Source: Streptomyces sp. NBC_01294 (GTDB lineage Bacteria > Actinomycetota > Actinomycetes > Streptomycetales > Streptomycetaceae). Taken from it: 64,000 nt of DNA. Of this stretch, positions 1-64,000 are shown piece by piece. The notes below the pieces were generated by a model, which saw only the letters and a list, made by a program, of their open reading frames with translations, ran no database searches and was not told where the DNA came from. The first letter of the stretch is position 1; each line of letters starts with the position of its first letter. The stretch lies in assembly GCF_035917235.1 (NCBI RefSeq), contig NZ_CP108423.1, forward strand, positions 7,903,501-7,967,500, written 5' to 3'. A program made the translations under genes and the position numbers.

Positions 1-135
1 CGAGTCGCCGCCCTGGCCCGGCTCACGGCGGCCTACCTCCACACCCAGCTCCACCCCGGCGCCTCTGCCTGGCAGGTCGCCTGCGAGGCGCTGGCGACCG
101 GACCCGACCCGGTGGGACACGTCGAATCGAAGTAG
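1..135 (+). CDS. C-terminal end of a gene cut by the left window edge
   Basis: An open frame enters from the left edge in frame 1 and stops at TAG 133-135. It gives 44 residues, beginning RVAALARLTAAYLHTQLHPG and ending VGHVESK. Codon use is typical of the host. The helix-like stretch followed by a short polar tail would fit the end of a hydrolase-like enzyme, but the piece is too short for me to name a family. The gene start and function lie outside the window. Confidence 0.5.
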   Translation, partial: RVAALARLTAAYLHTQLHPGASAWQVACEALATGPDPVGHVESK

Positions 136-350
136 AAGCCCTCCGCAGCCACGGTCCCGTAACTGTTCGCGTCGCAGCCGACCGCGGACACTGCTCCGAC
201 TGATGAACAAGTGCTGCTGGTGCTCGGGTTCCGGCACGACTCCTGTGATCCCGTGGCGGCGGTTGGCGGTGTCCCGGAAATGGACTCGCCCGCGGAGAGC
301 GAGATCTCTACCCTGGGTCGGAGCGGGAGCGCGCGCATTCCCGCAGGTTG

Positions 351-470
351 CGGTGCCGTGGCAGAGCGGCCCATTGCGATCGACGTGGGCGAGGTCCTTC
401 CCACGGCGACTGACGGAGACGGGGCGGGCCTGCCCCTATCTGTCCGCGGGTTCGAATCCCGTCGGCACCG
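351..470 (+). ncRNA. tRNA-like RNA with enlarged anticodon and variable arms
   Basis: The segment folds as a cloverleaf. The acceptor stem pairs 352-358 with 463-469 over 7 bp, and C351-G470 can add an eighth pair. T359 sits where U8 should be. A 4-bp D-stem (361-364 with 374-377) closes a loop containing GG. The T-arm is textbook: 446-450 pairs with 458-462 around loop TTCGAAT. The internal boxes TGGCAGAGCGG and GGTTCGAATCC match tRNA A and B boxes. The middle is abnormal. Where a 5-bp anticodon stem and 7-nt loop should be, there is a longer hairpin (380-382 with 407-409, one mismatch, then 384-389 with 400-405) with a 10-nt loop, followed by a long variable arm (412-417 with 439-444, and 421-425 with 432-436). 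No anticodon can be assigned and no CCA is encoded. It could be a degenerate type II (Ser/Leu-like) tRNA or a specialised tRNA-like RNA. Confidence 0.6.
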
Positions 471-727
471 CGGCCGACCTGGACTTGGTCCAGCGCAAGG
501 AGTCACCACGTCTGCAGCCGTGGGTCGATGGCGGGGCGTTGATACCGAGTGCGGTAGCCGGTCGGCCTGTCGTGACGAGGTGTTGGTGTCACGCCGCACC
601 AGACCGGCCTCACGCCGACGGCCCGGTCCGCCGGACGGGCTGGTCCGCACCACCTCGGGTGTGCGCCAGTGGAGCCGGTCTGGGCCGGAATCGCAGTGCC
701 CGTCAGCGAGGAGGAGCAGGACGCAGT

Positions 728-769
728 CCGCTGTCCCACTCGCTGGTGTGCCTGCGAGTGGGACAGCGG
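728..769. terminator. Perfect 16-bp inverted repeat, terminator-like hairpin
   Basis: CCGCTGTCCCACTCGC at 728-743 is exactly complementary to 754-769 around a 10-nt loop. It lies about 170 bp beyond the stop of the leftward subtilisin gene, with no T-run. A bidirectional terminator is the simplest reading; a protein-binding palindrome is possible. Confidence 0.45.
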
Positions 770-937
770 GGTTGAGCCGCGTTCGACCGTCCGGTTACCT
801 CTGATGCGTCCGGGGATCAGCGACCCGGGCGCACTTGAACCGGAGCGTCGTCGGCCTCTTTTCTGCTCGCCCGGGAAGGATGGGTCAAGGATCTCGTTCG
901 ACCCACGATGCCCCGAGTCTGCCGTGAGACCGAATGT

Positions 938-3900
938 CTACTTGGTCAGATACGCGTGGGAGATGGTCTGTTCAACGGCGTTGCCCTGCTTGTCGACGGC
1001 CTTGGCCTTGAAGGAAACGCTGCCGCCGGCCTTGGGGTTGGTCACCTCGACCCGACCGTCACGCACGGTCAGCTTGTGCCAGTGGGCTCCCCCGTCGTAC
1101 GAGGCGTACACCGACAGGGACTTGAGGTTGTTCCCGGCGGCAGAGCCCTTCACGGTCACGGGGACCCGCATCTTCGCCCCCGCCTTGGCGGTGTTGTCGA
1201 GGGACAGCGCGGGGGTGAAGCGGACCACGGAGACGGGGAGAGCGGTGACTCCGGGGGCGTATTCGGAGGAGAACGTCCAGCTCGAGGTGACGCGCGTGGA
1301 GACACGGGGGGCCAGCGTGCTCCGGTCGATCATGGCTGTCAGGCGGTAGTCGGCTCGTTCGGGCTCCGCGATGTAGAAGACGTCCATCGGGTTGATGCTC
1401 GAACTGACCAGCTCGCCGTTGCGGTAGAGCTCGGTGCGGGCTTCCGTGTGGGGCATCCCGTTGAGGTTGAAGTGACCGTTGCCGTCCGAGAAGAGGGGAA
1501 GATCGCCGTTCAGGGTTTCGTCGGCGCGTATGAGGCCGGCGCCCGGAGGCAGGTCGGGGCCGAAGACACCCACGTTGAATGTCTGCTTGTACGAGCGACC
1601 CGGCTTGAACTGCTGTCCGTCCTCGTAGTGGGAACTCTGCTCAACGTCGTTCATGTCGACCTGGGTGAACTTGGACCACCAGGTGGGGCTGGACGAGAGA
1701 AGGTGCATGGTACCGGTGTAAGGAAGGGCGCGCGGAGTGCCGAAGCCGCCGCCCTGCTCCGAGCGCATGGTGACGAAGCCGAGCTGGTTCTTGGCTGTTG
1801 CCCCGAGCCGTTGTTCGACCTTGGCGAAGTCGCGGGACTTGGGGTGGTGGGTGAAGCCGGTCAGGAGCGTGTCGCCCTTCGGCGCGTAGGTCAGGTGGTA
1901 GTCGTCGTGCCCGGTCGCGCCGGTGGTGAACGTGACGGACAGCGCCTGACTCAGCGGCTGTTCGCTGAGGTCCACCTTCGGACCCATGTGAGCGGTGCGG
2001 AACCGCTCGAACGACTTCGTGATGAGTCCGTACCCGATTCCTGCTCCGCTCGCCTGCGCCGTGTACAGGGCGATGTGGCCCATCGCCTGCTGGGCGTGCT
2101 CGTTCGGTACGGTGACATCGATCGGCTTGGTGGTGCGTGCGTCCAGCGTCACCGTGGTGTCCGCGGTGATGTCGAGTCTGGGCTGGTTGATCCAGTCCAT
2201 GCCCTGGGCGTAGGAACCAGCCGGATCCACCTTGAGTACGGAGTTGACGAGGTATCGGCCCTTGGGGACGCGTATCGAGTACTGGCCCTCGTTCAGGGGC
2301 GCGAAGGTGGTCTCCGCGGGGCCGGCCAGGCCCTGCAGGGTGGCATTCCAAGCCGGGGCCGGCATGGGCTTGCCCGTGCGGTCCAGGGGTTTGAATGTGA
2401 CGGTGTACCGCTCCGACTCGCGCTCCACGCCCACGGCGGTGCCGACGCTCTGTCCGCCGCCCGTGGCGGTGATCCGCCCGGAGTAGGTACCGTGCAGGTC
2501 ACCTCCGAGGCGGGTGTCGGCGGTGACCTGCACCGTGGCCTCGCCGTGCGCCGCGATCGTGACCTGCTCGTCAACCGTGAACATGCCCTGGGGCGCGGGG
2601 TTGCCGTCCGGCCCGGTCGCGTTCACGGTCAGCTTCAGCGTGACCGAAGCACTCCCCGTGTTGCGGTACGTGAGGTTCTTGGCGACCGGCTGGTCGCCGG
2701 TGTGCGGCCACTGCGCGAGACCGAAGGAGAGTGAGGTCTCCCGGCTGATCACGGACTGCTTGAGTGCCCTGCCCAGGTCGACCCTGCCGGAGCCCTGCTC
2801 GAACGCCGTGTGGGCGCCCGGCTTCGTCGAGCCGACCAGCGCCTTCTTGATGTCGTCGGCGCTCCAGTCGGGATGCTGCTGGGCGAGAATGGCCGCTGCA
2901 CCGGCCACGTGCGGCGTGGCCATCGACGTGCCGTTGAGACCCTTGTAGCCATTCACGGGCGGAGCGCCGATGTTGGCCAGCAGGCTGTCTTCCGGGATGG
3001 CGGCCGCGATGTCCACTCCGGGTGCCGTCAGGTCCGGCTTGATCGCACTGTCACCCACGCGCGGGCCGGCGCTGGAGAAACTGGCGAGCTGGTCCTGCTT
3101 GTCCACCGCGCCGACGGTGAGGGCGGCGTCCGCGCTGCCGGGCGTGGCGACCGTGCCGGCACCGCCACTGTTGCCGGCCGCGATGACGAAGAGGGTTCCA
3201 CTCTCCGCCGACAGCTTTTCGACGGCCGCTTCCATCGGGTCGGTCCCCGGAGCATCGGTCGAGCCGAGGCTGAGATTGGCTATGTCGACCTTCTCGGCCG
3301 CCGCCCACTCCATGCCGGCGATGACACCGGACATGGAGCCTGTGCCCTTGTCGTCGAGGACCTTGGCGTTGAGGATCCGAGCGCCCGGCGCCACACCCTT
3401 GTGGGTGCCGCCGGACTTCGCCCCCGTGCCGGCCGCGATGGACGCGACGTGCGTGCCGTGACCGTACAGGTCCTTCATGTTCGGTGACGCGGAGAAGTTG
3501 CGCTCGGCGACCACCTGCCCGGCCAGGTCGGGATGCGTGGAGTCGACTCCGCTGTCCAGGACCGCGATGCGGACGCCGGCTCCGTCGAACCCGGCGTCCC
3601 AGGCCGCGGGAGCGCCGATCTGAGGCACGCTCTTGTCGAGGGTGGCCTCGACGACACCGTCGAGCCACACCGAGGCGATGCCCGGCGCGGCTGTGCGGTT
3701 CGTGGCGTCGGCCGTCCCGCTGGTGAGCGTGGACCACAGCTTCGCGGCACTGTTCACGGGTGCGGTCACGGCATCCGCGTTGATGCTCGGCAGGGTGCGC
3801 TGCACCTCGGCGCCGGCGGTTGAGTACAGCGCCGTCCTGGCCGCCGGGCGAGCCCCCTCGTACATGACGATGAGCCGCACGTCCTGGTGCTTCGCGTGGA

Positions 3901-4285
3901 AGGGCGAGCTCAGCGTGGTCACATCGAACAGGCGCCGGTCCAGCCGGCCACTGTCGATGAGAGCCCGCGCGTCAGCGGGCACAGCGTAGGTATGTTTGCC
4001 GACGGTCTCAGTGAAGATGGGGATGTCTTCACGTCCCTTGGCGGGATATCTGGCGACGACCTCGCCCTTCGCGTTCACCGCCACCCGGTCGCCGGTGATC
4101 AGCGGGATCCACTGCTGCGCGCCGGCCGAGGCATCCTTGCCGGGGAGGCTGGACGTCGAAGCCGAAGGCGATGCTGTGCCGGCGGGATTTGCAAGTGCCA
4201 GGGATGTCGACGGTGTGCCGGCGACCAGCAGCATGCTGATCCCCACGACCGTGCTGAACGCTGGTCTCGTGAACTCGAACCTCAT
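938..4285 (-). CDS. Secreted subtilisin-like serine peptidase (family S8)
   Basis: This 1,115-residue protein is a secreted subtilase. The ATG at 4285 is chosen because it follows GAGAGGAAACC and starts a typical signal peptide (MRFEFTRPAFSTVVGISMLL, then ALA). The catalytic triad is visible: Asp244 in VLDSGVD, His276 in GHGTHVAS and Ser454 in NGTSMATPHVAG; the oxyanion Asn lies in IAAGNSGG. An inhibitor-like propeptide (about residues 40-210) precedes the catalytic domain (about 230-500). About 600 further residues form the beta-rich C-terminal region seen in large Streptomyces S8 peptidases. It probably acts outside the cell in protein degradation; the substrate is unknown. It is transcribed alone, leftward. 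The open frame continues upstream of 4285, but that part has no signal peptide or ribosome-binding site. Confidence 0.93.
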   Translation of the reverse strand: MRFEFTRPAFSTVVGISMLLVAGTPSTSLALANPAGTASPSASTSSLPGKDASAGAQQWIPLITGDRVAVNAKGEVVARYPAKGREDIPIFTETVGKHTYAVPADARALIDSGRLDRRLFDVTTLSSPFHAKHQDVRLIVMYEGARPAARTALYSTAGAEVQRTLPSINADAVTAPVNSAAKLWSTLTSGTADATNRTAAPGIASVWLDGVVEATLDKSVPQIGAPAAWDAGFDGAGVRIAVLDSGVDSTHPDLAGQVVAERNFSASPNMKDLYGHGTHVASIAAGTGAKSGGTHKGVAPGARILNAKVLDDKGTGSMSGVIAGMEWAAAEKVDIANLSLGSTDAPGTDPMEAAVEKLSAESGTLFVIAAGNSGGAGTVATPGSADAALTVGAVDKQDQLASFSSAGPRVGDSAIKPDLTAPGVDIAAAIPEDSLLANIGAPPVNGYKGLNGTSMATPHVAGAAAILAQQHPDWSADDIKKALVGSTKPGAHTAFEQGSGRVDLGRALKQSVISRETSLSFGLAQWPHTGDQPVAKNLTYRNTGSASVTLKLTVNATGPDGNPAPQGMFTVDEQVTIAAHGEATVQVTADTRLGGDLHGTYSGRITATGGGQSVGTAVGVERESERYTVTFKPLDRTGKPMPAPAWNATLQGLAGPAETTFAPLNEGQYSIRVPKGRYLVNSVLKVDPAGSYAQGMDWINQPRLDITADTTVTLDARTTKPIDVTVPNEHAQQAMGHIALYTAQASGAGIGYGLITKSFERFRTAHMGPKVDLSEQPLSQALSVTFTTGATGHDDYHLTYAPKGDTLLTGFTHHPKSRDFAKVEQRLGATAKNQLGFVTMRSEQGGGFGTPRALPYTGTMHLLSSSPTWWSKFTQVDMNDVEQSSHYEDGQQFKPGRSYKQTFNVGVFGPDLPPGAGLIRADETLNGDLPLFSDGNGHFNLNGMPHTEARTELYRNGELVSSSINPMDVFYIAEPERADYRLTAMIDRSTLAPRVSTRVTSSWTFSSEYAPGVTALPVSVVRFTPALSLDNTAKAGAKMRVPVTVKGSAAGNNLKSLSVYASYDGGAHWHKLTVRDGRVEVTNPKAGGSVSFKAKAVDKQGNAVEQTISHAYLTK

Positions 4286-4845
4286 GGTTTCCTCTCGCTC
4301 GTACACCTTGCGCCCACGGATGGATCGCAGGGTCCGACCCGAGACGAAGGCGCGCCTTGCAGCACGGAACCCCCGGCAGGGCAGTGGGACGTACGGCTGT
4401 ACTGCCGCCGACACACCGCCGCCGATCGATGTCGACCCTGTTGACATCCGGCCCCGGACGGGCCGAAGCCACGAGCGGGAGCCTTCTTCCGTGCACCGGT
4501 GATCACCGGCTGTGGGAATGATCCGCCGATCAGGCCGAGGCGACACCGGCTTCATGCGGCGCAACTGCGACATGACCCAACTGCGACATGCACGCGTGCG
4601 CCATCAGGCTGGAGCAGCCGGCTGGGCAACGCGGGGGAGCAGATGCCCCCTTAGCCGGATGATCGTGATCTTCCCTCTCCCGGGCCGAGCCTGCTCTCGT
4701 GCCGCTCCTCCTCGACACCTGTGCGGCCCCACCTCGCAGAGGGGTGCCCGATTGCTGCCTGTTGATACCGGGACAGGTGTGTGTGCCCGCCGTGGTACGG
4801 GATAACGGAAGCCAAATCGGGCAATGATCGCGGAAGGCGCCGCCT
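4286..4845. other. Intergenic region between divergent peptidase and transporter genes
   Basis: These 560 bp separate the leftward S8 peptidase from the rightward BCCT gene and must hold both promoters. A 12-bp direct repeat AACTGCGACATG occurs at 4563-4574 and 4579-4590, a 16-bp period that could be a regulator site. I found no convincing protein gene or structured RNA. Confidence 0.5.
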
Positions 4846-6435
4846 GTGTCTCAGGAGCAACGTAAACCGGGGCAGAGGCTGCGGCTGCCCGTGAGTGCGG
4901 CCCTGCCCGGCCGCCACCCGCACGAGGACAAGGCGCCCGTCACCGACCGGGTGGTCTTCGGCGTGACGGCCGTGCTGACCTTGGGCTTTGTGATCTGGGG
5001 CGTCACGGCCACCAGCGCGCTGGAGCGCGTCTCCGACACCCTGTTGAGCGGCCTGATGCACAACGGCGGCTGGGCCTTCGTCCTGGCCGCCTCGGGGTTC
5101 GTCGTCTTCGCGCTCTGGCTCGCCATCAGCCGGTACGGACGGATCGAGCTCGGCCAGGAGCACGAGAAGCCGGAGTTCAGCACCGTCTCCTGGGTCGCCA
5201 TGATGTTCAGCGCCGGCATGGGCATCGGCCTGATGTTCTGCGGCGTCAGCGAACCCCTCGCGCACTACACCTCTCCGCCGCCTGGCACCGACCCCGCCGA
5301 CTCGGCGGAGGCCATGCAGACGGCGCTCGCCACCACGCTCTTCCACTGGACGCTGCACCCGTGGGCCATCTACGCGGTCGTCGGGCTGGCCATCGCGTAC
5401 AGCACCTTCCGGCGCCGCAGGCGGCAGACGATCAGCGCCGTCTTCATCCCGCTCCTCGGGAAGAAGCGCGCCGAGGGCGCAGCCGGCCGGGTGATCGACA
5501 TCCTGGCGATCTTCGCCACGCTGTTCGGCTCCGCCACGTCCCTGGGGCTCGGCGCGCTCCAGATCGGCAGCGGCCTGCACGAGGTGGGCTGGCTGAGCAA
5601 GGCCGGGACGGGGCTGCTCGTCGCCATCATCGGCGTACTGACCGTCTGCTTCATCTTCTCCGCCGTCTCCGGCGTGGACAAGGGCATCCAGTGGCTCTCC
5701 AACATCAACATGGTGCTGGCCGTCATCCTCGCGGCCTTCGTGTTCGTCGTCGGCCCCACCGTCCTGGTCCTCGACCTGATCCCGACGTCCCTCGCCGCCT
5801 ACTTCGGCGAGCTGCCCCAGCTGATCGGCCGCACCGAGGCGTCCACGGGCGGCGGTGACGTCGCCGACTGGCTGAGCAGCTGGACGGTCTTCTACTGGGC
5901 CTGGTGGATCTCCTGGACGCCGTTCGTCGGCATGTTCATCGCCCGCATCAGCCGGGGCCGTACGATCCGTCAGTTCGTCGGCGGCGTCATCCTGGTGCCC
6001 AGCACCGTGAGTCTCGTCTGGTTCGCCGTCTTCGGCGGTACGGCCATGCGCCTGAAGGAGCAGGGGAAACTCGGCGAAGCGACCACGCCCGAGGCGCAGC
6101 TCTTCGGTGTGCTCCAGGAGTTCCCGATCGCCGGCGTGATGAGCCTGCTCGTGATGGTTCTGGTCGGCATCTTCTTCGTCTCCGGCGCCGACGCCGCGTC
6201 GATCGTGATGGGCACCCTCTCCCAGAAGGGCACCTTCGAACCCGCCCGGTTCATCGTCATCTTCTGGGGCGTGGTGACCGGGAGCGTGGCGGCCGTGATG
6301 CTGCTCGTCGGCGAGGGCAAGGGCGACGCCCTCGCGGGCCTGCAGCACTTGACGATCCTCGTCGCGGCACCGTTCGTCCTGGTGATGATCGGCATGTGCT
6401 GGGCCCTCTGCGGGACCTCCGCCAGGACCCGCTGA
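4846..6435 (+). CDS. BCCT-family betaine/choline/carnitine transporter, frameshifted near its end
   Basis: This integral membrane protein of about 12 helices takes up quaternary ammonium osmolytes such as glycine betaine or choline with Na+ or H+. It starts at GTG 4846 behind GGAAGG. Family signatures are clear: MFSAGMGIGLMFCGVSEP (about residues 121-138) and the Trp-rich stretch WAWWISWTPFVGMFIARISR. The frame ends at 6435 with the unnatural tail CGTSARTR. If one base is restored near 6408-6412 (CTC-TGC read as CTC-CTG), it reads on as WALLRDLRQDPLIVRGELAEE and continues to a stop at 6614. So the last roughly 60 cytoplasmic residues are shifted out of frame. All transmembrane helices are before the break, so the transporter may still work. 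A sequencing error is possible. Confidence 0.9.
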   Translation: MSQEQRKPGQRLRLPVSAALPGRHPHEDKAPVTDRVVFGVTAVLTLGFVIWGVTATSALERVSDTLLSGLMHNGGWAFVLAASGFVVFALWLAISRYGRIELGQEHEKPEFSTVSWVAMMFSAGMGIGLMFCGVSEPLAHYTSPPPGTDPADSAEAMQTALATTLFHWTLHPWAIYAVVGLAIAYSTFRRRRRQTISAVFIPLLGKKRAEGAAGRVIDILAIFATLFGSATSLGLGALQIGSGLHEVGWLSKAGTGLLVAIIGVLTVCFIFSAVSGVDKGIQWLSNINMVLAVILAAFVFVVGPTVLVLDLIPTSLAAYFGELPQLIGRTEASTGGGDVADWLSSWTVFYWAWWISWTPFVGMFIARISRGRTIRQFVGGVILVPSTVSLVWFAVFGGTAMRLKEQGKLGEATTPEAQLFGVLQEFPIAGVMSLLVMVLVGIFFVSGADAASIVMGTLSQKGTFEPARFIVIFWGVVTGSVAAVMLLVGEGKGDALAGLQHLTILVAAPFVLVMIGMCWALCGTSARTR

Positions 6436-6614
6436 TCGTACGCGGCGAACTCGCCGAGGAGGCGCTGGAGGACGCCGTGATCGCGGGCCACGAGAAGTAC
6501 GCGGGCGGCTTCGAGTTCCGCATCGGCCCGGCGCAGGACGAGGCACCCGGGGGGAAGAAGGACGACCGCGACCGCAAGGACCCGGGAGCCCCGCCCCCGC
6601 CCCCGGCCTCCTGA
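6414..6614 (+). pseudogene. Out-of-frame C-terminal tail of the BCCT transporter
   Basis: Frame 3 here encodes LRDLRQDPLIVRGELAEEAL, then a stretch ending GPAQDEAPGGKKDD and a Pro-rich end, with a stop at 6612-6614. This is the normal hydrophilic C-terminus of Streptomyces BCCT proteins, separated from the body by a 1-nt deletion near 6410. It has no start of its own. Confidence 0.75.
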
Positions 6615-6639
6615 CGGTCGCAGCCGCCGGACGCCGCCC

Positions 6640-6657
6640 GACCGGCCCCGGCCGGTC
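6640..6657. terminator. Hairpin between convergent genes
   Basis: GACCGGCC (6640-6647) and GGCCGGTC (6650-6657) form a GC-rich 8-bp palindrome between the rightward BCCT gene and the leftward gene ending at 6706. The position fits a shared terminator. No T-run is present, which is usual in Streptomyces. Confidence 0.5.
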
Positions 6658-6705
6658 CCTGCCTGCCGGGTCCCTGCCCCCCGGATGGATGAGACTATGC
6701 GGGAT

Positions 6706-6990
6706 TCAGGAAGCCGCGCCGTCTGACGTTGCTCCCCGGGCAGCAACCGGACGGCGGCGGCCCAGCAGGGCGCTTCCTGCGAGTACCAGGCCGATGGCGA
6801 GGACCTTGGCGGCCTGGTAGTAGCCGGTCGCCAGGTTCTCCGGGGTGCCGGGCAGCCGGAGGAAGACCCACAGGGCCGAGACAACCCCGACGACGATCAG
6901 TCCGACAGCCCCCCACGCACCGAGTTCCGCCCACCAGGGCCCCGGGCCGTAACCCCGCTCGTCGGTCTGCTCAACTTCCTTGTCGGTCAA
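6706..6990 (-). CDS. Small two-helix membrane protein, function unknown
   Basis: The protein has 94 residues from TTG 6990, chosen because AGGAGA lies 8 nt upstream and because the frame upstream becomes unnatural. It has an acidic N-terminus (TDKEVEQTDERGYGPGPWW), a membrane segment (GAWGAVGLIVVGVVSALWVF), a short loop (LPGTPENLATGYYQ) and a second segment (AAKVLAIGLVLAGSALL) followed by positive residues. I do not recognise a named family. Its start overlaps the stop of the truncated GyrI-like gene by 4 nt (TTGA). Confidence 0.6.
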   Translation of the reverse strand: MTDKEVEQTDERGYGPGPWWAELGAWGAVGLIVVGVVSALWVFLRLPGTPENLATGYYQAAKVLAIGLVLAGSALLGRRRPVAARGATSDGAAS

Positions 6991-7295
6991 CGGTCTCTTC
7001 TCCTGTGCGTGTAGTGACGATCGAGAGAGAAGACGCAGGCCCGGTACGGGAGGTTCACCGGGCGACCGTTCCCTGTGGGGAGCCGGCATCCCCGACTCGG
7101 GTCGAGGTTGTCCCTCACCCCTACGATCCCCTGCGGCTCCTGGTCGGACAGACTCTGCATGCGCTGCAGCGTCTCCTGCCCGATGCCCCGGATGAAGTCG
7201 GCGAGGGCAGGGTTCATTCCCTCGTGCACGAGGGGGACGCGCACCTTCCTGCCGACCACACGGAACTCATCCTTCTCCACGACCCGGTACCGCAT
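6987..7295 (-). pseudogene. Truncated GyrI-like / AraC effector-binding domain protein
   Basis: From ATG 7295 (preceded by AAGGGAG) the first 70 residues, MRYRVVEKDEFRVVGRKVRV through GVRDNLDP, match the N-terminal half of GyrI-like effector-binding proteins, which bind small hydrophobic ligands. After about 7085 the homology stops and 30 residues of unrelated sequence (ending SLDRHYTHRRRDR) lead to the stop. The family is normally about 150 residues, so the second half is lost, probably by deletion or rearrangement in this disturbed stretch. It is unlikely to be functional. Confidence 0.6.
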
Positions 7296-7402
7296 GCTGC
7301 TGCTCCCTTCGACGGTGAGGCGGAAGGACAGCCGTGGCGGGGACTGCAGACTCGCACCGGACCGCCTGGCCTCGCCGGGACCGTCGCCGTGCACGGCGCG
7401 GA

Positions 7403-7722
7403 ATGCACGCGTGCGCCACGGCCGGCCCGGTCCTGTCGCTGCTGGGCGCCCCGGACGACCTGATCGGGCCGGGCGCCGCCTCCCTGCGGGTGATGGCCTT
7501 CGCCGTTGCCTTCGCCGCCGTCTCGTTCACCCTCCAGGGCGTGCGCCGGCATCGGAGCCACGCGGGTCTCGATGTACACCGCCCTCAACCTGCCCCTCGG
7601 CCGCGACACCACTGGCACTGCTGAGCCTGGCCCCCTTCGTCGTGGCCATGTCCCACGCCGCACTGCTGCGGGCCGCCGGTGACACCCGGGCGGTCATGTT
7701 CGCCTCCGTGACCAGCGACTAC
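7403..7722 (+). pseudogene. Decayed MATE-family efflux transporter fragment
   Basis: Three short pieces in three frames read like one MATE protein. LLGAPDDLIGPGAASLRVMA and FAAVSFTLQGV fall at about 7430-7541. GATRVSMYTALNLPLG falls at about 7560-7607 in another frame. LAPFVVAMSHAALLRAAGDT with MFASVTSDY falls at about 7625-7722 in a third. The order is right for MATE transporters, but start, end and continuity are lost. The leftward ECF S-component gene ends inside it, which suggests that a deletion joined two loci. Confidence 0.65.
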
Positions 7723-8602
7723 CGGCGGCAGCCTCGGCAGACGGGTAGCCGTCATCCCCGGCCCGCTCGCCCGCTCGCCCGGCCCGCCAGGGAGGGGCCG
7801 TGACCGTACGGGGTGCGAAGCGGATGGGGGCGTGGAAGCGGGCCTTGCGGGCGGCGCGGCGGAAGACGGTCAGGACGGCCGGGCCGGCCAGGCAGATGCA
7901 GACGAAGTTGGTGACGGCCCGGCCGGTGTCCCAGCCGAGGGAGGTGGCCAGGTCGAAGGCGAGGTAGCGCTGGAACTGCTCGGTGAAGGGAAGACCGGGG
8001 AGGTAGGCGATGGAGCTGTTCGGGTCGAGGGAGAAGGGCCAGAAGGAGAGGTTGAGGAGGAAACCGAAGAGGTAGCCGGACACGGAGCCGTAGACGGCGA
8101 GCAGGGCGACCTCCCGGCGCCCCGTGGCCTTCGGCAGGAAGCCGGCCAGCATGCCGACGAAGGCGCAGCCGAACATCTGGTACGGCATCCAGGGCCCGAC
8201 GCCGCCCGTGATGAGGGCGGAGGCGAAGAGCGAGGTGCAGCCCAGGGTGAAGCCGAAGCCGGGGCCGTAGACGCGGCCGGCCAGGACGAGGATGAAGAAC
8301 ACCGTCTCGATGCCGGCGGTCCCCGCGCCCAGCGGGCGGATGGCGGCGTTGACGGCCGACAGGACACCCAGCATCGCCAGGGCCTTGGAGTTGATGCCGC
8401 CCTCGGCGATCTCGGAGATCACCACGCACAGCACGATGACGAGCAGGACACCGAAGATCAGGGGCGGCGCGTAGTTCGAGCCGAACTTGCCCGGGGCGAC
8501 GAGGAACGGCCAAAAGAACGCGACGACCCCGAGGAAGGCCGCCATGCCGATGACGATCCCGGCCCGGGCGCGGATGCGGATGGCCGCGGTGTACGTGCTC
8601 AC
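7694..8602 (-). CDS. ECF transporter substrate-binding S component (cobalamin/corrinoid inferred)
   Basis: This membrane protein is the specificity subunit of an energy-coupling-factor importer. It starts at GTG 8602, overlapping the stop of the ATPase gene by 4 nt (GTGA). Several hydrophobic segments are visible (GIVIGMAAFLGVVAFFWPFL; PPLIFGVLLVIVLCVVISEI; VFFILVLAGRVYGPGFGF), with the usual S-component loop GGVGPWMPYQMFGCAFVGML. Substrate is inferred, not shown: the operon begins behind a cobalamin riboswitch. The last 35 or so residues (after about FHAPIRFAP) are Arg-, Gly- and Ala-rich and unlike the rest, and the stop at 7694 lies inside the MATE pseudogene, so the natural C-terminus has probably been replaced. 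At 302 residues it is slightly long for the type. Confidence 0.8.
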   Translation of the reverse strand: MSTYTAAIRIRARAGIVIGMAAFLGVVAFFWPFLVAPGKFGSNYAPPLIFGVLLVIVLCVVISEIAEGGINSKALAMLGVLSAVNAAIRPLGAGTAGIETVFFILVLAGRVYGPGFGFTLGCTSLFASALITGGVGPWMPYQMFGCAFVGMLAGFLPKATGRREVALLAVYGSVSGYLFGFLLNLSFWPFSLDPNSSIAYLPGLPFTEQFQRYLAFDLATSLGWDTGRAVTNFVCICLAGPAVLTVFRRAARKARFHAPIRFAPRTVTAPPWRAGRAGERAGDDGYPSAEAAAGSRWSRRRT

Positions 8603-10254
8603 GCGTCCGGGTCCGTTCCGTCGGCGGGGAGTACGGCGGCCAGCTGGTCCACGGTGAGGAAGGGCAGCGGGGCCAGGATCTTCGCGGTCTGCGGGGCGAA
8701 GACGGGGGAGGCGACGATGACCTCGGTGGTCGGGCCGTCGGCGACGACGTCACCCTCGGCCATGACCACGACGCGGTCGGCGGCCCGGGCGACGAACTCC
8801 ACGTCGTGCGTGGAGATCACCACGGCGCGCCCCTCGGCGGCCAGGTCGTCGACGATGCGGATCAGTTCGCCCTTGGCGCGGTAGTCGAGTCCGCGGGTGG
8901 GCTCGTCCAGCAGCAGCACCCGGGGGGCGGCGGTCAGCTGGATCGCGAGGACGAGGGCGAGCTTCTGGCCCTCCGACAGGTCGCGGGGGTGGGTGGTGTC
9001 GGGGATGCCGGGAGCCAGTCGGTCCAGGATCGTGCGGGCCCGGATCCCGTCCGCCGACACCCCGGACTCGGCGTCTGCCTGGTCGAGTTCCTGCTTGACC
9101 GACTCCAGGTAGAGGAGGTCGGTTGGGGTCTGCGGGACCAGGCCGACCAACTGCCGCGCGTCCGCGGCGGAGAGCTTCTGCGGATCCCGCGGTTTCGGGC
9201 CGTCGGGAGCACCGACGGCCACGGAGCCGGCCTTGCGGGGACCGGACCCCTGGAGGGCCCACAGGAGGGAGGACTTGCCGGAGCCGTTGCGGCCCATGAG
9301 CGCGGTGACCTCGCCTCCGTGCAGGGTCAGATCGACCTCCCGTACGGCCGGCACGCCGTGGTAGGCGACGGTGACGCCGCGCGCGGTGAGCAGCTCCGTG
9401 CCGTCCGCGGCGGGAGCGGGCCGTACCGGCGGGGGAGCGGCGCCGGCCAGCCGGGTGCGCAGCGGTGCCGCGGCCCGGCGGGCGTCGCGGATCGAGAGGG
9501 GGAGCGGGTTCCAGCCCGCGGCGCGGCCGAGCTCCACGATGGGCGGGGCGATGGAGGACGTACGGAAGATCTCGGCGGGCGTACCGGAGACGACGCGGCC
9601 GTCGCCGGGGAGGTGGATGACGCGGTCGGCGTACTGGACCACGCGTTCCAGACGGTGTTCGGCGAGCAGGACGGTGACGCCCAGGTCGTGCACGAGCCGG
9701 GTGACGGCGGCGAGCACCTCCTCCGCCGCGGTCGGGTCCAGGGCCGAGGTGGGCTCGTCGAGGACCAGGATCCGGGGGTGGGCGGTGAGGACCGAGCCGA
9801 TGGCGACACGCTGTTGCTGCCCGCCGGAGAGCTCGTGCAGGGCGCGGTGGCGGAGGTCGGCGAGGCCGAGGAGGTCGAGGGTCTCCTCGACGCGTTTGCG
9901 CATGGTGGCCGGGGGGACCGCCAACTGTTCCATGGCGTAGGCGAGTTCCTCCTCGACGGTGTCGGTGACGAAACCGTCGAGCGGGTCCTGTCCCACGACG
10001 CCGACCACATCCGCGAGTTCGCGCGGCGGGTGGTCGGCGGTGTCGCGGCCGTCGACGAGGACGCGCCCGTAGAGAGTGCCGCCGGTGAAGTGCGGGACGA
10101 GCCCGTTGACGGCGCCGAGCAGGGTGGACTTGCCGACGCCGGTGTGGCCGACGACGAGGCAGAGTTCGCCCTCCTCGACGGTCAGGTCCACGTCGCGCAG
10201 CACGGGTTCGGCCGTGTCCTCGTACTGGACGGTGACCTGGTCGAAGTGGATCAC
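8599..10254 (-). CDS. ECF transporter ATPase with two fused ABC domains (A1-A2)
   Basis: This cytoplasmic protein of 551 residues powers the ECF importer. GTG 10254 is chosen because it overlaps the stop of the T-component gene (GTGA) and begins the ABC fold directly (IHFDQVTVQYED). Domain 1 has Walker A GHTGVGKST, signature LSGGQQQRV and Walker B LVLDEPTSALD. Domain 2 has Walker A GRNGSGKSS, a divergent signature LSEGQKLAL and Walker B LLLDEPTRGLD, with the switch His in ISTHD. A linker of about 60 residues joins the halves. Fused EcfA1-A2 ATPases are common in actinobacterial ECF systems. Confidence 0.92.
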   Translation of the reverse strand: MIHFDQVTVQYEDTAEPVLRDVDLTVEEGELCLVVGHTGVGKSTLLGAVNGLVPHFTGGTLYGRVLVDGRDTADHPPRELADVVGVVGQDPLDGFVTDTVEEELAYAMEQLAVPPATMRKRVEETLDLLGLADLRHRALHELSGGQQQRVAIGSVLTAHPRILVLDEPTSALDPTAAEEVLAAVTRLVHDLGVTVLLAEHRLERVVQYADRVIHLPGDGRVVSGTPAEIFRTSSIAPPIVELGRAAGWNPLPLSIRDARRAAAPLRTRLAGAAPPPVRPAPAADGTELLTARGVTVAYHGVPAVREVDLTLHGGEVTALMGRNGSGKSSLLWALQGSGPRKAGSVAVGAPDGPKPRDPQKLSAADARQLVGLVPQTPTDLLYLESVKQELDQADAESGVSADGIRARTILDRLAPGIPDTTHPRDLSEGQKLALVLAIQLTAAPRVLLLDEPTRGLDYRAKGELIRIVDDLAAEGRAVVISTHDVEFVARAADRVVVMAEGDVVADGPTTEVIVASPVFAPQTAKILAPLPFLTVDQLAAVLPADGTDPDA

Positions 10255-11453
10255 TTGGGTTCCTCGGTGCGCTGTACGGGGGCGGTCGATCGGGCGGGAG
10301 CGGCCGGTCGGGCGGGGGCGGCCGGGGGCGGTGCCAGGAAGCCGGCGGTCCCGGCGAGGAGGATCGCCGCGGCGGGTACCAGCGGCAGCGCGGGCCAGCT
10401 GAGCGGGTAGATGGACGGGTTGAGCTCGGCGGCGTTGAAGCCGGCGTTGCTGAAGAGGAGTACCGCGGACAGGACGCCGCAGCCCGCGACGGCCCACTCC
10501 GCGGCCCGCCAGGGGTCGGGCCGGTAGGTGGTGCGGGTGATGCGGCGGCCGCCGAGGCGGAGTCCGGCGAAGCACAGCAGGGCGCCCGCGCCCATGGCGG
10601 GGAGCCCGAGCAGCTTCGGCGCGGTGGCGTCGAGGAGGCCGTACGCCCCGGCGCACAGGCCGCACATGCCGAGCAGCATCAGGGCGCCCGTCAGACGGCG
10701 GGAGCGGCGGGTGGCCGTGCCGGCGCGGCCGTAGCCGCGGGAGTCCATGGCAGCGGCCAGCCGCAGGGACCGCTCCAGGGCGTCTTCGAGGACGGGGACG
10801 ATGATGCCGCGCAGGGCCCGGAGCCCCTTGGCGCGGCCGGCCCGCAGCCGCTTGGCCCGGTGGACGCGCTGGACGCTCTGCACCAGCTGGGGTGCGACGC
10901 TGATGGACACGGTGACGGCGACCCCGAGTTCGTAGAGGGCGCCGGGCAGGACGCGCAGGGCCCGTTTGGGGTTGGCGAGGGTGTTGGCGGCGCCGATGCA
11001 GCACAGCATGCAGGCCAGGCGCAGCCCGTCGGTCGCGGCCGAGAGCAGCGCTTCCAGCGACACCGGCCCGCCGAGCTGGATGCCCGCGTACCAGTCGGGG
11101 GTGGGGATGTGGGGGAGGGAGAAGAGGAAGTGGTCGCGGGGCGTGATGCCCGTGGCGAAGACGGCGCGGAAGACGACGCGGATCGCGACGACGGTGAGCG
11201 CGAGGTAGAGGTAGTACTTGAAGCCCCGCGCCCAGGGGGCCTCGGTACGGCGCATGGTGATCACGTAGCCGAGGACCGCGAGGACGAGGAACAGCAGCAG
11301 CGGGTTGTTGGTGCGGCTCACCGCCGTGGCCAGGGCCAGGGCCCAGATCCACCACGCGACGGGATGCACGGTGCGGGGCAGACGGCGGCCGCCCGCATCC
11401 GGCGCGAGGCCGGACGCGGGCGGCTTGGCCGCGGCCGTGATGGTGCGTGACAC
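10251..11453 (-). CDS. ecfT: ECF transporter transmembrane T component (CbiQ/EcfT family)
   Basis: This membrane protein of 400 residues couples the ATPase to the S component. GTG 11453 is preferred over GTG 11468 because GGAG lies 7 nt before it and it starts just after the upstream gene stops. The coupling helix motif characteristic of EcfT is visible at RLAAAMDSRGYGR, and there are six or more hydrophobic segments (for example NNPLLLFLVLAVLGYVITM). The C-terminal 25 residues are Pro- and Ala-rich and probably disordered. Its place between the surface-protein genes and the ATPase supports one functional transporter operon. Confidence 0.88.
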   Translation of the reverse strand: MSRTITAAAKPPASGLAPDAGGRRLPRTVHPVAWWIWALALATAVSRTNNPLLLFLVLAVLGYVITMRRTEAPWARGFKYYLYLALTVVAIRVVFRAVFATGITPRDHFLFSLPHIPTPDWYAGIQLGGPVSLEALLSAATDGLRLACMLCCIGAANTLANPKRALRVLPGALYELGVAVTVSISVAPQLVQSVQRVHRAKRLRAGRAKGLRALRGIIVPVLEDALERSLRLAAAMDSRGYGRAGTATRRSRRLTGALMLLGMCGLCAGAYGLLDATAPKLLGLPAMGAGALLCFAGLRLGGRRITRTTYRPDPWRAAEWAVAGCGVLSAVLLFSNAGFNAAELNPSIYPLSWPALPLVPAAAILLAGTAGFLAPPPAAPARPAAPARSTAPVQRTEEPK

Positions 11454-11457
11454 GCGG

Positions 11458-12375
11458 CTACTCCGCACGACGGCGGCGCTTGGCCGCGAACACGGCGGCG
11501 GCGCCGATCAGCAGCACCAGCGCTCCGGTGGCGACGGCGGGCAGGTACGAGCCCGCGTCGTGCTGGGTGTCGGCGGCGGGCGCCGCGTCGACGACCGCGG
11601 GGCCGGGTGCGGGCGCGGCCTCGGCGGGGGCACTGGACGAAGGTGGCGCGGAGGGCGTGGGCGAGACGCTCTCGGAGGGGCTCGCCGAGGCCGAGGGGCT
11701 TTCCGAAGCCGTGGGGCCGGGCGCCGTGGTCGGCGGCGGCGGGTTCTCCGGTTTGGGGCCCGTGTTGACGCTCGGGGGGAGGGGAGCGGCCGTGCGGGTG
11801 TCCTTGGGCGCGGGCCCGCCGGTCGGCCTGGTGTTCTTGGCGCGCAACTGGTCGGGGGTGACCGTGGGTTTGCCCTCGGTGCCCTCGATGTTCGTGCCGC
11901 CGAAGATCCACAGGTCGACGCTGCCGGGCTTCGGCTTGTAGAGCATGGCGCCGAGCTGGCTGTACTCCCAGGTGTTCTGGCCGGGGTTCGCGTGCCAGTA
12001 CGACCAGTAGGCGGAGGCGGGCGGGGTGAGGACGCAGTCGTCCTGCTGCGGGGTCGGGTACTGCTTGCCGCCCTGGTGGCCGCTGTAGCCGATCCGGCAG
12101 ATGAAGGCGGGGCCGTCGTGGCCGGTGCCGGTGGTCGCCCAGCCGCCCTGGTTCAGGAGTTCGTAGCCGGTGGTGGGCGCGGTGCCGCAGGAGCGGTAGA
12201 CGGGCCCGCCCCAGTGGCTGAAGTCCACCGCGAGGACGACACCGGACGAGGTCGTGCACTGGCCCATCGGCTGCGGGGCGGCCCCGGCCGGGCCGGCGGT
12301 GGCGGCGAACGCCGCAACCGTCAGTCCGAGCACGGACGTTGCGCGGGCGAGGGCGCGCATGAAGCGGGAGTTCAT
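11458..12375 (-). CDS. Membrane-anchored secreted protein with a DUF4430-like beta domain
   Basis: This 305-residue protein starts at ATG 12375, overlapping the stop of the previous gene (ATGA). It has a signal peptide (ALARATSVLGLTVAAFAA, then AGAAP), one globular domain at about residues 38-160, a Pro/Ser/Ala-rich linker of about 110 residues, and a C-terminal membrane helix (ATGALVLLIGAAAVFAA) followed by KRRRRAE. The globular domain (GYELLNQGGW, FICRIGY, DDCVLTPPASAYWSYWHA, LWIFGG) is clearly homologous to the N-terminal domain of the neighbouring toroid protein. I read it as a DUF4430-like beta domain, related in plan to the C-terminal domain of transcobalamin; that step is inference. 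It may hold or hand over the ligand near the ECF transporter. Confidence 0.75.
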   Translation of the reverse strand: MNSRFMRALARATSVLGLTVAAFAATAGPAGAAPQPMGQCTTSSGVVLAVDFSHWGGPVYRSCGTAPTTGYELLNQGGWATTGTGHDGPAFICRIGYSGHQGGKQYPTPQQDDCVLTPPASAYWSYWHANPGQNTWEYSQLGAMLYKPKPGSVDLWIFGGTNIEGTEGKPTVTPDQLRAKNTRPTGGPAPKDTRTAAPLPPSVNTGPKPENPPPPTTAPGPTASESPSASASPSESVSPTPSAPPSSSAPAEAAPAPGPAVVDAAPAADTQHDAGSYLPAVATGALVLLIGAAAVFAAKRRRRAE

Positions 12376-15338
12376 CGGTCCGCCTCCGCGGGGTTGCGGC
12401 GTGCGCGCGCCATGACGACGAGGCGCCAGCCGGCCAGCGTCAGCGCGGCTGCGGTACCCGCCAGCACACCGACCTGGACGCCGGTGGAGGCGAGGTTGCC
12501 GCCCGGACCGCCCGGACCGCCCGGACCGCCCGGACCGCCCGGACCGCCCGGACCGCCCTGCGCGACGGCGACGCCGCTGCCCGCGCCGCCCGTGGTCTCG
12601 CCGGGCGTCACGATGACCGGCGTACCACCCGTACCACCGCTGCCACTCGTACCACCGGTGCCGCCCGAGGTGGCCGTGGAGCTGGGGACGGGCTGCGGGG
12701 TGGTGCCGTCCAGGCTGCGGGTGAGGGTGCCGAAGGAGACGCCGGTGGTGCCGCTGATGGCCTGGGTGGAGGCCCGGACGTCGGAACCGGGCTGGCTGCC
12801 CTTGGCGACGTTGAAGCCGCCGTCGGCGTTCTGCTGGCTCGCGAGGAACGTGCGGGCCTTGGCGATCTGGGCGCTGTACTTGGCCGCGTCCAGCGAGAGC
12901 CCTTGGATGGCGAGGGCGGCGGAGTTGACGGAGTTCCCGGAGGCGCCTTCGAAACCGCCGTCTGCCTTCTGCTGCGCCGCGAGCCAGGCCAGCGCCTGGT
13001 CCACGGCACGCTGCGAGTCGGCGTCGGGCAGCAGGTCCACGGTCATGGCGGCCATGGCGGTGGAGTCGACCTCGGTGGTGCTGGGCTCGCCGATCAGGCT
13101 GACCCAGCCGCCGGAGGGGTCCTGGAGGCTCTTGAGGTACGCGATCGGCTCGGCCGCGGCGGCCGTCTCGCCGGCGCGGACCTGGGCGATGACGCCGAGC
13201 GACTGCTTGAAGACGGAGGTGGCGTAGGCGTAGTTGCCCTTGGACGCACACTCCTGGCGGGTCGAGGTCTTGGCCTGGCAGGTGATCTTGGCGAGCGCGG
13301 AGATCAGGTCCTGGCCGCCGAAGTTGCGGGGGTCGCGGCCCACGGCCTCGGCGAGCACGGCGGCCTTGCCGATGGAGCCGCCGGACGCGTACTTCGTGCC
13401 GACGAGGGTCCAGTCGTGGATGCCGCGGTTCTGGGCGTCCTTGCCGCCCTTGTCGAAGAAGTCGACGATGTTGCGCAGCGTCGCGTTGTCACCGCCGGTG
13501 GCCGCGAGGGCGTAGGCGCCGTCGATGGTCATGCCGTAGTCGGCACGGCCCCCACCGGGCTCGCTCTCGTAGTAGCGGCCCTGGATCAGCTGCTTGGGGG
13601 CGGTGAGGTACGCCACGCCCTTCTTGATGTCCGGTCCGTCGCCCGGCGGGACCGTCGGCTTGGGGGCGGTGGGCGTGGGCTTCGGTTCAGTCGGTGTGGG
13701 CTTCGGTTCGGTGGGCGTCGGCTTGGGCTCGGTCGGTGTGGGCTTGGGATCCGTGGGCGTCGGCTTGGGCTCGGTCGGCGTCGGCGTCGGGTCGGCCTTC
13801 TTGCCCGTCAGGGCCACCAGGTCGCTCTTGGCACCCGCGACGGCGACGGGGACGGTGGCGAACACGCGCGATGCGGTGTCGTCCGCCTCGAAGCCGAAAC
13901 CGCCCTCGGGGAACTGGTGCTTGGAGAGCCACGAGAGGCCCGCGTCCGCGTGGCCGGCGTCGCCGAGGGCGCGCAGGGCCTGGGCGGCCCAACCGGTGGA
14001 AGCCGGGCTGCCGGTGGTCATGAAGGAGGCGGAGGGCCAGGCGCCGCTCGCCAGTTGGGACTTCTTGAGCTGGGCCCGCGCCCTTTCGACGGCCGCGTCG
14101 TGGCCGCCGGCCCGCTTGAGGGCCAGGGCGATCAGGCCCGTGGAGCTCGCGTCGCTGTCGCACCATTCGCCGGCGCGGATGAGGATGCCGGTGAAGCCGC
14201 CGTCCTCGCACTGCAGGCCATTCAGCCGGTTCACGGCGTCGGCGGGAGGCGTCACGCCACCGTTGAGGAGGGCGATGACGGCCATGGCCTGGGCGTCGGC
14301 CTGGCCGGTGGTCCGGAAGTCCCCCCTGGTCAGACAGCCTTCGACGGTCTCACCGTCACCGATGTCCCTGGGGCAGACGTACTTGACGAGGTCGCCGAGC
14401 AGGTCGTGGCCGCCGAAGGCACGGGGGTCCTTGCCGGTGGCCTCGGCGACGAGCGCGAGGCGCGCGGCGGCGCCGGCGTCGGGGATCCCGTCCTTGCCGG
14501 CCGGGTAGGCGTACGCGTCCGTCTGCTCGGGCGTGGCGAGGAAGTCGGCGGCCTTCCGGGCCGCCGGGCTCTCCCTGTCGGTGGCGGCCAGGGCGAATAC
14601 GACCTCGCTGGTGAGGAAGTGGTTCGGAGTGGTGGAGCCCTCGTCGACGACGCGCTCCCCGTCCGTCAGCTTCCCGGTGAGCCAGCGGGTGGCGGCGGCC
14701 ACGTCGACCGCGCCCGGCGGAACGGTCGGCGGCACGGTCGGCCCGGTCGGGTCCGGTGAGGGGGCGCCGCCGCCCGCGCGCACGTCGTCGGGGGAGAAGG
14801 TGGGCTTGCCCGAAGTGCCGCCGATGTCGGTGCCGCCGAACACCCAGGCGTCCACGTCACCGGGCTTCGGGGTGCGCGACATGGCACCGAGCGGGCTGTA
14901 GGTCCAGTTCTTCTGACCGGGCGAGGCGATCCAGTACGACCAGTACGCGGTGGCCTGCGGGGTGAGGACGCAGTCCTCCTTGTCCGGAGTGGGGTACTGC
15001 GTACCGGAGTTGAAGGAGCCGTTGCCCATGCGGCAGATGAAGGCCGGGCCGTCGTGGACGGTGCCCTCGGTCGTGAAGCCGCCGGTGTGCAGCAGCTCGT
15101 AACCGGTCGTCGGCGTGGTGTCGCAGCCGCGCTCGACCTTGCCGCCGAAGGGTCCGAAGTCGACGGCGACGACGGCGCCGGTGGTGGCCGTGCACTGCTC
15201 GATCGGGTCGGCGTTGGCGGACGAGGGAACCGTGAGGAGGGCCACTCCCGCACCGAGCGTCAGGAAGGTCGCGGTCACGAGGGAGAGGAGCCGCCGTCTC
15301 GTCCCCGATTGCCGTTTTGCCTGCTGTTCGGTCCCCAC
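12372..15338 (-). CDS. Cell-wall-anchored (LAXTG) protein with beta domain and two alpha/alpha toroids
   Basis: The protein has 988 residues from GTG 15338 (GAGG upstream, then a signal peptide ending SSANA). Domains in order are: a DUF4430-like beta domain (about 45-170; GYELLHTGGF, FICRMGNG, AYWSYWIA, AWVFGG); an alpha/alpha toroid of prenyltransferase/squalene-oxidase repeats (about 195-515; repeat cores NGLQCEDGGF, KKSQLASGAW, SKHQFPEGGF); a TPTEPKP linker; a second toroid (about 575-870; KSLQDPSGGW, AAQQKADGGF, ASQQNADGGF); a GPG-repeat stalk; the sorting motif LASTG; a membrane helix; and a basic tail. LAXTG is the class E sortase motif of Streptomyces. There are no catalytic cyclase DXDD motifs, so a binding role is likelier than an enzyme. 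The riboswitch upstream and the toroid plus beta-domain plan of intrinsic factor suggest corrinoid capture at the wall. Confidence 0.85.
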   Translation of the reverse strand: MGTEQQAKRQSGTRRRLLSLVTATFLTLGAGVALLTVPSSANADPIEQCTATTGAVVAVDFGPFGGKVERGCDTTPTTGYELLHTGGFTTEGTVHDGPAFICRMGNGSFNSGTQYPTPDKEDCVLTPQATAYWSYWIASPGQKNWTYSPLGAMSRTPKPGDVDAWVFGGTDIGGTSGKPTFSPDDVRAGGGAPSPDPTGPTVPPTVPPGAVDVAAATRWLTGKLTDGERVVDEGSTTPNHFLTSEVVFALAATDRESPAARKAADFLATPEQTDAYAYPAGKDGIPDAGAAARLALVAEATGKDPRAFGGHDLLGDLVKYVCPRDIGDGETVEGCLTRGDFRTTGQADAQAMAVIALLNGGVTPPADAVNRLNGLQCEDGGFTGILIRAGEWCDSDASSTGLIALALKRAGGHDAAVERARAQLKKSQLASGAWPSASFMTTGSPASTGWAAQALRALGDAGHADAGLSWLSKHQFPEGGFGFEADDTASRVFATVPVAVAGAKSDLVALTGKKADPTPTPTEPKPTPTDPKPTPTEPKPTPTEPKPTPTEPKPTPTAPKPTVPPGDGPDIKKGVAYLTAPKQLIQGRYYESEPGGGRADYGMTIDGAYALAATGGDNATLRNIVDFFDKGGKDAQNRGIHDWTLVGTKYASGGSIGKAAVLAEAVGRDPRNFGGQDLISALAKITCQAKTSTRQECASKGNYAYATSVFKQSLGVIAQVRAGETAAAAEPIAYLKSLQDPSGGWVSLIGEPSTTEVDSTAMAAMTVDLLPDADSQRAVDQALAWLAAQQKADGGFEGASGNSVNSAALAIQGLSLDAAKYSAQIAKARTFLASQQNADGGFNVAKGSQPGSDVRASTQAISGTTGVSFGTLTRSLDGTTPQPVPSSTATSGGTGGTSGSGGTGGTPVIVTPGETTGGAGSGVAVAQGGPGGPGGPGGPGGPGGPGGNLASTGVQVGVLAGTAAALTLAGWRLVVMARARRNPAEADR
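12499..12558. repeat. 9-bp tandem repeat encoding a GPG stalk
   Basis: The unit CCGCCCGGA is repeated six times exactly, then partly. On the coding (minus) strand it gives a collagen-like Gly-Gly-Pro run just before the LASTG sorting motif, likely a flexible spacer through the peptidoglycan. Copy number may vary between strains. Confidence 0.9.
13657..13782. repeat. 21-bp tandem repeat encoding TPTEPKP linker
   Basis: Six 21-bp units encode TPTEPKP variants (E, D or A at one position) joining the two toroid domains. Synonymous differences between units suggest that the array is not newly expanded. Confidence 0.85.
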
Positions 15339-15460
15339 CGCAGCCCTCGTCTCTGCCGGGCGGCTGCGTACGTGGCGATGCGCCCCTGCACGGCCTGAGG
15401 CCATGGAGAGGCTGCGACGACCACACCGCAATCCGCGACGGCGCTCTTCGTACTGTGGCC

Positions 15461-15549
15461 CAACACCAGGCATTCCGGCTCGCCCGGGAAGAACCGGGCC
15501 TACGGTTGCGGGACAGCGCCGGAATTCGACCGGCTTCCCCTGGTGCTGA
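15461..15549 (-). promoter_or_regulatory. Cobalamin riboswitch of the leftward ECF/toroid operon
   Basis: Read on the minus strand, the segment has the conserved cobalamin boxes in order: AGGGGAAGCCGGT, then ATTCCGGCGCTG, then TCCCGCAACCGTAGG, a small hairpin (CCCGGTTCTTCCCGGG) and GAGCCGGAATGCCTGGTG. The closing stem P1 pairs 15539-15545 with 15464-15470 over 7 perfect bp. It ends about 120 nt before the GTG at 15338. Members of this class bind adenosyl- or related cobalamins and switch the downstream gene off when B12 is plentiful. That mode is inferred from the class. Confidence 0.88.
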
Positions 15550-15674
15550 GCAGTTATCAGGCGGAGTGCAACACGGATCCCGACGACGCGTCAAGGTGGC
15601 CTGAGTCTCAGCGGACCAGCCCCGGGCGGAGGCGGTCCGCGTCACGGATCCGGTGGCTGGCGGTCCCTTGATCA

Positions 15675-15790
15675 CTCGGGTAGCGTCCTGGGCTGCCACG
15701 TGGGGGAATCCGGTGCGATGCCGGAGCTGACGCGCAGCGGTGTGGGACGGCGGGGGCCGTTTCCGAGCCCGAATGCCCATCCGGCGATGC
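15675..15790 (+). promoter_or_regulatory. Cobalamin riboswitch of the rightward toroid gene
   Basis: The plus strand contains GGGGGAATCCGGTGCGAT (15701-15718), then GCCGGAGCTGACGCGCAGCG, then GAGCCCGAATGCCC, nearly the same core as the E. coli btuB cobalamin riboswitch (GGGAATCC, GTGCGA, GAGCTGACGCGCAGCGGT, AGCCCGAA). CGGGT at 15677-15681 can pair with ATCCG at 15779-15783 as P1. It lies about 130 nt before the ATG at 15919 and is divergent to the riboswitch at 15461-15549, so B12 would control both units of the locus. Confidence 0.88.
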
Positions 15791-15918
15791 ACCACAGAAG
15801 CCGTACCACGCGTTCCGGACGGCGGCTCTCCGGCCATGCCCCTGCCCCGCCACCGTGAGCGGGCTCCTTGCGGCGTGTCCAGGCAGTGGCCGGCGTCCGC
15901 CGATTCCAGGAGCAGGCC

Positions 15919-17346
15919 ATGTCCCGTCCCCGCACGCCCCGTCCCCGCACGCCCCGCCGCCTCGCGCTCGCGGTGCCCGCCGCCCTCGGCGCCCTCGCCC
16001 TCACCGCGCTGCCCGCCTTCGCGACCTCGTCGCCGGCGCAGATCGCCACGTCGAAGACCAACGGCGTCGCCTACCTCAAGTCCCTCCAGGCGGCCGACGG
16101 TTCGTACGCCGGCTCCGGCCTGTCCAACGAGTGGGCGTTCAGCACCTTCGCCGCCGCCGGCACCGCGGTCGTCGACGTCGCCCCCGGCGGGGACACCACG
16201 AAGAACGCCCGGACCGTCTACCGCAACCTTCTGTCCACCGCGGGCTGGCCCTCCGGCGCACCGGTGGTCACCGACTACGAGCGCGGCACCCTGAACGCGT
16301 ACGCCGCGGGCATCGACCCGGCCCGCGTGTCGGCCTCCCGCAACCTCATCGCGCACGTCTACTCGTACTGGCAGACCGCCGAGGCGGGCTACTTCGGGCC
16401 GTCCGGCAACTTCAACGGCACCGTCTTCGCGGCCCTCTCCCTGGGCGGCGCGAAGACCCAGGCCGGCGGCGCCCGTGTTCCGCAGGCACTCACCGACTCG
16501 ATGGTCACGCGCATCCGGGCCAACCAGCACGTCGACGGCGGCTGGACCTACCAGAAGGCCGAGGGCAACCCCACCGTCCTCAACTCCGCGAGCGACGTCG
16601 ACATGACCGGCGCCGCGATGGCCGCCCTCTGCGTCTCCGGCGTCCCCAACACCGACACCGACGTCGTCCAGGCCAAGAACTTCCTCAAGGGCAAGCTCGT
16701 CGCCAACTCCGGTGCCTTCAACTCCCTGTACGGGGTCAACACCAGCTCCAACGGCTGGGGCGTCGCCGGCCTCAACGCCTGCAGCATCAACCCGCAGACC
16801 GGTGACTTCCTCACCGTCAACGGCAAGACCCCGATCGACTTCCTGATCGCCAACCAGTACAACCCGGCGGGCGGCTTCAAGTACAAGCCGTCCGACACCA
16901 CCCCGACCGCCTACGCGTCGATCGACGCGCTGCGCGCCGTGGCCGGTGGCGGATTCACCACGGCCCCGCCCGTCCCGGTCACCCCCGGGGCCCCGCAGTG
17001 GGTCGCGCAGTCCACCTTGACCGCCGGCACCGCCACCAAGCTCGCCCTGACCGTCGACGACGGCGCCGGCAACCTCAAGGTCTGCTCGGTGGCCTTCACG
17101 CCGACCGGTACGACCACCACCCTCGGCGACGTCCTGAACGCGGCGACCAGCGGCGCCACCCCGTCGGGCTGTGTCACCGGCGTCACCCCCTCGTCGGGCA
17201 CCGGCACCATCACTAACGTCAACGGCAAGGCCAACAGCGGCGGCAACACCTGGAAGGTGAGCGTCGACGGCTCCGCCTTCGCCGGCGCGCTCCGCGAGAA
17301 GGTGATCAACGTGGGCGACACGATCGCCCTGCGCTGGGGCGCCTGA
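15919..17346 (+). CDS. Secreted alpha/alpha-toroid protein with C-terminal DUF4430-like domain (transcobalamin-like)
   Basis: The protein has 475 residues; ATG 15919 follows AGGAG by 6 nt. A signal peptide (ALAVPAALGALALTALPAFA) precedes an alpha/alpha toroid of prenyltransferase/squalene-oxidase-type repeats at about residues 45-355 (LKSLQAADGSY, RANQHVDGGW, IANQYNPAGGFKY). A beta domain of about 110 residues follows (VCSVAFTPTG, TLGDVLNAA, NTWKVSVDGS, NVGDTIALRWG), matching the DUF4430 pattern. This toroid then beta-domain order is that of animal intrinsic factor and transcobalamin. There is no wall-sorting motif or membrane anchor, so it is probably released. The cobalamin riboswitch upstream supports a B12/corrinoid-binding role. 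Family-level binding is inferred, not proven. Confidence 0.87.
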   Translation: MSRPRTPRPRTPRRLALAVPAALGALALTALPAFATSSPAQIATSKTNGVAYLKSLQAADGSYAGSGLSNEWAFSTFAAAGTAVVDVAPGGDTTKNARTVYRNLLSTAGWPSGAPVVTDYERGTLNAYAAGIDPARVSASRNLIAHVYSYWQTAEAGYFGPSGNFNGTVFAALSLGGAKTQAGGARVPQALTDSMVTRIRANQHVDGGWTYQKAEGNPTVLNSASDVDMTGAAMAALCVSGVPNTDTDVVQAKNFLKGKLVANSGAFNSLYGVNTSSNGWGVAGLNACSINPQTGDFLTVNGKTPIDFLIANQYNPAGGFKYKPSDTTPTAYASIDALRAVAGGGFTTAPPVPVTPGAPQWVAQSTLTAGTATKLALTVDDGAGNLKVCSVAFTPTGTTTTLGDVLNAATSGATPSGCVTGVTPSSGTGTITNVNGKANSGGNTWKVSVDGSAFAGALREKVINVGDTIALRWGA

Positions 17347-17349
17347 TCC

Positions 17350-17420
17350 CCTCCGGGTGCGGGGACCCGCGTACGGGCCCCCGCACCCGGAGGCCGGAGT
17401 ACGGGCCCCGCACCCGGAGG
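17350..17420 (+). terminator. Strong terminator hairpin with a duplicated 3' arm
   Basis: Starting 4 nt after the toroid-gene stop, CCTCCGGGTGCGGGG (17350-17364) pairs perfectly with 17379-17393. The same 3' arm, CCCCGCACCCGGAGG, is repeated at 17406-17420, so two alternative hairpins are possible. Confidence 0.8.
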
Positions 17421-17484
17421 CACGAGTGCGGGCCCGGTGCGCACGGAGCCCGACGAGCCTCCGTGCGCGACCGGGCCGCGGCGA

Positions 17485-17706
17485 TCAGTCCGTCAGATAG
17501 GCCCGGGTGATCGTGATCTCCGACTTGCTGCCCGAGGCGTCGGTCACCGTGCCCCGCAGGGACACGTGGCCGCCCTTCGGCGGGTTCTTCACCGTCACCG
17601 CGCCGGACGCGACCGGGGCCCTGCGCCAGGTGTAGCCGTCGTCGTACGAGATGGACCGTCAGGGACTTCGGCTTGCCGCCGACGACGGTGACCGGGACGC
17701 GGACCC
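17485..17706 (-). pseudogene. Remnant of the C-terminus of an S8-type secreted peptidase
   Basis: On the minus strand the pieces VRVPVTVVGGKPKSLTV and, after a frame break near 17655-17665, YDDGYTWRRAPVASGAVTV, then KNPPKGGHVSLRGTVTD and ITITRAYLTD end at TGA 17485-17487. This is the same C-terminal domain that closes the intact subtilisin at 938 (SYDGGAHW, then SHAYLTK). Nothing of the catalytic domain remains. It is a leftover of a lost paralogue. Confidence 0.7.
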
Positions 17707-17847
17707 TCCGGTCCGCCGGCGAGGTAGCCGCCAGGATGGGTGCTGATCGGCACGCCTCGGGTGGCGTACGGCCGACGGCGCGCGGCGTCGGGTGATCGGC
17801 GAGGTGCGGAGAAAGGGTGACAGGATCTGTCGGGATTGGCGTGAACG

Positions 17848-18828
17848 ATGGATGACATGAGCAACGAGGACATCACCATCCGGAACGCCGGCCCCGACCA
17901 CCCGCGGCGCCCGCTCGCCGGCCGGATCGCGCTCGTGGCGGGGGCCACCCGCGGTGCCGGACGCGCCCAGGCCGTCGAGCTCGGCCGGGCCGGCGCCACC
18001 GTGTACGTCACCGGCCGCACCACCCGTACCCGGGCCAGCGAGGTCGGCCGGACGAGCGAAACCATCGAGGAGACAGCCGAGTTGGTCACCGCGGCCGGCG
18101 GCACCGGCATCGCGGTGCCCACGGACCACCTCGACGAGGACCAGGTACGCGCCCTCGTCGAGCGGATCGACCGGGAACAGGGGCGGCTCGACATCCTCGT
18201 CAACGACCTGTGGGGCGGTGAGCACCTCCTCGCCGGCTCCGTATTCGGGAAGAAGAGCTGGGAGACCCCCCTCGCCGACGGCCTGCGCATCCTGGAACTC
18301 GGCGCGCGCTCTCACGTGATCACCGCGGCGCTGCTGCTGCCCTTGCTGATCCGTTCGGACGCGCCGCTGCACGTGGAGGTCACCGACGGCACGGCGCGCT
18401 CCAACCGCCGCTACCGCGAGAACATGTACTACGACCTGGCGAAGAACGCCCCGATCCGGCTCGCGTTCGGGCTGGGCCAGGAGCTGGCGGAGTACGGGGG
18501 TACGGCGGTCGCGGTCTCGCCGGGTTTCCTGCGCTCGGAGCAGATGCTCGCCCACTTCGGGGTGAGCGAGGAGAACTGGCGCGACGCGATCGCCCGGGAG
18601 CCGGCCTTCGCCATCGCCGAGTCCCCGCAGTACCTGGCCCGCGCGGTCGCCGCGCTGGCCGCCGATCCCGGCCGGGCCGCCCGCTGGAACGGGAAGTCCA
18701 CCTCCAGCGGGGAGCTCGCGAAGACCTACGGGGTGCGGGACGCGGACGGCAGCCGCCCGGACGCCTGGGCCTACTTCGAGGACGTCATCCACGGCGGCAG
18801 GGAAGCCTCCGCCGAGGACTACCGCTGA
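17848..18828 (+). CDS. SDR-family oxidoreductase
   Basis: This 326-residue cytoplasmic enzyme is of the short-chain dehydrogenase/reductase type. The Rossmann motif is AGATRGAGRA (TGxxxGxG type), NDLWGG stands where NNAG normally is, and the catalytic Tyr-Lys pair is in YYDLAKN. It is longer than the usual 250 residues because of an N-terminal extension and a C-terminal stretch (WNGKSTSSGELAKTYGVRDAD) typical of a Streptomyces subgroup of unknown substrate. The start may be ATG 17848 or ATG 17857; no strong ribosome-binding site decides. Its 3' end overlaps the convergent WYL gene by 10 nt. Confidence 0.88.
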   Translation: MDDMSNEDITIRNAGPDHPRRPLAGRIALVAGATRGAGRAQAVELGRAGATVYVTGRTTRTRASEVGRTSETIEETAELVTAAGGTGIAVPTDHLDEDQVRALVERIDREQGRLDILVNDLWGGEHLLAGSVFGKKSWETPLADGLRILELGARSHVITAALLLPLLIRSDAPLHVEVTDGTARSNRRYRENMYYDLAKNAPIRLAFGLGQELAEYGGTAVAVSPGFLRSEQMLAHFGVSEENWRDAIAREPAFAIAESPQYLARAVAALAADPGRAARWNGKSTSSGELAKTYGVRDADGSRPDAWAYFEDVIHGGREASAEDYR

Positions 18829-19916
18829 CCCTTCGCCCCGGCTGCCCCCTTCGCCCCTTCCGCGCCCTTCGGCTCCGGCCGGTAGAGGGCGGCCAGGGCC
18901 GCCGCGCGCTCACGGAAGCGGGCGCGCAGGGAGGCCGGGGCGAGCACCTCGGCGTCCGCGCCGAGCCCGGCCAGCTGGTCGAAGGCGACCTCCTCGGACT
19001 CCGCGGTCAGGTCGAGGGTGACCAGACCGGCGGAGTCCGGGGCGCTCGCGGAGGCCAGCGCGTCCTCGACGGCGGCTCCGTCCACGACGGCCGGCAGCCG
19101 GCGCAGCCCCCACGCGGTCAGCCGCACCGTGACGGTGGTGCGCAACAGCGCGCGGGCGAAGTCGTGCGAGCGCGCCTCCCAGTGCGCGGCCAGGTCGAAG
19201 GCCGCATCGCGTACGAACGGCTCCTGGACGCCGGGGGCGGGCGCCAGGGCCGTGACACGGTCGACGCGGTACGTGCGCCAATCGCCGTCGCGCCCCTCCC
19301 CAGCGGCGTCCCCATCCCCATCCCCGTCCCCGGTACGGAGACGTGCCACGACGTACCAGGTGCCGGCCTTCAGGACGAGCCCGTACGGGTCCACCACCCG
19401 CGACACCGCGGAAGGCGGCGAGCCGTCCCGGCCCGGCCGGGCGTAGGACAGCTCGACGGTCCGGTCCGACCACACCGCGCGGGCCAGCTCCGGCAGCAGC
19501 TCGGGTGCGGAGGGCTCGCGGAACCAGGCCGGGGCGTCGAGGTGGAAGCGGCGTACCGACGCCTCGGCGGCCGCGCGTACGGACGGGAGCAGGGTGGCGG
19601 TCAGTTTCAGCCGGGCGGTGTCCGCCGCGTCCGACAGTCCCAGGTCCCGCAGGGCCGACGGCAGCCCGGACAGGAACAGGGTTTCCGCCTCGGCCGGATG
19701 CAGCGTGGTCAGCCGGGTCCGGTAGCCGGGGGCCAGGTGGTAGCCGCCGGTCCGGCCGCGCTCCGACCGGACGGGGATGCCGGCCTCCTGCAGGGCCTGG
19801 GCATCGCGGATCACCGTCCGCTCGGAAACGTCCAGCTCGCGGGCGAGAGCGGCGGCGGTCAGGCCGGGGCTCGACTGGATGAGCAGGGCCATACGGATCA
19901 GACGGGCGGCACGCAT
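18819..19916 (-). CDS. WYL-domain transcriptional regulator with N-terminal HTH
   Basis: The protein has 365 residues from ATG 19916. A winged HTH of the HTH_11 type (ALARELDVSERTVIRDAQAL) is followed by the linker typical of YafY-like regulators and a WYL domain (GLVLKAGTWYVVARL; WRTYRVDRVTAL). Such proteins sense ligands or nucleic acid through the WYL domain and regulate nearby or DNA-damage genes. A short Asp/Gly run lies inside the WYL domain and a KGAEGAKGAAGAKGQR tail ends the protein; both look like simple-sequence expansions. The convergent SDR gene is a plausible but unproven target. Confidence 0.9.
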   Translation of the reverse strand: MRAARLIRMALLIQSSPGLTAAALARELDVSERTVIRDAQALQEAGIPVRSERGRTGGYHLAPGYRTRLTTLHPAEAETLFLSGLPSALRDLGLSDAADTARLKLTATLLPSVRAAAEASVRRFHLDAPAWFREPSAPELLPELARAVWSDRTVELSYARPGRDGSPPSAVSRVVDPYGLVLKAGTWYVVARLRTGDGDGDGDAAGEGRDGDWRTYRVDRVTALAPAPGVQEPFVRDAAFDLAAHWEARSHDFARALLRTTVTVRLTAWGLRRLPAVVDGAAVEDALASASAPDSAGLVTLDLTAESEEVAFDQLAGLGADAEVLAPASLRARFRERAAALAALYRPEPKGAEGAKGAAGAKGQR

Positions 19917-19951
19917 GCCTCCAGGATCACGGACCCGGCGAACGAAAGGCC

Positions 19952-21004
19952 TCACCGCCCTCCGCGGTGCGCGGCGGCCTGCCCGTGCGATCGCGGGGCG
20001 GGTGTGAGGGGTTCGCCGTTCAGGTCGGTCGTGCCGGATCCGTCCCACCACACGGTGCCCTGCGTGGTCAGGAAGGGGACGGCCCCGTCGACCTCGGAGC
20101 CGTGCTCGAAGGCATCGGCCACCGCGGTCAGGTAGGTGGCGAGGCAGGGCCAGCCGTCGTCGAAGTGGCCGGTGTCGCCGTGCGACGCGCTGCCCAGGCG
20201 GCCCTGGCCGGGCCCTTCGCGCATGTCGATGACGTCGGAGTCGCCGTCGCTCTGGGCCCAGGGGATCCACTGCGGGTGCCACCAGGGCTCGTCGTTCCAC
20301 TCGGAGGCCTCGGTCAGGTCGGGGTCGTCCCCGGCGATCTCGACGCACATCTGCCAGTGGCCGAGGATCCCCGCGACGGACAGGGGCGGTCGGCCCGGGA
20401 GCAGGTTGTCCCACTCGGTGATCCCGTTGTGGCAGGCCAGTGAGTCCAGCAGGTCGGCGGGGAAACGTATCCCCATCGCTTCCTGCGCGGCCTCGACCTC
20501 GGCGTGATCGGCCGGGGGCGCGAGCAGGGCGTAGGAGGCGGGGGAGTGCCGTCGCATCCACGCGTCGATCCTGGCCCAGGAGTCGGCCACCGGTCGCGCT
20601 GCCGGGAAGGTGAGGACCCGGCGCAGCAGGTGCAGGCTGCGCAGCCAGTGGAGGTACCGGTCGGTCTCCTCCCAGAGCTCCCGCAGCTCCGACGGCGGGG
20701 CCGTGATCCGGTCCAGGGCGCGGACGGCGGTGTCCCGCAGGTCGGCCGGGAGCTCCGGGACGGGCAGGTCCGGCGCGTAGGCGCTGGTGAGGGGACGGCC
20801 ACCGGGGCACTGGGCGGCGACGAGGGCCGCGGCGGCCACCGCCTCGACCGCCAGGTGCTGATCGAGCGGGTCGCCGGCGTCGAGGACCCGGACGAGCGCG
20901 TCCCGCACGAGGCCGGGCCGGCCGGCTTCCGGGGTCTCGTCGAGGGAGCCGCAGAAGTCCGCCGCGGTGTCGTTGTCGAAGGGGCCGACGTCCCAGGTGC
21001 CCAT
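19952..21004 (-). CDS. DUF4259 plus SMI1/KNR4-like protein
   Basis: The protein has 350 residues. The N-terminus MGTWDVGPFDNDTAADF is the hallmark of DUF4259, which runs to about residue 130. From about 165 a SMI1/KNR4 (SUKH) fold follows (FPADLLDSLACHNGITEW, later DVIDMREGPGQGRLG and TGHFDDGWPCLATYL). SUKH proteins are often immunity proteins against polymorphic toxins, but no toxin gene is adjacent, so the role here is open. It is transcribed leftward, 36 nt upstream of the WYL gene. Confidence 0.85.
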   Translation of the reverse strand: MGTWDVGPFDNDTAADFCGSLDETPEAGRPGLVRDALVRVLDAGDPLDQHLAVEAVAAAALVAAQCPGGRPLTSAYAPDLPVPELPADLRDTAVRALDRITAPPSELRELWEETDRYLHWLRSLHLLRRVLTFPAARPVADSWARIDAWMRRHSPASYALLAPPADHAEVEAAQEAMGIRFPADLLDSLACHNGITEWDNLLPGRPPLSVAGILGHWQMCVEIAGDDPDLTEASEWNDEPWWHPQWIPWAQSDGDSDVIDMREGPGQGRLGSASHGDTGHFDDGWPCLATYLTAVADAFEHGSEVDGAVPFLTTQGTVWWDGSGTTDLNGEPLTPAPRSHGQAAAHRGGR

Positions 21005-21212
21005 GGGTCTCCTCGAGGCGGGTTGTCCGCGATACTGACAGGTGGCACCGACAGCGGGCGTCCGGGGGCGGCTCCACCGGAGCGGGCTTCGCCATCAGGG
21101 GTTCTGACAGGGCGTCCGCCCGAACGGCGCGCCCTGCGCGGCACGTCCGTACGGGACGACTTGTACGGCACGTCCGTCCGTACGGCGCGTCCTCCGCGGC
21201 TCGCGGCCGTGG

Positions 21213-22103
21213 CTACGGACCGGGCGGCGGGGCGAGTCGTGCGGGCGGGAGCGTCCGGTGGACCATCCGGAGGGCGAAGGAGCGCGGAGGCTGCCAGACG
21301 TGCCGGTCGTCGAACGGCCAGGCGTAGATCGGGGCTCCTTCACGGACGCAGCCGAGCAGGCCCGGCGCGGAGAGTTCGTGAGCCGACCACTCGTAGAGCT
21401 GTTGCAGGCGCGGAACGATCACCCCGAAATCGAGGAGCCGGCCGAACCCGATCTCCCTGTCGAGGTGCCACTGCACCGTGCCGCGGAGCGGGTACTCGTC
21501 GGGGAGCACCCGCGACAGCTGCAGGAAGATCCCGGTCATGCCCAGCCTCGGATCACCGAGGAACGGGGCGAGCGGACGCAGCGGCCCGAGTGAGATCCGG
21601 GGCGCCGCGACGAGGGTGTGGGCGTAGAGCACGCGGCAGAGGACGACGTTCATGAAGAACCGCTCGCTCTCGTTCTCCGCCTCCGCGAGGCCGCGGTTCT
21701 CGAGGTAGGCGGCTACCACGCTCCCGTTGTGCGCCCGGTACCAGGCCCGGGCGGTGGGGCGTTCGGCGAAGGACAGCCAGTGGTCGACCGTACGCGAGGA
21801 GGGCGGCCCCGCAAGTCCGCCGCTGAGCCCCACCGCCTCGCAGCCGTCCCGGAGAATGCGTTCGTTCACCTCACGCCACCACGGACTGCCTGGCAGGTCG
21901 CCGGACGCCGGCCGCAGCACGCCCCGCCGTACCTGCCAGCGCATGAACGACAGCGCGGCCCGGCGGAACGGCAGGTGCTGGGGCGCCTTGCCGAACGGGC
22001 CGGAATAGCAGCGCTCCATCAAGGCCGTCCGCCCGGCAGGGTCATCGCGGACCTGGGCGACCTGTCGCGCCGCCCACGCCGCGGCCGTGACCTCGGACGT
22101 CAT
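21213..22103 (-). CDS. Conserved hypothetical protein, function unknown
   Basis: From ATG 22103 the frame gives a 296-residue soluble-looking protein (MTSEVTAAAWAARQVAQVRD onward). It is rich in Trp and Arg with regular helix-like stretches (FFMNVVLCRVLYAHTLVAAP), lacks a signal peptide, and has no motif I can tie to a reaction. Composition and codon bias are those of a real host gene. The 100 bp after its stop contain repeated CGTCCGTACGG motifs. Confidence 0.7.
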   Translation of the reverse strand: MTSEVTAAAWAARQVAQVRDDPAGRTALMERCYSGPFGKAPQHLPFRRAALSFMRWQVRRGVLRPASGDLPGSPWWREVNERILRDGCEAVGLSGGLAGPPSSRTVDHWLSFAERPTARAWYRAHNGSVVAAYLENRGLAEAENESERFFMNVVLCRVLYAHTLVAAPRISLGPLRPLAPFLGDPRLGMTGIFLQLSRVLPDEYPLRGTVQWHLDREIGFGRLLDFGVIVPRLQQLYEWSAHELSAPGLLGCVREGAPIYAWPFDDRHVWQPPRSFALRMVHRTLPPARLAPPPGP

Positions 22104-22156
22104 GCCCACAGGATGCCACTTCGCGCTTCGCGCGGCGGCCCGCGCGCGGGGGAACG

Positions 22157-23086
22157 TCACGTGCCGGGCGAGCCGCCCCGGTCCGCGACCAGGCGGATCG
22201 CCGCGATCGTGAGGTCCGGGTCGTGGAGCTGGACGTAGTGGTCGCTGCCGGTCGCCAACAGGTGCGGGGTCTGCGGCCGCAGACCCACCAGCGCCTGCTG
22301 CGCCTTCGGCCAGGCCGCCTCCAGCTCGGCGAGCAGGTCTTTCGACATGGTGGGCGGAGCCGCGAAGGGAGCGGTCTTGCTGAGTGCCGCCACCGGTACC
22401 GGCGGCAGTGGGCCGCCCTCGGCGATGGCGGTGACCCCGCCGTCGATGTCGACCTGCTCGAAGGCGGGGTCGGCGTCGAAGGGCGTCCCGGGATGCCGCA
22501 GGGCGTCGACGTACGCCGCCCAGTCCGCCCCCATCGCGGGCTTCAGCCCGGGCCCGAGGGCGTCGACCAGGACCAGCCCGCGGACGTGTTCCGGATGCGC
22601 CTGCGCGTACCTCAGGGCGAGCATCCCGCCGAAGGAGTGCCCCACCAGCAGGTAGGGCCCGGGTACGCGCCCGGCGGACAGCAGCCGGTCCAGGTCCTGG
22701 ACCATGGCGGCCAGGGGCCGGGTGCCCCGTACGGGGGAACTGCGCGTGGTGAGCGTCGGTGGCTGGGTGTAGCGGAGGGTGCCCGGTCGGTCGTAGGTGC
22801 ACACCCGTGTGAACGCGGCCACCCCGGGCAGCACCGCGGGCTCCTTCGGCACGGGTGGGGTGGTGTCGGTCAGCGACCAGGAGTCGGATGCCTCGTGCAG
22901 CCCCGCGAGCAGCACCACGGTGGGGCTCCCGGACCCCGCGCACTGCAGGTACAGGCTCCGCCCGCCGCCGATGTCCACCGGGCGTCCGGGATCTCCGGCG
23001 CCGGGAGATCCCGGACCGGTGGACGCCGCCACCAGCAGAACGGCGGCCAGCGTGGCTGCCAGCCGGCCCGCGCCATGCCCTCGCAT
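22157..23086 (-). CDS. Secreted alpha/beta-hydrolase
   Basis: The protein has 309 residues from ATG 23086, which follows GGAGG and begins a signal peptide (AATLAAVLLVAASTGPG); an upstream ATG at 23122 lacks this logic. The fold signs are VVLLAGLHEASDSW (oxyanion strand), RVCTYDRPG, nucleophile elbow GHSFGGML, VLVDALGPG and the late His in TGSDHYVQLHDPDL. It is an extracytoplasmic esterase- or peptidase-like hydrolase of unknown substrate. A long inserted lid (about residues 195-250) separates nucleophile and His. Confidence 0.85.
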   Translation of the reverse strand: MRGHGAGRLAATLAAVLLVAASTGPGSPGAGDPGRPVDIGGGRSLYLQCAGSGSPTVVLLAGLHEASDSWSLTDTTPPVPKEPAVLPGVAAFTRVCTYDRPGTLRYTQPPTLTTRSSPVRGTRPLAAMVQDLDRLLSAGRVPGPYLLVGHSFGGMLALRYAQAHPEHVRGLVLVDALGPGLKPAMGADWAAYVDALRHPGTPFDADPAFEQVDIDGGVTAIAEGGPLPPVPVAALSKTAPFAAPPTMSKDLLAELEAAWPKAQQALVGLRPQTPHLLATGSDHYVQLHDPDLTIAAIRLVADRGGSPGT

Positions 23087-23161
23087 ACCCCCAGCCTCCC
23101 GCGCCGCCGGCCGCCCCGCCATCCCGGTCGAGCAGGTACCAGCGGTACGGCGCGACGAGGG

Positions 23162-23380
23162 TCAAGCGGGCTGCCACAGCTCGATCCGATGGCCCTCGGG
23201 GTCGGTGACCCAGCCGAAGCGGCCGACACCCTCCATGTCCTGCGTTTCTTCGGCCACGTCCGCTCCCCTGGCGCGCAACTGCGCGAGCATCGCATCCAGA
23301 TCGCGGACCCGGAAGTTGAGCATGGTCTGCTGGGCGCGGGACCCGAAGTGGTCGGTCTCGGACTCGAACGTTGCGAACAC
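23162..23380 (-). pseudogene. 5'-truncated VOC-family (glyoxalase-like) protein
   Basis: The 72 residues from GTG 23380 (VFATFESETDHFGS, MLNFRVRDLDAMLAQLRARG, GRFGWVTDPEGHRIELWQPA) are the C-terminal module of a vicinal-oxygen-chelate protein, including the metal-ligand Glu in IELWQPA. The same frame remains open upstream with ENGLWHQGVGPT, which still looks homologous, and then fades without a start or ribosome-binding site before the divergent phosphatase gene at 23485. The first beta-alpha-beta module is missing, so this is probably a remnant. Confidence 0.6.
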
Positions 23381-23484
23381 CGTCGGCCCGACCCCCTGAT
23401 GCCACAGGCCGTTCTCCCGTGCGCCGCGGGTCGCCGGGTCTCCCGCCGGGGACGATACTGAAGGTCACGGTGCGTGGAGGCGAC

Positions 23485-25572
23485 ATGCGTGAACCGGAGC
23501 GTCGTGGCCCGAGGCCGGCCTCGGTGCCCGTCAGCGAAACGGCAGCGGTCGTACTGGACGACGCAGGCGTGGTCGTCGCCCGTTCGGAGCGGGCCGCGAC
23601 GCTGCTGGATTGCCCGCCGGGCCGGACCTGTGCTCCGTTGCTGGGGCTGCTGCCGCGCGCCGGAACGGAGGCGGGACCGGCCGGGCGCCTGGTGAGACTT
23701 CCAGACGGAGACCATGCGGGTCACAAGGTCCCACTGTTCTGCACGGTTGTCCGGCTTGCAGCTCAAGCCCGCACTCCAGGTGGTTGCGACGGCGACGCCG
23801 AGGCGCAGTGGCTCGTCCTGGTCACCCCGGCGGAAACCGCGGCGGAGGCGGCGGAGCGAGATGCGTCGCGACGCCGGACGGGGCTGTCGCACGCCGCCGC
23901 CGCGGGCATCGGCGCCTCCCTGGACGTGATCGAGATGGCCGAGACCCTCGTGGATCTGCTCGTCCCCGATTTCGCCGACCTGGCGACCGTGGACATCGCC
24001 GAACAGGTGCTCGTGGGCGACGAGCCCCCACACCTCGACACCAGCGGCGACGTCCGCCTGCGCCGGACCGCGGCCGCGCAGAGCCCGGAGATATCCGCCG
24101 AGGACCTCCTGGCGGTGGGAGAGGCGATTCCCCCCGTAACGGACAGTGCGTTGATGCGTCCCCTCATGAAGGGGCTGCCCGTGCTGGTGCCGGACGTCGC
24201 CATCCTGCACGCGAGACTCGGCGTGGATCCGGAGAGCCTGCCGTTGTTCGTCCCGCGGGGGGCGCACTCCTCCGTGGCGGTGTCGCTCTACGCGCGAGGC
24301 CTGATCCTCGGCTGCGTCACGGTGTGGCGCAGTCAGCTGCCTTCCGCGTTCAGCGAGGAGGACGCGGCCCTGCTCCAGGACGTCGCCGCCAGGGCCGCCC
24401 TCGGCGTGGACAACGCGCGCCGCTACACGAAGGAACACCGGTCGGCGGTGGCCCTGCAGCGAAGCCTGCTGCCGCGCTCGGCCTCGGACTCCGCCGCCGC
24501 GGAGACGGTGGGCGTCTACCAGCCGGCGGGCGGCGGCTTGGGAGTCGGCGGGGACTGGTTCGATGTGATCCCGCTGCCGTCGTTGCGCGTGGCGTTCGTC
24601 GTCGGGGACGTCGTCGGCCACGGACTCGAGGCCACCGCGGCCATGGCGCGGCTGCGGACCGCGGTGCGGACCCTGGCCGACCTCGATCTGGATCCGGGTG
24701 AGCTGCTCACGCACTTGGACGATCTGGTGCTCGGTTTCTCCAGCGAGCAGGTGACCGGCGCATCCCGCGCGGAGCCCGCGGTGCTCGGAGCGACGTGTCT
24801 CTACGCCGTCTACGACCCGGTGACGGGGCGGTGCGCCGCCGCCACCGCAGGACATCCGCCGCCGGTCCTTCTGCCGCCGGGTGACGAGCCCGCCTTCGTC
24901 GGCATGGTGCCGGGACCACCGCTCGGAGTCGGCGGAATTCCTTTTGAGGTCACGGAGTTCGACGTACGGCCCGGCAGCATTCTGACGTTCTTCACGGACG
25001 GACTCGTCGACAGCCGCGGCGGCGACATCGAGGAGGGAATGGAGAGACTGCGGAGAGCGCTCGCCGGCGCGAACTCGAGCCGGAGCCTGGGCGAGATCAG
25101 TCAGGGCGTTTTCGACAGCGTGCTGCCCCAAGAGCCCGCCGACGACATCGCCCTGCTGCTCGCCCGCACCCACGCCCTCGCGTCCGATCAGGTCGCCGCG
25201 TGGGAACTCGAACCGGACCTTTCCCTCGTCGCGCACGCCCGTGAGCTGGTGGTGGGCCGGCTCTCCGACTGGGAGTTGGACGAACTGGGCTTCGTGACGG
25301 AACTCGTCGTCAGCGAGCTCGTCACGAACGCGATCCGCTACGCGGGCGGCCCGGTCGGGCTCCGGCTGATCCGCGACCGGGTGCTCGTGTGCGAGGTTTC
25401 CGACCCCAGCAGTACGCAGCCGCGCCTGCGTCGCGCACGGGAGACGGACGAAGGCGGACGTGGCCTCTTCCTCGTGGCCCAGCTCACCGACCGTTGGGGC
25501 TGCCGGTTCACCGGCTCGGGGAAGACCATCTGGACGGAGCAGCCCATAGGCGGGCCCCTCAGCGCGGCGTGA
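23485..25572 (+). CDS. SpoIIE/RsbU-type PP2C phosphatase with sensor and anti-sigma kinase-like domains
   Basis: The protein has 695 residues from ATG 23485, 5 nt after GGAGG. A PAS-like N-terminus (VVLDDAGVVVARSERAATLL) and a GAF-like sensor region (about 120-345) precede a PP2C/SpoIIE phosphatase domain (about 350-570: GGDWFDVI, VGDVVGHGLEATAAMARLR, ATAGHPPPVL, FFTDGLVDSRGG, DDIALLLAR). A HATPase_c domain of the RsbW type ends it (SELVTNAIRYA, DEGGRGLFLVAQL). Such multidomain proteins switch anti-anti-sigma and anti-sigma partners to control sigma factors in stress or development. No sigma or anti-sigma gene is next to it. The metal-binding Asp residues are intact. Confidence 0.93.
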   Translation: MREPERRGPRPASVPVSETAAVVLDDAGVVVARSERAATLLDCPPGRTCAPLLGLLPRAGTEAGPAGRLVRLPDGDHAGHKVPLFCTVVRLAAQARTPGGCDGDAEAQWLVLVTPAETAAEAAERDASRRRTGLSHAAAAGIGASLDVIEMAETLVDLLVPDFADLATVDIAEQVLVGDEPPHLDTSGDVRLRRTAAAQSPEISAEDLLAVGEAIPPVTDSALMRPLMKGLPVLVPDVAILHARLGVDPESLPLFVPRGAHSSVAVSLYARGLILGCVTVWRSQLPSAFSEEDAALLQDVAARAALGVDNARRYTKEHRSAVALQRSLLPRSASDSAAAETVGVYQPAGGGLGVGGDWFDVIPLPSLRVAFVVGDVVGHGLEATAAMARLRTAVRTLADLDLDPGELLTHLDDLVLGFSSEQVTGASRAEPAVLGATCLYAVYDPVTGRCAAATAGHPPPVLLPPGDEPAFVGMVPGPPLGVGGIPFEVTEFDVRPGSILTFFTDGLVDSRGGDIEEGMERLRRALAGANSSRSLGEISQGVFDSVLPQEPADDIALLLARTHALASDQVAAWELEPDLSLVAHARELVVGRLSDWELDELGFVTELVVSELVTNAIRYAGGPVGLRLIRDRVLVCEVSDPSSTQPRLRRARETDEGGRGLFLVAQLTDRWGCRFTGSGKTIWTEQPIGGPLSAA

Positions 25573-27057
25573 GAGGGGAAACGGTCGTGGTGACGGTGTC
25601 GAAGCTCATGGTGGTGCGGGATGGCCGGTCGTACCGGTCCCAGCGCGGCATGGCCGGGTGGTTGGGGTCGCCGGTGCGTATGAACGAGATCCATGCCTGG
25701 TGCATGGTCCTGGCGAGGCCGTCCCTGATCCTGGTGTCCATTCCCGTCAGGAACGGCGCGTGCGACCACCTGTCGAAATTGTCGAAGACGAACGGAAGTT
25801 CCAGGCAGTGCGGGGCACCCAGGCGGCCGTCGTGCGCGGGTGTGGGGAAGCAGAACTCGTACGCCCAGACCGGGCGGCCCCGTGCCGCCCGCGCTTCCGC
25901 GAACGCCAGGGTGGGCTTCCTGAACAGCTCGTCGGTGGTCAGGTCGACGAGGACGTCGACGGGCCGTGCGCCCGGGCGGGCGGCCGCGTACGCCGCGTAC
26001 GCCTCGGCCGCGCCGTCGCCGAGGCTGTCCCGCGCCCGGCCGAGCACCTGCTCCTCGGTCGACGACGCGTACGTCTCGCCCAGCGCGAAGGTGAAGGCGG
26101 ACTCTTCCCTGGTCCAGCCGATGAGGACGTCGATGTCGGCGCCCGGACCGTCGAGCAGGTTCTCGACGGGCTGCCGCGCCGCCGTCCCCTTGTCGAGCAC
26201 CGGCATGAACGGCGCGGTCCAGTGTCCCCATTCCATGGTGGCCGTGAGGAGTCCGGCGGTGGCCTCGACCAGCCGAGGCCACGGCACCGTGCGCAGCTCG
26301 TCCACGTCCTTCGCGCCGACGATCTCCAGATAGGCGGCGGTTCGGGCCAGGGACTCGGCAGGCGTGGCGAGGGGCATGGCGAGCGGGACGCTCTGGAGGA
26401 TGGCCCGGCGGAACGGACGGCCGTCACCTCCGTGGCCCGCGAGTGCCGCGGTGGACAGGGCGCCGGCGGACTGGCCGGCGACGGTGACGTTGTCGGGATC
26501 CCCGCCGAAGGCGGCGATGTTGTCCTGGACCCAGTGCAGCGCCGCCAGTTGGTCCGTCAGCCAGACGTTGTGGTGCTCCGCGCCGTCGTCCGATGTGCAG
26601 GACAGGAGGCCGAGCGGTCCGAGCCGGTAGTTGAGGTTCACCACCACCAGGTCGCCGTCCCGTGCGAAGGTCTCGCCGGAGTAGTTGGGCATGGCGCCGG
26701 ACCCGGAGATGAAGGCGCCCCCGTGGATCCAGACCAGGACGGGACGGCGGGCGTCGTCGGTGCCGGGCGTCCACACGTTGAGCGTCAGACAGTCCTCGTC
26801 GAAGGGCGGGAAGCCGTGGCCGCCGAGTATCGGTCGCCCTCGCGGACGGCCTGCGGGGAACCGGGCCCGTACGCCGTCGCGTCGAGGGTGCCGCTCCAGC
26901 CCGGATGCGGCTGCGCGGGGCGCCACCGGAGGGGCCCGACGGGCGGCGCCGCGTACGGCACGCCCTTGAACACGGCCAGGTCGCCTTCGACGACGCCGCG
27001 GATCGGGCCCGAGCGCGTGTTCACGACGGGAGCAGGGCGGTCCTGAGTGAAACCCAT
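25559..27057 (-). pseudogene. Type-B carboxylesterase, disrupted by a frameshift near its N-terminus
   Basis: The enzyme starts at ATG 27057 (GGAAGGA upstream): MGFTQDRPAPVVNTRSGPIR, FKGVPYAAPPVGPLRWR, to AVREGDR. Near 26832 one C is missing (GGCGAC-CGATAC read where GGCGAC-CCGATAC is expected). Homology resumes in the next frame with PILGGHGFPPFDEDCLTLNV and continues to 25559. The body is complete: oxyanion HGGAF, nucleophile elbow VAGQSAGAL, acid Glu in WTREESAF and His in GAPHCLELPFVFDN. As written, the frame breaks at about residue 75 of 500, so no full enzyme is made unless the deletion is a sequencing error. Its 3' end overlaps the convergent phosphatase gene by 14 nt. Confidence 0.8.
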
Positions 27058-27100
27058 CCAGTGCGTCCTTCCAGAACGGAATCGATGCCATCGGACCCTC

Positions 27101-27130
27101 AAGTTATTGCGAAATTATGGCGAGCGTCAA
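27101..27130 (-). promoter_or_regulatory. Probable promoter of the carboxylesterase gene
   Basis: On the minus strand TTGACG (27130-27125), an 18-nt spacer and TAACTT (27106-27101) form a sigma-70-like promoter in an unusually AT-rich patch, 44 nt before the ATG at 27057. Confidence 0.45.
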
Positions 27131-27421
27131 TATTATTCGATCCGCCGAGATGGGCAGGTACATGTCGACGCGCCCCACCCGAAGCCTCGGCCGGGTCGGC
27201 CACACCCTCCTGGATCCTGCTGTACGGCGACTCCGACACAGGCGGTGAGATCGGCCTGCTGGCCGCGCCGGTCCGTGCGGGGTCGTACCAGGCGGCGTCC
27301 GGACAGCCTGCGTCGCGCAGCACATCCCTCGCTGCGAGCAGACTGAGCAACTGGACGAGCCCGATCGAGTCGAGGGAAGCCGGCGGGCACCGCCGCCCCC
27401 CGCCCCGGCGGTGATGCTGCG
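27131..27421. other. Gap between carboxylesterase and GH15 genes
   Basis: No gene is convincing here. The minus strand carries a continuous stretch (SLDSIGLVQLLSLLAARDVL, RDAGCPDAAWYDPARTG) that looks protein-like but has no start or family I recognise. It may be a leftover C-terminus. Confidence 0.35.
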
Positions 27422-29257
27422 TCAGCCCAGCGCGCGGTCGAGGTTGAAGGCGGCGCTGATCAGCGAGAGGTGGGTGAAGGCCTGGGGGAAGTTGCCCAGT
27501 TGTTCTCCGGTCGGGCCGATCTCCTCCGCGAACAGGCCGAGGTGGTTGCCGTAGGTGAGCATCTTCTCGAAGGCGAGCCTGGCCTCCTCCAGCCGGCCTG
27601 CGCGGGCCAGCGCCTCCACGTACCAGAACGAGCAGATCGAGAAAGTGCCCTCGGGGCCGTACAGGCCGTCCGGGCTGGCGGTCGGGTCGTAGCGGTACAC
27701 CAGCGAGTCGGAGACCAGGTCCGTGGTGAGCGCGTCCAGGGTGGAGAGCCACTTGGGGTCGGTGGGCGAGATGAACTTGGCCATCGGCATCATCAGCAGC
27801 GAGGCGTCCAGCACGTGGTCGTCCAGTCCCTGGACGAACGCCCCCCGCTCGGCCGACCAGCCGCGCCGCATGATCTGCCGGTAGATCGCGTCCCGGGACT
27901 CCCGCCAGCGGGGCAGGTCCGCCGGCAGGCCGCGGCGGTTCGCCATGCGCATCGCGCGTTCCAGCGCCACCCAGCACATCAGGCGCGAGTACACGAAGTT
28001 CCGCCGGCCCGCCCTGGTCTCCCACACCCCCTCGTCGGGCTGGTCCCAGTGCTCGCACAGCCAGTCCACCACGGCACCGACCTCGTCCCAGCGGTCACTG
28101 CTGATCGGCTGCCCCCACTTGTCGTAGAGGTAGATCGAGTCGATCAGCGCGCCGTAGATGTCCAGCTGGAGCTGGCCGGTGGCGGCGTTGCCCACCCGGA
28201 CCGGTGCGGAGCCGAGGTATCCCTCCAGGTGCGGAAGGTCGTACTCGGGCAGATCCGTGCGACCGTCGATGCCGTACATGATCTGCAACGGACCGGCCTC
28301 CCCTCTGCCCCGCAGGATGCCCCGCTCGGAGATGAACCCCATGAACGCCTCGGCCTCCGAGGTGAACCCCAGGCGCAGCATCGCGTAGACACAGAAGGCG
28401 GCGTCGCGGACCCAGACGTAGCGGTAGTCCCAGTTGCGCTCGCCGCCGATCTGCTCGGGCAGGCTGGTGGTGGGGGCGGCGACGATCGCACCGGTCGGCG
28501 CGTAGGTGAGCAGCTTCAGCACCAGCGCGGAGCGGTTCACCATTTCCCGCCACCGCCCGTGGTAGCGCGACCCGGCCAGCCAGTGGCGCCAGAACCGGAC
28601 GGTCGCCTCGGCCTGCTCCTGCGCCTCGGCGCGAGGGCATGACCGGGGCGGGACGCCGTCGCCGATCTGGTCGAGGGCGAACACGTGGGACTCGCCCTCA
28701 AGGAGCTTGAAGTGCGACCACACGTCCAGGCCGTCGCCTTCCAGGGGTGCGGTGGCGGTCAGCGCGAGCGTCAGTGACGGGGAGCGGAACACCGCCGTGT
28801 GGCCTTCGAGGTGCGCGGTGTGCGCTTCGGCGCCGTAGCCGAAGCGGGGGGCGATCCGTGCCCTGAACGGGAGGGTTCCGCGGACGCAGATCACCCGTCG
28901 GATCAGCCGGTGACGGGCCGCCTCGCGCGACTCGTCGACCACGGGCATGAAGTCCTGGATCTCAGCCACCCCGTCCGCGGCGAAGAACCGCGTGATCAGC
29001 ACGTTCGTGTCGGGGAAGTAGAACTGTCGGGTGCGGGTCGGGACCTCGGCGGCCAACTCGAACGACCCGCCCCGGTCGGCGTCGAGGATGGACCCGAAGA
29101 CGCTGGGCGCATCGAAGCGCGGGCAGCAGTACCAGTCGATGGTGCCGTCAGTGCCGACCAGGGCGGCTGTACGGAGATCGCCGATCAGGCCGTGCTCGGA
29201 GATCGGGATGTAACGGCCGCTGTCCGCCTGCTCGAAGCCAGACCTGTCGAACGCCAT
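27422..29257 (-). CDS. Glycoside hydrolase family 15 protein (trehalase/glucoamylase-like)
   Basis: The protein has 611 residues; ATG 29257 follows GGGAGG. An N-terminal beta-sandwich (IGDLRTAALVGTDGTIDWYC, to about residue 230) leads into the (alpha/alpha)6 barrel of GH15 with the signature GGERNWDYRYVWVRDAAF. Further on come DIYGALIDSIYLYDKWG and YGPEGTFSICSFWYVEAL with the Glu region typical of the family, and it ends GNFPQAFTHLSLISAAFNLDRAL. Actinobacterial members of this size without a signal peptide are cytoplasmic and hydrolyse trehalose or short alpha-glucans. Which substrate applies cannot be told from sequence alone. Confidence 0.92.
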   Translation of the reverse strand: MAFDRSGFEQADSGRYIPISEHGLIGDLRTAALVGTDGTIDWYCCPRFDAPSVFGSILDADRGGSFELAAEVPTRTRQFYFPDTNVLITRFFAADGVAEIQDFMPVVDESREAARHRLIRRVICVRGTLPFRARIAPRFGYGAEAHTAHLEGHTAVFRSPSLTLALTATAPLEGDGLDVWSHFKLLEGESHVFALDQIGDGVPPRSCPRAEAQEQAEATVRFWRHWLAGSRYHGRWREMVNRSALVLKLLTYAPTGAIVAAPTTSLPEQIGGERNWDYRYVWVRDAAFCVYAMLRLGFTSEAEAFMGFISERGILRGRGEAGPLQIMYGIDGRTDLPEYDLPHLEGYLGSAPVRVGNAATGQLQLDIYGALIDSIYLYDKWGQPISSDRWDEVGAVVDWLCEHWDQPDEGVWETRAGRRNFVYSRLMCWVALERAMRMANRRGLPADLPRWRESRDAIYRQIMRRGWSAERGAFVQGLDDHVLDASLLMMPMAKFISPTDPKWLSTLDALTTDLVSDSLVYRYDPTASPDGLYGPEGTFSICSFWYVEALARAGRLEEARLAFEKMLTYGNHLGLFAEEIGPTGEQLGNFPQAFTHLSLISAAFNLDRALG

Positions 29258-29404
29258 GCCGGCCTCCCTGCCGCCGTGGCCGGGCCAGGGGATGAAGCCC
29301 CGGTCCGCCTGATGTCGAGCTGAGGACGGCGCCGTGGCGGGCGGATCCGATGGCGGGCACGGAGCGCGTACGGCCGCCGTGGCAGCCGACGAGCTCCTGG
29401 CGCG

Positions 29405-29839
29405 TCACCGGTGTTCGTTCACGCCGTCGACGATGAGGGAGACGCCGATGCCCAGCAGCCAGACGTCCTTGGCCAGCGTGAGTCCCTGTTCGGTCGGGCG
29501 CAGGCTGCCTTCCTCCCGCATCCCCGGCGTACGCAGGTAGAGCCCCAGGGTGCCGAGGGAGAAGGCGGTCAGTGCAGCCCCGGCGACAGCGGCGGGGACG
29601 ACCGGCACGAGCAGCGTGGCGGCAATGGCGATCTCCCCGGCGGAGAGCAGCCGGACGAATTTCTGGGCGTCCTGCTTGCCCAGGAAGGGGTAGGTCATGG
29701 CGGCGAACTGCTTCAGCCCCTCAGCGGTGGCCTCATCCGCACCGTGTTTCGAGATCCCGGAGTTCAGGAAGAAGACGCCAGCCGTGAGCCTGAGCGGAAG
29801 TTGCCGCGCTGCGGAACACCATGCCGAACCGGATGCCAT
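29405..29839 (-). CDS. DoxX-family membrane protein
   Basis: The protein has 144 residues from ATG 29839, 6 nt after GGGAGG. Four hydrophobic segments are visible (LPLRLTAGVFFLNSGISK; LLSAGEIAIAATLLVPVVP; AAVAGAALTAFSLGTLGLYL; DVWLLGIGVSLIVDG). The first segment with its GISK end is typical of DoxX/DoxD-like proteins. Physiological role unknown; relatives are linked to redox or sulfur metabolism. The neighbouring GH15 gene is on the same strand, 148 nt downstream. Confidence 0.85.
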   Translation of the reverse strand: MASGSAWCSAARQLPLRLTAGVFFLNSGISKHGADEATAEGLKQFAAMTYPFLGKQDAQKFVRLLSAGEIAIAATLLVPVVPAAVAGAALTAFSLGTLGLYLRTPGMREEGSLRPTEQGLTLAKDVWLLGIGVSLIVDGVNEHR

Positions 29840-30252
29840 GCCGAGCCTCCCAGCCTTGACCCCGCCTCCTACCACCCTGCCATCCGCCCGAGCCGTGTCA
29901 AACCGGAGTCAATCACCCTGCTGATCCTGGAGCCCCGTACCAGGTCAGTGCAGGTGAAGCTGCCAGTCCGTCGGGGCGGGCGGCACCCCGCGGCGGCCGC
30001 GCCTCTCTCCGTGCGGGGGATACGGTCCCGACCTGCGGACGATGCCCGGACACCGGATGGGTGGCGGCGATCAAGGCGCATGTCATCACACTCCGAAATC
30101 GGAGCCTCACCGTGCTGAAGTGGACCCTGCGCGCCACCGCCGTGGTTGGACCTTCCAGGAGGCCCGGGAACGCTCGGGCCTCTGGGGTCGTCCTCCCGGG
30201 CCGGGCCGGCACACGTCAGCCCTGGCAGCAGCGGAGTACCGGCCCGAGATGT
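29840..30252. other. Intergenic region, no gene seen
   Basis: Overlapping frames here are short and compositionally unlike host genes. It should contain the DoxX promoter. No hairpin or repeat stands out. Confidence 0.4.
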
Positions 30253-30609
30253 TCAGGGCACAGCCGTCACGCACATCGACCCTTCGTCGCGGCGGCGGGT
30301 GCCTCCCGGAGTCCTGAGCCGCCGCTGCACATCTGACACCAGGTGCTGAAGTCGTCCAGGCCCCAGCCCTTCGCTCTCCATCCACTCGTCCAGGCGCGGA
30401 CGTATGTACCTCACCATGCCTGGGCCGTGGCGACGCAGCACTGAACGGCTGATCGAAATCTCTTCCTGGATCTCGCGCCGGAGTTCATCGGTCCAGCCCT
30501 GGCTCCGGTCGGTCACCCCCAGAGGAGCCTTGAGGGCAGTCACCGCCTCATCGAGAACCGCAAGCAGGTCCAAATCTCCTCCGAAGGTCGCAACAACTGC
30601 CCTGCGCAT
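30253..30609 (-). CDS. Small hypothetical protein
   Basis: A 118-residue frame from ATG 30609 begins MRRAVVATFGGDLDLLAVLD and continues with helix-forming sequence (DELRREIQEEISISRSVLRR; YIRPRLDEWMESEG). The composition is balanced and protein-like, with lower GC than its neighbours, which may mean transfer. I recognise no family. The frame is open a further 13 codons upstream. Confidence 0.4.
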   Translation of the reverse strand: MRRAVVATFGGDLDLLAVLDEAVTALKAPLGVTDRSQGWTDELRREIQEEISISRSVLRRHGPGMVRYIRPRLDEWMESEGLGPGRLQHLVSDVQRRLRTPGGTRRRDEGSMCVTAVP

Positions 30610-30671
30610 CTGTCGCGGCGGCCAACAGTCATGGGCTGGGCTCGGCAACTATCGCTCAAAAAGGAACCGGA

Positions 30672-32219
30672 CTAGCGGCCGAGTAGCGGCAGTGCGGGGA
30701 AGGCGTGGTCCTGCCAGATCAGGCGGGAGGCCTCCTCCGGGTAGGCGGCGAGGGTCGGTCGGGCGCCGAAGAGCCGTACGAGGCGCTGCTCCGTGTCGTA
30801 CGCGGGCCAGCCGGGGTCGCCGTGGGCGGCGAACGCGGTCCAGGCGGCCCGCATCCGTGCGGACAGCTCTTCCGCCTCCGGGAACGGGCGTTCCCCGATC
30901 AGCACGGCGGGCTGGCCGCGGTCCAGGTTTCCGAAGACCAGCGGCACGTCGAGGCCGTGACAGGCACCGAGGGCGCCGCCCATGCCCGGGGCGGACCAGG
31001 TCAGCTCGTAGACGTGGGCACGGCCGCCGGCGGCAGCCTGGGCCTGGGCGAGGTGGAGGGACGGCATGCGGAACAGCCAGTCGGAGTTGACCAGCTCGTA
31101 CAGCTCGTCCGGGCCCGCGGTGGGAAACGCGTCGCGGTAGCGGCGCGCGGCGTCCCGGCCTGGGCCGAAGATGTTCAGGGCGGTCTCCGCCTGCTCCGGA
31201 GTGACCTGGCCGAGCAATCCGTCGAGCGCGGCGAGCAGACGTGTTTCGTCGCGGGTGTGGCCGACGAGGAGTTCGACGTCCCGACCGGCGCCGTCGGCCA
31301 GAGCCTGCCACGGCGTGACCGGCAGGACGTCTCCGTCGACGACCGGCGAGAACGGGATCGCCCGGTGTGCGACCGGACCCCAGCGGTCCGCCCACCGCTC
31401 CATCTTGGCGCCGACCGCGTCACCTGCGGCGGACAGCCTTACGGGGTCGACCCCGGACAGGTCGCCCACCGTGGGCTCCAACCCCAGCTCGGCAGCGCAA
31501 GCGGCGGCGATGTCGGCGGCCAGCTCCGGCGAGAAGAACGTGCCCTGCACACTCTGTGCCACGGCCCGGCCGAAGAGCCCGGCCGCGCGCGGCATCGCCA
31601 GCAGCGCGGCGACCGATCCGGCGCCCGCCGACTGGCCGAAGACGGTGACGCGCCCCGGGTCACCGCCGAAGGCCCGGATGTTGTCGCGCACCCATTCCAG
31701 GGCGGCGACCTGGTCCAGCAGGCCCCGGTTGGCGGGCGCTCCCTCGATCTGCCCGAACCCCTCAAGTCCCACACGGTAGTTGAACGTCACCACGACGACA
31801 CCGCCGTCACGGGCCAGGCGGCAGCCGTCGTACTCGGGGAGACCGGACATGCCGATCGAGTAGGCGCCGCCCTGGATCCACACCATCACCGGCAGCCCTG
31901 CGCCCGGGCTCGGTTCGGGCGACCAGACGTTGACCGTCAGCCAGTCGTCGCCCGCCGCGTCCCGCGCCAGCGCATCCATGCCGAAGTGGCCGCCCTGAGG
32001 GGGCGGCGGGCCGTACGACGCCGCCGGCCGCACGCCGTCCCATCCTCGTACGGGCCTCGGTGCGGCGAAACGCAGCGCGCCGACGGGCGGCTCGGCGAAC
32101 GGGATGCCGCGGAAGACCGCCACACCCTCCTCGCAGGTTCCACGGAGCGCCCCGCCCGCCACGCGGACTTCCGGCTGGGCCGGCTGGGACCCGGAGGCCT
32201 CGGACGCGACAACGGTCAT
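30672..32219 (-). CDS. Type-B carboxylesterase/lipase family protein
   Basis: The protein has 515 residues; ATG 32219 is favoured over the GTG just before it because GGGAG sits 6 nt upstream. Landmarks: FRGIPFAEPPVGALRF, WLTVNVWSP, oxyanion region WIQGGAYSIG, nucleophile elbow FGQSAGAGS, acid Glu in GHTRDETRLL and His in GACHGLDVPLVFGNLD. There is no signal peptide. It is about 35% like the disrupted esterase at 25559 by eye and may be its distant paralogue. It should hydrolyse carboxylic esters; the natural substrate is unknown. Confidence 0.9.
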   Translation of the reverse strand: MTVVASEASGSQPAQPEVRVAGGALRGTCEEGVAVFRGIPFAEPPVGALRFAAPRPVRGWDGVRPAASYGPPPPQGGHFGMDALARDAAGDDWLTVNVWSPEPSPGAGLPVMVWIQGGAYSIGMSGLPEYDGCRLARDGGVVVVTFNYRVGLEGFGQIEGAPANRGLLDQVAALEWVRDNIRAFGGDPGRVTVFGQSAGAGSVAALLAMPRAAGLFGRAVAQSVQGTFFSPELAADIAAACAAELGLEPTVGDLSGVDPVRLSAAGDAVGAKMERWADRWGPVAHRAIPFSPVVDGDVLPVTPWQALADGAGRDVELLVGHTRDETRLLAALDGLLGQVTPEQAETALNIFGPGRDAARRYRDAFPTAGPDELYELVNSDWLFRMPSLHLAQAQAAAGGRAHVYELTWSAPGMGGALGACHGLDVPLVFGNLDRGQPAVLIGERPFPEAEELSARMRAAWTAFAAHGDPGWPAYDTEQRLVRLFGARPTLAAYPEEASRLIWQDHAFPALPLLGR

Positions 32220-32609
32220 CACAACTCCCTCACTGGGCGGCCCGGACGTTCCGGATCATCCCGCTGCCGCCCGGCGCGCGCCAGCGATTTAGGGCGGGCG
32301 GGAGGGCTCTGCGCGAGCCGGAGGACGGCCCAAGATCAGAAAGAGACGGAGGCGTAGGGGTGGAGGAGCCACCAGAAGTCCCGGACCGGCTGGTTGGACC
32401 GGTCCTGGCTGCCTGATGCCGCTGCCGCTGTCGCTGGGCGCTCTGTTCTCGCTGCCGCTCCTGCCCCTGCTCCTGCTCCTGCTCCCGATCGTGTTGGGAC
32501 CTCTGGGCAGTTCCTCCGCGCGGAACGCGGTCTCCTGCCTCTCCTCGCACCAACGCAACGGCGCAGCGCCCCGGCGGGCTCGTGGCGTCTTGCCGGCGCC
32601 GAGTAGGTG
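32220..32609. other. Intergenic region with a pyrimidine-rich low-complexity run
   Basis: Positions 32410-32500 are a CTG/CTC-rich run. Its translations are poly-Leu on one strand and Arg/Ser on the other, neither protein-like. The promoter of the leftward carboxylesterase should lie near 32230-32300. Confidence 0.4.
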
Positions 32610-33476
32610 CTACTCGCCGACCAGCAACGGGGCCGCCCAGCGGGCGAACTCCTTGAAGCCGCGCGGTTCACGGCCCGTCAGTTCCCGCACCGAGCTGGTG
32701 GTGGAAGCGTTCTCACCGCCGCGCAGCGCCTCGAAGACGGCCACCACCTGCTCCGCGAGCCACTGCGGCAGGCCGGCCTGGGCCATTCCCGCGACCGCTG
32801 CATCGTCCGGGACGTTCACGTACTCGACCGGGCGGCCCAAGGCGCTCGACAGCAGCCGTGCGACCTCGGCGTAGGTGATCGCCTCCGGGCCGGTGAGGAC
32901 GTGAGTCCGGCCGTCATGCCTGGACGTGACCAACGCCGCGGCAGCGGCGGTGGCGACATCATGTGGATCGACCATTGCGATGCGCGCGTCGCCGGCAGGC
33001 AGGAAGAAGCGGCCGGCCTGCCGGATGGTCGTGGCAGAACCGAGGATGTTCGACATCATGTGGCTTGAGCGCAGCACCACCGCAGGGATGCCCGAGCCGC
33101 GCAGGTGCTCCTCAATGCGGCCGTGCTGGTCGAAGAAGACCGTCGAGGAACCGGCCCGTGCCCCGATCGTGGACAGCATGACCACCTGTCGGACACCCGC
33201 GGCCGCTGCCGCGTCGATCGCGTTCGTCCCGTACTCCACCTGTCTGGGGTCGTTCGCGCAGAGTAGGAACATCCGCTCGACACCGTCGAGTGCCCGCCGG
33301 ACCGACGCCGGCTCTGCGAAGTCGCCGTGCGCCATCTCGGTCTTGCCGTCGAGAACGGCGGCCGCACGATCCAGGTCACGGACGAAGGCACGAACCGAAA
33401 TGCCACGCTCACGCAGCTCCGTGGCGACCTTCGAACCGACGTTCCCTGTCGCGCCCGTCACCAGCACCGTCGCCAT
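32610..33476 (-). CDS. NmrA-family NAD(P)-binding protein
   Basis: The protein has 288 residues from ATG 33476 (GGGGAG upstream). The Rossmann start VLVTGATGNVGSKVATEL is followed by RAFVRDLDRA, a typical atypical-SDR NADP site. MFLLCANDPRQVEYGTNAID and VVMLSTIGARAGSS are family-like. NmrA/HSCARG proteins sense NADP redox state or act as atypical reductases, and they lack the SDR Tyr-Lys pair. It is probably a single-gene unit. Confidence 0.9.
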   Translation of the reverse strand: MATVLVTGATGNVGSKVATELRERGISVRAFVRDLDRAAAVLDGKTEMAHGDFAEPASVRRALDGVERMFLLCANDPRQVEYGTNAIDAAAAAGVRQVVMLSTIGARAGSSTVFFDQHGRIEEHLRGSGIPAVVLRSSHMMSNILGSATTIRQAGRFFLPAGDARIAMVDPHDVATAAAAALVTSRHDGRTHVLTGPEAITYAEVARLLSSALGRPVEYVNVPDDAAVAGMAQAGLPQWLAEQVVAVFEALRGGENASTTSSVRELTGREPRGFKEFARWAAPLLVGE

Positions 33477-33653
33477 GATCGCTCACTCCCCGAGGTCGGC
33501 CCGCGTCGGCTCAAAGTATCCGAATGGTGACACTGGGTTGCGGGGACGTGGCCGCTTGGTACTCCGGCCGTCATGATCTTGCGGGTCGGGGCCGGTCCAG
33601 GGACGGGTGAGGCCGCCGGCGATCACCGGTGTGTGAAGACGGAGGATCAGACG

Positions 33654-33912
33654 GTGGCCGCAGATCACGGCATAGATCCGGCCCGCTGGCAGGAGATGTT
33701 CGAGGTTCTGATGGGCTGCATCGCGAGGCGTTCTGCGCGAGTGGAACCGCGGCGGCGGGCCCGGGAGTTCGCGCTCGGGCTCTTGTCGGACTTGCCACGC
33801 AAGAGCTGCTGGACGCTGGCCGAGAACGCCGGGGGTGCCACCGGTCGGCCGGGATCCCCGAGGAGGTCGGCTTCGCCACGCAGCCCGCACGCGCCGCCCG
33901 CGTGATCAACAA
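33654..33912 (+). pseudogene. IS701-type transposase remnant with internal deletion
   Basis: From GTG 33654 the frame reads VAADHGIDPARWQEMFEVLM, GCIARRSARVEPRRRAREFA and LGLLSDLPRKSCWTLAENAG, the N-terminus of IS701-family transposases. From about 33842 a different frame reads SAGIPEEVGFATQPARA, a motif that normally lies some 150 residues later, near the catalytic region. The DNA between is deleted and the rest is absent. No terminal inverted repeats are visible. It is an inactive scar. Confidence 0.75.
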
Positions 33913-34137
33913 TTCCCCGGCGTCGCAGGTGGTGGCGGATGGTGCGGGAGGAGTAGGCGGGGTCGGTCGTCGGCGGAAGACGGAGGTGGACGGTGGAGCG
34001 ACCTCATGCCGTCACCGTTCCGTCCGCGAGTCGCCCGAATTGGTCGGCTGCCTTCTGGCCCCACGCCCGTTCCTCTCCGGCTCGGGCATCATGACGGAGG
34101 TCTCCAATGGCGGGGGCCGAGGCGACGGGAGAATCGC

Positions 34138-34551
34138 GTGGTGCAGTGGAGGCGTCTGAGTTCCGGTGTTCGTCCGGTGCCCCGACCCGTCGCAACTCCT
34201 TCCGTGTGGGCAGCCGCAGGTGCCGCGGCTCTCGTGCTGGTCACCGTCCTCAACTACCTGAACGGCCACGGCGACCCCACGATCGACCTCCTTGTGCTGT
34301 CTGTGGTGTGCGCGGTGCTGAGCACCGGAGCCCGGCTCGTCGCCGCACCGGGTACGGCCCTGGTCTGCTGGCTCGCCCTCAACGGCTTTGCCACACCACC
34401 CATGGGCGAACTCACCTGGTCCGCCGGCTACGACCTGGGTCGTCTCGGATGTCTCCTGGCGGCGGCGAGCACCGGAACCGCCATCGCCCGCATCGCCAGT
34501 GCCCGCGCCGCCTACCGCCGACTGACTCCTCACAACCCTGCGGGCTCCTGA
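34138..34551 (+). CDS. Small membrane protein resembling a DUF4118/KdpD-type sensor membrane module
   Basis: The protein has 137 residues from GTG 34138, 7 nt after GGGAG. Membrane segments are AAAGAALVLVTVLNYL, LLVLSVVCAVLSTGARLVAA, GTALVCWLALNGFA and LGCLLAAASTGTAIARI. The loop ATPPMGELTW is common in small Streptomyces membrane proteins related to the DUF4118 region. No kinase part follows. Function unknown. Confidence 0.65.
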   Translation: MVQWRRLSSGVRPVPRPVATPSVWAAAGAAALVLVTVLNYLNGHGDPTIDLLVLSVVCAVLSTGARLVAAPGTALVCWLALNGFATPPMGELTWSAGYDLGRLGCLLAAASTGTAIARIASARAAYRRLTPHNPAGS

Positions 34552-34700
34552 CCGCCCGTGGGCGGCTCCGGAGGCGGCCGACCTCTCAGGAGGTGGGTGG
34601 GGCTCATCCGGCAAACGGGCCTACGTATTTCACGGCACGGCACGGCACGGTCACCGCAGCCGTGATCCGCTTGTCGCTCCGCGCGTGAGCCGGGCAGTCT

Positions 34701-35096
34701 CTAGCCGGTGAAGGGGTCTTCCAGCTTCGGGATACACGGAGACAGCAGTGCCTCCGTGTGCTGCGTGATCGTGCCCCGAGCGAGTCTGAGCACGCGTGCC
34801 TCGTTCTCGTGGCCCGGGTCCTCGTCATCGTGCATATGAAGAAGCCCGTAAGAGCCGGGTGCCACCTCAGCCACATGCTCGAACAAGTCAATGACATCGG
34901 TCGCTGAGCGGTGATTGGCGTTGCCTCCCAGGTGGATGAACGGCTCACCGTTCATCCACCTGAGGTCGAGGAGGTACGGGTCGGCCATCTCGGCGATGCG
35001 AAGCCGAAGCTCATCGATGATCTGCCGCAGCCGGACATCATCATCCTCGTTGGCCGCGGTCTCCCTGATCGTGATCCACCCGTGGTACTCGAACAC
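34701..35096 (-). CDS. Imm7-family immunity protein
   Basis: This 131-residue acidic protein starts at GTG 35096 (AGGA 8 nt upstream). MFEYHGWITIRETAANEDDD is the Imm7 N-terminus, and the middle (DLRWMNGEPFIHLGGNANHR; GSYGLLHMHDDEDPGHENEA) fits the family. Imm7 proteins neutralise toxins delivered by polymorphic toxin systems. No toxin gene is near, so it is an orphan, either protecting against neighbours' toxins or left behind by a lost pair. Confidence 0.8.
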   Translation of the reverse strand: MFEYHGWITIRETAANEDDDVRLRQIIDELRLRIAEMADPYLLDLRWMNGEPFIHLGGNANHRSATDVIDLFEHVAEVAPGSYGLLHMHDDEDPGHENEARVLRLARGTITQHTEALLSPCIPKLEDPFTG

Positions 35097-35802
35097 ACCG
35101 CGATCCTAGTCAGGGTCAGGCCGGCCCTGTGTGACTGCGTCGACCGGGCAAGATCAACCAGCCCCCTGGAGTCTGTTCGGCGGATCATGCCGCGGCCGCA
35201 GGGACACCGCAGGCTGCGGCGTGACCGAAGCGCGTCATGGCCCGCACCTGGTCAGAGGCGCGGGGCATGGACGAGCAGTCCCGGAAGGACCTTCTCGCCG
35301 AGGTGGAAAGCAGCGCTCTCTACGCCTACCGGGAAATGAAGCCCTGGCCCGATTCCGGCGCCGCCCTTCTGCACGGGCGGATTCCCCGGCAGACGCAGGC
35401 CACCGGGCACCCACCCGGGCCGGGTACCCCGAACGGCATCCGGCCCGAAGGGTTCGAAGATCACTGCCGATGTCGGTGGCGCCGTAGAGCGAGGTGGGGT
35501 GGGAGCCGGTGCTCCGGCCGGTGTGGGGTGCAGCGTCACTTATGATTCAAGGCGGCCGTGGGCCGGTGACTCGTCGCCGTCCGCGGCAACTGCGAAGCGG
35601 TCGGTCCGGTCGGTCCGGTCGGTCCGGTCGGTCCGGCCGGTCGCGGAGGGGGTCCTGCGTCGGGCCCCGGTCCGGACAGGGACCAGATGGCGCTGATCAT
35701 GAAGATCTCGGGGAATCGAGTGACCGCCGATACGCGTCTCAGTGGTGTGGGGCGCTCAGCCCACTCGCCCGCGAACAGAAGACCCCCGGGGAGAAGTGAG
35801 GT
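35097..35802. other. Intergenic region, no firm gene
   Basis: A frame from ATG 35267 (MDEQSRKDLLAEVESSALYA) looks protein-like for about 65 codons and then decays into Arg- and Cys-rich sequence, so it may be a gene fragment. A 9-bp tandem repeat lies at 35598-35642. The deoxynucleoside kinase promoter should lie near 35680-35780. Confidence 0.4.
35598..35642. repeat. 9-bp tandem repeat, five copies
   Basis: CGGTCGGTC is repeated four times exactly, with a fifth copy CGGCCGGTC. It is intergenic and is a likely slippage-prone site. Confidence 0.85.
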
Positions 35803-36465
35803 ATGTCAGTGATCTGCGTCGGTGGCATGATCGGAATAGGCAAGACGAGCGTGGCCGAAGTGCTTGCCAAGGAGCTGGGCAGCGAGGTCTTCTACGAGAG
35901 CGTGGAAGACAATCCGATCCTTCCGCTCTTCTACACGGCGAGCCCCGAGGAGATCGAGGCGAAGCGCTACCCCTTCCTCCTCCAGCTCTACTTCCTGCAG
36001 ACCCGGTTCGCCTCGATCAAGGAGGCGTACAAGCAGGGCGACAACGTCCTCGACCGGTCCATCTACGAGGACTGGTACTTCGCCAAGGTCAATCACGACC
36101 TGGGCCGGATCAGCTCCCTCGAGATGCGGGTGTACGAGGGGCTGCTCGAGGAGATGATGCGCGAGATCGACGGCCTGCCGTACCGCAAGGCACCCGATCT
36201 CATGGTCTACCTCAAGGCGGACTTCGAGACGGTCCTGCACCGCATCGGGCTGCGGGGCCGCGATTTCGAGCAGGACGAGAACCTCATCGAGTACTACCGG
36301 ACGCTGTGGTCCGGCTACGACGACTGGGTGCACAAGCACTACTCGGCCAGCGAAGTCCTCGTCGTCGACATGAACCACACGGACGTGGTGAACAACCCCG
36401 AGGACGCGGCGCGCGTGGCGCGGGAGGTCAAGGAGGCCCTGGCAGCGGGCGGGCTTCGGGCCTGA
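35803..36465 (+). CDS. Deoxynucleoside kinase family protein
   Basis: The protein has 220 residues; ATG 35803 follows GGGGAGAAGTGAGGT. P-loop GGMIGIGKTS, substrate-site region FYESVEDNPILPLFY, the DRS motif in VLDRSIYEDWYFAK and the lid Arg stretch RIGLRGRDFEQDEN define the dNK/dGK-dAK family. It phosphorylates deoxynucleosides to dNMPs in the cytoplasm (nucleoside salvage). Nucleoside specificity cannot be set by eye. It is a single gene with no salvage partners nearby. Confidence 0.92.
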   Translation: MSVICVGGMIGIGKTSVAEVLAKELGSEVFYESVEDNPILPLFYTASPEEIEAKRYPFLLQLYFLQTRFASIKEAYKQGDNVLDRSIYEDWYFAKVNHDLGRISSLEMRVYEGLLEEMMREIDGLPYRKAPDLMVYLKADFETVLHRIGLRGRDFEQDENLIEYYRTLWSGYDDWVHKHYSASEVLVVDMNHTDVVNNPEDAARVAREVKEALAAGGLRA

Positions 36466-37264
36466 AGCTGTGCCACGCGGCGCGTCCAGCTCCCTCGTGT
36501 CGCGTTCCCTCGTGTCGCGTTCCCTTGCCTTGCCTTGCCTTGCCCTGCCCGCGTCCGGCCGACAGCTGCTGCGCACCCGTGCACGCTCCATGAGCGCGCC
36601 GACGGGCATGCTCACTCCTTGAAAGCCCCGGCCGCACCAGCAACGGCTTCGCCGCGACGCTCGGCGTACCGGTCGGCGTACCGGTCGGCGTACCGGTCGG
36701 CGTACTGCTCGGCGTACTGGCCGCCGTGCCGGCCGAGCTGACCGGCGTCCGCCCTGCGGCCAACGGCCGCGCATCGGCACCTGAGGTCGTCGACACGGCC
36801 GCGCTCGTCTGGGAGGTCCGGCACGTGACCCGGGACCAGGAAAGTCGGCTCACCGAGTACGCCGAGGTGCTGGGCGGGGCGTGAGGTGCCGGTGGCGGCG
36901 GAGGGGGGAGTTGACGCCCGGCACGGCGCGGAGCGGCCCGCGAAGCGGGCCTCGTCTCCCTGTCCTACGTGGAGATGTCGCTCCGCCGCGAAGAGGCCTC
37001 GGCCATTTGCCGCCCGGCCGGGACACCCCACCCGTCCGGGAGCTCACGGCACCCGAGCGCGCTGCCCCGCCGTCGGCGGGACTTGGAGGCCAGCTTCGCG
37101 CTGAGTTCCGCCTCGGTCGTGCCGACGGGGGTGGACCGAGTGGTTCCGGACAGGTTTTCGAGGGCGTGGGTGCCGCCGAGAGCGGCGGAGGCTCTGGTTC
37201 TGCTTGATGCCAGGGTGGCGACGGGTGGCCGATATTCGACCGTATCTTCCGGATTTGCGAATCC
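36466..37264. other. Repeat-rich gap before the lst operon
   Basis: Short tandem runs occur at about 36525-36550 (CCTTG units) and at 36661-36720. A plus frame from about 36655 through TGA 36882-36884 ends VWEVRHVTRDQESRLTEYAE, then VLGGA. This looks like the tail of a real protein but has no start. The rest, to 37264, shows no convincing gene. Confidence 0.4.
36661..36720. repeat. 12-bp tandem repeat, five copies
   Basis: Unit TCGGCGTACCGG, three exact copies then TCGGCGTACTGC and TCGGCGTACTGG. On the plus strand it encodes a GVPV/GVLL run. Confidence 0.85.
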
Positions 37265-37293
37265 CTGACATCTCGGGGACATCTCCGTACGCT
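37265..37293 (+). promoter_or_regulatory. Probable promoter of the lst operon with overlapping direct repeats
   Basis: CTGACA (37265-37270), a 17-nt spacer and TACGCT (37288-37293) make a good sigma-70-type promoter about 109 nt before the lstA ATG. GACATCTC occurs at 37267-37274 and again at 37278-37285, an 11-bp period (one helix turn) covering the -35 and spacer. That is a plausible operator for a regulator not encoded in the window. Confidence 0.5.
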
Positions 37294-37401
37294 ACGGTAA
37301 CTTGACTGTCCGTTATTCCTCGGGCTCCTCTTGAATCCCTCTGTCAACCACCGCTCTGGCACTCCCATGCCCTCGGTGGAACGCTACGGAGAACGACACA
37401 C

Positions 37402-38460
37402 ATGAGCACCACCGCATACAGCCGAATAGAAGCCTTAGGCATCTGCCTTCCGGCCACAGTCCAGACCACCCCCCAACTCGCCGCCCTGGTCCCGGGGCTG
37501 GGGGAGGTGGACATCGAGAAGATCACCGGGATCGCCGAGCGGCGCGTCCACGACCCCGAACCGGCGGCCGGCGAGGACTCGTTCGGGATGGCCCTGTCCG
37601 CCGCGCGGGACGCGCTCGAGTCCTCCCGCTACCGGGCCGCCGACCTCGACATCGTCATCTCCGCCTCGATCACGCGCTTCAAGGACGGCGGCCGGTTCAC
37701 CTTCGAACCGTCCTTCGCCGCGATGCTGGCCAGGGAGCTGGGCGCCCGCTCCGCCATCCACTTCGACGTCTCCAACGCCTGCGCCGGAATGATGACCGGC
37801 GTGTGGCTGCTCGACCGCATGATCCGCTCCGGTGCCGTGCGCCGCGGGCTGGTCGTCAGCGGCGAGCAGGCCACCCGCGTCGCGCAGACCGCCGCACGCG
37901 AGATGACCGACTCCTACGACCCGCAGTTCGCCTCGCTCTCGGTCGGGGATTCGGCGTCCGCAGTCGTCCTCGACGTTTCCGCCGACGCAGCCGACCGCAT
38001 CCACTACATCGAGCTGATGACCTGCTCCGAGTACTCCCACCTGTGCATGGGCATGCCCAGCGACCGCACCCCGGGCATCGCCCTGTACACAGACAACAAG
38101 AAGATGCACAACCGCGACCGGCTCAAGCTGTGGCCGCGGTTCCACGGGGACTTCCTGGCCAAGAGGGGGCGGACGTTCGCCGGTGAGGAGTTCGACTACG
38201 TCATCCAGCACCAGGTCGGCACCCGCTTCATCGACTACGCCAACCAGACGGCCGAGGCCGAGTTCGCCGCTCCGATGCCTGCCTCCCTCTCCGTGGTCGA
38301 GCGGTACGGAAACACCGCCACGACCTCGCACTTCCTGACGCTGTGCGAGCACCTCAGGGCGGGCGACGCCCGCCCCGGGGCCACGTACCTGCTGGTGCCG
38401 GCCGCCTCCGGTGTGGTCACCGGTGCCCTGTCCGCGACGCTCACGAACGTGGGGGTCTGA
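37402..38460 (+). CDS. lstA: Lipstatin-type KAS III/OleA-like condensing enzyme subunit A
   Basis: This 352-residue thiolase-fold protein should carry out the head-to-head Claisen condensation of two acyl-CoAs that builds the branched beta-keto acid of the beta-lactone. The catalytic triad is visible: Cys127 in VSNACAGM, His270 in IQHQVGTR and Asn304 in RYGNTATTS. The FEPS segment (Glu102) corresponds to the OleA glutamate region. It is the first gene of a six-gene operon whose order matches lipstatin lstA-F; lstB starts 3 nt after its stop. ATG 37402 lies behind GGAGAACGACACAC. The family also includes OleA of olefin synthesis, but the NRPS and formyltransferase downstream favour the lst assignment. 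Confidence 0.88.
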   Translation: MSTTAYSRIEALGICLPATVQTTPQLAALVPGLGEVDIEKITGIAERRVHDPEPAAGEDSFGMALSAARDALESSRYRAADLDIVISASITRFKDGGRFTFEPSFAAMLARELGARSAIHFDVSNACAGMMTGVWLLDRMIRSGAVRRGLVVSGEQATRVAQTAAREMTDSYDPQFASLSVGDSASAVVLDVSADAADRIHYIELMTCSEYSHLCMGMPSDRTPGIALYTDNKKMHNRDRLKLWPRFHGDFLAKRGRTFAGEEFDYVIQHQVGTRFIDYANQTAEAEFAAPMPASLSVVERYGNTATTSHFLTLCEHLRAGDARPGATYLLVPAASGVVTGALSATLTNVGV

Positions 38461-38463
38461 GTC

Positions 38464-39372
38464 ATGGGCATGGTCATCACGGCAGCCGGCACAGCCCTGC
38501 CCGACACGTCCGCCCCGACGTCCGTCGTGGACCTCGCAGGCCGGGCCGCCCGTGGCGCCCTGGCTCGGGCGCGGGTGTCGGCATCCTCCATCGGCGTACT
38601 CATCAACGTCGGCGTCTACCGCGAGCACAACACCTTCGAACCGGCCATGTCGGCCCTGGTCCAGAAGGAGGTCGGCATCAACCTCGACTACATCGCCGAC
38701 CCCGAACCGGCCGCCGGCTTCTCCTTCGACCTGATGAACGGAGCCTGCGGCGTACTCAACGCCGTCCAGGTGGGCCAGGCCCTGCTGGACACGGGCAGCA
38801 CCGAGCGGCTGCTGATCACCGCTGCCGATGTCCACCCCGGCGGCGACGCGGACCGCGACACCGGCTACCCGTACGCGGACCTGGCCGGCGCCCTCCTGCT
38901 GGAGCGCAGCGCCGACCCCCACGCCGGGTTCGGGCCGGTACGCCACTACACCGCCGACCGGCCCACCGATGTCGAGGGCTACCTCGACACCGACACCATG
39001 GGCCGGCACGGGCGGACCACGATCACCGTCCGGCGCGAGCCGGGCCACGCGGAGCGGCTGAGCGCGTTCGCGGCGAGCGCCGCCGCCGACTACGCGCAGG
39101 AGATCGGCATCGACCTCGACCGGACGCTGGTGATCGGCCCGTCCGCGGGCGCGTCCCCGTCCGCGTCCCCGTCGCCGCCCGCGTCCCCGTCCGCGGGCGC
39201 ATCCGCTGACGCGGCCGCGGTCCGGGGGGAGCCGCACACCGCGGCGCCGGTACTCGGCTACCTCCAGGCGATGGACGGCGTACGCCGCGACGACCACGAC
39301 CAGATCCTGTTCGTGTCGGTCGGCGCCGGCCCCAGCGCGGCGTGCGCCCTCTACCGGCCCGAGGGGTGGTGA
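38464..39372 (+). CDS. lstB: Lipstatin-type KAS III-like partner subunit B, catalytically incomplete
   Basis: This 302-residue KAS III homologue begins MGMVITAAGTALPDTSAPTS. The nucleophile-region Cys95 is kept (LMNGACGVLNAV), but the second half lacks the His and Asn motifs: where HQ and GN should be, it reads VIGPSAGASPSAS. The segment NTFEPAM (Glu59) is retained. In OleA a glutamate in this segment reaches into the partner's active site, so the protein probably serves as the non-catalytic half of an LstA-LstB heterodimer. A Ser/Pro/Ala run of about 25 residues (39139-39210) is an insertion. Its stop overlaps the lstC GTG by 4 nt (GTGA). Confidence 0.85.
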   Translation: MGMVITAAGTALPDTSAPTSVVDLAGRAARGALARARVSASSIGVLINVGVYREHNTFEPAMSALVQKEVGINLDYIADPEPAAGFSFDLMNGACGVLNAVQVGQALLDTGSTERLLITAADVHPGGDADRDTGYPYADLAGALLLERSADPHAGFGPVRHYTADRPTDVEGYLDTDTMGRHGRTTITVRREPGHAERLSAFAASAAADYAQEIGIDLDRTLVIGPSAGASPSASPSPPASPSAGASADAAAVRGEPHTAAPVLGYLQAMDGVRRDDHDQILFVSVGAGPSAACALYRPEGW

Positions 39373-41453
39373 GCCCCGTGCCGCAGACGAGGTTGACCGA
39401 CGGCGGCGGCCGGGCCGCGGAGCAGCCGGCCACCGTTACCGACAGCGTGGCCGGGTGGCTCGAGCGAAACGCCCGTGCCTTTCCCGACAAACCTGCCGTC
39501 ATCCATCCCGACGGCCGAGGCTCCGGCAGCTACGGCACCATCACCTACGGCGAGTTACAGCAGACGGTCGAGGAGCTGGCCCGCGGATTCCGGCGCGCCG
39601 GGATCACCCGGGGCACCAGGACGGTGCTGATGGCCCCACCCGGGCCGGAGCTCTTCGCCCTCTGCTTCGCGCTGTTCCGGGTCGGGGCCGTGCCCGTCGT
39701 CGTGGATCCCGGCATGGGGGTACGGCGCATGCTGCACTGCTACCGGGCCGTGGGCGCCGAGGCGTTCATCGGGCCGCCCCTCGCCCAGCTCGTGCGCGTC
39801 CTGGGCCGCCGTACCTTCGCCGGTGTACGCGTGCCCGTCACCCTGGGACGGCGCCGGCTCGGCCGCGGCCACACCCTCTCCGCGCTGCGCACCACCCCCG
39901 CGACCGGAAGCCGTGCGGACGCGGCGGCACCGGCCGGCGGGGACGACCTGCTGATGATCGGCTTCACCACCGGAAGCACGGGCCCCGCCAAGGGAGTCGA
40001 ATACACCCACCGCATGGCGTTGTCCATCGCCCGCCAGATAGAAGCCGTCCACGGCCGCACCCGCGACGACGTATCCCTGGTCACGCTGCCCTTCTACGGG
40101 GTGCTCGACCTGGTCTACGGATCCACCCTGGTCCTCGCGCCGCTGGCCCCCGCCCGGGTCGCCCAGGCGGACCCCGCGCTGCTCGTGGACGCGCTGGAAC
40201 GATTCCGCGTCACCACGATGTTCGCCTCGCCGGCCCTGCTGCGGAACCTGGCCGGTCACCTCACAGGCGCCGCTCGCGGCCGCCACCCGCTGCCCGACCT
40301 GCGCTGCGTCGTCTCCGGCGGGGCCCCCGTGCCAGACGCGGTCGTGGCCGCGCTGCGCCGCGTACTCGACGAGAAGGCGCGGATCCATGTGACGTACGGG
40401 GCCACGGAGGTTCTGCCGATCACCTCGATCGAGGCGGCCGAGATCCTCGGTGACGACGCCGATGTCGACGCCGATGCCGGTGCCGACACCGACACCCGCC
40501 GCGGAAGCGGCGGTACCGCGGCCCGCGCCGCCGCGGGCGAAGGGACCTGCGTCGGCCGGCCCGTCCCCGGCACCCGCGTGATCATCGCCCCCGTCACCGA
40601 CGGCCCGCTCGCTCGACTGGACTCCACAACCAGCCTGCCGACCGGGCGCGTCGGCGAGATCCTGGTCCACGGCGACTCCGTCAGCCGGCGCTACCACCGG
40701 GCACCCCAGTCCGACGCCGCCCACAAGGTGACCGAGGAACGACCCGGCGGCGAAGACCCCCGCACCTGGCACCGGACCGGCGACCTCGGCCACCTCGACG
40801 CCGACGGACGGCTGTGGTTCTGCGGACGCGCCGCACAGCGGGTCCGCACCGGCTACCGGGACCTGCACACCGTGCGCTGCGAGGGAGTCTTCAACGCCCA
40901 CCCCCTGGTCCGGCGCACCGCCCTGGTCGGCATCGGGCCGGCCGGAGCGCAACGGCCCGTCGTCTGCGTGGAGACCGAGACAGGGGCGGACGGGGCAGCG
41001 CTCGACGAAAGCACATGGACGGAGCTGGTCGCCGAACTGCGCACGATGGCCGGGGCACACGCCGCGACCGCCGGCCTCCAGGAGTTCCTGCGCCACCCGG
41101 CCTTCCCCGTGGACATCCGGCACAACGCCAAGATCGGCCGCGAGGAGCTGGCCCGCTGGGCCGAGCAGCAGGAGGCCCGGCCCACATCCTCCCCGGGTCG
41201 CCGCGCGGTCCGGATCGTGCCGCTCGCCGGATGGGCGTACCTCGTCGGCGGAGCGGTGTGGGCCGCGGCCGGGGGAGTCCCCGACATCCCGGTGCTGCGG
41301 TGGCTGTGGTGGGCCGACGCATTCCTCAGCATCGGCGTGCACGCCGCGCAGATCCCGCTCGCGCTGCCGCGCGGCAGGGCGGCCGGACACGGGACCGCCG
41401 CGGTGGTCGGGCGCACCATGCTCTACGGCGCGACCTGGTGGCGGGCGCTGTGA
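39369..41453 (+). CDS. lstC: OleC-like AMP-forming enzyme, beta-lactone synthetase
   Basis: This 694-residue ANL-superfamily protein starts at GTG 39369. The P-loop is FTTGSTGPAKGVEYTH (about residue 198), with A5 motif YGATEVLPITS and A7 TWHRTGDLGHLD. As in OleC enzymes, the C-terminus carries two hydrophobic segments (LAGWAYLVGGAVWAAAGG; WWADAFLSIGVHAAQIPLAL), suggesting membrane association. OleC relatives adenylate a beta-hydroxy acid and close a beta-lactone; in the lipstatin operon LstC holds this place. A short Asp/Ala run (DDADVDADAGADTDT, 40453-40497) is an unusual insertion after the A5 motif. Both ends have 4-nt GTGA overlaps with neighbours. Confidence 0.88.
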   Translation: MSPVPQTRLTDGGGRAAEQPATVTDSVAGWLERNARAFPDKPAVIHPDGRGSGSYGTITYGELQQTVEELARGFRRAGITRGTRTVLMAPPGPELFALCFALFRVGAVPVVVDPGMGVRRMLHCYRAVGAEAFIGPPLAQLVRVLGRRTFAGVRVPVTLGRRRLGRGHTLSALRTTPATGSRADAAAPAGGDDLLMIGFTTGSTGPAKGVEYTHRMALSIARQIEAVHGRTRDDVSLVTLPFYGVLDLVYGSTLVLAPLAPARVAQADPALLVDALERFRVTTMFASPALLRNLAGHLTGAARGRHPLPDLRCVVSGGAPVPDAVVAALRRVLDEKARIHVTYGATEVLPITSIEAAEILGDDADVDADAGADTDTRRGSGGTAARAAAGEGTCVGRPVPGTRVIIAPVTDGPLARLDSTTSLPTGRVGEILVHGDSVSRRYHRAPQSDAAHKVTEERPGGEDPRTWHRTGDLGHLDADGRLWFCGRAAQRVRTGYRDLHTVRCEGVFNAHPLVRRTALVGIGPAGAQRPVVCVETETGADGAALDESTWTELVAELRTMAGAHAATAGLQEFLRHPAFPVDIRHNAKIGREELARWAEQQEARPTSSPGRRAVRIVPLAGWAYLVGGAVWAAAGGVPDIPVLRWLWWADAFLSIGVHAAQIPLALPRGRAAGHGTAAVVGRTMLYGATWWRAL

Positions 41454-42589
41454 AGATCCTGGTCACCGGAGCATCCGGATTCCTGGGCGGGCACCTGGTC
41501 GACGGCGCGCTGCGCCAGGGCCATCAGGTCCGCGCCCTCGTACGGGGAGGCAGCGATGCCGCACGGCTGCGCTCCCTGCCCGGCGTCGAGGTCGTCACCG
41601 GCGACCTCACCGACGATGGTTCGCTCGGGCGGGCGGCAGAGGGCTGCGAGGCGGTCCTGCACAGCGCGGCGCGGGTCGTCGACCACGGCAGCCGCGCGCA
41701 GTTCGAGGCCGCCAACGTCACCGGTACGCAGCGGCTGCTGGCGGCGGCGCGGTCGGCGGGCGCGCGGCGGTTCGTGTTCGTCTCCAGCCCGAGCGCGCTG
41801 ATGCGGGTACGGGAGGGCGACCGTCTCGGCATCGACGAGAGCACCCCGTACCCGGAGCGGTGGTTCAACCACTACTGCGAGACGAAGGCGATCGCCGAGC
41901 AGTACGTACGGGCGGCGGACGGGCCGGAGTTCACCACCTGCGCCCTACGGCCGCGCGGCATCTGGGGGCCGCGCGACCACGCCGGATTCCTGCCGCGCAT
42001 GGTCGACGCCATGCGCGCGGGACGACTGCCCGACCTGTCGGGCGGCAAACGGGTGCTGGTCTCGCTCTGCCACGTCGACAACGCGGTGGACGCCTGCCTG
42101 CGGGCCGTGCTCGCCCCCGCCGGGCAGGTCGGCGGCAAGGCCTACTTCGTCGTGGACCGCGAAGAGACGGACCTGTGGCCGTTTTTGGCCCGGGTCGGCG
42201 CCCTCTTCGACTGCCCGCCGCCCGCCCCGCGCATCCCGCTCGTCCTCGGCCGCGCGATGGCCGCGGCGGTCGAGACGGGCTGGCACCTGCGCCACCGGTC
42301 CGCGGGCAGCGGAGGAAGAGGCGGTACGGAGGCGGCTCCGCCCCTGAGCCGCTACATGATGGCGCTGCTGACCCGCTCGGCGACGTACGACACCCATGCC
42401 GCCCGACACGACCTCGGCTACACGGCTCCGCGCACCCAGACCGACGGGCTGCGAGCGCTGCAGGAATGGGTGACGGAGGTGGGCGGCGTCGCCGCCTGGA
42501 CCGCCGGCCCGGCCGCCCGGAGCGGTACCGCCGCACCGGCCCGCCGCCCCGCACCCGAACACACCGAACAAGGGAACACACAGTCATGA
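41450..42589 (+). CDS. lstD: OleD-like NAD(P)-dependent reductase (3-beta-HSD family)
   Basis: This 379-residue extended-SDR protein should reduce the beta-keto group made by LstA-LstB to the beta-hydroxy acid that LstC cyclises. It starts at GTG 41450 in a GTGA overlap. The nucleotide site is VTGASGFLGGHLVDGAL, the Ser region VFVSSPSAL, and the catalytic Tyr-Lys pair is in HYCETKAIAEQY. CALRPRGIWGPRDHAGFLP is typical of 3-beta-HSD/OleD proteins. The last 40 residues are Ala/Pro-rich. Its stop overlaps lstE (ATGA). Confidence 0.88.
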   Translation: MKILVTGASGFLGGHLVDGALRQGHQVRALVRGGSDAARLRSLPGVEVVTGDLTDDGSLGRAAEGCEAVLHSAARVVDHGSRAQFEAANVTGTQRLLAAARSAGARRFVFVSSPSALMRVREGDRLGIDESTPYPERWFNHYCETKAIAEQYVRAADGPEFTTCALRPRGIWGPRDHAGFLPRMVDAMRAGRLPDLSGGKRVLVSLCHVDNAVDACLRAVLAPAGQVGGKAYFVVDREETDLWPFLARVGALFDCPPPAPRIPLVLGRAMAAAVETGWHLRHRSAGSGGRGGTEAAPPLSRYMMALLTRSATYDTHAARHDLGYTAPRTQTDGLRALQEWVTEVGGVAAWTAGPAARSGTAAPARRPAPEHTEQGNTQS

Positions 42590-45500
42590 CATCCACTCAG
42601 GTCGGTGCGGGTGCGGGTGCGGGTGCGGGTGCGGGTGCGAGTACGGGTGCCGGTGTCGGTGGCCGTGCCGACGCCCGCTACCGGCGCCCGGTATCGCCCA
42701 CCGAACGCCTCTACCTCGCCGCCGGGGACGCCCGCGGGGCCATGGCTCTGCGCATCGTCGTCGAGGGCGACGGCGTACCCGACCCCGAGCACTTCCAGTC
42801 AGCCCTGGCACGGGCCGCCGAGTCGTGCCCGGGATCGCGGCTCGTGCGCGCCGGGGCGATGTGGCGCGCCGAAGGGCCGTTGCCGCAGGTCCGGTACGAG
42901 GTACCGCGCGCCGGTGCGTACGCCGACTCGGCGCCGGGGACGGTCGAGTTGCCCACCGGGCCGTCGCGCCGAGCGGTGCCGCCGGGCTGCGAGGTGCTGA
43001 TCGTGCCCGGCGCGGACGGGAAGGCGACCACCGTCGTCTTCAGCGCCTCGCACGCCGTGATGGACGGTCACGGCGCCCTGACCTGGGTACGGGAGGTCTT
43101 CCGGGCCCTGCGCGGCGAGCCCGCCCGGCCCGCGCTCGACGCGGACACCGACATCGGGCTGCTGCGCCGGCTCGGCAGTAAGGGGCCGCGGCCCACGCCG
43201 AGTCCTCCCCGGCGTTCCCCGCTCGGTCCGCTCGTTCTGCTTGGCCCGGGCAGCGGTGGCAGCCGCCCCCTCCGGACACTGTGGCTGCGCCGCACCCTGC
43301 CCGGCCGCCATCCCGCGCTCACCGCCCGCCTCGCCCAGGCCCTGACCGACGCCGCGCGGATCGACACCCGTGTCATGGTCCCCGTCGACCTGCGCCGCCA
43401 CCGCCCAGGGATCGCGGCCACGGGCAACCTGAGCCTGCCACTGTTCCTGGACCTGCGGCCCGGGGCGGACTGGACGGCCGCGCACACCACCCTGCTGACC
43501 GCCCTGGCCGAAGGCCGTGAACTCGCCGCCGGATTCGAGACCGCCCTCGCGCCGCTGCCGCTGCCCGTGACCGCCGGGCTGCTGCGCACCGCCCAGGCCG
43601 TGGCCTCACGTACCGACCGGCACCTCGCTTCGGCCGTCGTCTCCCACCTCGGCCGCCTGGACTTGGCGGAACTCTCCGGCGGCGGCTTCACGGCGTCGAC
43701 GGTCTACGCGCTGCCGGTGCATGCCCCACTGGTCCCGCTCTCCCTGGTGGCCGCCGAGAGCGGCACGGCGACCGAGATCACGCTCGGCGTTCGCGGCGGG
43801 GGCCGGGACCTCGAGGCCCGCGCCGCGGAGTTACTGGGCACGGTCCTGGCCGGCTTCGAGGGCGAGGACATGGCCCCGGGAGTTCGCCGGGCCGGGCCGG
43901 ATGCGGATGCCGATGCCGATGCCGATGCCGAAGGGGGCGGCGTACTCGCGGGGTCGCACGAAGCCCGGTCGGCGACGCCGGCGCGGCTCTACCCGGGCAC
44001 CGCGACCGGCTCCGACGGTCGGGCGGCCGCTCCGGCGACCGCATCTCCTCCCGCGTCGGCAGCCATACCGGCGCGCGGTCCCGCAGGAGAGGCCTCGGCC
44101 ACGGGCCCCGCACCACAGGCGGCGCTGCCGCAGGCGGATCCGGCCGCCCCGGACCTGAATCCAGCGGCCGTCCTGGATCCGGCCGCCCCGGACCTGAATC
44201 CGGCGGCCGTCCTGGATCCGGCCGTTCCGGACCCGAATCCGGCGGCCGTCGCGGATCCGGCCGTCCCGGACTCGAATCCGGCGGCCGACAAGCTCACCGT
44301 CGTGGACGCCTTCCGCGCCCAGGCCGCCCGCACGCCCGACGCGCCCGCGCTCGACGGGCCCGAGGGCGTGGTCACGTACGCCGAACTCGACCGGCGCTCC
44401 GACGCCGTCGCGGCCCGGCTCGCGCGGCGCGGCGTGGGGCGCGAGGACCTGGTGGGGCTGGTCGTCGACCGCACGTCCGCCGGAGTGTGCGCCCTGTGGG
44501 GCATCCTCAAGGCGGGCGCCGCCTACGTGCCGCTCGACCCCGGCCATCCCGGCGCACGGATCGGAGAGATCCTCCAGGGATCAGCCGTCGCGCTCTGTCT
44601 GACCGGGCGACACCTGGCCGAGGAACTCGCCCCCTTCGTACCCGGGACCCTGCTCGCGGTCGAGGACCTCCTCGACGGTCCTGCCCCTGGCTCTGACCCC
44701 GGCACCGGCCCGGACACGGACGCGGATGCGGATGCGGACGCGGACACGGAGGATGTCCGCGAGGTCCGTGCTGCCGGACCCGCTGCCTCGGCAGACGTGC
44801 GGCCCGCGGACCTCGCGTACGTCATCCACACCTCCGGTTCCACCGGCCGCCCCAAGGGCGTGCAGATCGAGCACGGAAGCCTCATGGGATTCGTCCGCTG
44901 GATGACGGACGTCTGCCGGGTCACCGGTCGTACGCGCTTCGGCTTCGCCTCCTCCTACGCGTTCGACATCTCGTGCTTCCCCCTCTTCCTGCCGCTGCTG
45001 GCCGGTGGCACGGCCGTACTCGCCCCCGGCACCCCTTCACCCGCCGCCCTGCGCGAGCTCGTCGCAGAGCACCGCGCGGACACCCTCGCGCTCACGCCCT
45101 CCCACCTCGCCCTCCTCGGCGCCGCGGGCAGCGGTCACACGCACTCCCTGCGCACCCTGCTGCTGGGTGGCGAGCCCCTCACCCCCGCCGCCGTACGGTC
45201 CGCACGCGCCGCTTTCGGGGCGGATTGCCGTGTGATCAATGCGTACGGGCCCACCGAGGCGGCCGTCGCCGTGCTCGCCCACACCGTGGACGGTGGCGAG
45301 ACCGGCGCCACCGTCCCGATCGGCCTCCCCGGCCCGTACGCCCAGGTCGACCTCGTCACCGACGGCGAGACCATCGGCAGCGGACCGGACCACACCGGCC
45401 GCACCGGCGAGATCGTCGTACGCGGGGTACAGGTGGCCCGCGGCTACCTCGGGCCGTCCGACGGCCGTCCCTCCCCCTTCACCACCGGCCCCGACGGCGT

Positions 45501-46182
45501 CCGCTCCTATCGCACCGGTGACCTCGGACGCCGACTGGCCGACGGCTCCGTCGAGTTCGCCGGGCGCATCGACGAGCAGATGAAGATCGCCGGGCACCGC
45601 GTCGACCCCGCCGAGGTCGTCGCCGCCCTCGAAGCCCACACCGCCGTCCACCGCGCCGTCGTCGTGCCCCGTCGCCGCCCGCACTCCACGGCGGCGGTGC
45701 TCTGTGCGTACGTCCTGCCGGACGCCACCGTCGGCCCCGCGATACGCGCGGATCTGGCCCGGGCCCTGCGGACCGAGTTGATCCGGACACTCCCCGCGTA
45801 CCTCGTCCCCGCCCATGTCGTCGTGCTCGACACACTGCCCAGCACGGTCAGCGGCAAGGCCGATCTCGACGCCTTACCGGACCCCTTCGCCCACACCGCG
45901 CCGGTCGCGTCCCCACCTGCCACCCTGGAGGCCCGGGTCAGGCACCACTGGTCGGAGATCCTCGGCGTCGACGGCGAACTGCTGTCGGCGGACTCCGACT
46001 TCCACGCCCTCGGCGGCGATTCCCTGGCCCTCGTCGAGATGGTCACCGCCGTCTCCTCGGACCTGCTGACTCCCGGTCAGGCCCAGCGGTTCACAGGCCG
46101 TCTCGACTGCCTCGTACGGAACCTGACGCTCGGGCAGGTCTGCGCACACCTGACCGCCGCCCGCGAGGAGGCCGCCGCATGA
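42586..46182 (+). CDS. lstE: Nonribosomal peptide synthetase: condensation-like, adenylation and carrier domains
   Basis: This 1,198-residue NRPS is expected to load an amino acid (leucine in lipstatin) and join it by an ester to the hydroxyl of the beta-lactone chain. After a Gly/Ala repeat start, an atypical condensation-fold domain covers about 30-430, with ASHAVMDGHGAL (His156, Asp160) where HHxxxDG is expected. A linker of about 130 residues with Asp/Ala and 13-residue repeats follows. The adenylation domain (about 568-1080) has YVIHTSGSTGRPKG, AFDISCFP, NAYGPTEAAV, YRTGDLGRR and a final SGKADLDAL. The carrier Ser is Ser1146 in LGGDSLAL. No thioesterase is present, consistent with release by ester formation. 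Substrate was not decoded. Confidence 0.9.
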   Translation: MTSTQVGAGAGAGAGAGASTGAGVGGRADARYRRPVSPTERLYLAAGDARGAMALRIVVEGDGVPDPEHFQSALARAAESCPGSRLVRAGAMWRAEGPLPQVRYEVPRAGAYADSAPGTVELPTGPSRRAVPPGCEVLIVPGADGKATTVVFSASHAVMDGHGALTWVREVFRALRGEPARPALDADTDIGLLRRLGSKGPRPTPSPPRRSPLGPLVLLGPGSGGSRPLRTLWLRRTLPGRHPALTARLAQALTDAARIDTRVMVPVDLRRHRPGIAATGNLSLPLFLDLRPGADWTAAHTTLLTALAEGRELAAGFETALAPLPLPVTAGLLRTAQAVASRTDRHLASAVVSHLGRLDLAELSGGGFTASTVYALPVHAPLVPLSLVAAESGTATEITLGVRGGGRDLEARAAELLGTVLAGFEGEDMAPGVRRAGPDADADADADAEGGGVLAGSHEARSATPARLYPGTATGSDGRAAAPATASPPASAAIPARGPAGEASATGPAPQAALPQADPAAPDLNPAAVLDPAAPDLNPAAVLDPAVPDPNPAAVADPAVPDSNPAADKLTVVDAFRAQAARTPDAPALDGPEGVVTYAELDRRSDAVAARLARRGVGREDLVGLVVDRTSAGVCALWGILKAGAAYVPLDPGHPGARIGEILQGSAVALCLTGRHLAEELAPFVPGTLLAVEDLLDGPAPGSDPGTGPDTDADADADADTEDVREVRAAGPAASADVRPADLAYVIHTSGSTGRPKGVQIEHGSLMGFVRWMTDVCRVTGRTRFGFASSYAFDISCFPLFLPLLAGGTAVLAPGTPSPAALRELVAEHRADTLALTPSHLALLGAAGSGHTHSLRTLLLGGEPLTPAAVRSARAAFGADCRVINAYGPTEAAVAVLAHTVDGGETGATVPIGLPGPYAQVDLVTDGETIGSGPDHTGRTGEIVVRGVQVARGYLGPSDGRPSPFTTGPDGVRSYRTGDLGRRLADGSVEFAGRIDEQMKIAGHRVDPAEVVAALEAHTAVHRAVVVPRRRPHSTAAVLCAYVLPDATVGPAIRADLARALRTELIRTLPAYLVPAHVVVLDTLPSTVSGKADLDALPDPFAHTAPVASPPATLEARVRHHWSEILGVDGELLSADSDFHALGGDSLALVEMVTAVSSDLLTPGQAQRFTGRLDCLVRNLTLGQVCAHLTAAREEAAA
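44137..44292. repeat. 39-bp tandem repeat (four copies) in the lstE linker
   Basis: Units start at 44137, 44176, 44215 and 44254. They encode DPAAPDLNPAAVL and variants ending DPAVPDSNPAADK. They form a Pro/Asn-rich spacer between the condensation-like and adenylation domains. Confidence 0.9.
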
Positions 46183-46880
46183 TCTTCGTCGGAGAGGGAG
46201 CCCTGCTCCGCCGCGCCGTCACCCACGCGGCCACCCGCGGCCACCCGGTCGACCTGGTCTGCTCCGCCGACCCGCTGGACGCCGCGGCCGCCGACGCACC
46301 CCACCTCGCGGCGGCGGACATCAACACCCACGCCGACACGCTGGCCCGGGCCTGCACCGACGGCATCGTCTGGTCCCTCAACAACCGGCAGATCTTCCGG
46401 GAGCCCCTGCTCCGGGCCGACGGCCTGCGCATCCTCAACATCCACAACGGTCTACTGCCTCGACATCGCGGACTGCCCTCCGTCGCCGTCCTGTTCGCCC
46501 TGCTGCACGGCGACACGGAGTACGGCGCCACCGCCCACGAGGTTGACGCCGGCATCGACACCGGTCCGGTCCTGGCCGAACACCGCTTCCCCATCGGGCC
46601 CGAGGACCGATACCACCACGTCATGCTCCGCGGGATCCGCGCCTGTCACGCCCTCTTCGAGCAGATCCTCCCGGCCGTCGCCGCCGGAACCGCCCACTCA
46701 GCACGCGTTGCGGCGGCGGAACCGTCCGCGTACTACGGTCTGCGGGCCCTGGACCGGCTCGACACCTATCGACACCACCCTGCCTACGCCCGCGCCACCG
46801 ACCTCGGCCCCTTCGCCGCCCATGCCCCCGAGCTCACCCGCGCGCTGCTCCTACCGTCCCCGCACGAAACGCTCGTATGA
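46179..46880 (+). CDS. lstF: Formyltransferase of the lipstatin-type pathway
   Basis: This 233-residue protein is related to methionyl-tRNA formyltransferase and GART; it should N-formylate the amino group of the amino acid side chain using 10-formyl-tetrahydrofolate. It starts at ATG 46179, overlapping the lstE stop (ATGA). Active-site motifs are visible: NIHNGLLPRHRG (Asn and the formyl-transferase loop) and HEVDAGIDTGPVLAE (catalytic Asp). It lacks the tRNA-binding C-terminal domain of Fmt, as expected for a small-molecule enzyme. It is the last gene of the operon; the convergent oxidoreductase gene stops only 4 nt away. Confidence 0.9.
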   Translation: MIFVGEGALLRRAVTHAATRGHPVDLVCSADPLDAAAADAPHLAAADINTHADTLARACTDGIVWSLNNRQIFREPLLRADGLRILNIHNGLLPRHRGLPSVAVLFALLHGDTEYGATAHEVDAGIDTGPVLAEHRFPIGPEDRYHHVMLRGIRACHALFEQILPAVAAGTAHSARVAAAEPSAYYGLRALDRLDTYRHHPAYARATDLGPFAAHAPELTRALLLPSPHETLV

Positions 46881-46884
46881 CCGG

Positions 46885-48144
46885 TCATGCGCGGGGGATG
46901 ACGTGTTCGACGGTTCCCGCGAGTCGGGCGCGTTCGGCCGCGAGGACTGCGAGGTGGCTGAGGAGGGATTCACGGGGGCCGGAGCGGACCAGCGAGGCAT
47001 CGCCGGTTGCGACGGCCGTGACGAAGGCGTCCATCAGTCCGGCGTCGCCGCCCCCGTGGCCGCCGGCGGCGGACATGCCGCCCGCGGGCGTGGTGTCGAT
47101 GATCTCGTCGTGTCCGGTGAGGAAGTCGTGGACGCGCAGGGTGGCGCCGTCGCCGTGCAGCTCGCCCCGGGTGCCGAAGACCACCGTACGGCGATTGGCC
47201 ATCTGGCTGAGACCCGTCATGGTGAAGGTGGCCGTCGTGCCGCCGGCGAACTCCATTGCCACGACCTGATGATCCACCACGTCGTTGTCGCAGGCATAGA
47301 CACAGCGGCCGTAGGGACCGGACCGCAGAGCCGCGTCGAGTGCCTTCTCGGTCGGCTCGTCCACGACGGCGGACAGCGGCCAGCCGTGGTTACCACCGGC
47401 CAGCCGCTCCCCGTAGATGCGCCGGGCGGAGAAGGCGCACTGCGGCTCGATGGAGCAGTCCAGGCAGCGGTCGGCAGCGCCGGCAGGGCGGTTCGCGGGG
47501 GTGAAGTGGGAGAGGCGTCCGAAGCTCGAGACGCGAGTGGGGGGTTGGCCGATGACGTACTGGAGCCAGTCCAGGTCGTGACAGGACTTGGCCATCAGCA
47601 TGGACGTGGCCTCGTCCGTACGGCGCCAGTTCCCGCGGACGAAGGAGTGCGCCTGGTGCCAGTGGCCGACCGGTTCGGTGTGCTGGACGCTCACGACGTC
47701 GCCGAGCCGTCCGGAATCGAGAACGTCTTTGAACACCTGGGTGTAAGGGGTGTAGCGCAGGACATGGCCGACGGCCAGGACCACCCCTGCCCGCTCGACG
47801 GCGTCGACGATGGCGCGACATGACGGCTCGTCCAGCGCCATCGGCTTCTCCAGCATGATGTGGTAGCCGAGTTCGGCGAAGGCCAGCGCGGGCTCCAGGT
47901 GCATCCGGTCCTGCGTACAGATCAGCACGGCATCGGCGATCCGGCCGCGCGCGGCCAGCTCCCGCCAGTCGCAGACCGCTCCGTCGGCGGCGATGCCGTG
48001 TTCGGCCGCGAATCGCCGACGCCGCGTTGGCCGGGGCTCGGCGACGGCGACGACCTGGGCCCGATCGGGATGCTTCAGCGCCCAGCGGGCGTGTCCGGTG
48101 CCGCGGTCGCCCGCGCCGAGGACGATCAGAGACAAAGGTGCCAT
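46885..48144 (-). CDS. Gfo/Idh/MocA-family oxidoreductase
   Basis: The protein has 419 residues from ATG 48144. The N-terminal Rossmann site is IVLGAGDRGTGHARWAL, followed by AVAEPRPTRRRRFAAEHG. The family motif EKPMAL and the later GHVLRYTPYTQVFKD and KSCHDLDWLQYV (His-Asp) are clear. A Cys-containing insert (DRCLDCSIEPQCAFSARRIY) is seen in a sugar-oxidoreductase subgroup. It should oxidise or reduce a sugar or inositol with NAD(P). It converges on lstF and has no obvious part in lipstatin-type synthesis. Confidence 0.9.
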   Translation of the reverse strand: MAPLSLIVLGAGDRGTGHARWALKHPDRAQVVAVAEPRPTRRRRFAAEHGIAADGAVCDWRELAARGRIADAVLICTQDRMHLEPALAFAELGYHIMLEKPMALDEPSCRAIVDAVERAGVVLAVGHVLRYTPYTQVFKDVLDSGRLGDVVSVQHTEPVGHWHQAHSFVRGNWRRTDEATSMLMAKSCHDLDWLQYVIGQPPTRVSSFGRLSHFTPANRPAGAADRCLDCSIEPQCAFSARRIYGERLAGGNHGWPLSAVVDEPTEKALDAALRSGPYGRCVYACDNDVVDHQVVAMEFAGGTTATFTMTGLSQMANRRTVVFGTRGELHGDGATLRVHDFLTGHDEIIDTTPAGGMSAAGGHGGGDAGLMDAFVTAVATGDASLVRSGPRESLLSHLAVLAAERARLAGTVEHVIPRA

Positions 48145-48419
48145 GACCGGGCAGGCTACCCGTCGCGTGCGGGCATGGAAGGCGCTTTCTCCGGTCCGCT
48201 GCACGGACTCACGCTCACGTAGGGCCGCCGAGCGGCTCCTGCACGAGGTGGTGACGCGGGCGACGCGGCGGGCTGATCCCTCGCCGGCGCCGGCGCCGCC
48301 TACCCAACCGACAGGGTCACCGGGCCGGTCGTTGTGAGGCGGCTTTCTGATCCATGGGGGTCCGCGGCTGAGCTCTACGGCCTGCTCGGCCGTCCAGTGA
48401 GGCAGGCGAGTCCCAGATC

Positions 48420-48591
48420 TGGGGGTAGACCTCGGCCTGTGTGGTGAAGTGCCGCGCCTCTGCCGGTGCAGGCTCACCCTCCGCCTGCACGTCCTGAATC
48501 TCCTCGGCGAGATCCCGCGCCCACTCGGGATCCTTCAGGGCCCGGTCCAGTTCGGCAGGCGTGACGCGCAGGTATCCCCGTTCATGCTCAT
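48420..48591 (-). pseudogene. DUF1877-like gene fragment
   Basis: The minus strand reads GYLRVTPAELDRALKDPEWA, then RDLAEEIQDVQAEGEPAPAE and ARHFTTQ, the N-terminus of DUF1877-family proteins. The natural start is likely ATG 48591 (MSMNG), but one base is out of register at the GGGG run near 48575, so start and body are in different frames. After about 48430 homology ends. Both a frameshift and a 3' truncation make it a remnant. Confidence 0.55.
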
Positions 48592-48999
48592 GGGCGGCAG
48601 CATACGGAGCGTGTCCGACAGTGGCGTCGGTCGAAGCACGTTCGCACGTGGGTTCCTGAACGCCCTGCGGACCCTGGCCGGCGTGAGCTTGTTCGGTTCC
48701 GCCGGTCTTTCCCAGGGGCCGACGAAGGTCGTGTGCCACCTCCATGAAGTCGGCCGACGGCCCTCCGGATCAGCGTCGTTCCGCACAGCAGCAGCACCTG
48801 CTGCTGTGCTTCACCGGCGTATGCGAGCATATGCTCTTAAGGGCCGAGGTTCAGCCCTGGCTGCTGCCTGCAGTCAACCGATCGGTACATGACAGTGAGC
48901 AGCTCGAGGGGCGGTAGCGATGTGTCGCACGCGCGGTAGAGATCGCAAGGACGCGAGCGGGCGCCTGCTGCTTCCCATCGATCGAGCAAGGAACATCCT
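48592..48999. other. Intergenic region, no gene seen
   Basis: No frame here is convincing. GC content drops slightly around 48830-48900. Confidence 0.35.
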
Positions 49000-49278
49000 G
49001 TGACTGCCTTTGCTGTCGCTGGCGCGGGCGCTCTCGATACCGTCTCGGCTGTCGTACGGCAAGGCGGCTCCGGCGCCACTTTTGGCGCAGTGGCCCTCGG
49101 GGTTCCCGCCGTCGTCGGGCCCGGAACGGCAGGGCTCAGCGGCAAGCGCAACGTCTCGCGGCAACCGGAGCGGGGGCGGCGCTGGTCGCAGCTGCTCGCC
49201 GACCCTACGTTCACGCGTGCGGCATTCCGCATTCGTGAAGAAATATCCACCATGCCGACGGTCGTCCATGGCGCATGA
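49000..49278 (+). CDS. Small hypothetical protein upstream of a methyltransferase
   Basis: From GTG 49000 (AAGGAA upstream) the frame gives 92 residues: a hydrophobic Gly/Ala/Val-rich start (MTAFAVAGAGALDTVSAVVR; FGAVALGVPAVVG), a basic middle (GKRNVSRQPERGRRW) and an end RIREEISTMPTVVHGA. It stops 34 nt before the methyltransferase gene on the same strand. I recognise no family. It could be a real small protein or a chance frame. Confidence 0.35.
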   Translation: MTAFAVAGAGALDTVSAVVRQGGSGATFGAVALGVPAVVGPGTAGLSGKRNVSRQPERGRRWSQLLADPTFTRAAFRIREEISTMPTVVHGA

Positions 49279-49312
49279 GGGAAATTGTTGGTTGGAACAC
49301 GAAGAGGAATCA

Positions 49313-50107
49313 ATGAATATCAGGCCTACCGATAACGCGTTCGCTCGCATCGATGCCGTATCCGCGGAGATGCGAGGGAAAATCATCGATTATCTCGATG
49401 TCGTGGCCGGTCATCCGGAGATGAAGCGAGTCCGGACTGCCGCTTCGGCGATCTTCGCGCCGTCCGAAGGTGAGCGGTTGCTGGACGCCGGGTGTGGTGC
49501 AGGAGAGGTCGCGCGAGAGCTCGGAGCGCAGGTGGGGAGCGCCGGCGCCGTGTTTGCGATTGATCGGTCCCAGCAGGCGGTGGCGGTCGCCCAGGCCCGG
49601 CATGACGGCGGGCCGGTGACGTATCAGTCCGGGGATGTCACGGCGCTCGACTTTCCGGATGGCCATTTCGACGGAGTGCGCTGCGAACGAGTGGTGCAGC
49701 ACCTGGCGGACCCTGATGCCGCGATCGCCGAACTGGCCCGGGTAACGCGGCCGGGAGGCCGGGTGTGTGTCATCGACACCGACTGGTCCTCGTCCGTCGG
49801 AGACGGCTTCGACCACCTGGACGAAGTGGTCGGCAGCTTCTTCCCGGGCCACTCTGCCGGACGGTGCGTCCGGTCGCGCATGGTGAGGTCCGGTCTGCGG
49901 GAGACCAGCGTGCTGCCCGTGACGCTTCGCTTCCTCTCTCCGGCGGATGCGGGAGTTGTGGCACCGATCTTCAATCGCGTCCTCATGCGAGAGTACCTGT
50001 CGGAGGAGTTGTTCGACCGCTTCTGCTCATCAGTGGACCGGTCTGCGGACCGAGGCGACTTCCTCTACGCCTTCACCATGTGGATCTCCCTGGGGCGCGT
50101 CGCTTGA
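49313..50107 (+). CDS. Class I SAM-dependent methyltransferase
   Basis: The protein has 264 residues; ATG 49313 follows AGAGGAATCA. Motif I LLDAGCGAGEVARELG, the acidic ribose-binding position in VFAIDRSQQAV, the GDVTALDFPDGHFDGVRCER segment and ELARVTRPGGRVCVIDTDW mark a UbiE/Methyltransf_11-type enzyme. Substrate unknown. The 5' part has lower GC than its neighbours. The region around it (DUF1877 fragment, IS3 remnant, oxygenase remnant) shows rearrangement. Confidence 0.9.
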   Translation: MNIRPTDNAFARIDAVSAEMRGKIIDYLDVVAGHPEMKRVRTAASAIFAPSEGERLLDAGCGAGEVARELGAQVGSAGAVFAIDRSQQAVAVAQARHDGGPVTYQSGDVTALDFPDGHFDGVRCERVVQHLADPDAAIAELARVTRPGGRVCVIDTDWSSSVGDGFDHLDEVVGSFFPGHSAGRCVRSRMVRSGLRETSVLPVTLRFLSPADAGVVAPIFNRVLMREYLSEELFDRFCSSVDRSADRGDFLYAFTMWISLGRVA

Positions 50108-50239
50108 CGTGAGCAGGGCTGACGCGAAGCCGTCGTGACCTTGTGGGTGCGATCGCCGCGTGCGAGGTGACGGCGGCTGCAGTGAGGCAGACGCAGACGC
50201 AGAGGCAGCCGGGGGCTCCGGCAACTCCGAACGCGACGA

Positions 50240-50419
50240 ATGAGGGAGGCGATCCGTCATTTCTTCACGGCCTCCGGCAACACCTACGGCTCGCTGCGAA
50301 TCACCTTGGATCTGTGGGCGGAAGGCCGGCAGGTCTCCGAGAACACCGTTGCCAAGAACGTGGCCGCGCTCAGCCTTCAGGGCGGCAAGCCCCCGCCGGC
50401 CAACGGCTGCCCGACGTGA
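50240..50419 (+). pseudogene. IS3-family transposase (orfB) remnant
   Basis: From ATG 50240 the frame reads MREAIRHFFTASGNTYGSLR, then ITLDLWAEGRQVSENTVAKN, VAALSLQGGKPP and a stop at 50419. This is the HTH_21 segment of IS3-family transposases. The integrase core with its DDE residues is missing, and no element ends are recognisable. Confidence 0.7.
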
Positions 50420-50535
50420 GGACCGCGTCCGGCTCTGGGGAGTGGTCGCCCAGGAAGTCCGGACGGAGGAGGCGGGCCAGGCCGGTGGGGCGCCCGCGGG
50501 GTCGGGTCGCGGTGGTTTCGCCACGCTGGAGGCGT

Positions 50536-50671
50536 GGGACCGAAAGGCGGTGCGGCCATGGACGGTGACGCGGTTGTCGATCACGACCAGGTCGCCCGGA
50601 TTCAGGCGCAGGGTGCGGGCGGTCGCCTCGCAGGCGCGGCCGAATTCGGTCAGTGCGGACGCACGGACCAT
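50536..50671 (-). pseudogene. Fragment of a TauD/clavaminate-synthase-like oxygenase
   Basis: The minus strand encodes LTEFGRACEATARTLRLNPG, then DLVVIDNRVTVHGRTAFRS. The DNRVTVHGRT motif contains the C-terminal iron-binding His and the substrate Arg region of Fe(II)/2-oxoglutarate oxygenases of the arginine beta-hydroxylase type. The stretches before and after do not match, so only a piece of about 45 residues remains. Confidence 0.6.
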
Positions 50672-50827
50672 GAGACCGCTCGGGGGCAGTCCGTCCCGCA
50701 GGCCGAGGACCCGTTCGAGCGGCTTCCGTTGCCGGCGGGGCAGCTCCCCGGAAACCTTCTTTTCGTCCCCTTGACGATATGGGCGCGTCTCGTTATCGTC
50801 GTACTGACGAAATGAAGGGGGTTAGCC

Positions 50828-51841
50828 ATGGCCGACATCACCCGGCGCTTCGGCTGGCGTCATCTGCGCTCCGCGCCCACCGCCCACATCCGCCACCACA
50901 AGCGCGGCCGACTCGTCCACGACGGACGGGGGCTCAGCTTCTGGTACCGGTCGCTGTCGGCGGCGCTCTCCGAAGTGCCGGTCGACGACCGGGAGCTGGC
51001 CATGGCCTTCCACGCCCGTACGTCCGACTTCCAGGACGTCGCCGTGCAGGCCACCGTCACCTACCGGATCAGCGACCCGGCCGAGGCCGCGAACCGACTC
51101 GACTTCTCCGTCGACCCGGACACCGGGAGCTGGCGCGGCGCTCCCTTGGAACAGATCGCCACTCTCCTCACCGAGACCGCGCAGCAGCACACGCTGGACG
51201 TACTGGCCCGGACTCCGCTGGCCGTCGCCCTGGTGGACGGCGTCGCCTCCGTGCGCGGGAGCGTCGCCGCCGGTCTCGCCGCTGAGCCCAGACTCCCGGC
51301 CACCGGCATCGATGTGGTGACCGTGCGCGTCGTGGCGATCCGCCCCGAGGCCGAGGTCGAGCGCGCCCTGCGGACCCCGGCCCGCGAGCAGATCCAGCAG
51401 GAGGCGGACCGGGCCACCTACGAACGGCGGGCCGTCGCCGTCGAGCGCGAGCGTGCCATCGCCGAGAACGAGCTGGCCAGCCAGATCGAACTGGCCAGGC
51501 GCGAGGAGCAGCTGATCGACCAGCGCGGCACCAACTCCCGCCGCGAAGCCGAGGAGAAGGCGGCGGCGGACGGCATACGCACCGAGACCGAGGCGGCCCG
51601 CAAGGTCCGCCTGGCCCGCGCGGACGCCGAGGCGGCGCGCGAGACGGGCGCCGCGCGCGCCGAGGTCCAGGCCGCCTGGCTGCGCGTGCACGACGAAGCC
51701 GGCCCGGGCACGCTGCACGCCCTGGCGGTGACCCGGCTGGCGGAGAACCTGCCGCGGATCGAGAGCATCACGCTCTCTCCTGACGTCCTCACCGGCCTCC
51801 TCTCCAGGCTCGGACGTCCGGAAGGCGGCGCGGGCGCGTGA
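50828..51841 (+). CDS. SPFH/Band 7 domain protein
   Basis: The protein has 337 residues from ATG 50828, preceded by AAGGGGG. The Band 7 domain covers about 15-185 (FWYRSLSAALSEVPVDDREL; DFQDVAVQATVTYRISDP; ATGIDVVTVRVVAIRPEAEV). A long charged coiled coil follows (about 190-290; ERRAVAVERERAIAENELAS). No N-terminal membrane helix is visible, unlike most stomatin- or flotillin-type proteins, so it may be a soluble scaffold that assembles through the coiled coil. Its stop overlaps the start of the NAD-kinase-like gene (GTGA), suggesting coupled translation and joint function. Confidence 0.88.
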   Translation: MADITRRFGWRHLRSAPTAHIRHHKRGRLVHDGRGLSFWYRSLSAALSEVPVDDRELAMAFHARTSDFQDVAVQATVTYRISDPAEAANRLDFSVDPDTGSWRGAPLEQIATLLTETAQQHTLDVLARTPLAVALVDGVASVRGSVAAGLAAEPRLPATGIDVVTVRVVAIRPEAEVERALRTPAREQIQQEADRATYERRAVAVERERAIAENELASQIELARREEQLIDQRGTNSRREAEEKAAADGIRTETEAARKVRLARADAEAARETGAARAEVQAAWLRVHDEAGPGTLHALAVTRLAENLPRIESITLSPDVLTGLLSRLGRPEGGAGA

Positions 51842-52737
51842 GCCTGGCCCCGCGGGCGGTGCTCGTGTACCGCAGGACCGAGTACGAGGAACTGCTCGCC
51901 CGGCACGGGACGCACGGGCAGGCCGCGTTCTTCCTCTCCAGCCGGGGCCGGTCGATCGACGAGGTGGTACGCCGCCACGACCGCACGCGGCAGGCGCTGC
52001 GGGAGGTGGCGGCGGCGGTGCCGCTCACCTGGCGCAGCTCCCGGGTGGAACGGGCGGACCTGGACCGCTTCCTGTTCGCCCCGGAGGACGTGGTCGTCGT
52101 GGTCGGCCAGGACGGCCTGGTCGCCAACACCGCGAAGTACCTGCGCGGACAGCCGGTGGTCGGCATCGACACCGACCCGGGACGCAATCCGGGGGTCCTG
52201 GTCCGTCACCGCTGCGCCGACGCGCCCGCCCTGCTGCGTGCGGCGACCGCCGCCGGGAGCCGGGCGGAGGAACTGACCATGGTCGAGGCCGTCGCCGACG
52301 ACACCCAGCGCCTCCTCGCACTGAACGAGATCTACCTGGGCTCGCCCGGCCACCAGACGGCCCGCTACCGCCTGGGCTCCGACGGCGAGAAGGGCCCGGG
52401 CGAGGCCCAGGCATCCTCCGGGGTGCTGGTGGGCACCGGCACGGGCGCCACCGGCTGGCTGCGTTCCCTGTGGCTGGAGCGCGGCAGCTCCGCAGGACTG
52501 CCCGCACCCTGCGACCGGCGGCTCCTGTGGTTCGTGCGCGAGGCCTGGCCTTCCCCCACGACCGGAACGACGAAGGTCGCCGGTGAGCTGGGGCGGGGGC
52601 AGGGGCTGCAGCTGACCGTGGAGTCGGACCGGATCGTGGTCTTCGGCGACGGGATGGAGAGCGACGCCCTGGAGCTGACCTGGGGCCAGAGCGTACGCCT
52701 GGCCATCGCGGAAACGTCGCTGCACCTGGTGACGTGA
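51838..52737 (+). CDS. NAD kinase-like protein
   Basis: The protein has 299 residues from GTG 51838, coupled to the SPFH gene. Features of the NAD/diacylglycerol-kinase fold: the GGDG-like motif is VVGQDGLVANTAKYL, followed by VVGIDTDPGRNPG; LALNEIYLGSPGHQTARY holds the NE motif, and LVGTGTGATGWLRSL aligns with the Thr-Gly-Ser-Thr loop of NAD kinases. The first Gly of GGDG is changed (GQDG), so activity or substrate may differ from housekeeping NAD kinase. Together with the SPFH protein it forms a two-gene module of unknown process. Confidence 0.8.
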   Translation: MSLAPRAVLVYRRTEYEELLARHGTHGQAAFFLSSRGRSIDEVVRRHDRTRQALREVAAAVPLTWRSSRVERADLDRFLFAPEDVVVVVGQDGLVANTAKYLRGQPVVGIDTDPGRNPGVLVRHRCADAPALLRAATAAGSRAEELTMVEAVADDTQRLLALNEIYLGSPGHQTARYRLGSDGEKGPGEAQASSGVLVGTGTGATGWLRSLWLERGSSAGLPAPCDRRLLWFVREAWPSPTTGTTKVAGELGRGQGLQLTVESDRIVVFGDGMESDALELTWGQSVRLAIAETSLHLVT

Positions 52738-53257
52738 GCACCCTGCCCGACCGGCTCTCTCCACTGCGGACCCACAGGGGGACGTGATCGGCGCGGGACG
52801 CACGCAGAGGATCGGCGAGAGCGATGGCACACATGCCGTCGCCCGGCACCTGAACCGCCTGACGGCCGGCACCTCCTGGAAGTAGACCTCGGGTACTGCC
52901 CTGGTGGGCCGCCTCGTGGACGCGACCCTCCACTCCCTGATGCCTGGTGTCCGAGAGGTTCCGGTCGAGGGCAGGCGGACTCCGGCTGGGGCTGTCCTGG
53001 CCGACCCGGATGCGGGCACGGGGAGGAGTGCATGTGCAAGCGGCGCGAGTGCGGGGGCATCCCGCTCCCGGGCCACCGGGGCACCGGGGCGCTGGCGCGC
53101 GGTGCGAGGGTGACCGCTGCTTGGTAGGGCTCGGCGCTTTCGTCGGAGCGGTGGCGAGGCCGCGCCGCTGCTTCAAGGCGGGCACATGTCCGACCCGGCT
53201 GTTTCCATGGGTCGAGACGGGGCCCGGTCGGGCCCCCATGCGCGAGGGAGCGAGGCC
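52738..53257. other. Intergenic region, no gene seen
   Basis: About 520 bp without a convincing frame on either strand. The ribosome-binding site of the next gene (GAGGGAGCGAGG) ends it. Confidence 0.4.
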
Positions 53258-53725
53258 ATGGGTAATCCGCAGGTGACGGTGGAACGGCGGATCACCGCGT
53301 CCCCGGAACGGGTCTGGCAGGGGTTGACGGACCTGGCGAACATGCCGGCCGTCCTGAGCGGCGTGGACAGCGTGGAGGTGCTCAGCGATGGACCATTCGC
53401 GGTGGGTACACGGTGGCGTGAGACACGGCGGATGTTCGGCAAGCAGGCCACCGAGGAGATGCGGGTCACGGCCTGTACGGTCGCCGAGCGCTATGTCGTC
53501 GAGGCCGAGTCCCACAAGACGCACTACATCTCGGAGTTCACGCTGCGCGCGGAGAGCCCCGAAGTGACCGTCGTACGGATGACGTTCTCGGCCCGGCCGC
53601 CCGGCGGGTTCGGCGGACTCCTCGCCAAGGTGTTCGGCGCGTTGGGCGCCAAGGCCGTGGCCAAGGCCATCGCCCAGGACCTGAAGGACGTCGCAGCCTC
53701 GGTGGAGGGCGCTCCCGCTTCCTGA
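53258..53725 (+). CDS. SRPBCC-family protein
   Basis: The protein has 155 residues from ATG 53258. VTVERRITASPERVWQGLTD is the first strand and helix of the polyketide-cyclase/SRPBCC fold; VGTRWRETRRMFGKQATEEM and the long C-terminal helix (AKAVAKAIAQDLKDVAASVE) complete it. The fold binds hydrophobic ligands, but no enzyme function can be assigned. A single gene, with no partner in an operon. Confidence 0.85.
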   Translation: MGNPQVTVERRITASPERVWQGLTDLANMPAVLSGVDSVEVLSDGPFAVGTRWRETRRMFGKQATEEMRVTACTVAERYVVEAESHKTHYISEFTLRAESPEVTVVRMTFSARPPGGFGGLLAKVFGALGAKAVAKAIAQDLKDVAASVEGAPAS

Positions 53726-54129
53726 GGAGTTGTGCTCTGGCACCACGAAGGCCATGCGTTCGATGTGAAGTTCGGCGCATCCGGCTACCGCCAGTACGTC
53801 CGGCAGGCGCCGACGCTCTTATCTCGACAGGCACTGTCTCACGCAGAGCGGGGTGGGTGTGCCTTCACCGAGGTCGGCTTCCGCTGACACACGAGCTCCT
53901 CGACCGGTGGTGAGCAGCAGCTCCGGCAACACGGCATCGGTCAGATCTCCAACGCGGTCTGAGGACCGGATTGACACGGGCGAGAATCCGGGCGTGGCCT
54001 GCTTGACCGGCCGGGCCGCCGCCTGCAGAGTCGGGGTGCAGCACCGCAGCACCGCCGCCCGACTCTGCCGACCGGTCCCGCCCGTCCACACGTGGCAGAG
54101 GGTCCTGACACCCAGGAGCGGCTGATCCG
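53726..54129. other. Intergenic region, no gene seen
   Basis: About 400 bp with no supported gene or hairpin. Confidence 0.4.
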
Positions 54130-54774
54130 ATGGTCCTCGACTTGGTGGTGATCGGTACGGCCGTCACCTTGGGGCCTTTGCACAACAGTGCCTTCATCCT
54201 GCTTCTCTCCTCACGGCACGGTGTCCGCCAGGGCCTGGCGTTCCTGTTGTCGTGGCTGGCCAACCTGATCGCGGTCATCGCCTGCGTGATGCTGCTGACC
54301 GGCGGACAGCCCCCGGCCCGTCACAGCGCGCCCTCGACCGCCGCGATCGCCGCGAAACTCGCCATCGGCGTGGCTCTGGTGCTGTACGGCGCCCACCGGC
54401 ACCGCCGACCGCCCCGCCCGCACGGCCCACCGCGCTGGACCGCCCGGATCGACAACGCCTCCCCGGCCACCGCAGCCGGCCTGGCATGGCTGCTGCAACC
54501 CTGGGCACTGGTCGGCGCCGGCGCCGCGACCGCCGTCGACGCGGACCTCTCCACCGCCACCGACTGGCTCGCACTGACCGGCTACTGCCTGCTGGCCACC
54601 CTCAGCCTCATCGTCATGGAGATGTACGCGGTCTGGGCGCCCGCGGCCGCGGACGCCCGGTTGAACGCCCTGCGGAGCTGGCTGGAGCAGCACCAGGAGC
54701 AGCTGATCGTCACGCTCTCCCTGCTCGCCGGCCTGTGGCTGACGGCCCGGAGCATCTACGAGCTGGTCGCCTGA
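54130..54774 (+). CDS. GAP-family (Sap/GAP) membrane protein
   Basis: The protein has 214 residues with about six membrane segments (VLDLVVIGTAVTLGPLHNSA; LSWLANLIAVIACVMLL; WLALTGYCLLATLSLIVMEM). The N-terminal LGPLHNSAFILLL resembles the start of GAP (sulfolipid-1-addressing-type) proteins, a family related to LysE-like exporters. Relatives help move glycolipids or peptidolipids to the cell surface in mycobacteria. The role in Streptomyces is unknown. Confidence 0.78.
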   Translation: MVLDLVVIGTAVTLGPLHNSAFILLLSSRHGVRQGLAFLLSWLANLIAVIACVMLLTGGQPPARHSAPSTAAIAAKLAIGVALVLYGAHRHRRPPRPHGPPRWTARIDNASPATAAGLAWLLQPWALVGAGAATAVDADLSTATDWLALTGYCLLATLSLIVMEMYAVWAPAAADARLNALRSWLEQHQEQLIVTLSLLAGLWLTARSIYELVA

Positions 54775-54840
54775 CACGTCGGCCCCGAGTGCTGACCTCG
54801 CCTTCGAGCGGGCAGGCTGACGAGCGGCGACGGCGGCGGC

Positions 54841-54881
54841 CGGCCGGCCCGAGGTCCGGCCGGCCCGAGGTCCGGCCGGCC
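54841..54881. repeat. 16-bp tandem repeat, 2.6 copies
   Basis: CGGCCGGCCCGAGGTC occurs at 54841-54856 and 54857-54872 and partly at 54873-54881, between the convergent GAP and APC genes. Each unit carries the palindrome CCGGCCGG and may act as a terminator. Confidence 0.8.
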
Positions 54882-55003
54882 ACGGTCGGCATGGCCCCCT
54901 GGGCGTCGAGGTGGGACGGCGGACAGCGGGTCTGATTCGACCGGCCGCGTCCTTCGCCGGCCGGCAGTCTGCGGCGGGGAGCGGCAAGCCGGACGTCTCC
55001 CGG

Positions 55004-56467
55004 TCACTTGGTGAAGGAGTCCACCTCACCCGGCTCCGTCTCCAGTGCCTGGCGGTCGAACGTGAGCATGGCGGCGAAGAACAGTCCACCTAGGAACAGG
55101 AGGCCCACCACGATCACGACGGAGACCAATGCCTCTTCCGGGGCGACCAGTACGAACAACGCGAAGAGTGTCCACACCAGGGCGCAGATCGCGACCGGCA
55201 GTTCGAAGCGTCCGAGGTTGAAGGCCCCCTTCTGGCGGCTCAGGCGTCCGCGTACTGCCAGGTAGAGCACGATCGTCGAGCCGTAGGTGAGTGCGGGGAG
55301 GATGGTCGAGGCCGTGATCAGTTCCAGCAGGGCGGCGCCGGGCAGCGCGACCATCAGGACGACGCCCAGGGCGAAGACCAGCACGGTCGCCGGGATGGGC
55401 GTCCTCGTGCGGGGATTCACGCGCCGCATCAGGCGGTGGGCGGGGAAGCGCGCGTCGCGCGACATGGCGAAGACGAGCCGTGAGCACGCGACCATCGCCA
55501 CGATCCCGGCGCCGAAGAACGCGATGGTGATCGCGACCAGCAGCGTCCTTTCCATCGCCGGACCGAGCTGGTCACGCATGATCGCCGCGACGGGTGAGCC
55601 GGTGTTGCTGATGCGCGGGATGTCGTCGATCGCGACGGTGAGCGTGATCAGGAACAGCAATCCCAGGACACCGGCCGCTACGACCGATCCCACGATCGCG
55701 CGTGGAACGGTGCGGAACGGATCCTTGGCTTCTTCGGCCAGGTTCGCGGCCGAGTCGAAGCCGACGAGTGTCGCGAGCCCCATGATCATCGCAAGCATCA
55801 ACCCGCCGCCGACTGCGAAGTAGTCGGGGGAGTGCTCGACGACACCGCGCGAGGTGAGGTTGCCGGCCGAGCCGTCGCCCGTGACCGCGACGGCGATGAC
55901 CAGGGCGACAGCCACCACCACGACGAGCGCCAGTTCGAGCCCCACCGCGACCGTGTTGATCAGGCTGACGAGGCGCGTGGAGGCCACGGCCAGCGCGGTC
56001 TGGACGAGCAGCACCACGAGCGTGATCAGGCGTGCGGTGCCCTCGTCCGGTGTGATGCCGGCGAGGGGCATGAATGCCTGGCTCGCCAGCGCGTTGTCGA
56101 CCGCCACCACGCCGATCGCCAGGTAGCAGAAGGTCAGCCAGCCGAACCACCAGCCGATCTTCGGGTTGGCCAGCCGCGAGGCCCATTGATACGAGGAGCC
56201 GCTGAGCGGGATGCGGGCCGCGAACTGTGCCACCACCAGCGCCACGAGGGTCTGCCCCACGGCCGCGACGATCCACAGCCAGATGCCGACCGGCCCCGCG
56301 GTCAGCAGGACTTCGTCGTACGTCGCGAAGATGCCGACCGCCACCGAGATGAACGCGAACGAGATCGCGAACACCTGAAAGGGGCCGAGCGTGCGTTTCA
56401 GCTCCTGCCGGTAGCCTCCGGCCTCGACGGCCCCCGCATCCTGGGCCTCGGACGAAGGCTCCGCCAT
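55004..56467 (-). CDS. APC-superfamily amino acid permease
   Basis: The protein has 487 residues with 12 hydrophobic segments. ATG 56467 is preferred because it is about 9 nt after a GGTGAGG site and starts a normal cytoplasmic tail before TLGPFQVFAISFAFISVAVG. Family marks are SGSSYQWASRLANPKIGWWF and LVGFDSAANLAEEAKDPFRT (the helix 6 stretch typical of GABA and amino acid permeases). It imports an amino acid or amine with H+. The open frame extends 47 codons further upstream without typical sequence. Confidence 0.9.
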   Translation of the reverse strand: MAEPSSEAQDAGAVEAGGYRQELKRTLGPFQVFAISFAFISVAVGIFATYDEVLLTAGPVGIWLWIVAAVGQTLVALVVAQFAARIPLSGSSYQWASRLANPKIGWWFGWLTFCYLAIGVVAVDNALASQAFMPLAGITPDEGTARLITLVVLLVQTALAVASTRLVSLINTVAVGLELALVVVVAVALVIAVAVTGDGSAGNLTSRGVVEHSPDYFAVGGGLMLAMIMGLATLVGFDSAANLAEEAKDPFRTVPRAIVGSVVAAGVLGLLFLITLTVAIDDIPRISNTGSPVAAIMRDQLGPAMERTLLVAITIAFFGAGIVAMVACSRLVFAMSRDARFPAHRLMRRVNPRTRTPIPATVLVFALGVVLMVALPGAALLELITASTILPALTYGSTIVLYLAVRGRLSRQKGAFNLGRFELPVAICALVWTLFALFVLVAPEEALVSVVIVVGLLFLGGLFFAAMLTFDRQALETEPGEVDSFTK

Positions 56468-56728
56468 CTGGGCCACCTCACCTTCCAGGAGCTCCTCCGG
56501 GGCCGCGGCACACGGCATGCAGTGCCCCGACCAGTGCCCCATTTTCACCATTTTTCCACGTCTGTGTGCTGTTCGACTCACACGAGCGGCCCAGAGATGC
56601 GGCCACACCTCGGCGACGCAGGACTGGTCAGGCGGAAGCGTTCCGGAAGGAGACTTCGATGTAGTCGATGTCGGTGAACTCGACTTCGAGCTGGTCGGCG
56701 CGGGTTCCGCCGTCCTTGAAGTAGATGT

Positions 56729-56762
56729 GGCCCCTCGGGAACCGTGCGGTTCCTGAGGGGCC
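56729..56762 (-). terminator. Strong hairpin after the nuclease pseudogene
   Basis: GGCCCCTCGGGAACCG (56729-56744) pairs with CGGTTCCTGAGGGGCC (56747-56762) over 16 bp with one mismatch. It lies 14 nt beyond the stop at 56776 of the leftward nuclease gene, so it is its terminator. Confidence 0.7.
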
Positions 56763-56775
56763 GCGGTTGCTGCGG

Positions 56776-57525
56776 TCAGTGCTCCCAGGCGGCGGCGCCA
56801 CGCAGGAGGTGATGGTCCGACATACCCGGAGTGCAGGCTGCGGAGTCACCGCGGACGGTGGTGAACCAGTAGTAGCTCAGGAAGATGTAATCGATCTTCC
56901 CGGGTTCGCTGACCTTGGGTGAACACCCCGGCTCAGCGGTTGCTTCACCGCTGCGGCAGCGATCCCCGCTCTGCGGACAGTCGATGTGAGTGTTGCAGGC
57001 ACGGACCGTGCGCCCGGTAACGGTCGTCCTGGCGCACAGAAGGATACGGTCCTCTCCCGGTGTCTCCTCGGGAAGGAAGTTGACGGACCGAGTGCCGTTG
57101 TTGATCGTACCGGGGGCACCCTTGGCGAAGATGGCCAGACCGTAACGCGTGTCGGTGCCTCACTTCGCACACCCGCTCGTGGACGCCAGTGTCGCGCCCC
57201 AGACCGAGTCGTACTTGTTGCCACTGGGGCGGCCCTCCAGCGAGTCGCGCAGCAGGGTCCACTGCCCGTGACACATCTCCTGCAGCATGACCAGATCAGC
57301 GTCCCAGCCGTCCATGGCGTTCACGATCTTGTCGCGCCACGCGTCCTTGGACCCCTCGTAGATGGCGCACGCGGCCCCGCAGACGTTGTAGCTGATGAAC
57401 CTCGGCTTCGGCCAGTTCTGCGCATCGGGAGTGTCGGCCTGCGCGGGACTGGGCCCGGAAGCAAGAACCAGTCCTATGGCGAAGAGCGCTGCGAAGAACG
57501 CTCTGAGTGCCGCTCGCATCGGCAA
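56776..57525 (-). pseudogene. Secreted endonuclease/exonuclease/phosphatase, interrupted by an in-frame stop
   Basis: ATG 57525 opens a signal peptide (FFAALFAIGLVLASGPSPAQA) and an EEP nuclease/phosphatase domain (RFISYNVCGAACAIYEGSKD; DADLVMLQEMCHGQW with the catalytic Glu). TGA at 57160-57162 stops it after STSGCAK. The same frame reads on for 127 codons with good homology (GTDTRYGLAIFAKGAPG, RILLCARTTVTGRTVRACNT, KIDYIFLSYYWF, GMSDHHLLRGAAAWEH) to the real stop. The TGA stands where Trp (TGG) is expected, so one base change would create it. The middle between NTHID and KIDYIF is also short by about 50-80 residues, suggesting a deletion that removed part of the active site. Confidence 0.75.
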
Positions 57526-57650
57526 ACCCTTTCGTGATCATTCGGATGCGCATCGTGGCAGTCATGCAGCATCCGAACGGGCGGTGGCTGGACAAGGCGT
57601 CCCTGTCTGATACGACTGCCGTATCTCGACGGAGAAGTCGAATCACTCGG

Positions 57651-58235
57651 TCAGTCGCCGGTGGTCGATCCGTGCGGTGGCGATGGCGGTGTGAGCCCCC
57701 CGCTCGCGGAGCCATCGCGAAACGACGTCCAAGCCGGGACCCCGTCGGCCTTGCGGGCAGCCGCGCCGCGCGTCGGGACGTAGGCCCACAGCGCGACGGC
57801 GATGAAGATCACCTGCTCGGGGATCCTGAACCACAGCGGCGTCGCCGGCTCCCCGTTGAACGGGATCTGCTCGACGGCCGCGTGGATGTTGGCCGGGAGC
57901 ATCAGGACGAACAGCGCGGCGAGGCCGAGCCCGGCCGTCGGCCGGGTGGACTCCCGGACGAGTCCGGCGGCGCCGAGGAGTTCCAGGACGCCGGTCGCGT
58001 AGACCGCGAGGCGGGGGAACGGCACGAACGGCGGGACCATCGCGACCAGGTCGTGGTGGCCGGGCACGGGGCCGAGGGCGGACGGGACGAAGTGCGCGCT
58101 CGCCGTGAACACGAGCATGACCGCAAGGCCGTGCAGGACGGACACCCGCCAGGTCGCGAACCGTTCGACGCAGAAGGCGCCGAGCAGCCGGAACAGCACG
58201 GTGGGAACGGCGATGAGCATGAGTGTGCCGAACAT
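57651..58235 (-). CDS. DoxX-like membrane protein
   Basis: The protein has 194 residues from ATG 58235 with four to five membrane segments (TLMLIAVPTVLFRLLGAF; RVSVLHGLAVMLVFTASAHF; RLAVYATGVLELLGAAGLV; LGLAALFVLMLPANIHAAVE). The SAHFVP and ATGVLELLGAAGLV stretches are typical of DoxX-like family proteins. The last 35 residues are low-complexity. Function unknown. Confidence 0.82.
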   Translation of the reverse strand: MFGTLMLIAVPTVLFRLLGAFCVERFATWRVSVLHGLAVMLVFTASAHFVPSALGPVPGHHDLVAMVPPFVPFPRLAVYATGVLELLGAAGLVRESTRPTAGLGLAALFVLMLPANIHAAVEQIPFNGEPATPLWFRIPEQVIFIAVALWAYVPTRGAAARKADGVPAWTSFRDGSASGGLTPPSPPHGSTTGD

Positions 58236-58412
58236 GGGAGGAGAATCCCTTCACTGGGTGGGTCTGCCGGTCGCGCTCGGGCCGGGTGCACGTGCCCGGC
58301 ATGGCATGTGCACAGAACAGAAGCGTTCCGCCATCCCCGGCTGACGCCGACCCGACCCGACCCGACCCGACTGGCTCATCACCGCGCCCGCGCGCCGGGC
58401 GCGGCCGACCGG

Positions 58413-58742
58413 TCACCCGAGAACGGTGATCCCGATCATGCGCGCCCCGGTCTCCGTGCGCGGGCGGTGCGTGCTGCCCGGCGCGAACACCACGTAGCTG
58501 CCCGCCGCGAGGCGTCGGCCGCAGTCGATGAACTCGCCGGACACCACGTAGTAGCGTTCCTCGGTCTCGTGCACGTCCTCTTCGGGCCATTGCGCACCCG
58601 GGGCGAAGTCGTACACCCACCCACGTGCCCACTCCGTGGCGGGCAAGCGCCTGCGGGTGATGCCGGGAGCGACCTCGGTCGGGTCGATGTCATCGACGTG
58701 GACGATCTGTACGAGGTCGGGTTCTTGAGTCACGTAGATCAT
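58413..58742 (-). CDS. Small single-domain cupin protein
   Basis: The protein has 109 residues. The cupin barrel motifs are HETEERYYVVSGEF (motif 1; the second metal His is replaced) and GSYVVFAPGSTHRPRTE (motif 2). Such proteins sense or modify small molecules. It is divergent from the AraC-type gene at 58805 and may be its regulatory target, which is an inference from position only. Confidence 0.85.
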   Translation of the reverse strand: MIYVTQEPDLVQIVHVDDIDPTEVAPGITRRRLPATEWARGWVYDFAPGAQWPEEDVHETEERYYVVSGEFIDCGRRLAAGSYVVFAPGSTHRPRTETGARMIGITVLG

Positions 58743-58804
58743 GCTCGCGGCCGCTCCGCCTCCGCCCCAGAGTCAGGATTGACGTGGAGAGGTACTTTTC
58801 TGCC

Positions 58805-59797
58805 ATGAGCCTTCACCGCGTGGTGTGCCTTCTCCTGCCGCCTCAGTCCACGTTCGAGCTGGCCAGCGCCGCAGAGGTCTTCGGCCTGAACCGGCCAGGC
58901 CTGCCCGCCCGTTACACGTTCGACGTCTGCACCGAGCGGCCCGGCCCCCTGCCGACGCTGGCCGGCTACGACATGGCGGTCATGCACGGGCTGTCGGCCT
59001 TGCAGCGCGCGCAGACGGTTCTCATCCCCGGCTGGGTGCAGCGCGCGAGCGCTCCCTCGCCCGGCGTCGTGGACGCGCTACGGCGGGCGCATCGCCGCGG
59101 CGCCCGTATTGTCGCGTTGTGCTCCGCCGCCTTCCTGCTCGCCGAGGCCGGACTGCTGGAGGGTCGCAGGGCGACCACTCACTGGCGCATGGCCGACGAA
59201 CTCGCCGCGCGGCATCCCGGGATCCAGGTCGACCCGGACGTGCTCTACGTCGACCTGGGCGACGTGGCCACGAGCGCGGGCACAGCCGCGGGCATCGACC
59301 TGTGCCTACACCTGATCCGCACCGACCAGGGCGCCGCCTACGCGAACCAGGTCGCCCGGCACATGGTCATGCCGCCTCATCGCGAGGGCGGCCAGCTTCA
59401 ATACGCCACGCTCCCCCTCACCGACCGCACCCCCGACTCCCTGGCCCCCGTCCTGGACTGGGCCGCCGAGCGGCTGCACGAGCCGCTGACCGTCGACGAC
59501 CTCGCCTCGTTCGGGGCCGTCTCCACGCGCACGCTCGCCCGCAGGTTCGCCGAGCAGCTCGGTACGAGCCCGGGCAACTGGCTGCTGCGGCAGCGGGTGA
59601 TGGCGGCCCGGGCCCTCCTGGAGGAGACGGATCTGGCCGTCGAGACGATCGCGGCCAGGACCGGCTTGTCCTCGGCCGCCAACCTCCGCCGGCGCTTCCA
59701 CGCTCTGGTGCACACCACGCCCGCCGCCTATCGCCGCTCCTTCCGGCACGAGGCCGCGGGAACGCGCACGCGGGGCTCCGACGTGGCCCCCGCCTGA
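58805..59797 (+). CDS. GlxA-type AraC-family transcriptional regulator
   Basis: The protein has 330 residues from ATG 58805 (a GTG at 58784 is an alternative). The N-terminal DJ-1/PfpI-like amidase fold (VVCLLLPPQSTFELASAAEV; RIVALCSAAFLLAEAGLLEG with the nucleophile-position Cys) is joined to a C-terminal double HTH of the AraC type (LTVDDLASFGAVSTRTLARR; AVETIAARTGLSSAANLRRR). The Cys-containing elbow is kept but catalysis is not expected. It probably controls the divergent cupin and DoxX-like genes. Confidence 0.92.
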   Translation: MSLHRVVCLLLPPQSTFELASAAEVFGLNRPGLPARYTFDVCTERPGPLPTLAGYDMAVMHGLSALQRAQTVLIPGWVQRASAPSPGVVDALRRAHRRGARIVALCSAAFLLAEAGLLEGRRATTHWRMADELAARHPGIQVDPDVLYVDLGDVATSAGTAAGIDLCLHLIRTDQGAAYANQVARHMVMPPHREGGQLQYATLPLTDRTPDSLAPVLDWAAERLHEPLTVDDLASFGAVSTRTLARRFAEQLGTSPGNWLLRQRVMAARALLEETDLAVETIAARTGLSSAANLRRRFHALVHTTPAAYRRSFRHEAAGTRTRGSDVAPA

Positions 59798-59875
59798 CCG
59801 GGTGCGGTACGGCCCCTGGTCCAGCGTCGCGACGCCGGCGCGAGGCGGCGGCGCACCCAAAGGAACTCCGCACCG

Positions 59876-60073
59876 TTGCCGGTGCACTGCTACGGCCAAC
59901 GGCTCGTCGCCGCCCGCAGTAGGGAGGCATGCCACATCCCCGCCTGCCTCGCGCGCAACACGTGCGCCCTCCACGCGTACCTCGCGGAGAACGAGAAGGT
60001 CTGGCTCGACGAGCTCGACCGCGACGGCGGCTGCGTCAGCGTCAACGAGCGCAGCCTGGACGAGGCCTACTGA
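59876..60073 (+). CDS. Small conserved-looking hypothetical protein
   Basis: A 65-residue frame from TTG 59876 (AAAGG about 12 nt upstream; GTG 59882 is an alternative) encodes PVHCYGQRLVAARSREACHI, ACLARNTCALHAYLAENEKV and a tidy end (DRDGGCVSVNERSLDEAY). Four Cys and balanced composition suggest a real gene. Family not recognised. Confidence 0.5.
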   Translation: MPVHCYGQRLVAARSREACHIPACLARNTCALHAYLAENEKVWLDELDRDGGCVSVNERSLDEAY

Positions 60074-60193
60074 CCCTGGCGGCCGTGGCTTCGGCCTTGT
60101 GATGCGCGGCACCAGACCCCGCTCACTGATCCGGCCTGACCCGAAGGACACGACCTGCGGCCGTTGTCACAGCCGGCGGCTCCCTTGCACAGG

Positions 60194-60235
60194 CGCGAGG
60201 CGCGAGGCGCGAGGCGCGAGGCGCGAGGTACGAGG
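60194..60235. repeat. 7-bp tandem repeat, five copies plus one degenerate
   Basis: CGCGAGG is repeated at 60194-60228, then TACGAGG. It is intergenic, just before the ribosome-binding site of the DUF4241 gene, so slippage there could alter its expression. Confidence 0.85.
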
Positions 60236-60249
60236 CACAGGGAGCGGTC

Positions 60250-61521
60250 ATGGTCGTCGCGGTGGGGTACGCGCAGGCGTGGGACCTGGAGGCCCGCGAG
60301 GCCTGGCGGCCGATGTCGGCCGGGGAGGCCCGGGAGCGGGATGCCACCGGGCTTCCGTACGTGGTGGTGTACCGGGAGCCGGGTCGGGAGGCTCCGCTGG
60401 AGGTCCGGCTCGTCTCCTGGCGGGACCACTACGTGGGGCTGTGGGTCTACGACGCCCAGGGCCGCCGCACCTACGACCTGGACATGCGGCTGCTGGACGA
60501 CCCGGCGCGGCTGCTGCGCCGGTACACGGTCGCCTGGAACTACACCGGTCCGGTGATGGCGGAGTTCGACCCGAAGTGCCCGCGCGTCATAGTGGACCTC
60601 TTCCCGGACGGTCGGGGGCGGCGGACGGAGGAGCCTCGGGGGTACTCCACCTCGCCCACCCACCGCGACGACGAGCAGTGGATGGTCCGGCCCGCCTTCG
60701 GGGAGTGGCCGCTGCTCTCCGCGCAGGTGCACGGCTTCACCGAGCCGCCGGTCTTCGAGGTCGCCGAGGTCGCCGAGGGCGGCCACGGGGACGCCCCTGC
60801 CACGTGCTGGCGGCCGCCGCGGCCCGCGCAGCCCGGGCCGATCGGCGCGTTGTTCCGGCCCGGGGTGCGGGTGACCGACGGGTACCACCCCGAGCAGACC
60901 GTCGTGGAGCCCCGCCGGGTCGGCACCCTGCGCGTGCCCAGCGGGTTGCTGGCCGTCGCCGGCCCGGACAACGTGGACGAAGAGCCGGCGATCACCGTCC
61001 CCGTCCCGCCCGGGGAGTACGTACTCGACGAGGCGCGGGTCCGCTTCAGCTACCACTGCGAGTGGCGGGACAGGGAGGTCACGACCACGGGACCCACCGC
61101 GGTACGCCTGCTCGTCGACGAGACCCCCGCCGCGACCTGGGAGATGGCCCTGGGTCCGGACGACGACCCCCGGCTGTTCATCGAGGAACAGATCGCCGGA
61201 TTCGACACCGACGGCGCCACCGGCTGCTTCGCCGACGCCGCCGCCTGGGAGCCACTCGTCGCGCTCTACGAGCGGGGGCTGATCCAGGGAGAGCCGGACC
61301 TGGACGGGTACGAGGACATCGACGACGGTTCCATGTTCATGCAGCGCACCTGGGACGAGGCTTCCGGCGGCGAACTCATGGCCTTCGCCACCACCGGGGA
61401 CGGTACCTACCCCGTGTGGATCGGCCGCTGCGACGCCGGTGAGGTCGTCGCCGTCGTCGTGCTGGTGGAGGGGATGCCCGAACTGCTCCCGGAGCGGGAC
61501 GGAACCACCGCCGATGCCTGA
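60250..61521 (+). CDS. DUF4241 domain protein
   Basis: The protein has 423 residues; ATG 60250 follows GGGAGCGGTC. The C-terminal half carries the DUF4241 pattern (GLLAVAGPDNVDEEPAITVP; GEYVLDEARVRFSYHCEWRD; AFATTGDGTYPVWIGRCDAG), found in a family of unknown biochemical role. The N-terminal half (WDLEAREAWRPM to WNYTGPVMAEFDP) is also host-like. It is cytoplasmic with no signal peptide. Confidence 0.85.
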   Translation: MVVAVGYAQAWDLEAREAWRPMSAGEARERDATGLPYVVVYREPGREAPLEVRLVSWRDHYVGLWVYDAQGRRTYDLDMRLLDDPARLLRRYTVAWNYTGPVMAEFDPKCPRVIVDLFPDGRGRRTEEPRGYSTSPTHRDDEQWMVRPAFGEWPLLSAQVHGFTEPPVFEVAEVAEGGHGDAPATCWRPPRPAQPGPIGALFRPGVRVTDGYHPEQTVVEPRRVGTLRVPSGLLAVAGPDNVDEEPAITVPVPPGEYVLDEARVRFSYHCEWRDREVTTTGPTAVRLLVDETPAATWEMALGPDDDPRLFIEEQIAGFDTDGATGCFADAAAWEPLVALYERGLIQGEPDLDGYEDIDDGSMFMQRTWDEASGGELMAFATTGDGTYPVWIGRCDAGEVVAVVVLVEGMPELLPERDGTTADA

Positions 61522-61636
61522 GACGGCGTGCGGGGGCCTTTGGTGCAGGGGTAAGCGGCCGGCGCTGTGCGGGCCGCAGGCACGGCGGCATCGTCATGTA
61601 TTTGTGGGGGCGGGCAGGATGGCTTGGGCTGTTGCG

Positions 61637-62077
61637 CTACCAGGCCGGTCGCGGGTCTTGAGGTTCGGTCGAGAAGCCTGCGGGCACCTTGGCTTTCCCG
61701 TCCGTCCGCCAGAGATATCCCGGGCTTGGCGAGAACTCATCTGACGTTGGTGCCGGGGCGTGGAACCGCTGTACACGAGGAAGCGGCACCTCGACGAGAG
61801 CGCCGTCGTAGATCATCCACAGGCCGAAGCAGTCGTCCTCCTCGTCATGGATCAGTACCTGTACCTGCTCGGGGTTGGGCCACGGCAGCGATTCCAAGTG
61901 CTTCAACAGACCCGAGCGCGTGTACTGCCTGTAGAACTCCATAACCCAGCCGCCGACGAACAACCCGAGCGGCTCGAACTTGCCCGCCCAGCTGCGTGAC
62001 TCGTCAAAGCGGGTGAGAGGCTCCATGACTTCGTCCGCGTACGTCGCCAACACCATGACCTGCGCAATCCTGCTCAT
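61637..62077 (-). CDS. Hypothetical protein, 146 residues
   Basis: From ATG 62077 the frame encodes MSRIAQVMVLATYADEVMEP, a hydrophobic core (FEPLGLFVGGWVMEFYRQYT) and VQVLIHDEEDDCFGLWMIYD. Composition and pattern indicate a real soluble alpha/beta protein, possibly in the size class of immunity proteins, but I cannot place it in a family. Confidence 0.7.
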   Translation of the reverse strand: MSRIAQVMVLATYADEVMEPLTRFDESRSWAGKFEPLGLFVGGWVMEFYRQYTRSGLLKHLESLPWPNPEQVQVLIHDEEDDCFGLWMIYDGALVEVPLPRVQRFHAPAPTSDEFSPSPGYLWRTDGKAKVPAGFSTEPQDPRPAW

Positions 62078-62327
62078 GCAGGAGTATCACCGCACGCGAC
62101 ACGTCGACGGCAACCGATTTCGAACACGCGCCGCGTGGTTCCGTCCCCTTGGCTCGCACCAGGTCAGCGCCGTGGCAGGAACGTTCAGGGACAGCAGTCC
62201 AGCATCACCGCGCCCAGTCGAGTCCCGATGTGCCGATGGTGGGACCCGGCGAAAGTCTCAATTTTGAGCGTGTTCAAATAGGGGGTGCGGCTGCAGGGCC
62301 GGCTATCCAACCTCTGGGGAGAGGCGT

Positions 62328-62744
62328 GTGAACATGCGTGCTGGGGCTGCGGTGAAGAGGGTGACAGGTGGATGGGGGCTCGTTGCTGTACTGATCGCTG
62401 CTGCGGTGGTCACTTCGGGGTGTGCGGGCTCGGTCGATCCTGATGAGCTGCCTGGCGTGTACCGCAACGACAAGACGGGCGGCGAGATCCTGCTCGATGC
62501 CGACGGAACGTTCTCCGCCACGGACATCTCGGAAGGCGAGGTCACGGGGTGGGGAAGTGCTGACCCCGTCGACTTCAGTGGTCAATGGGACTTCACCCGC
62601 AGCAACTTCGTTTACCTGGAGGCCGATGACGGTGAGCTGGACGTCGACGTCCAGCTCTACATGGCGGGTCCGAAGAAGGTGTATCTCCGCCCCGATCCGG
62701 ACGGACCGGTGACCCTGAAGCTCACCAAAGCAGCCGCGCCGTAG
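62328..62744 (+). CDS. Small lipoprotein
   Basis: The protein has 138 residues from GTG 62328 (GGGGAGAGG just upstream). A lipoprotein signal with lipobox VTSGC (GLVAVLIAAAVVTSGCAG) predicts lipid anchoring on the outer face of the membrane. The mature part (LPGVYRNDKTGGEILLDADG; FSGQWDFTRSNFVYLEADDG) looks like a small beta-barrel of unknown role. Confidence 0.8.
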   Translation: MNMRAGAAVKRVTGGWGLVAVLIAAAVVTSGCAGSVDPDELPGVYRNDKTGGEILLDADGTFSATDISEGEVTGWGSADPVDFSGQWDFTRSNFVYLEADDGELDVDVQLYMAGPKKVYLRPDPDGPVTLKLTKAAAP

Positions 62745-63385
62745 ATCCTGCGTGCCCAGTGCGGTGCGTGGCGGGCTTGGGGCGGTTGGTCTGGTGACAG
62801 GGCGCCGAGTCCAGGGTGGTGACAGGTGATGATGTTGTCACCGGACAGGGTGTTGCAGATTCCTTGAACGCGCCCGACCGTCGACCCGGTGAGCTGCAGT
62901 GTGGCCAGCGCTACCACGGCGACGTTGCCGGCGAACGAGGCCCGGCCGATGACTACCAGGCGGTCGGGCTGCGCGAGGCCCACCAGCACCACCTGCTGGA
63001 CATCACCATCGCCGCCCTGCGCTGTGCCCGTGCCCGCGACCCGACCTTCCCGCCTCGGCCGACCAGCGCGGCGTCGAACTCCTCTGCGGTGTCGGCGACC
63101 TGAAGACGTGTCAGCATCTTGTAGGTCGGCCGTGATGTAGGTCCGGTAGCTGCCGGCTTCCCGGACGCCGGCGCGGGCGTTAAAGGCCGGGCCGGAGGCG
63201 ATGCCGACGCTGTTGAGGCGACGGCTTGGCACCTGCCGCGCCCCGAAGGGCTCGCTTCTGAGCTCTCCGGCACGCTTCCAGGGGCCAGCGGTCAACCGGT
63301 CGCACGACACCTTGATCAAAGTCGCCCTGGTCACCTTCATTCGGTGCCCCGGCGGGTCCCATCCGGGAGGATCGGCAATCGGTGC
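62745..63385. other. Degenerate region between lipoprotein and the right-edge genes
   Basis: About 640 bp with overlapping frames on both strands but none clean. One plus-strand stretch (ADDYQAVGLREAHQHHLLDI, TIAALRCARARDPTFPP, about 62935-63060) reads like part of a real protein without a start, perhaps a remnant. Confidence 0.4.
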
Positions 63386-63586
63386 TCACCGCGGGCCGAA
63401 CGTGTTGCCGGGGTCCTCGGCCGTGAGCCCGAGGGCGAACCGCCGAACGAGCTCCCGAACGGGTTCCTGACCGGTCATGAGCAGGTCGCGGACCAAATCC
63501 TCCCCCGGTGCCCACGCAACACCTTGGCGGCCCAAGCGCACCGTCACGCGTGCGGGCTCCGTACGCTTCGGTGTGACGGCGATCAC
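63386..63586 (-). CDS. Small hypothetical protein (66 residues)
   Basis: GTG 63586 is 6 nt after GGGGAG. The protein reads VIAVTPKRTEPARVTVRLGR, QGVAWAPGEDLVRDLLMTGQ, ending ALGLTAEDPGNTFGPR. It follows the stop of the gene at 63613 by 26 nt on the same strand, so the two are probably cotranscribed. The regular pattern suggests a real gene; no family known to me. Confidence 0.5.
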   Translation of the reverse strand: MIAVTPKRTEPARVTVRLGRQGVAWAPGEDLVRDLLMTGQEPVRELVRRFALGLTAEDPGNTFGPR

Positions 63587-63612
63587 TGCGCGCTCCCCGT
63601 GCTCTGGGCCTG

Positions 63613-64000
63613 TCAGTCCGCAAGTTCCTGGGCCAGCAGCCGGGCGGCGGTGTCCACTGGCTCTTCCCAGCTGACGTCCGCGCCTGCCCTGGCCAGTTCG
63701 GCGTCGTACTGGGCCGCGTCGAAGTGCAGGTCGGTGGGAAAGGGAATCCGGTTGTCGTGTGTGTTCTCCCAGGACGTCCAGAGCACCCGGTCGCCCTGGC
63801 GCCGGATGGTGACGAAGATGCCTCCGCAGCACGAGGTGACACAGCCGTTGTTGGACAGCTCGACCCGGCGCGGTTCGTCCGAGGCCGCGAACGGCCATCC
63901 CTCGGCGGGGCCAGGCAAAATGCCGGCTTGAGCAGCTCGACGTGCCGTCCGGGTGGACTTCCGCCAGCAGGTCCCGGCCGTCGACCAACGGACGCACCTC
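63613..64000 (-). pseudogene. Gene entering from the right edge, frameshifted
   Basis: The leftward gene enters at 64000 reading EVRPLVDGRDLLAEVHPDGT, SSCSSRHFAWP. Near 63910-63920 the frame changes, and the sequence continues PGPAEGWPFAASDEPRRVEL, SNNGCVTSCCGGIFVTIRRQ, ENTHDNRIPFPTDLHFDAAQ, ending LLAQELAD at TGA 63613-63615. The two halves form one smooth hypothetical protein of Streptomyces type (function unknown), so the break is an indel. The start is outside the window. Confidence 0.6.

Follow-up and report, generated by a model that had tools for sequence, protein, structure and literature searches.

Cobalamin riboswitches, an ECF importer and transcobalamin-like surface proteins in a Streptomyces locus that probably captures B12-type molecules

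Introduction

The locus described here raises the question of whether a streptomycete gene cluster headed by cobalamin riboswitches encodes machinery that captures B12-type molecules on the cell surface and hands them to a membrane importer. The cluster lies in a 64,000-nt stretch of DNA (the window; Streptomyces sp. NBC_01294, GCF_035917235.1, NZ_CP108423.1 positions 7,903,501 to 7,967,500, forward strand), to which all coordinates refer. Since the B12-switched cluster unites an importer with secreted, wall and membrane proteins made of the same two types of domain as animal B12 carriers, the encoded machinery probably does capture such molecules at the surface. The overall observation made in the initial annotation, that riboswitches, ECF genes and surface proteins occur together, was confirmed with corrections; its interpretation was supported in part.

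Organization of the locus

The locus is formed by two divergent units, with D encoded rightward on the plus strand and a five-gene operon, C-B-T-A1A2-S, leftward on the minus strand. The features are the following:

7694-8602, minus strand: EcfS, substrate-binding membrane component (S; PF12822 31.2 bits, cut-off 30.7)
8599-10254, minus strand: fused EcfA1-EcfA2 ATPases (A1A2; two PF00005 (ABC_tran) stretches, 167.7 bits)
10251-11468, minus strand: EcfT, CbiQ family (T; PF02361 43.3 bits, cut-off 25)
11458-12375, minus strand: protein B, with N-terminal signal, beta domain, Pro/Ser-rich stalk and C-terminal TM
12372-15338, minus strand: protein C, with signal stretch, a beta domain at the N-terminus, two toroids joined by a Pro/Thr linker and, at the end, LASTG sorting signal and TM
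15448-15580, minus strand: cobalamin riboswitch, leader of the C-B-T-A-S operon (RF00174 32.5 bits, E 1.7e-4)
15661-15798, plus strand: cobalamin riboswitch, leader of D (RF00174 36.7 bits, E 1.1e-5)
15919-17346, plus strand: protein D, with hydrophobic N-terminal signal stretch, alpha/alpha toroid and C-terminal beta-grasp domain, and no anchor in the TM scan or the structure model

The minus-strand genes overlap at all junctions, given the start codons used here; the start of C was set at 15338 (GTG), and ATG 15404 is also possible. According to the anchor signals the surface proteins have three placements, D being secreted, C wall-bound and B membrane-anchored.

Cobalamin riboswitches

Both of the cobalamin riboswitches originally claimed exceeded the gathering score of RF00174 (31.5 bits). 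They had been described as flanking the divergent units; the two riboswitches and the divergence of the units stand, but the riboswitches are located between the units, back to back with 80 nt between them. The local model R1, to whose construction these same riboswitches contributed, gave the leader of D 125.8 bits and that of the operon 108.4 bits (at 15449-15581). Paired riboswitches were detected with R1 in all 20 relatives carrying D. RF00174 was found at 16 of the 26 loci L039-L064, including 13 of the 14 where the A homologue is nearly full-length. The recurrence of the gene order and of both riboswitches in related species indicates that the arrangement is more than chance.

The ECF importer

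The proposed ECF importer with T, fused A1-A2 and S was borne out by Pfam, in which PF02361, two copies of PF00005 and PF12822 were all present. A dedicated T, two A domains and S lie within one operon, as in group I ECF transporters, and their order is kept in relatives. The A1-A2 fusion matched ECF_ATPase_1 with E 1e-88, yet its 297.2 bits fall below the cut-off of 315. The profile of S (A4) matched the S part of S-toroid fusions (profile A10; 7.4e-19), and A10 matched CbrT 6FNP (1.9e-16); direct searches did not find CbrT, and the link runs via this intermediate profile only. CbrT is a proven B12 S-component that, according to the portions of PMC5997447 used here, binds and transports both cobalamin and cobinamide.

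Membership of T in the CbiQ cobalt-transport family would also suit a cobalamin-controlled cobalt importer with surface proteins that bind cobalt or something else, and the same genome has a CbtA cobalt-transporter gene (246.7 bits) preceded by a riboswitch match below threshold (24.7 bits). We regard this as quite improbable: S scores as vitamin-type (PF12822) and leads by profiles to CbrT, the Pfam and NCBIfam profile searches assigned no CbiM-type family to it, and a large toroid would be an odd cobalt binder.

Surface proteins

In the structure model of D (m634da65d95cc, mean pLDDT 70) the toroid occupies approximately residues 34-344 and the beta-grasp domain residues 373-474. The elements after the toroid (E373-380, E387-393, H402-412, E443-448, E469-474) follow the strand-strand-helix-strands order of the transcobalamin-clade SLBB domains, and in D this domain occurs with a toroid. 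When the model was compared with the PDB by Foldseek, ranks 1-15 of 484 were all transcobalamin, intrinsic factor or haptocorrin (E 8.7e-7 to 4.3e-5). The expected structural match to transcobalamin was thus found across both domains, toroid then beta domain, as a likeness of overall fold with weak global superposition (TM 0.24-0.35).

Profile searches gave a fainter picture of D. In Pfam only sub-threshold matches were obtained, 13.0 bits for the toroid (cut-off 26.2) and 13.4 bits for DUF4430 (PF14478, cut-off 23.8), and the genome scan gave 14.9 bits with PF14478 against the same cut-off. B and C had no PF14478 match. The suggested check of the beta domains with this profile therefore came out negative for B and C and weak for D, and it is topology, together with weak profile comparisons, on which the label "DUF4430-like" is based. 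Seven of the nine riboswitch-linked secreted relatives scanned passed the PF14478 cut-off; those passing include L009, L016, both proteins of L043 and of L059, and one each of L055 and L057, while the first protein of L057 (23.7 bits) and the first of L055 (18.1 bits) missed it.

C has its beta domain at approximately residues 46-190, and its toroids were detected over cut-off by PF13243 (45.9 bits) and PF00432 (35.0 bits). Its end fits a LAXTG sortase substrate, in which LASTG is followed by a hydrophobic segment and a basic tail. None of the NCBIfam sorting-signal models matched C, but the claimed wall attachment agrees with conservation of the motif: LA[SAG]TG, again followed by such a segment and tail, was present in the C relatives at 22 of the 23 loci L016-L038, L034 being the exception.

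The beta domain of B (approximately residues 36-180) is 63% identical to that of C and aligns with proteins of Chloroflexota, Propioniciclava and other actinobacteria. The TM scan flagged the C-terminal TM and not the N-terminal signal, which was read by eye, and no sorting motif was found in B. The Pfam search of B gave no family of note, only one chance-level row (E 0.098). Of the three exported proteins initially described as toroid plus DUF4430-like domain, C and D have both parts, while B has a beta domain without a toroid. Also the transcobalamin architecture of toroid plus beta domain holds in that order for D, but C is ordered beta-toroid-toroid and B is beta only.

Database names such as terpene cyclase/mutase family, together with the best VIA-align rows (squalene-hopene cyclases at the top, followed by GH76 enzymes among others), would fit toroid proteins that are enzymes, namely a terpene cyclase, prenyltransferase or glycosidase. 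This is very improbable, as the DXDD motif of class II terpene cyclases is absent from C and D, and the toroid proteins are exported and linked with cobalamin riboswitches and ECF genes across phyla.

Transcobalamin has in its insert an aromatic residue that is tied to B12 binding and is described as stacking on cobalamin's base. In the beta domain of D this aromatic was absent from all 84 alignment rows covering the stretch (85 rows in total), and D is therefore described as working like transcobalamin and not as a full clade member. The missing aromatic would suit the same machinery with another ligand: in place of finished B12, an incomplete or different corrinoid (cobinamide, or a cobamide whose lower ligand differs) would be caught and would feed the cell's own late cobalamin pathway. 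The genome has CobN and CobQ, the latter encoded on the same strand as a riboswitch and some 1 kb beyond it, so that the cell could complete precursors it salvages; also CbrT takes up cobinamide (accessible part of PMC5997447). However, B and C, as well as the separate secreted DUF4430 proteins, carry aromatics in the corresponding stretch (alignment, by eye), and we consider this alternative ligand possible but somewhat unlikely.

Relatives, S-toroid fusions and a second locus

In Solirubrobacterales, toroids joined to the S-component were found in operons that are headed by a riboswitch and also encode DUF4430 proteins, T and A. The fusions at L043, L049, L055 and L057 are in one frame and passed the Pfam cut-offs for both S and toroid families. 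At L043, L055, L057 and L059 the riboswitch is followed by two beta proteins, A and the S-toroid fusion; one of the two beta proteins at each scored 47.2-57.7 bits with PF14478, and CbiQ was over cut-off at L055, L057 and L059. The fusions point to delivery from the toroid to the S-component.

An S match of at least 376 bits was obtained in 28 of 150 genomes, and these include all 19 genomes with a near-complete D, two of which have it split over two frames. This bears on whether D and C chiefly hoard corrinoid or deny it to neighbours, as public-good capture or competition, with ECF delivery being secondary. D lacks an anchor and is headed by a riboswitch separate from that of the ECF operon, and neighbours in soil could conceivably be deprived. 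Such a role is nevertheless unlikely, given that D accompanies the window type of S and that the S-toroid fusions tie the toroid to the importer.

The genome contains a second locus (L065), of which the window locus is an accessory paralogue; in L065 the order toroid-TM, beta-TM, T, A, S, as read from translations, is the same as in the window.

Proposed mechanism

Computation showed the riboswitches, the domains and anchor signals of the proteins, their conservation, the profile link from S to CbrT and, in relatives, the S-toroid fusions; we infer that the surface proteins bind corrinoid and relay it to the membrane. Quite likely the locus is a cobalamin-repressed corrinoid uptake system, for which we infer the repression, the ligand, the clamp binding, the hand-off and the order D-C-B-S. 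At low intracellular cobalamin both riboswitches would permit expression of D and of the C-B-T-A-S operon. The toroid and beta-grasp (SLBB) domains would form the two halves of a transcobalamin-like clamp around the corrinoid, with D as the secreted catcher, C as the wall-fixed catcher and B as the membrane-tethered beta half. These would bring the ligand to S, passing it from D to C to B to S, and S with T and the fused ATPases would import it.

In the usual view of ECF importers, substrate is bound by S alone. Here the transporter may depend on dedicated extracellular carriers, in effect a bacterial transcobalamin split over secreted, wall and membrane tiers. The toroid would dock on S, to which it is fused in Solirubrobacterales, so that the corrinoid could pass straight from the clamp into S. 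We put this forward tentatively, with the probabilities for and against it nearly balanced. If true, carrier dependence would be a new working mode of the ECF class, and the locus a present-day model of what animal B12 carriers descend from.

Comparison with known systems

The emphasis that the initial annotation placed on the coupling of toroid-plus-beta proteins to an ECF importer was overstated: according to the portions of PMC1796856 used here, Burroughs et al. 2007 described toroid and beta-grasp proteins, some of them wall-anchored, in CbiO/CbiQ operons, proposed B12 scavenging, and suggested that transcobalamin and intrinsic factor came to animals from surface proteins with which bacteria supply a CbiO/CbiQ transporter. 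Searches of the open literature found no experimental test of this transcobalamin-type uptake proposal. The locus makes it directly testable and could show that external binding proteins can be used by ECF importers; soluble, wall and membrane versions stand side by side within one streptomycete, and the natural S-toroid fusion in related bacteria indicates which part meets the transporter. New here are the recurrence of paired riboswitches with D, the accessory-paralogue relation to the second locus and the S-toroid fusions in Solirubrobacterales.

As in the window, the bacterial SLBB proteins in the consulted part of PMC1796856 are secreted or wall-anchored, combine beta-grasp domain and alpha/alpha toroid, and include paralogous beta proteins per operon adjoining CbiO/CbiQ. 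Their hosts are there given as low-GC Gram-positives, planctomycetes and some archaea, usually without key B12 biosynthesis enzymes, whereas the window host is a streptomycete with CobN and CobQ. The window locus differs from them also in its paired riboswitches and three-place layout and, in relatives, in toroids fused to S.

With the animal transcobalamin, intrinsic factor and haptocorrin D shares the toroid followed by a beta-grasp domain, but the identity is 12-15%, the two domains do not superpose as one body and the insert aromatic is missing. Within Streptomyces, C matched the SCO2321 family (NF053823 SCO2321_fam, 139.7 bits) and B the SCO2322 family (NF040672 SCO2322_fam, 24.0 bits) below the cut-offs of 300 and 85, and L065 has the same order; in comparison to the SCO2321 family C is larger, and D is additional.

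ECF-CbrT of Lactobacillus delbrueckii has the same ECF architecture and an S family linked indirectly by profiles. The window locus has a dedicated T, fused ATPases and extracellular binding-type proteins, of which the accessible part of PMC5997447 mentions none for CbrT. BtuG of Bacteroides likewise binds B12 at the cell surface in the service of a transporter, but in the parts of PMC6143338 and PMC6977713 drawn on here it is a beta-propeller working with BtuB, and its fold thus differs from those of the window proteins.

Locus organization and riboswitches

The two cobalamin riboswitches that the initial annotation placed at divergent units both exceed the RF00174 gathering score of 31.5 bits. 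They are arranged back to back with a spacing of 80 nt. The left one precedes C, B, T, A1A2 and S, five genes that overlap from one to the next, and the right one precedes D. The proposed ECF transporter was likewise recovered, since Pfam and NCBIfam recognize T as CbiQ-type, A1A2 as a fused ECF ATPase pair and S as a PF12822 S-component.

Features of the locus and adjoining genes (window coordinates)
938-4573, minus: subtilase (PF00082, 207.2 bits)
4846-6435, plus: BCCT transporter (PF02028, 575.9 bits)
7694-8602, minus: S
8599-10254, minus: A1A2
10251-11468, minus: T
11458-12375, minus: B
12372-15338, minus: C
15448-15580, minus: cobalamin riboswitch, leader of C-B-T-A1A2-S (above the RF00174 gathering score)
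15661-15798, plus: cobalamin riboswitch, leader of D (above the RF00174 gathering score)
15919-17346, plus: D

No link to cobalamin was visible for the subtilase and BCCT transporter genes of the window. In the genome of two contigs, the window corresponds to the minus strand of G000:C1:259171-323170. Its parts 7000-18000 and 50000-56000 recur elsewhere in the chromosome, in inverted orientation and with 100% identity (C1:7910500-7921500 and C1:7953500-7959500), and the locus is therefore present twice. The riboswitch pairs of the genome are mirrored out to about 466 kb. The two locus copies probably sit in a very long terminal inverted repeat.

Exported proteins

Three exported proteins combining alpha/alpha toroids and beta domains had been described, which holds for D and C but not for B. 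D carries a hydrophobic stretch at the N-terminus, followed by a toroid and, at the C-terminus, a beta-grasp domain; it lacks an anchor. In C, a signal stretch precedes a beta domain and two toroids joined by a Pro/Thr linker, after which come LASTG and a transmembrane (TM) segment. B, with a signal peptide read by eye, has a beta domain that a Pro/Ser-rich stalk connects to a TM segment. The LASTG wall signal was borne out, as LA[SAG]TG is kept in C in 22 of the 23 close-relative loci (L016-L038), L034 being without it; in L033 it is carried by a separate toroid gene. None of the 20 D frames has a sorting motif, the frame of L035, where the match covers only residues 31-313, not ending like D. 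With D unanchored, C carrying LASTG and B a TM segment, the proteins are thus assigned to three places: free, wall and membrane. We infer that together they form a relay.

Conservation among relatives

The scan of genome contigs with C found 49 loci, including the 23 close relatives, and D was found in 20 of these. Both divergent riboswitches were detected in all 20 loci with D by the local model R1, which was built from 20 sequences (two window sequences and 18 taken from these loci), so that those rows match by construction. With Rfam only, both were found in five of the 20 (L016, L018, L024, L028 and L030), and at least one above-threshold match lies near the start of C or D in all 23. The loci without a D match have one riboswitch (L031, L034) or three (L033). 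In L033, two genes also take the place of C, one encoding a beta protein and the other a toroid protein. Adjoining the main locus of L035, at 6067-7889, an extra riboswitch precedes a toroid protein and a beta protein that are encoded separately.

Among the 26 loci L039-L064, all scanned, RF00174 was present in 16 and absent in 10. It occurred in 13 of the 14 loci with a near-full-length A match (the exception, L049, is on a 9.1 kb contig) compared to three of the remaining 12 (L045, L046 and L050, on contigs of at most 8.3 kb); toroid relatives without ECF neighbours are therefore mostly without the riboswitch.

Paralogous system in Streptomycetaceae

The window S profile (A4) matched in 129 of 150 Streptomycetaceae genomes. 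Window-like matches (≥376 bits) were present in 28 genomes, the other listed matches scoring about 262-339. The D profile matched in 22 of the 150 genomes, in 19 near-completely (two of them split over two frames), and all these 19 fall among the 28. The neighbourhood of the lower-scoring class was examined in the own genome, where locus L065 shows the gene order of the window, toroid-TM, beta-TM, T, A, S, as read from translations; its riboswitch scores 76.4 bits with R1 and 31.4 bits with Rfam, just below threshold. Given the score classes, the distribution of D and this paralogue, the window locus is an accessory and enlarged form of a streptomycete system with a wider distribution.

Other cobalamin-linked features of the genome
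C1:5689651: lower-scoring S, in L065 (G000:C1:5685000-5702000)
C1:6231346: CobQ (452.7 bits), on the same strand as a riboswitch and about 1 kb beyond it
G000:C1 near 1574743 (L005): CobN (PF02514, 307.3 bits), follows an above-threshold riboswitch
G000:C1 near 3897853 (L013): CbtA (PF09490, 246.7 bits), follows a below-threshold riboswitch match
G000:C1 near 974917 (L009): stand-alone secreted DUF4430 protein, own cobalamin riboswitch ahead

A close homologue of this DUF4430 protein adjoins D in L016, L017, L018 and L038.

S-toroid fusions and substrate

A single frame with an S-component followed by a toroid was found in five loci. In L043, L049, L055 and L057 both parts exceed the Pfam cut-offs, the toroid of L049 narrowly (26.4 vs 26.1), and in L059 the toroid only. 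Of 63 aligned homologues, 55 matched PF07155 and 61 PF13243 (E 1e-3), and at least 53 thus have both parts. Apart from L049, the order is cobalamin riboswitch, two beta proteins, A, fusion. The second beta protein exceeds the PF14478 cut-off in each (L043 57.7, L055 47.2, L057 57.4, L059 57.6 bits). For the first, the scores are 34.7 in L043 and 30.6 in L059, above the cut-off, and 23.7 in L057 and 18.1 in L055, below it. CbiQ was sought by Pfam in L055, L057 and L059 and is above the cut-off in all three (35.2, 67.5 and 55.0 bits). The L043 record is titled Bifidobacterium breve MAG, and its fusion locus is laid out as in Solirubrobacterales records; the organism label may be wrong.

The fusion profile matched in 113 of 296 genomes of the phylum; among the matches listed, nine cover S and toroid, five of them without a stop. 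Elsewhere the two are separate neighbours, e.g. in G445:C36. In the fusion model (pTM 0.55, the relative placing of S and toroid not reliable) the S helices are followed by an additional helix (217-232, confidence low at about 50) and then by a well-predicted toroid (pLDDT mostly 88-98); a C-terminal helix spans 609-634. This arrangement agrees with a toroid positioned externally above S. Some sources label the fusion proteins 'ECF transporter S component', and no mention of the fusion was found in the literature searched, including the available text of PMC11109136.

The window S gave no PDB match as a single query, and the best match of its profile A4 (16 rows) was a folate S-component (E 0.0096). 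A4 matched A10, the S part of the fusions (7.4e-19, probability 99). The sole significant PDB match of A10 was 6FNP chain A (1.9e-16), which the 63-row fusion profile also matched across the S part (2.2e-19). 6FNP is ECF-CbrT, for which binding and transport of cobalamin and cobinamide have been demonstrated (PMC5997447). Because of this profile chain and the riboswitches, a corrinoid is the best guess for the substrate.

Comparison with known systems

The transcobalamin-like fold proposed earlier was recovered for D, but not the domain placing or the insert aromatic. For the D model (built on an 85-row alignment; mean pLDDT 70, pTM 0.62), Foldseek gave 484 PDB matches. Transcobalamin, intrinsic factor and haptocorrin account for all of ranks 1-15, and their alignments span both domains. 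Global superposition on these carriers was poor (TM 0.24-0.35, rmsd 19-22), so that the position of one domain relative to the other is not reproduced. Transcobalamin was absent from the 50 VIA-align rows, which track the toroid and include cyclases, glycosidases and epimerases instead, and sequence profiles do not reach it. In transcobalamin-type domains, a conserved aromatic in the insert before strand 3 is described as central to ligand binding (PMC1949818). The D insert (residues 413-442) has F, W, Y or H in none of the 84 covering rows of the 85-row alignment; the corresponding stretch, placed by eye, has aromatics in B, C and secreted DUF4430 proteins. The aromatic-free insert of D may point to another ligand or to a function that does not involve base stacking. 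On this basis, D is said to work like transcobalamin, not to be one. Altogether, the observations of the initial annotation were confirmed and its interpretation supported in part.

Burroughs et al. (2007; PMC1796856) described proteins that combine beta-grasp domains and toroids, bear signal peptides and wall anchors, and are encoded as paralogues within a single operon next to CbiO/CbiQ genes. A role in B12 scavenging was proposed there, and an origin of animal transcobalamin from such proteins. No experimental test of the predicted system was found in the literature searched. The system is a variant of the kind predicted earlier. Added to it are its occurrence in a streptomycete that itself has cobalamin biosynthesis genes (CobQ, CobN), the paired riboswitches, the distribution over three tiers, the link to CbrT and the S-toroid fusion.
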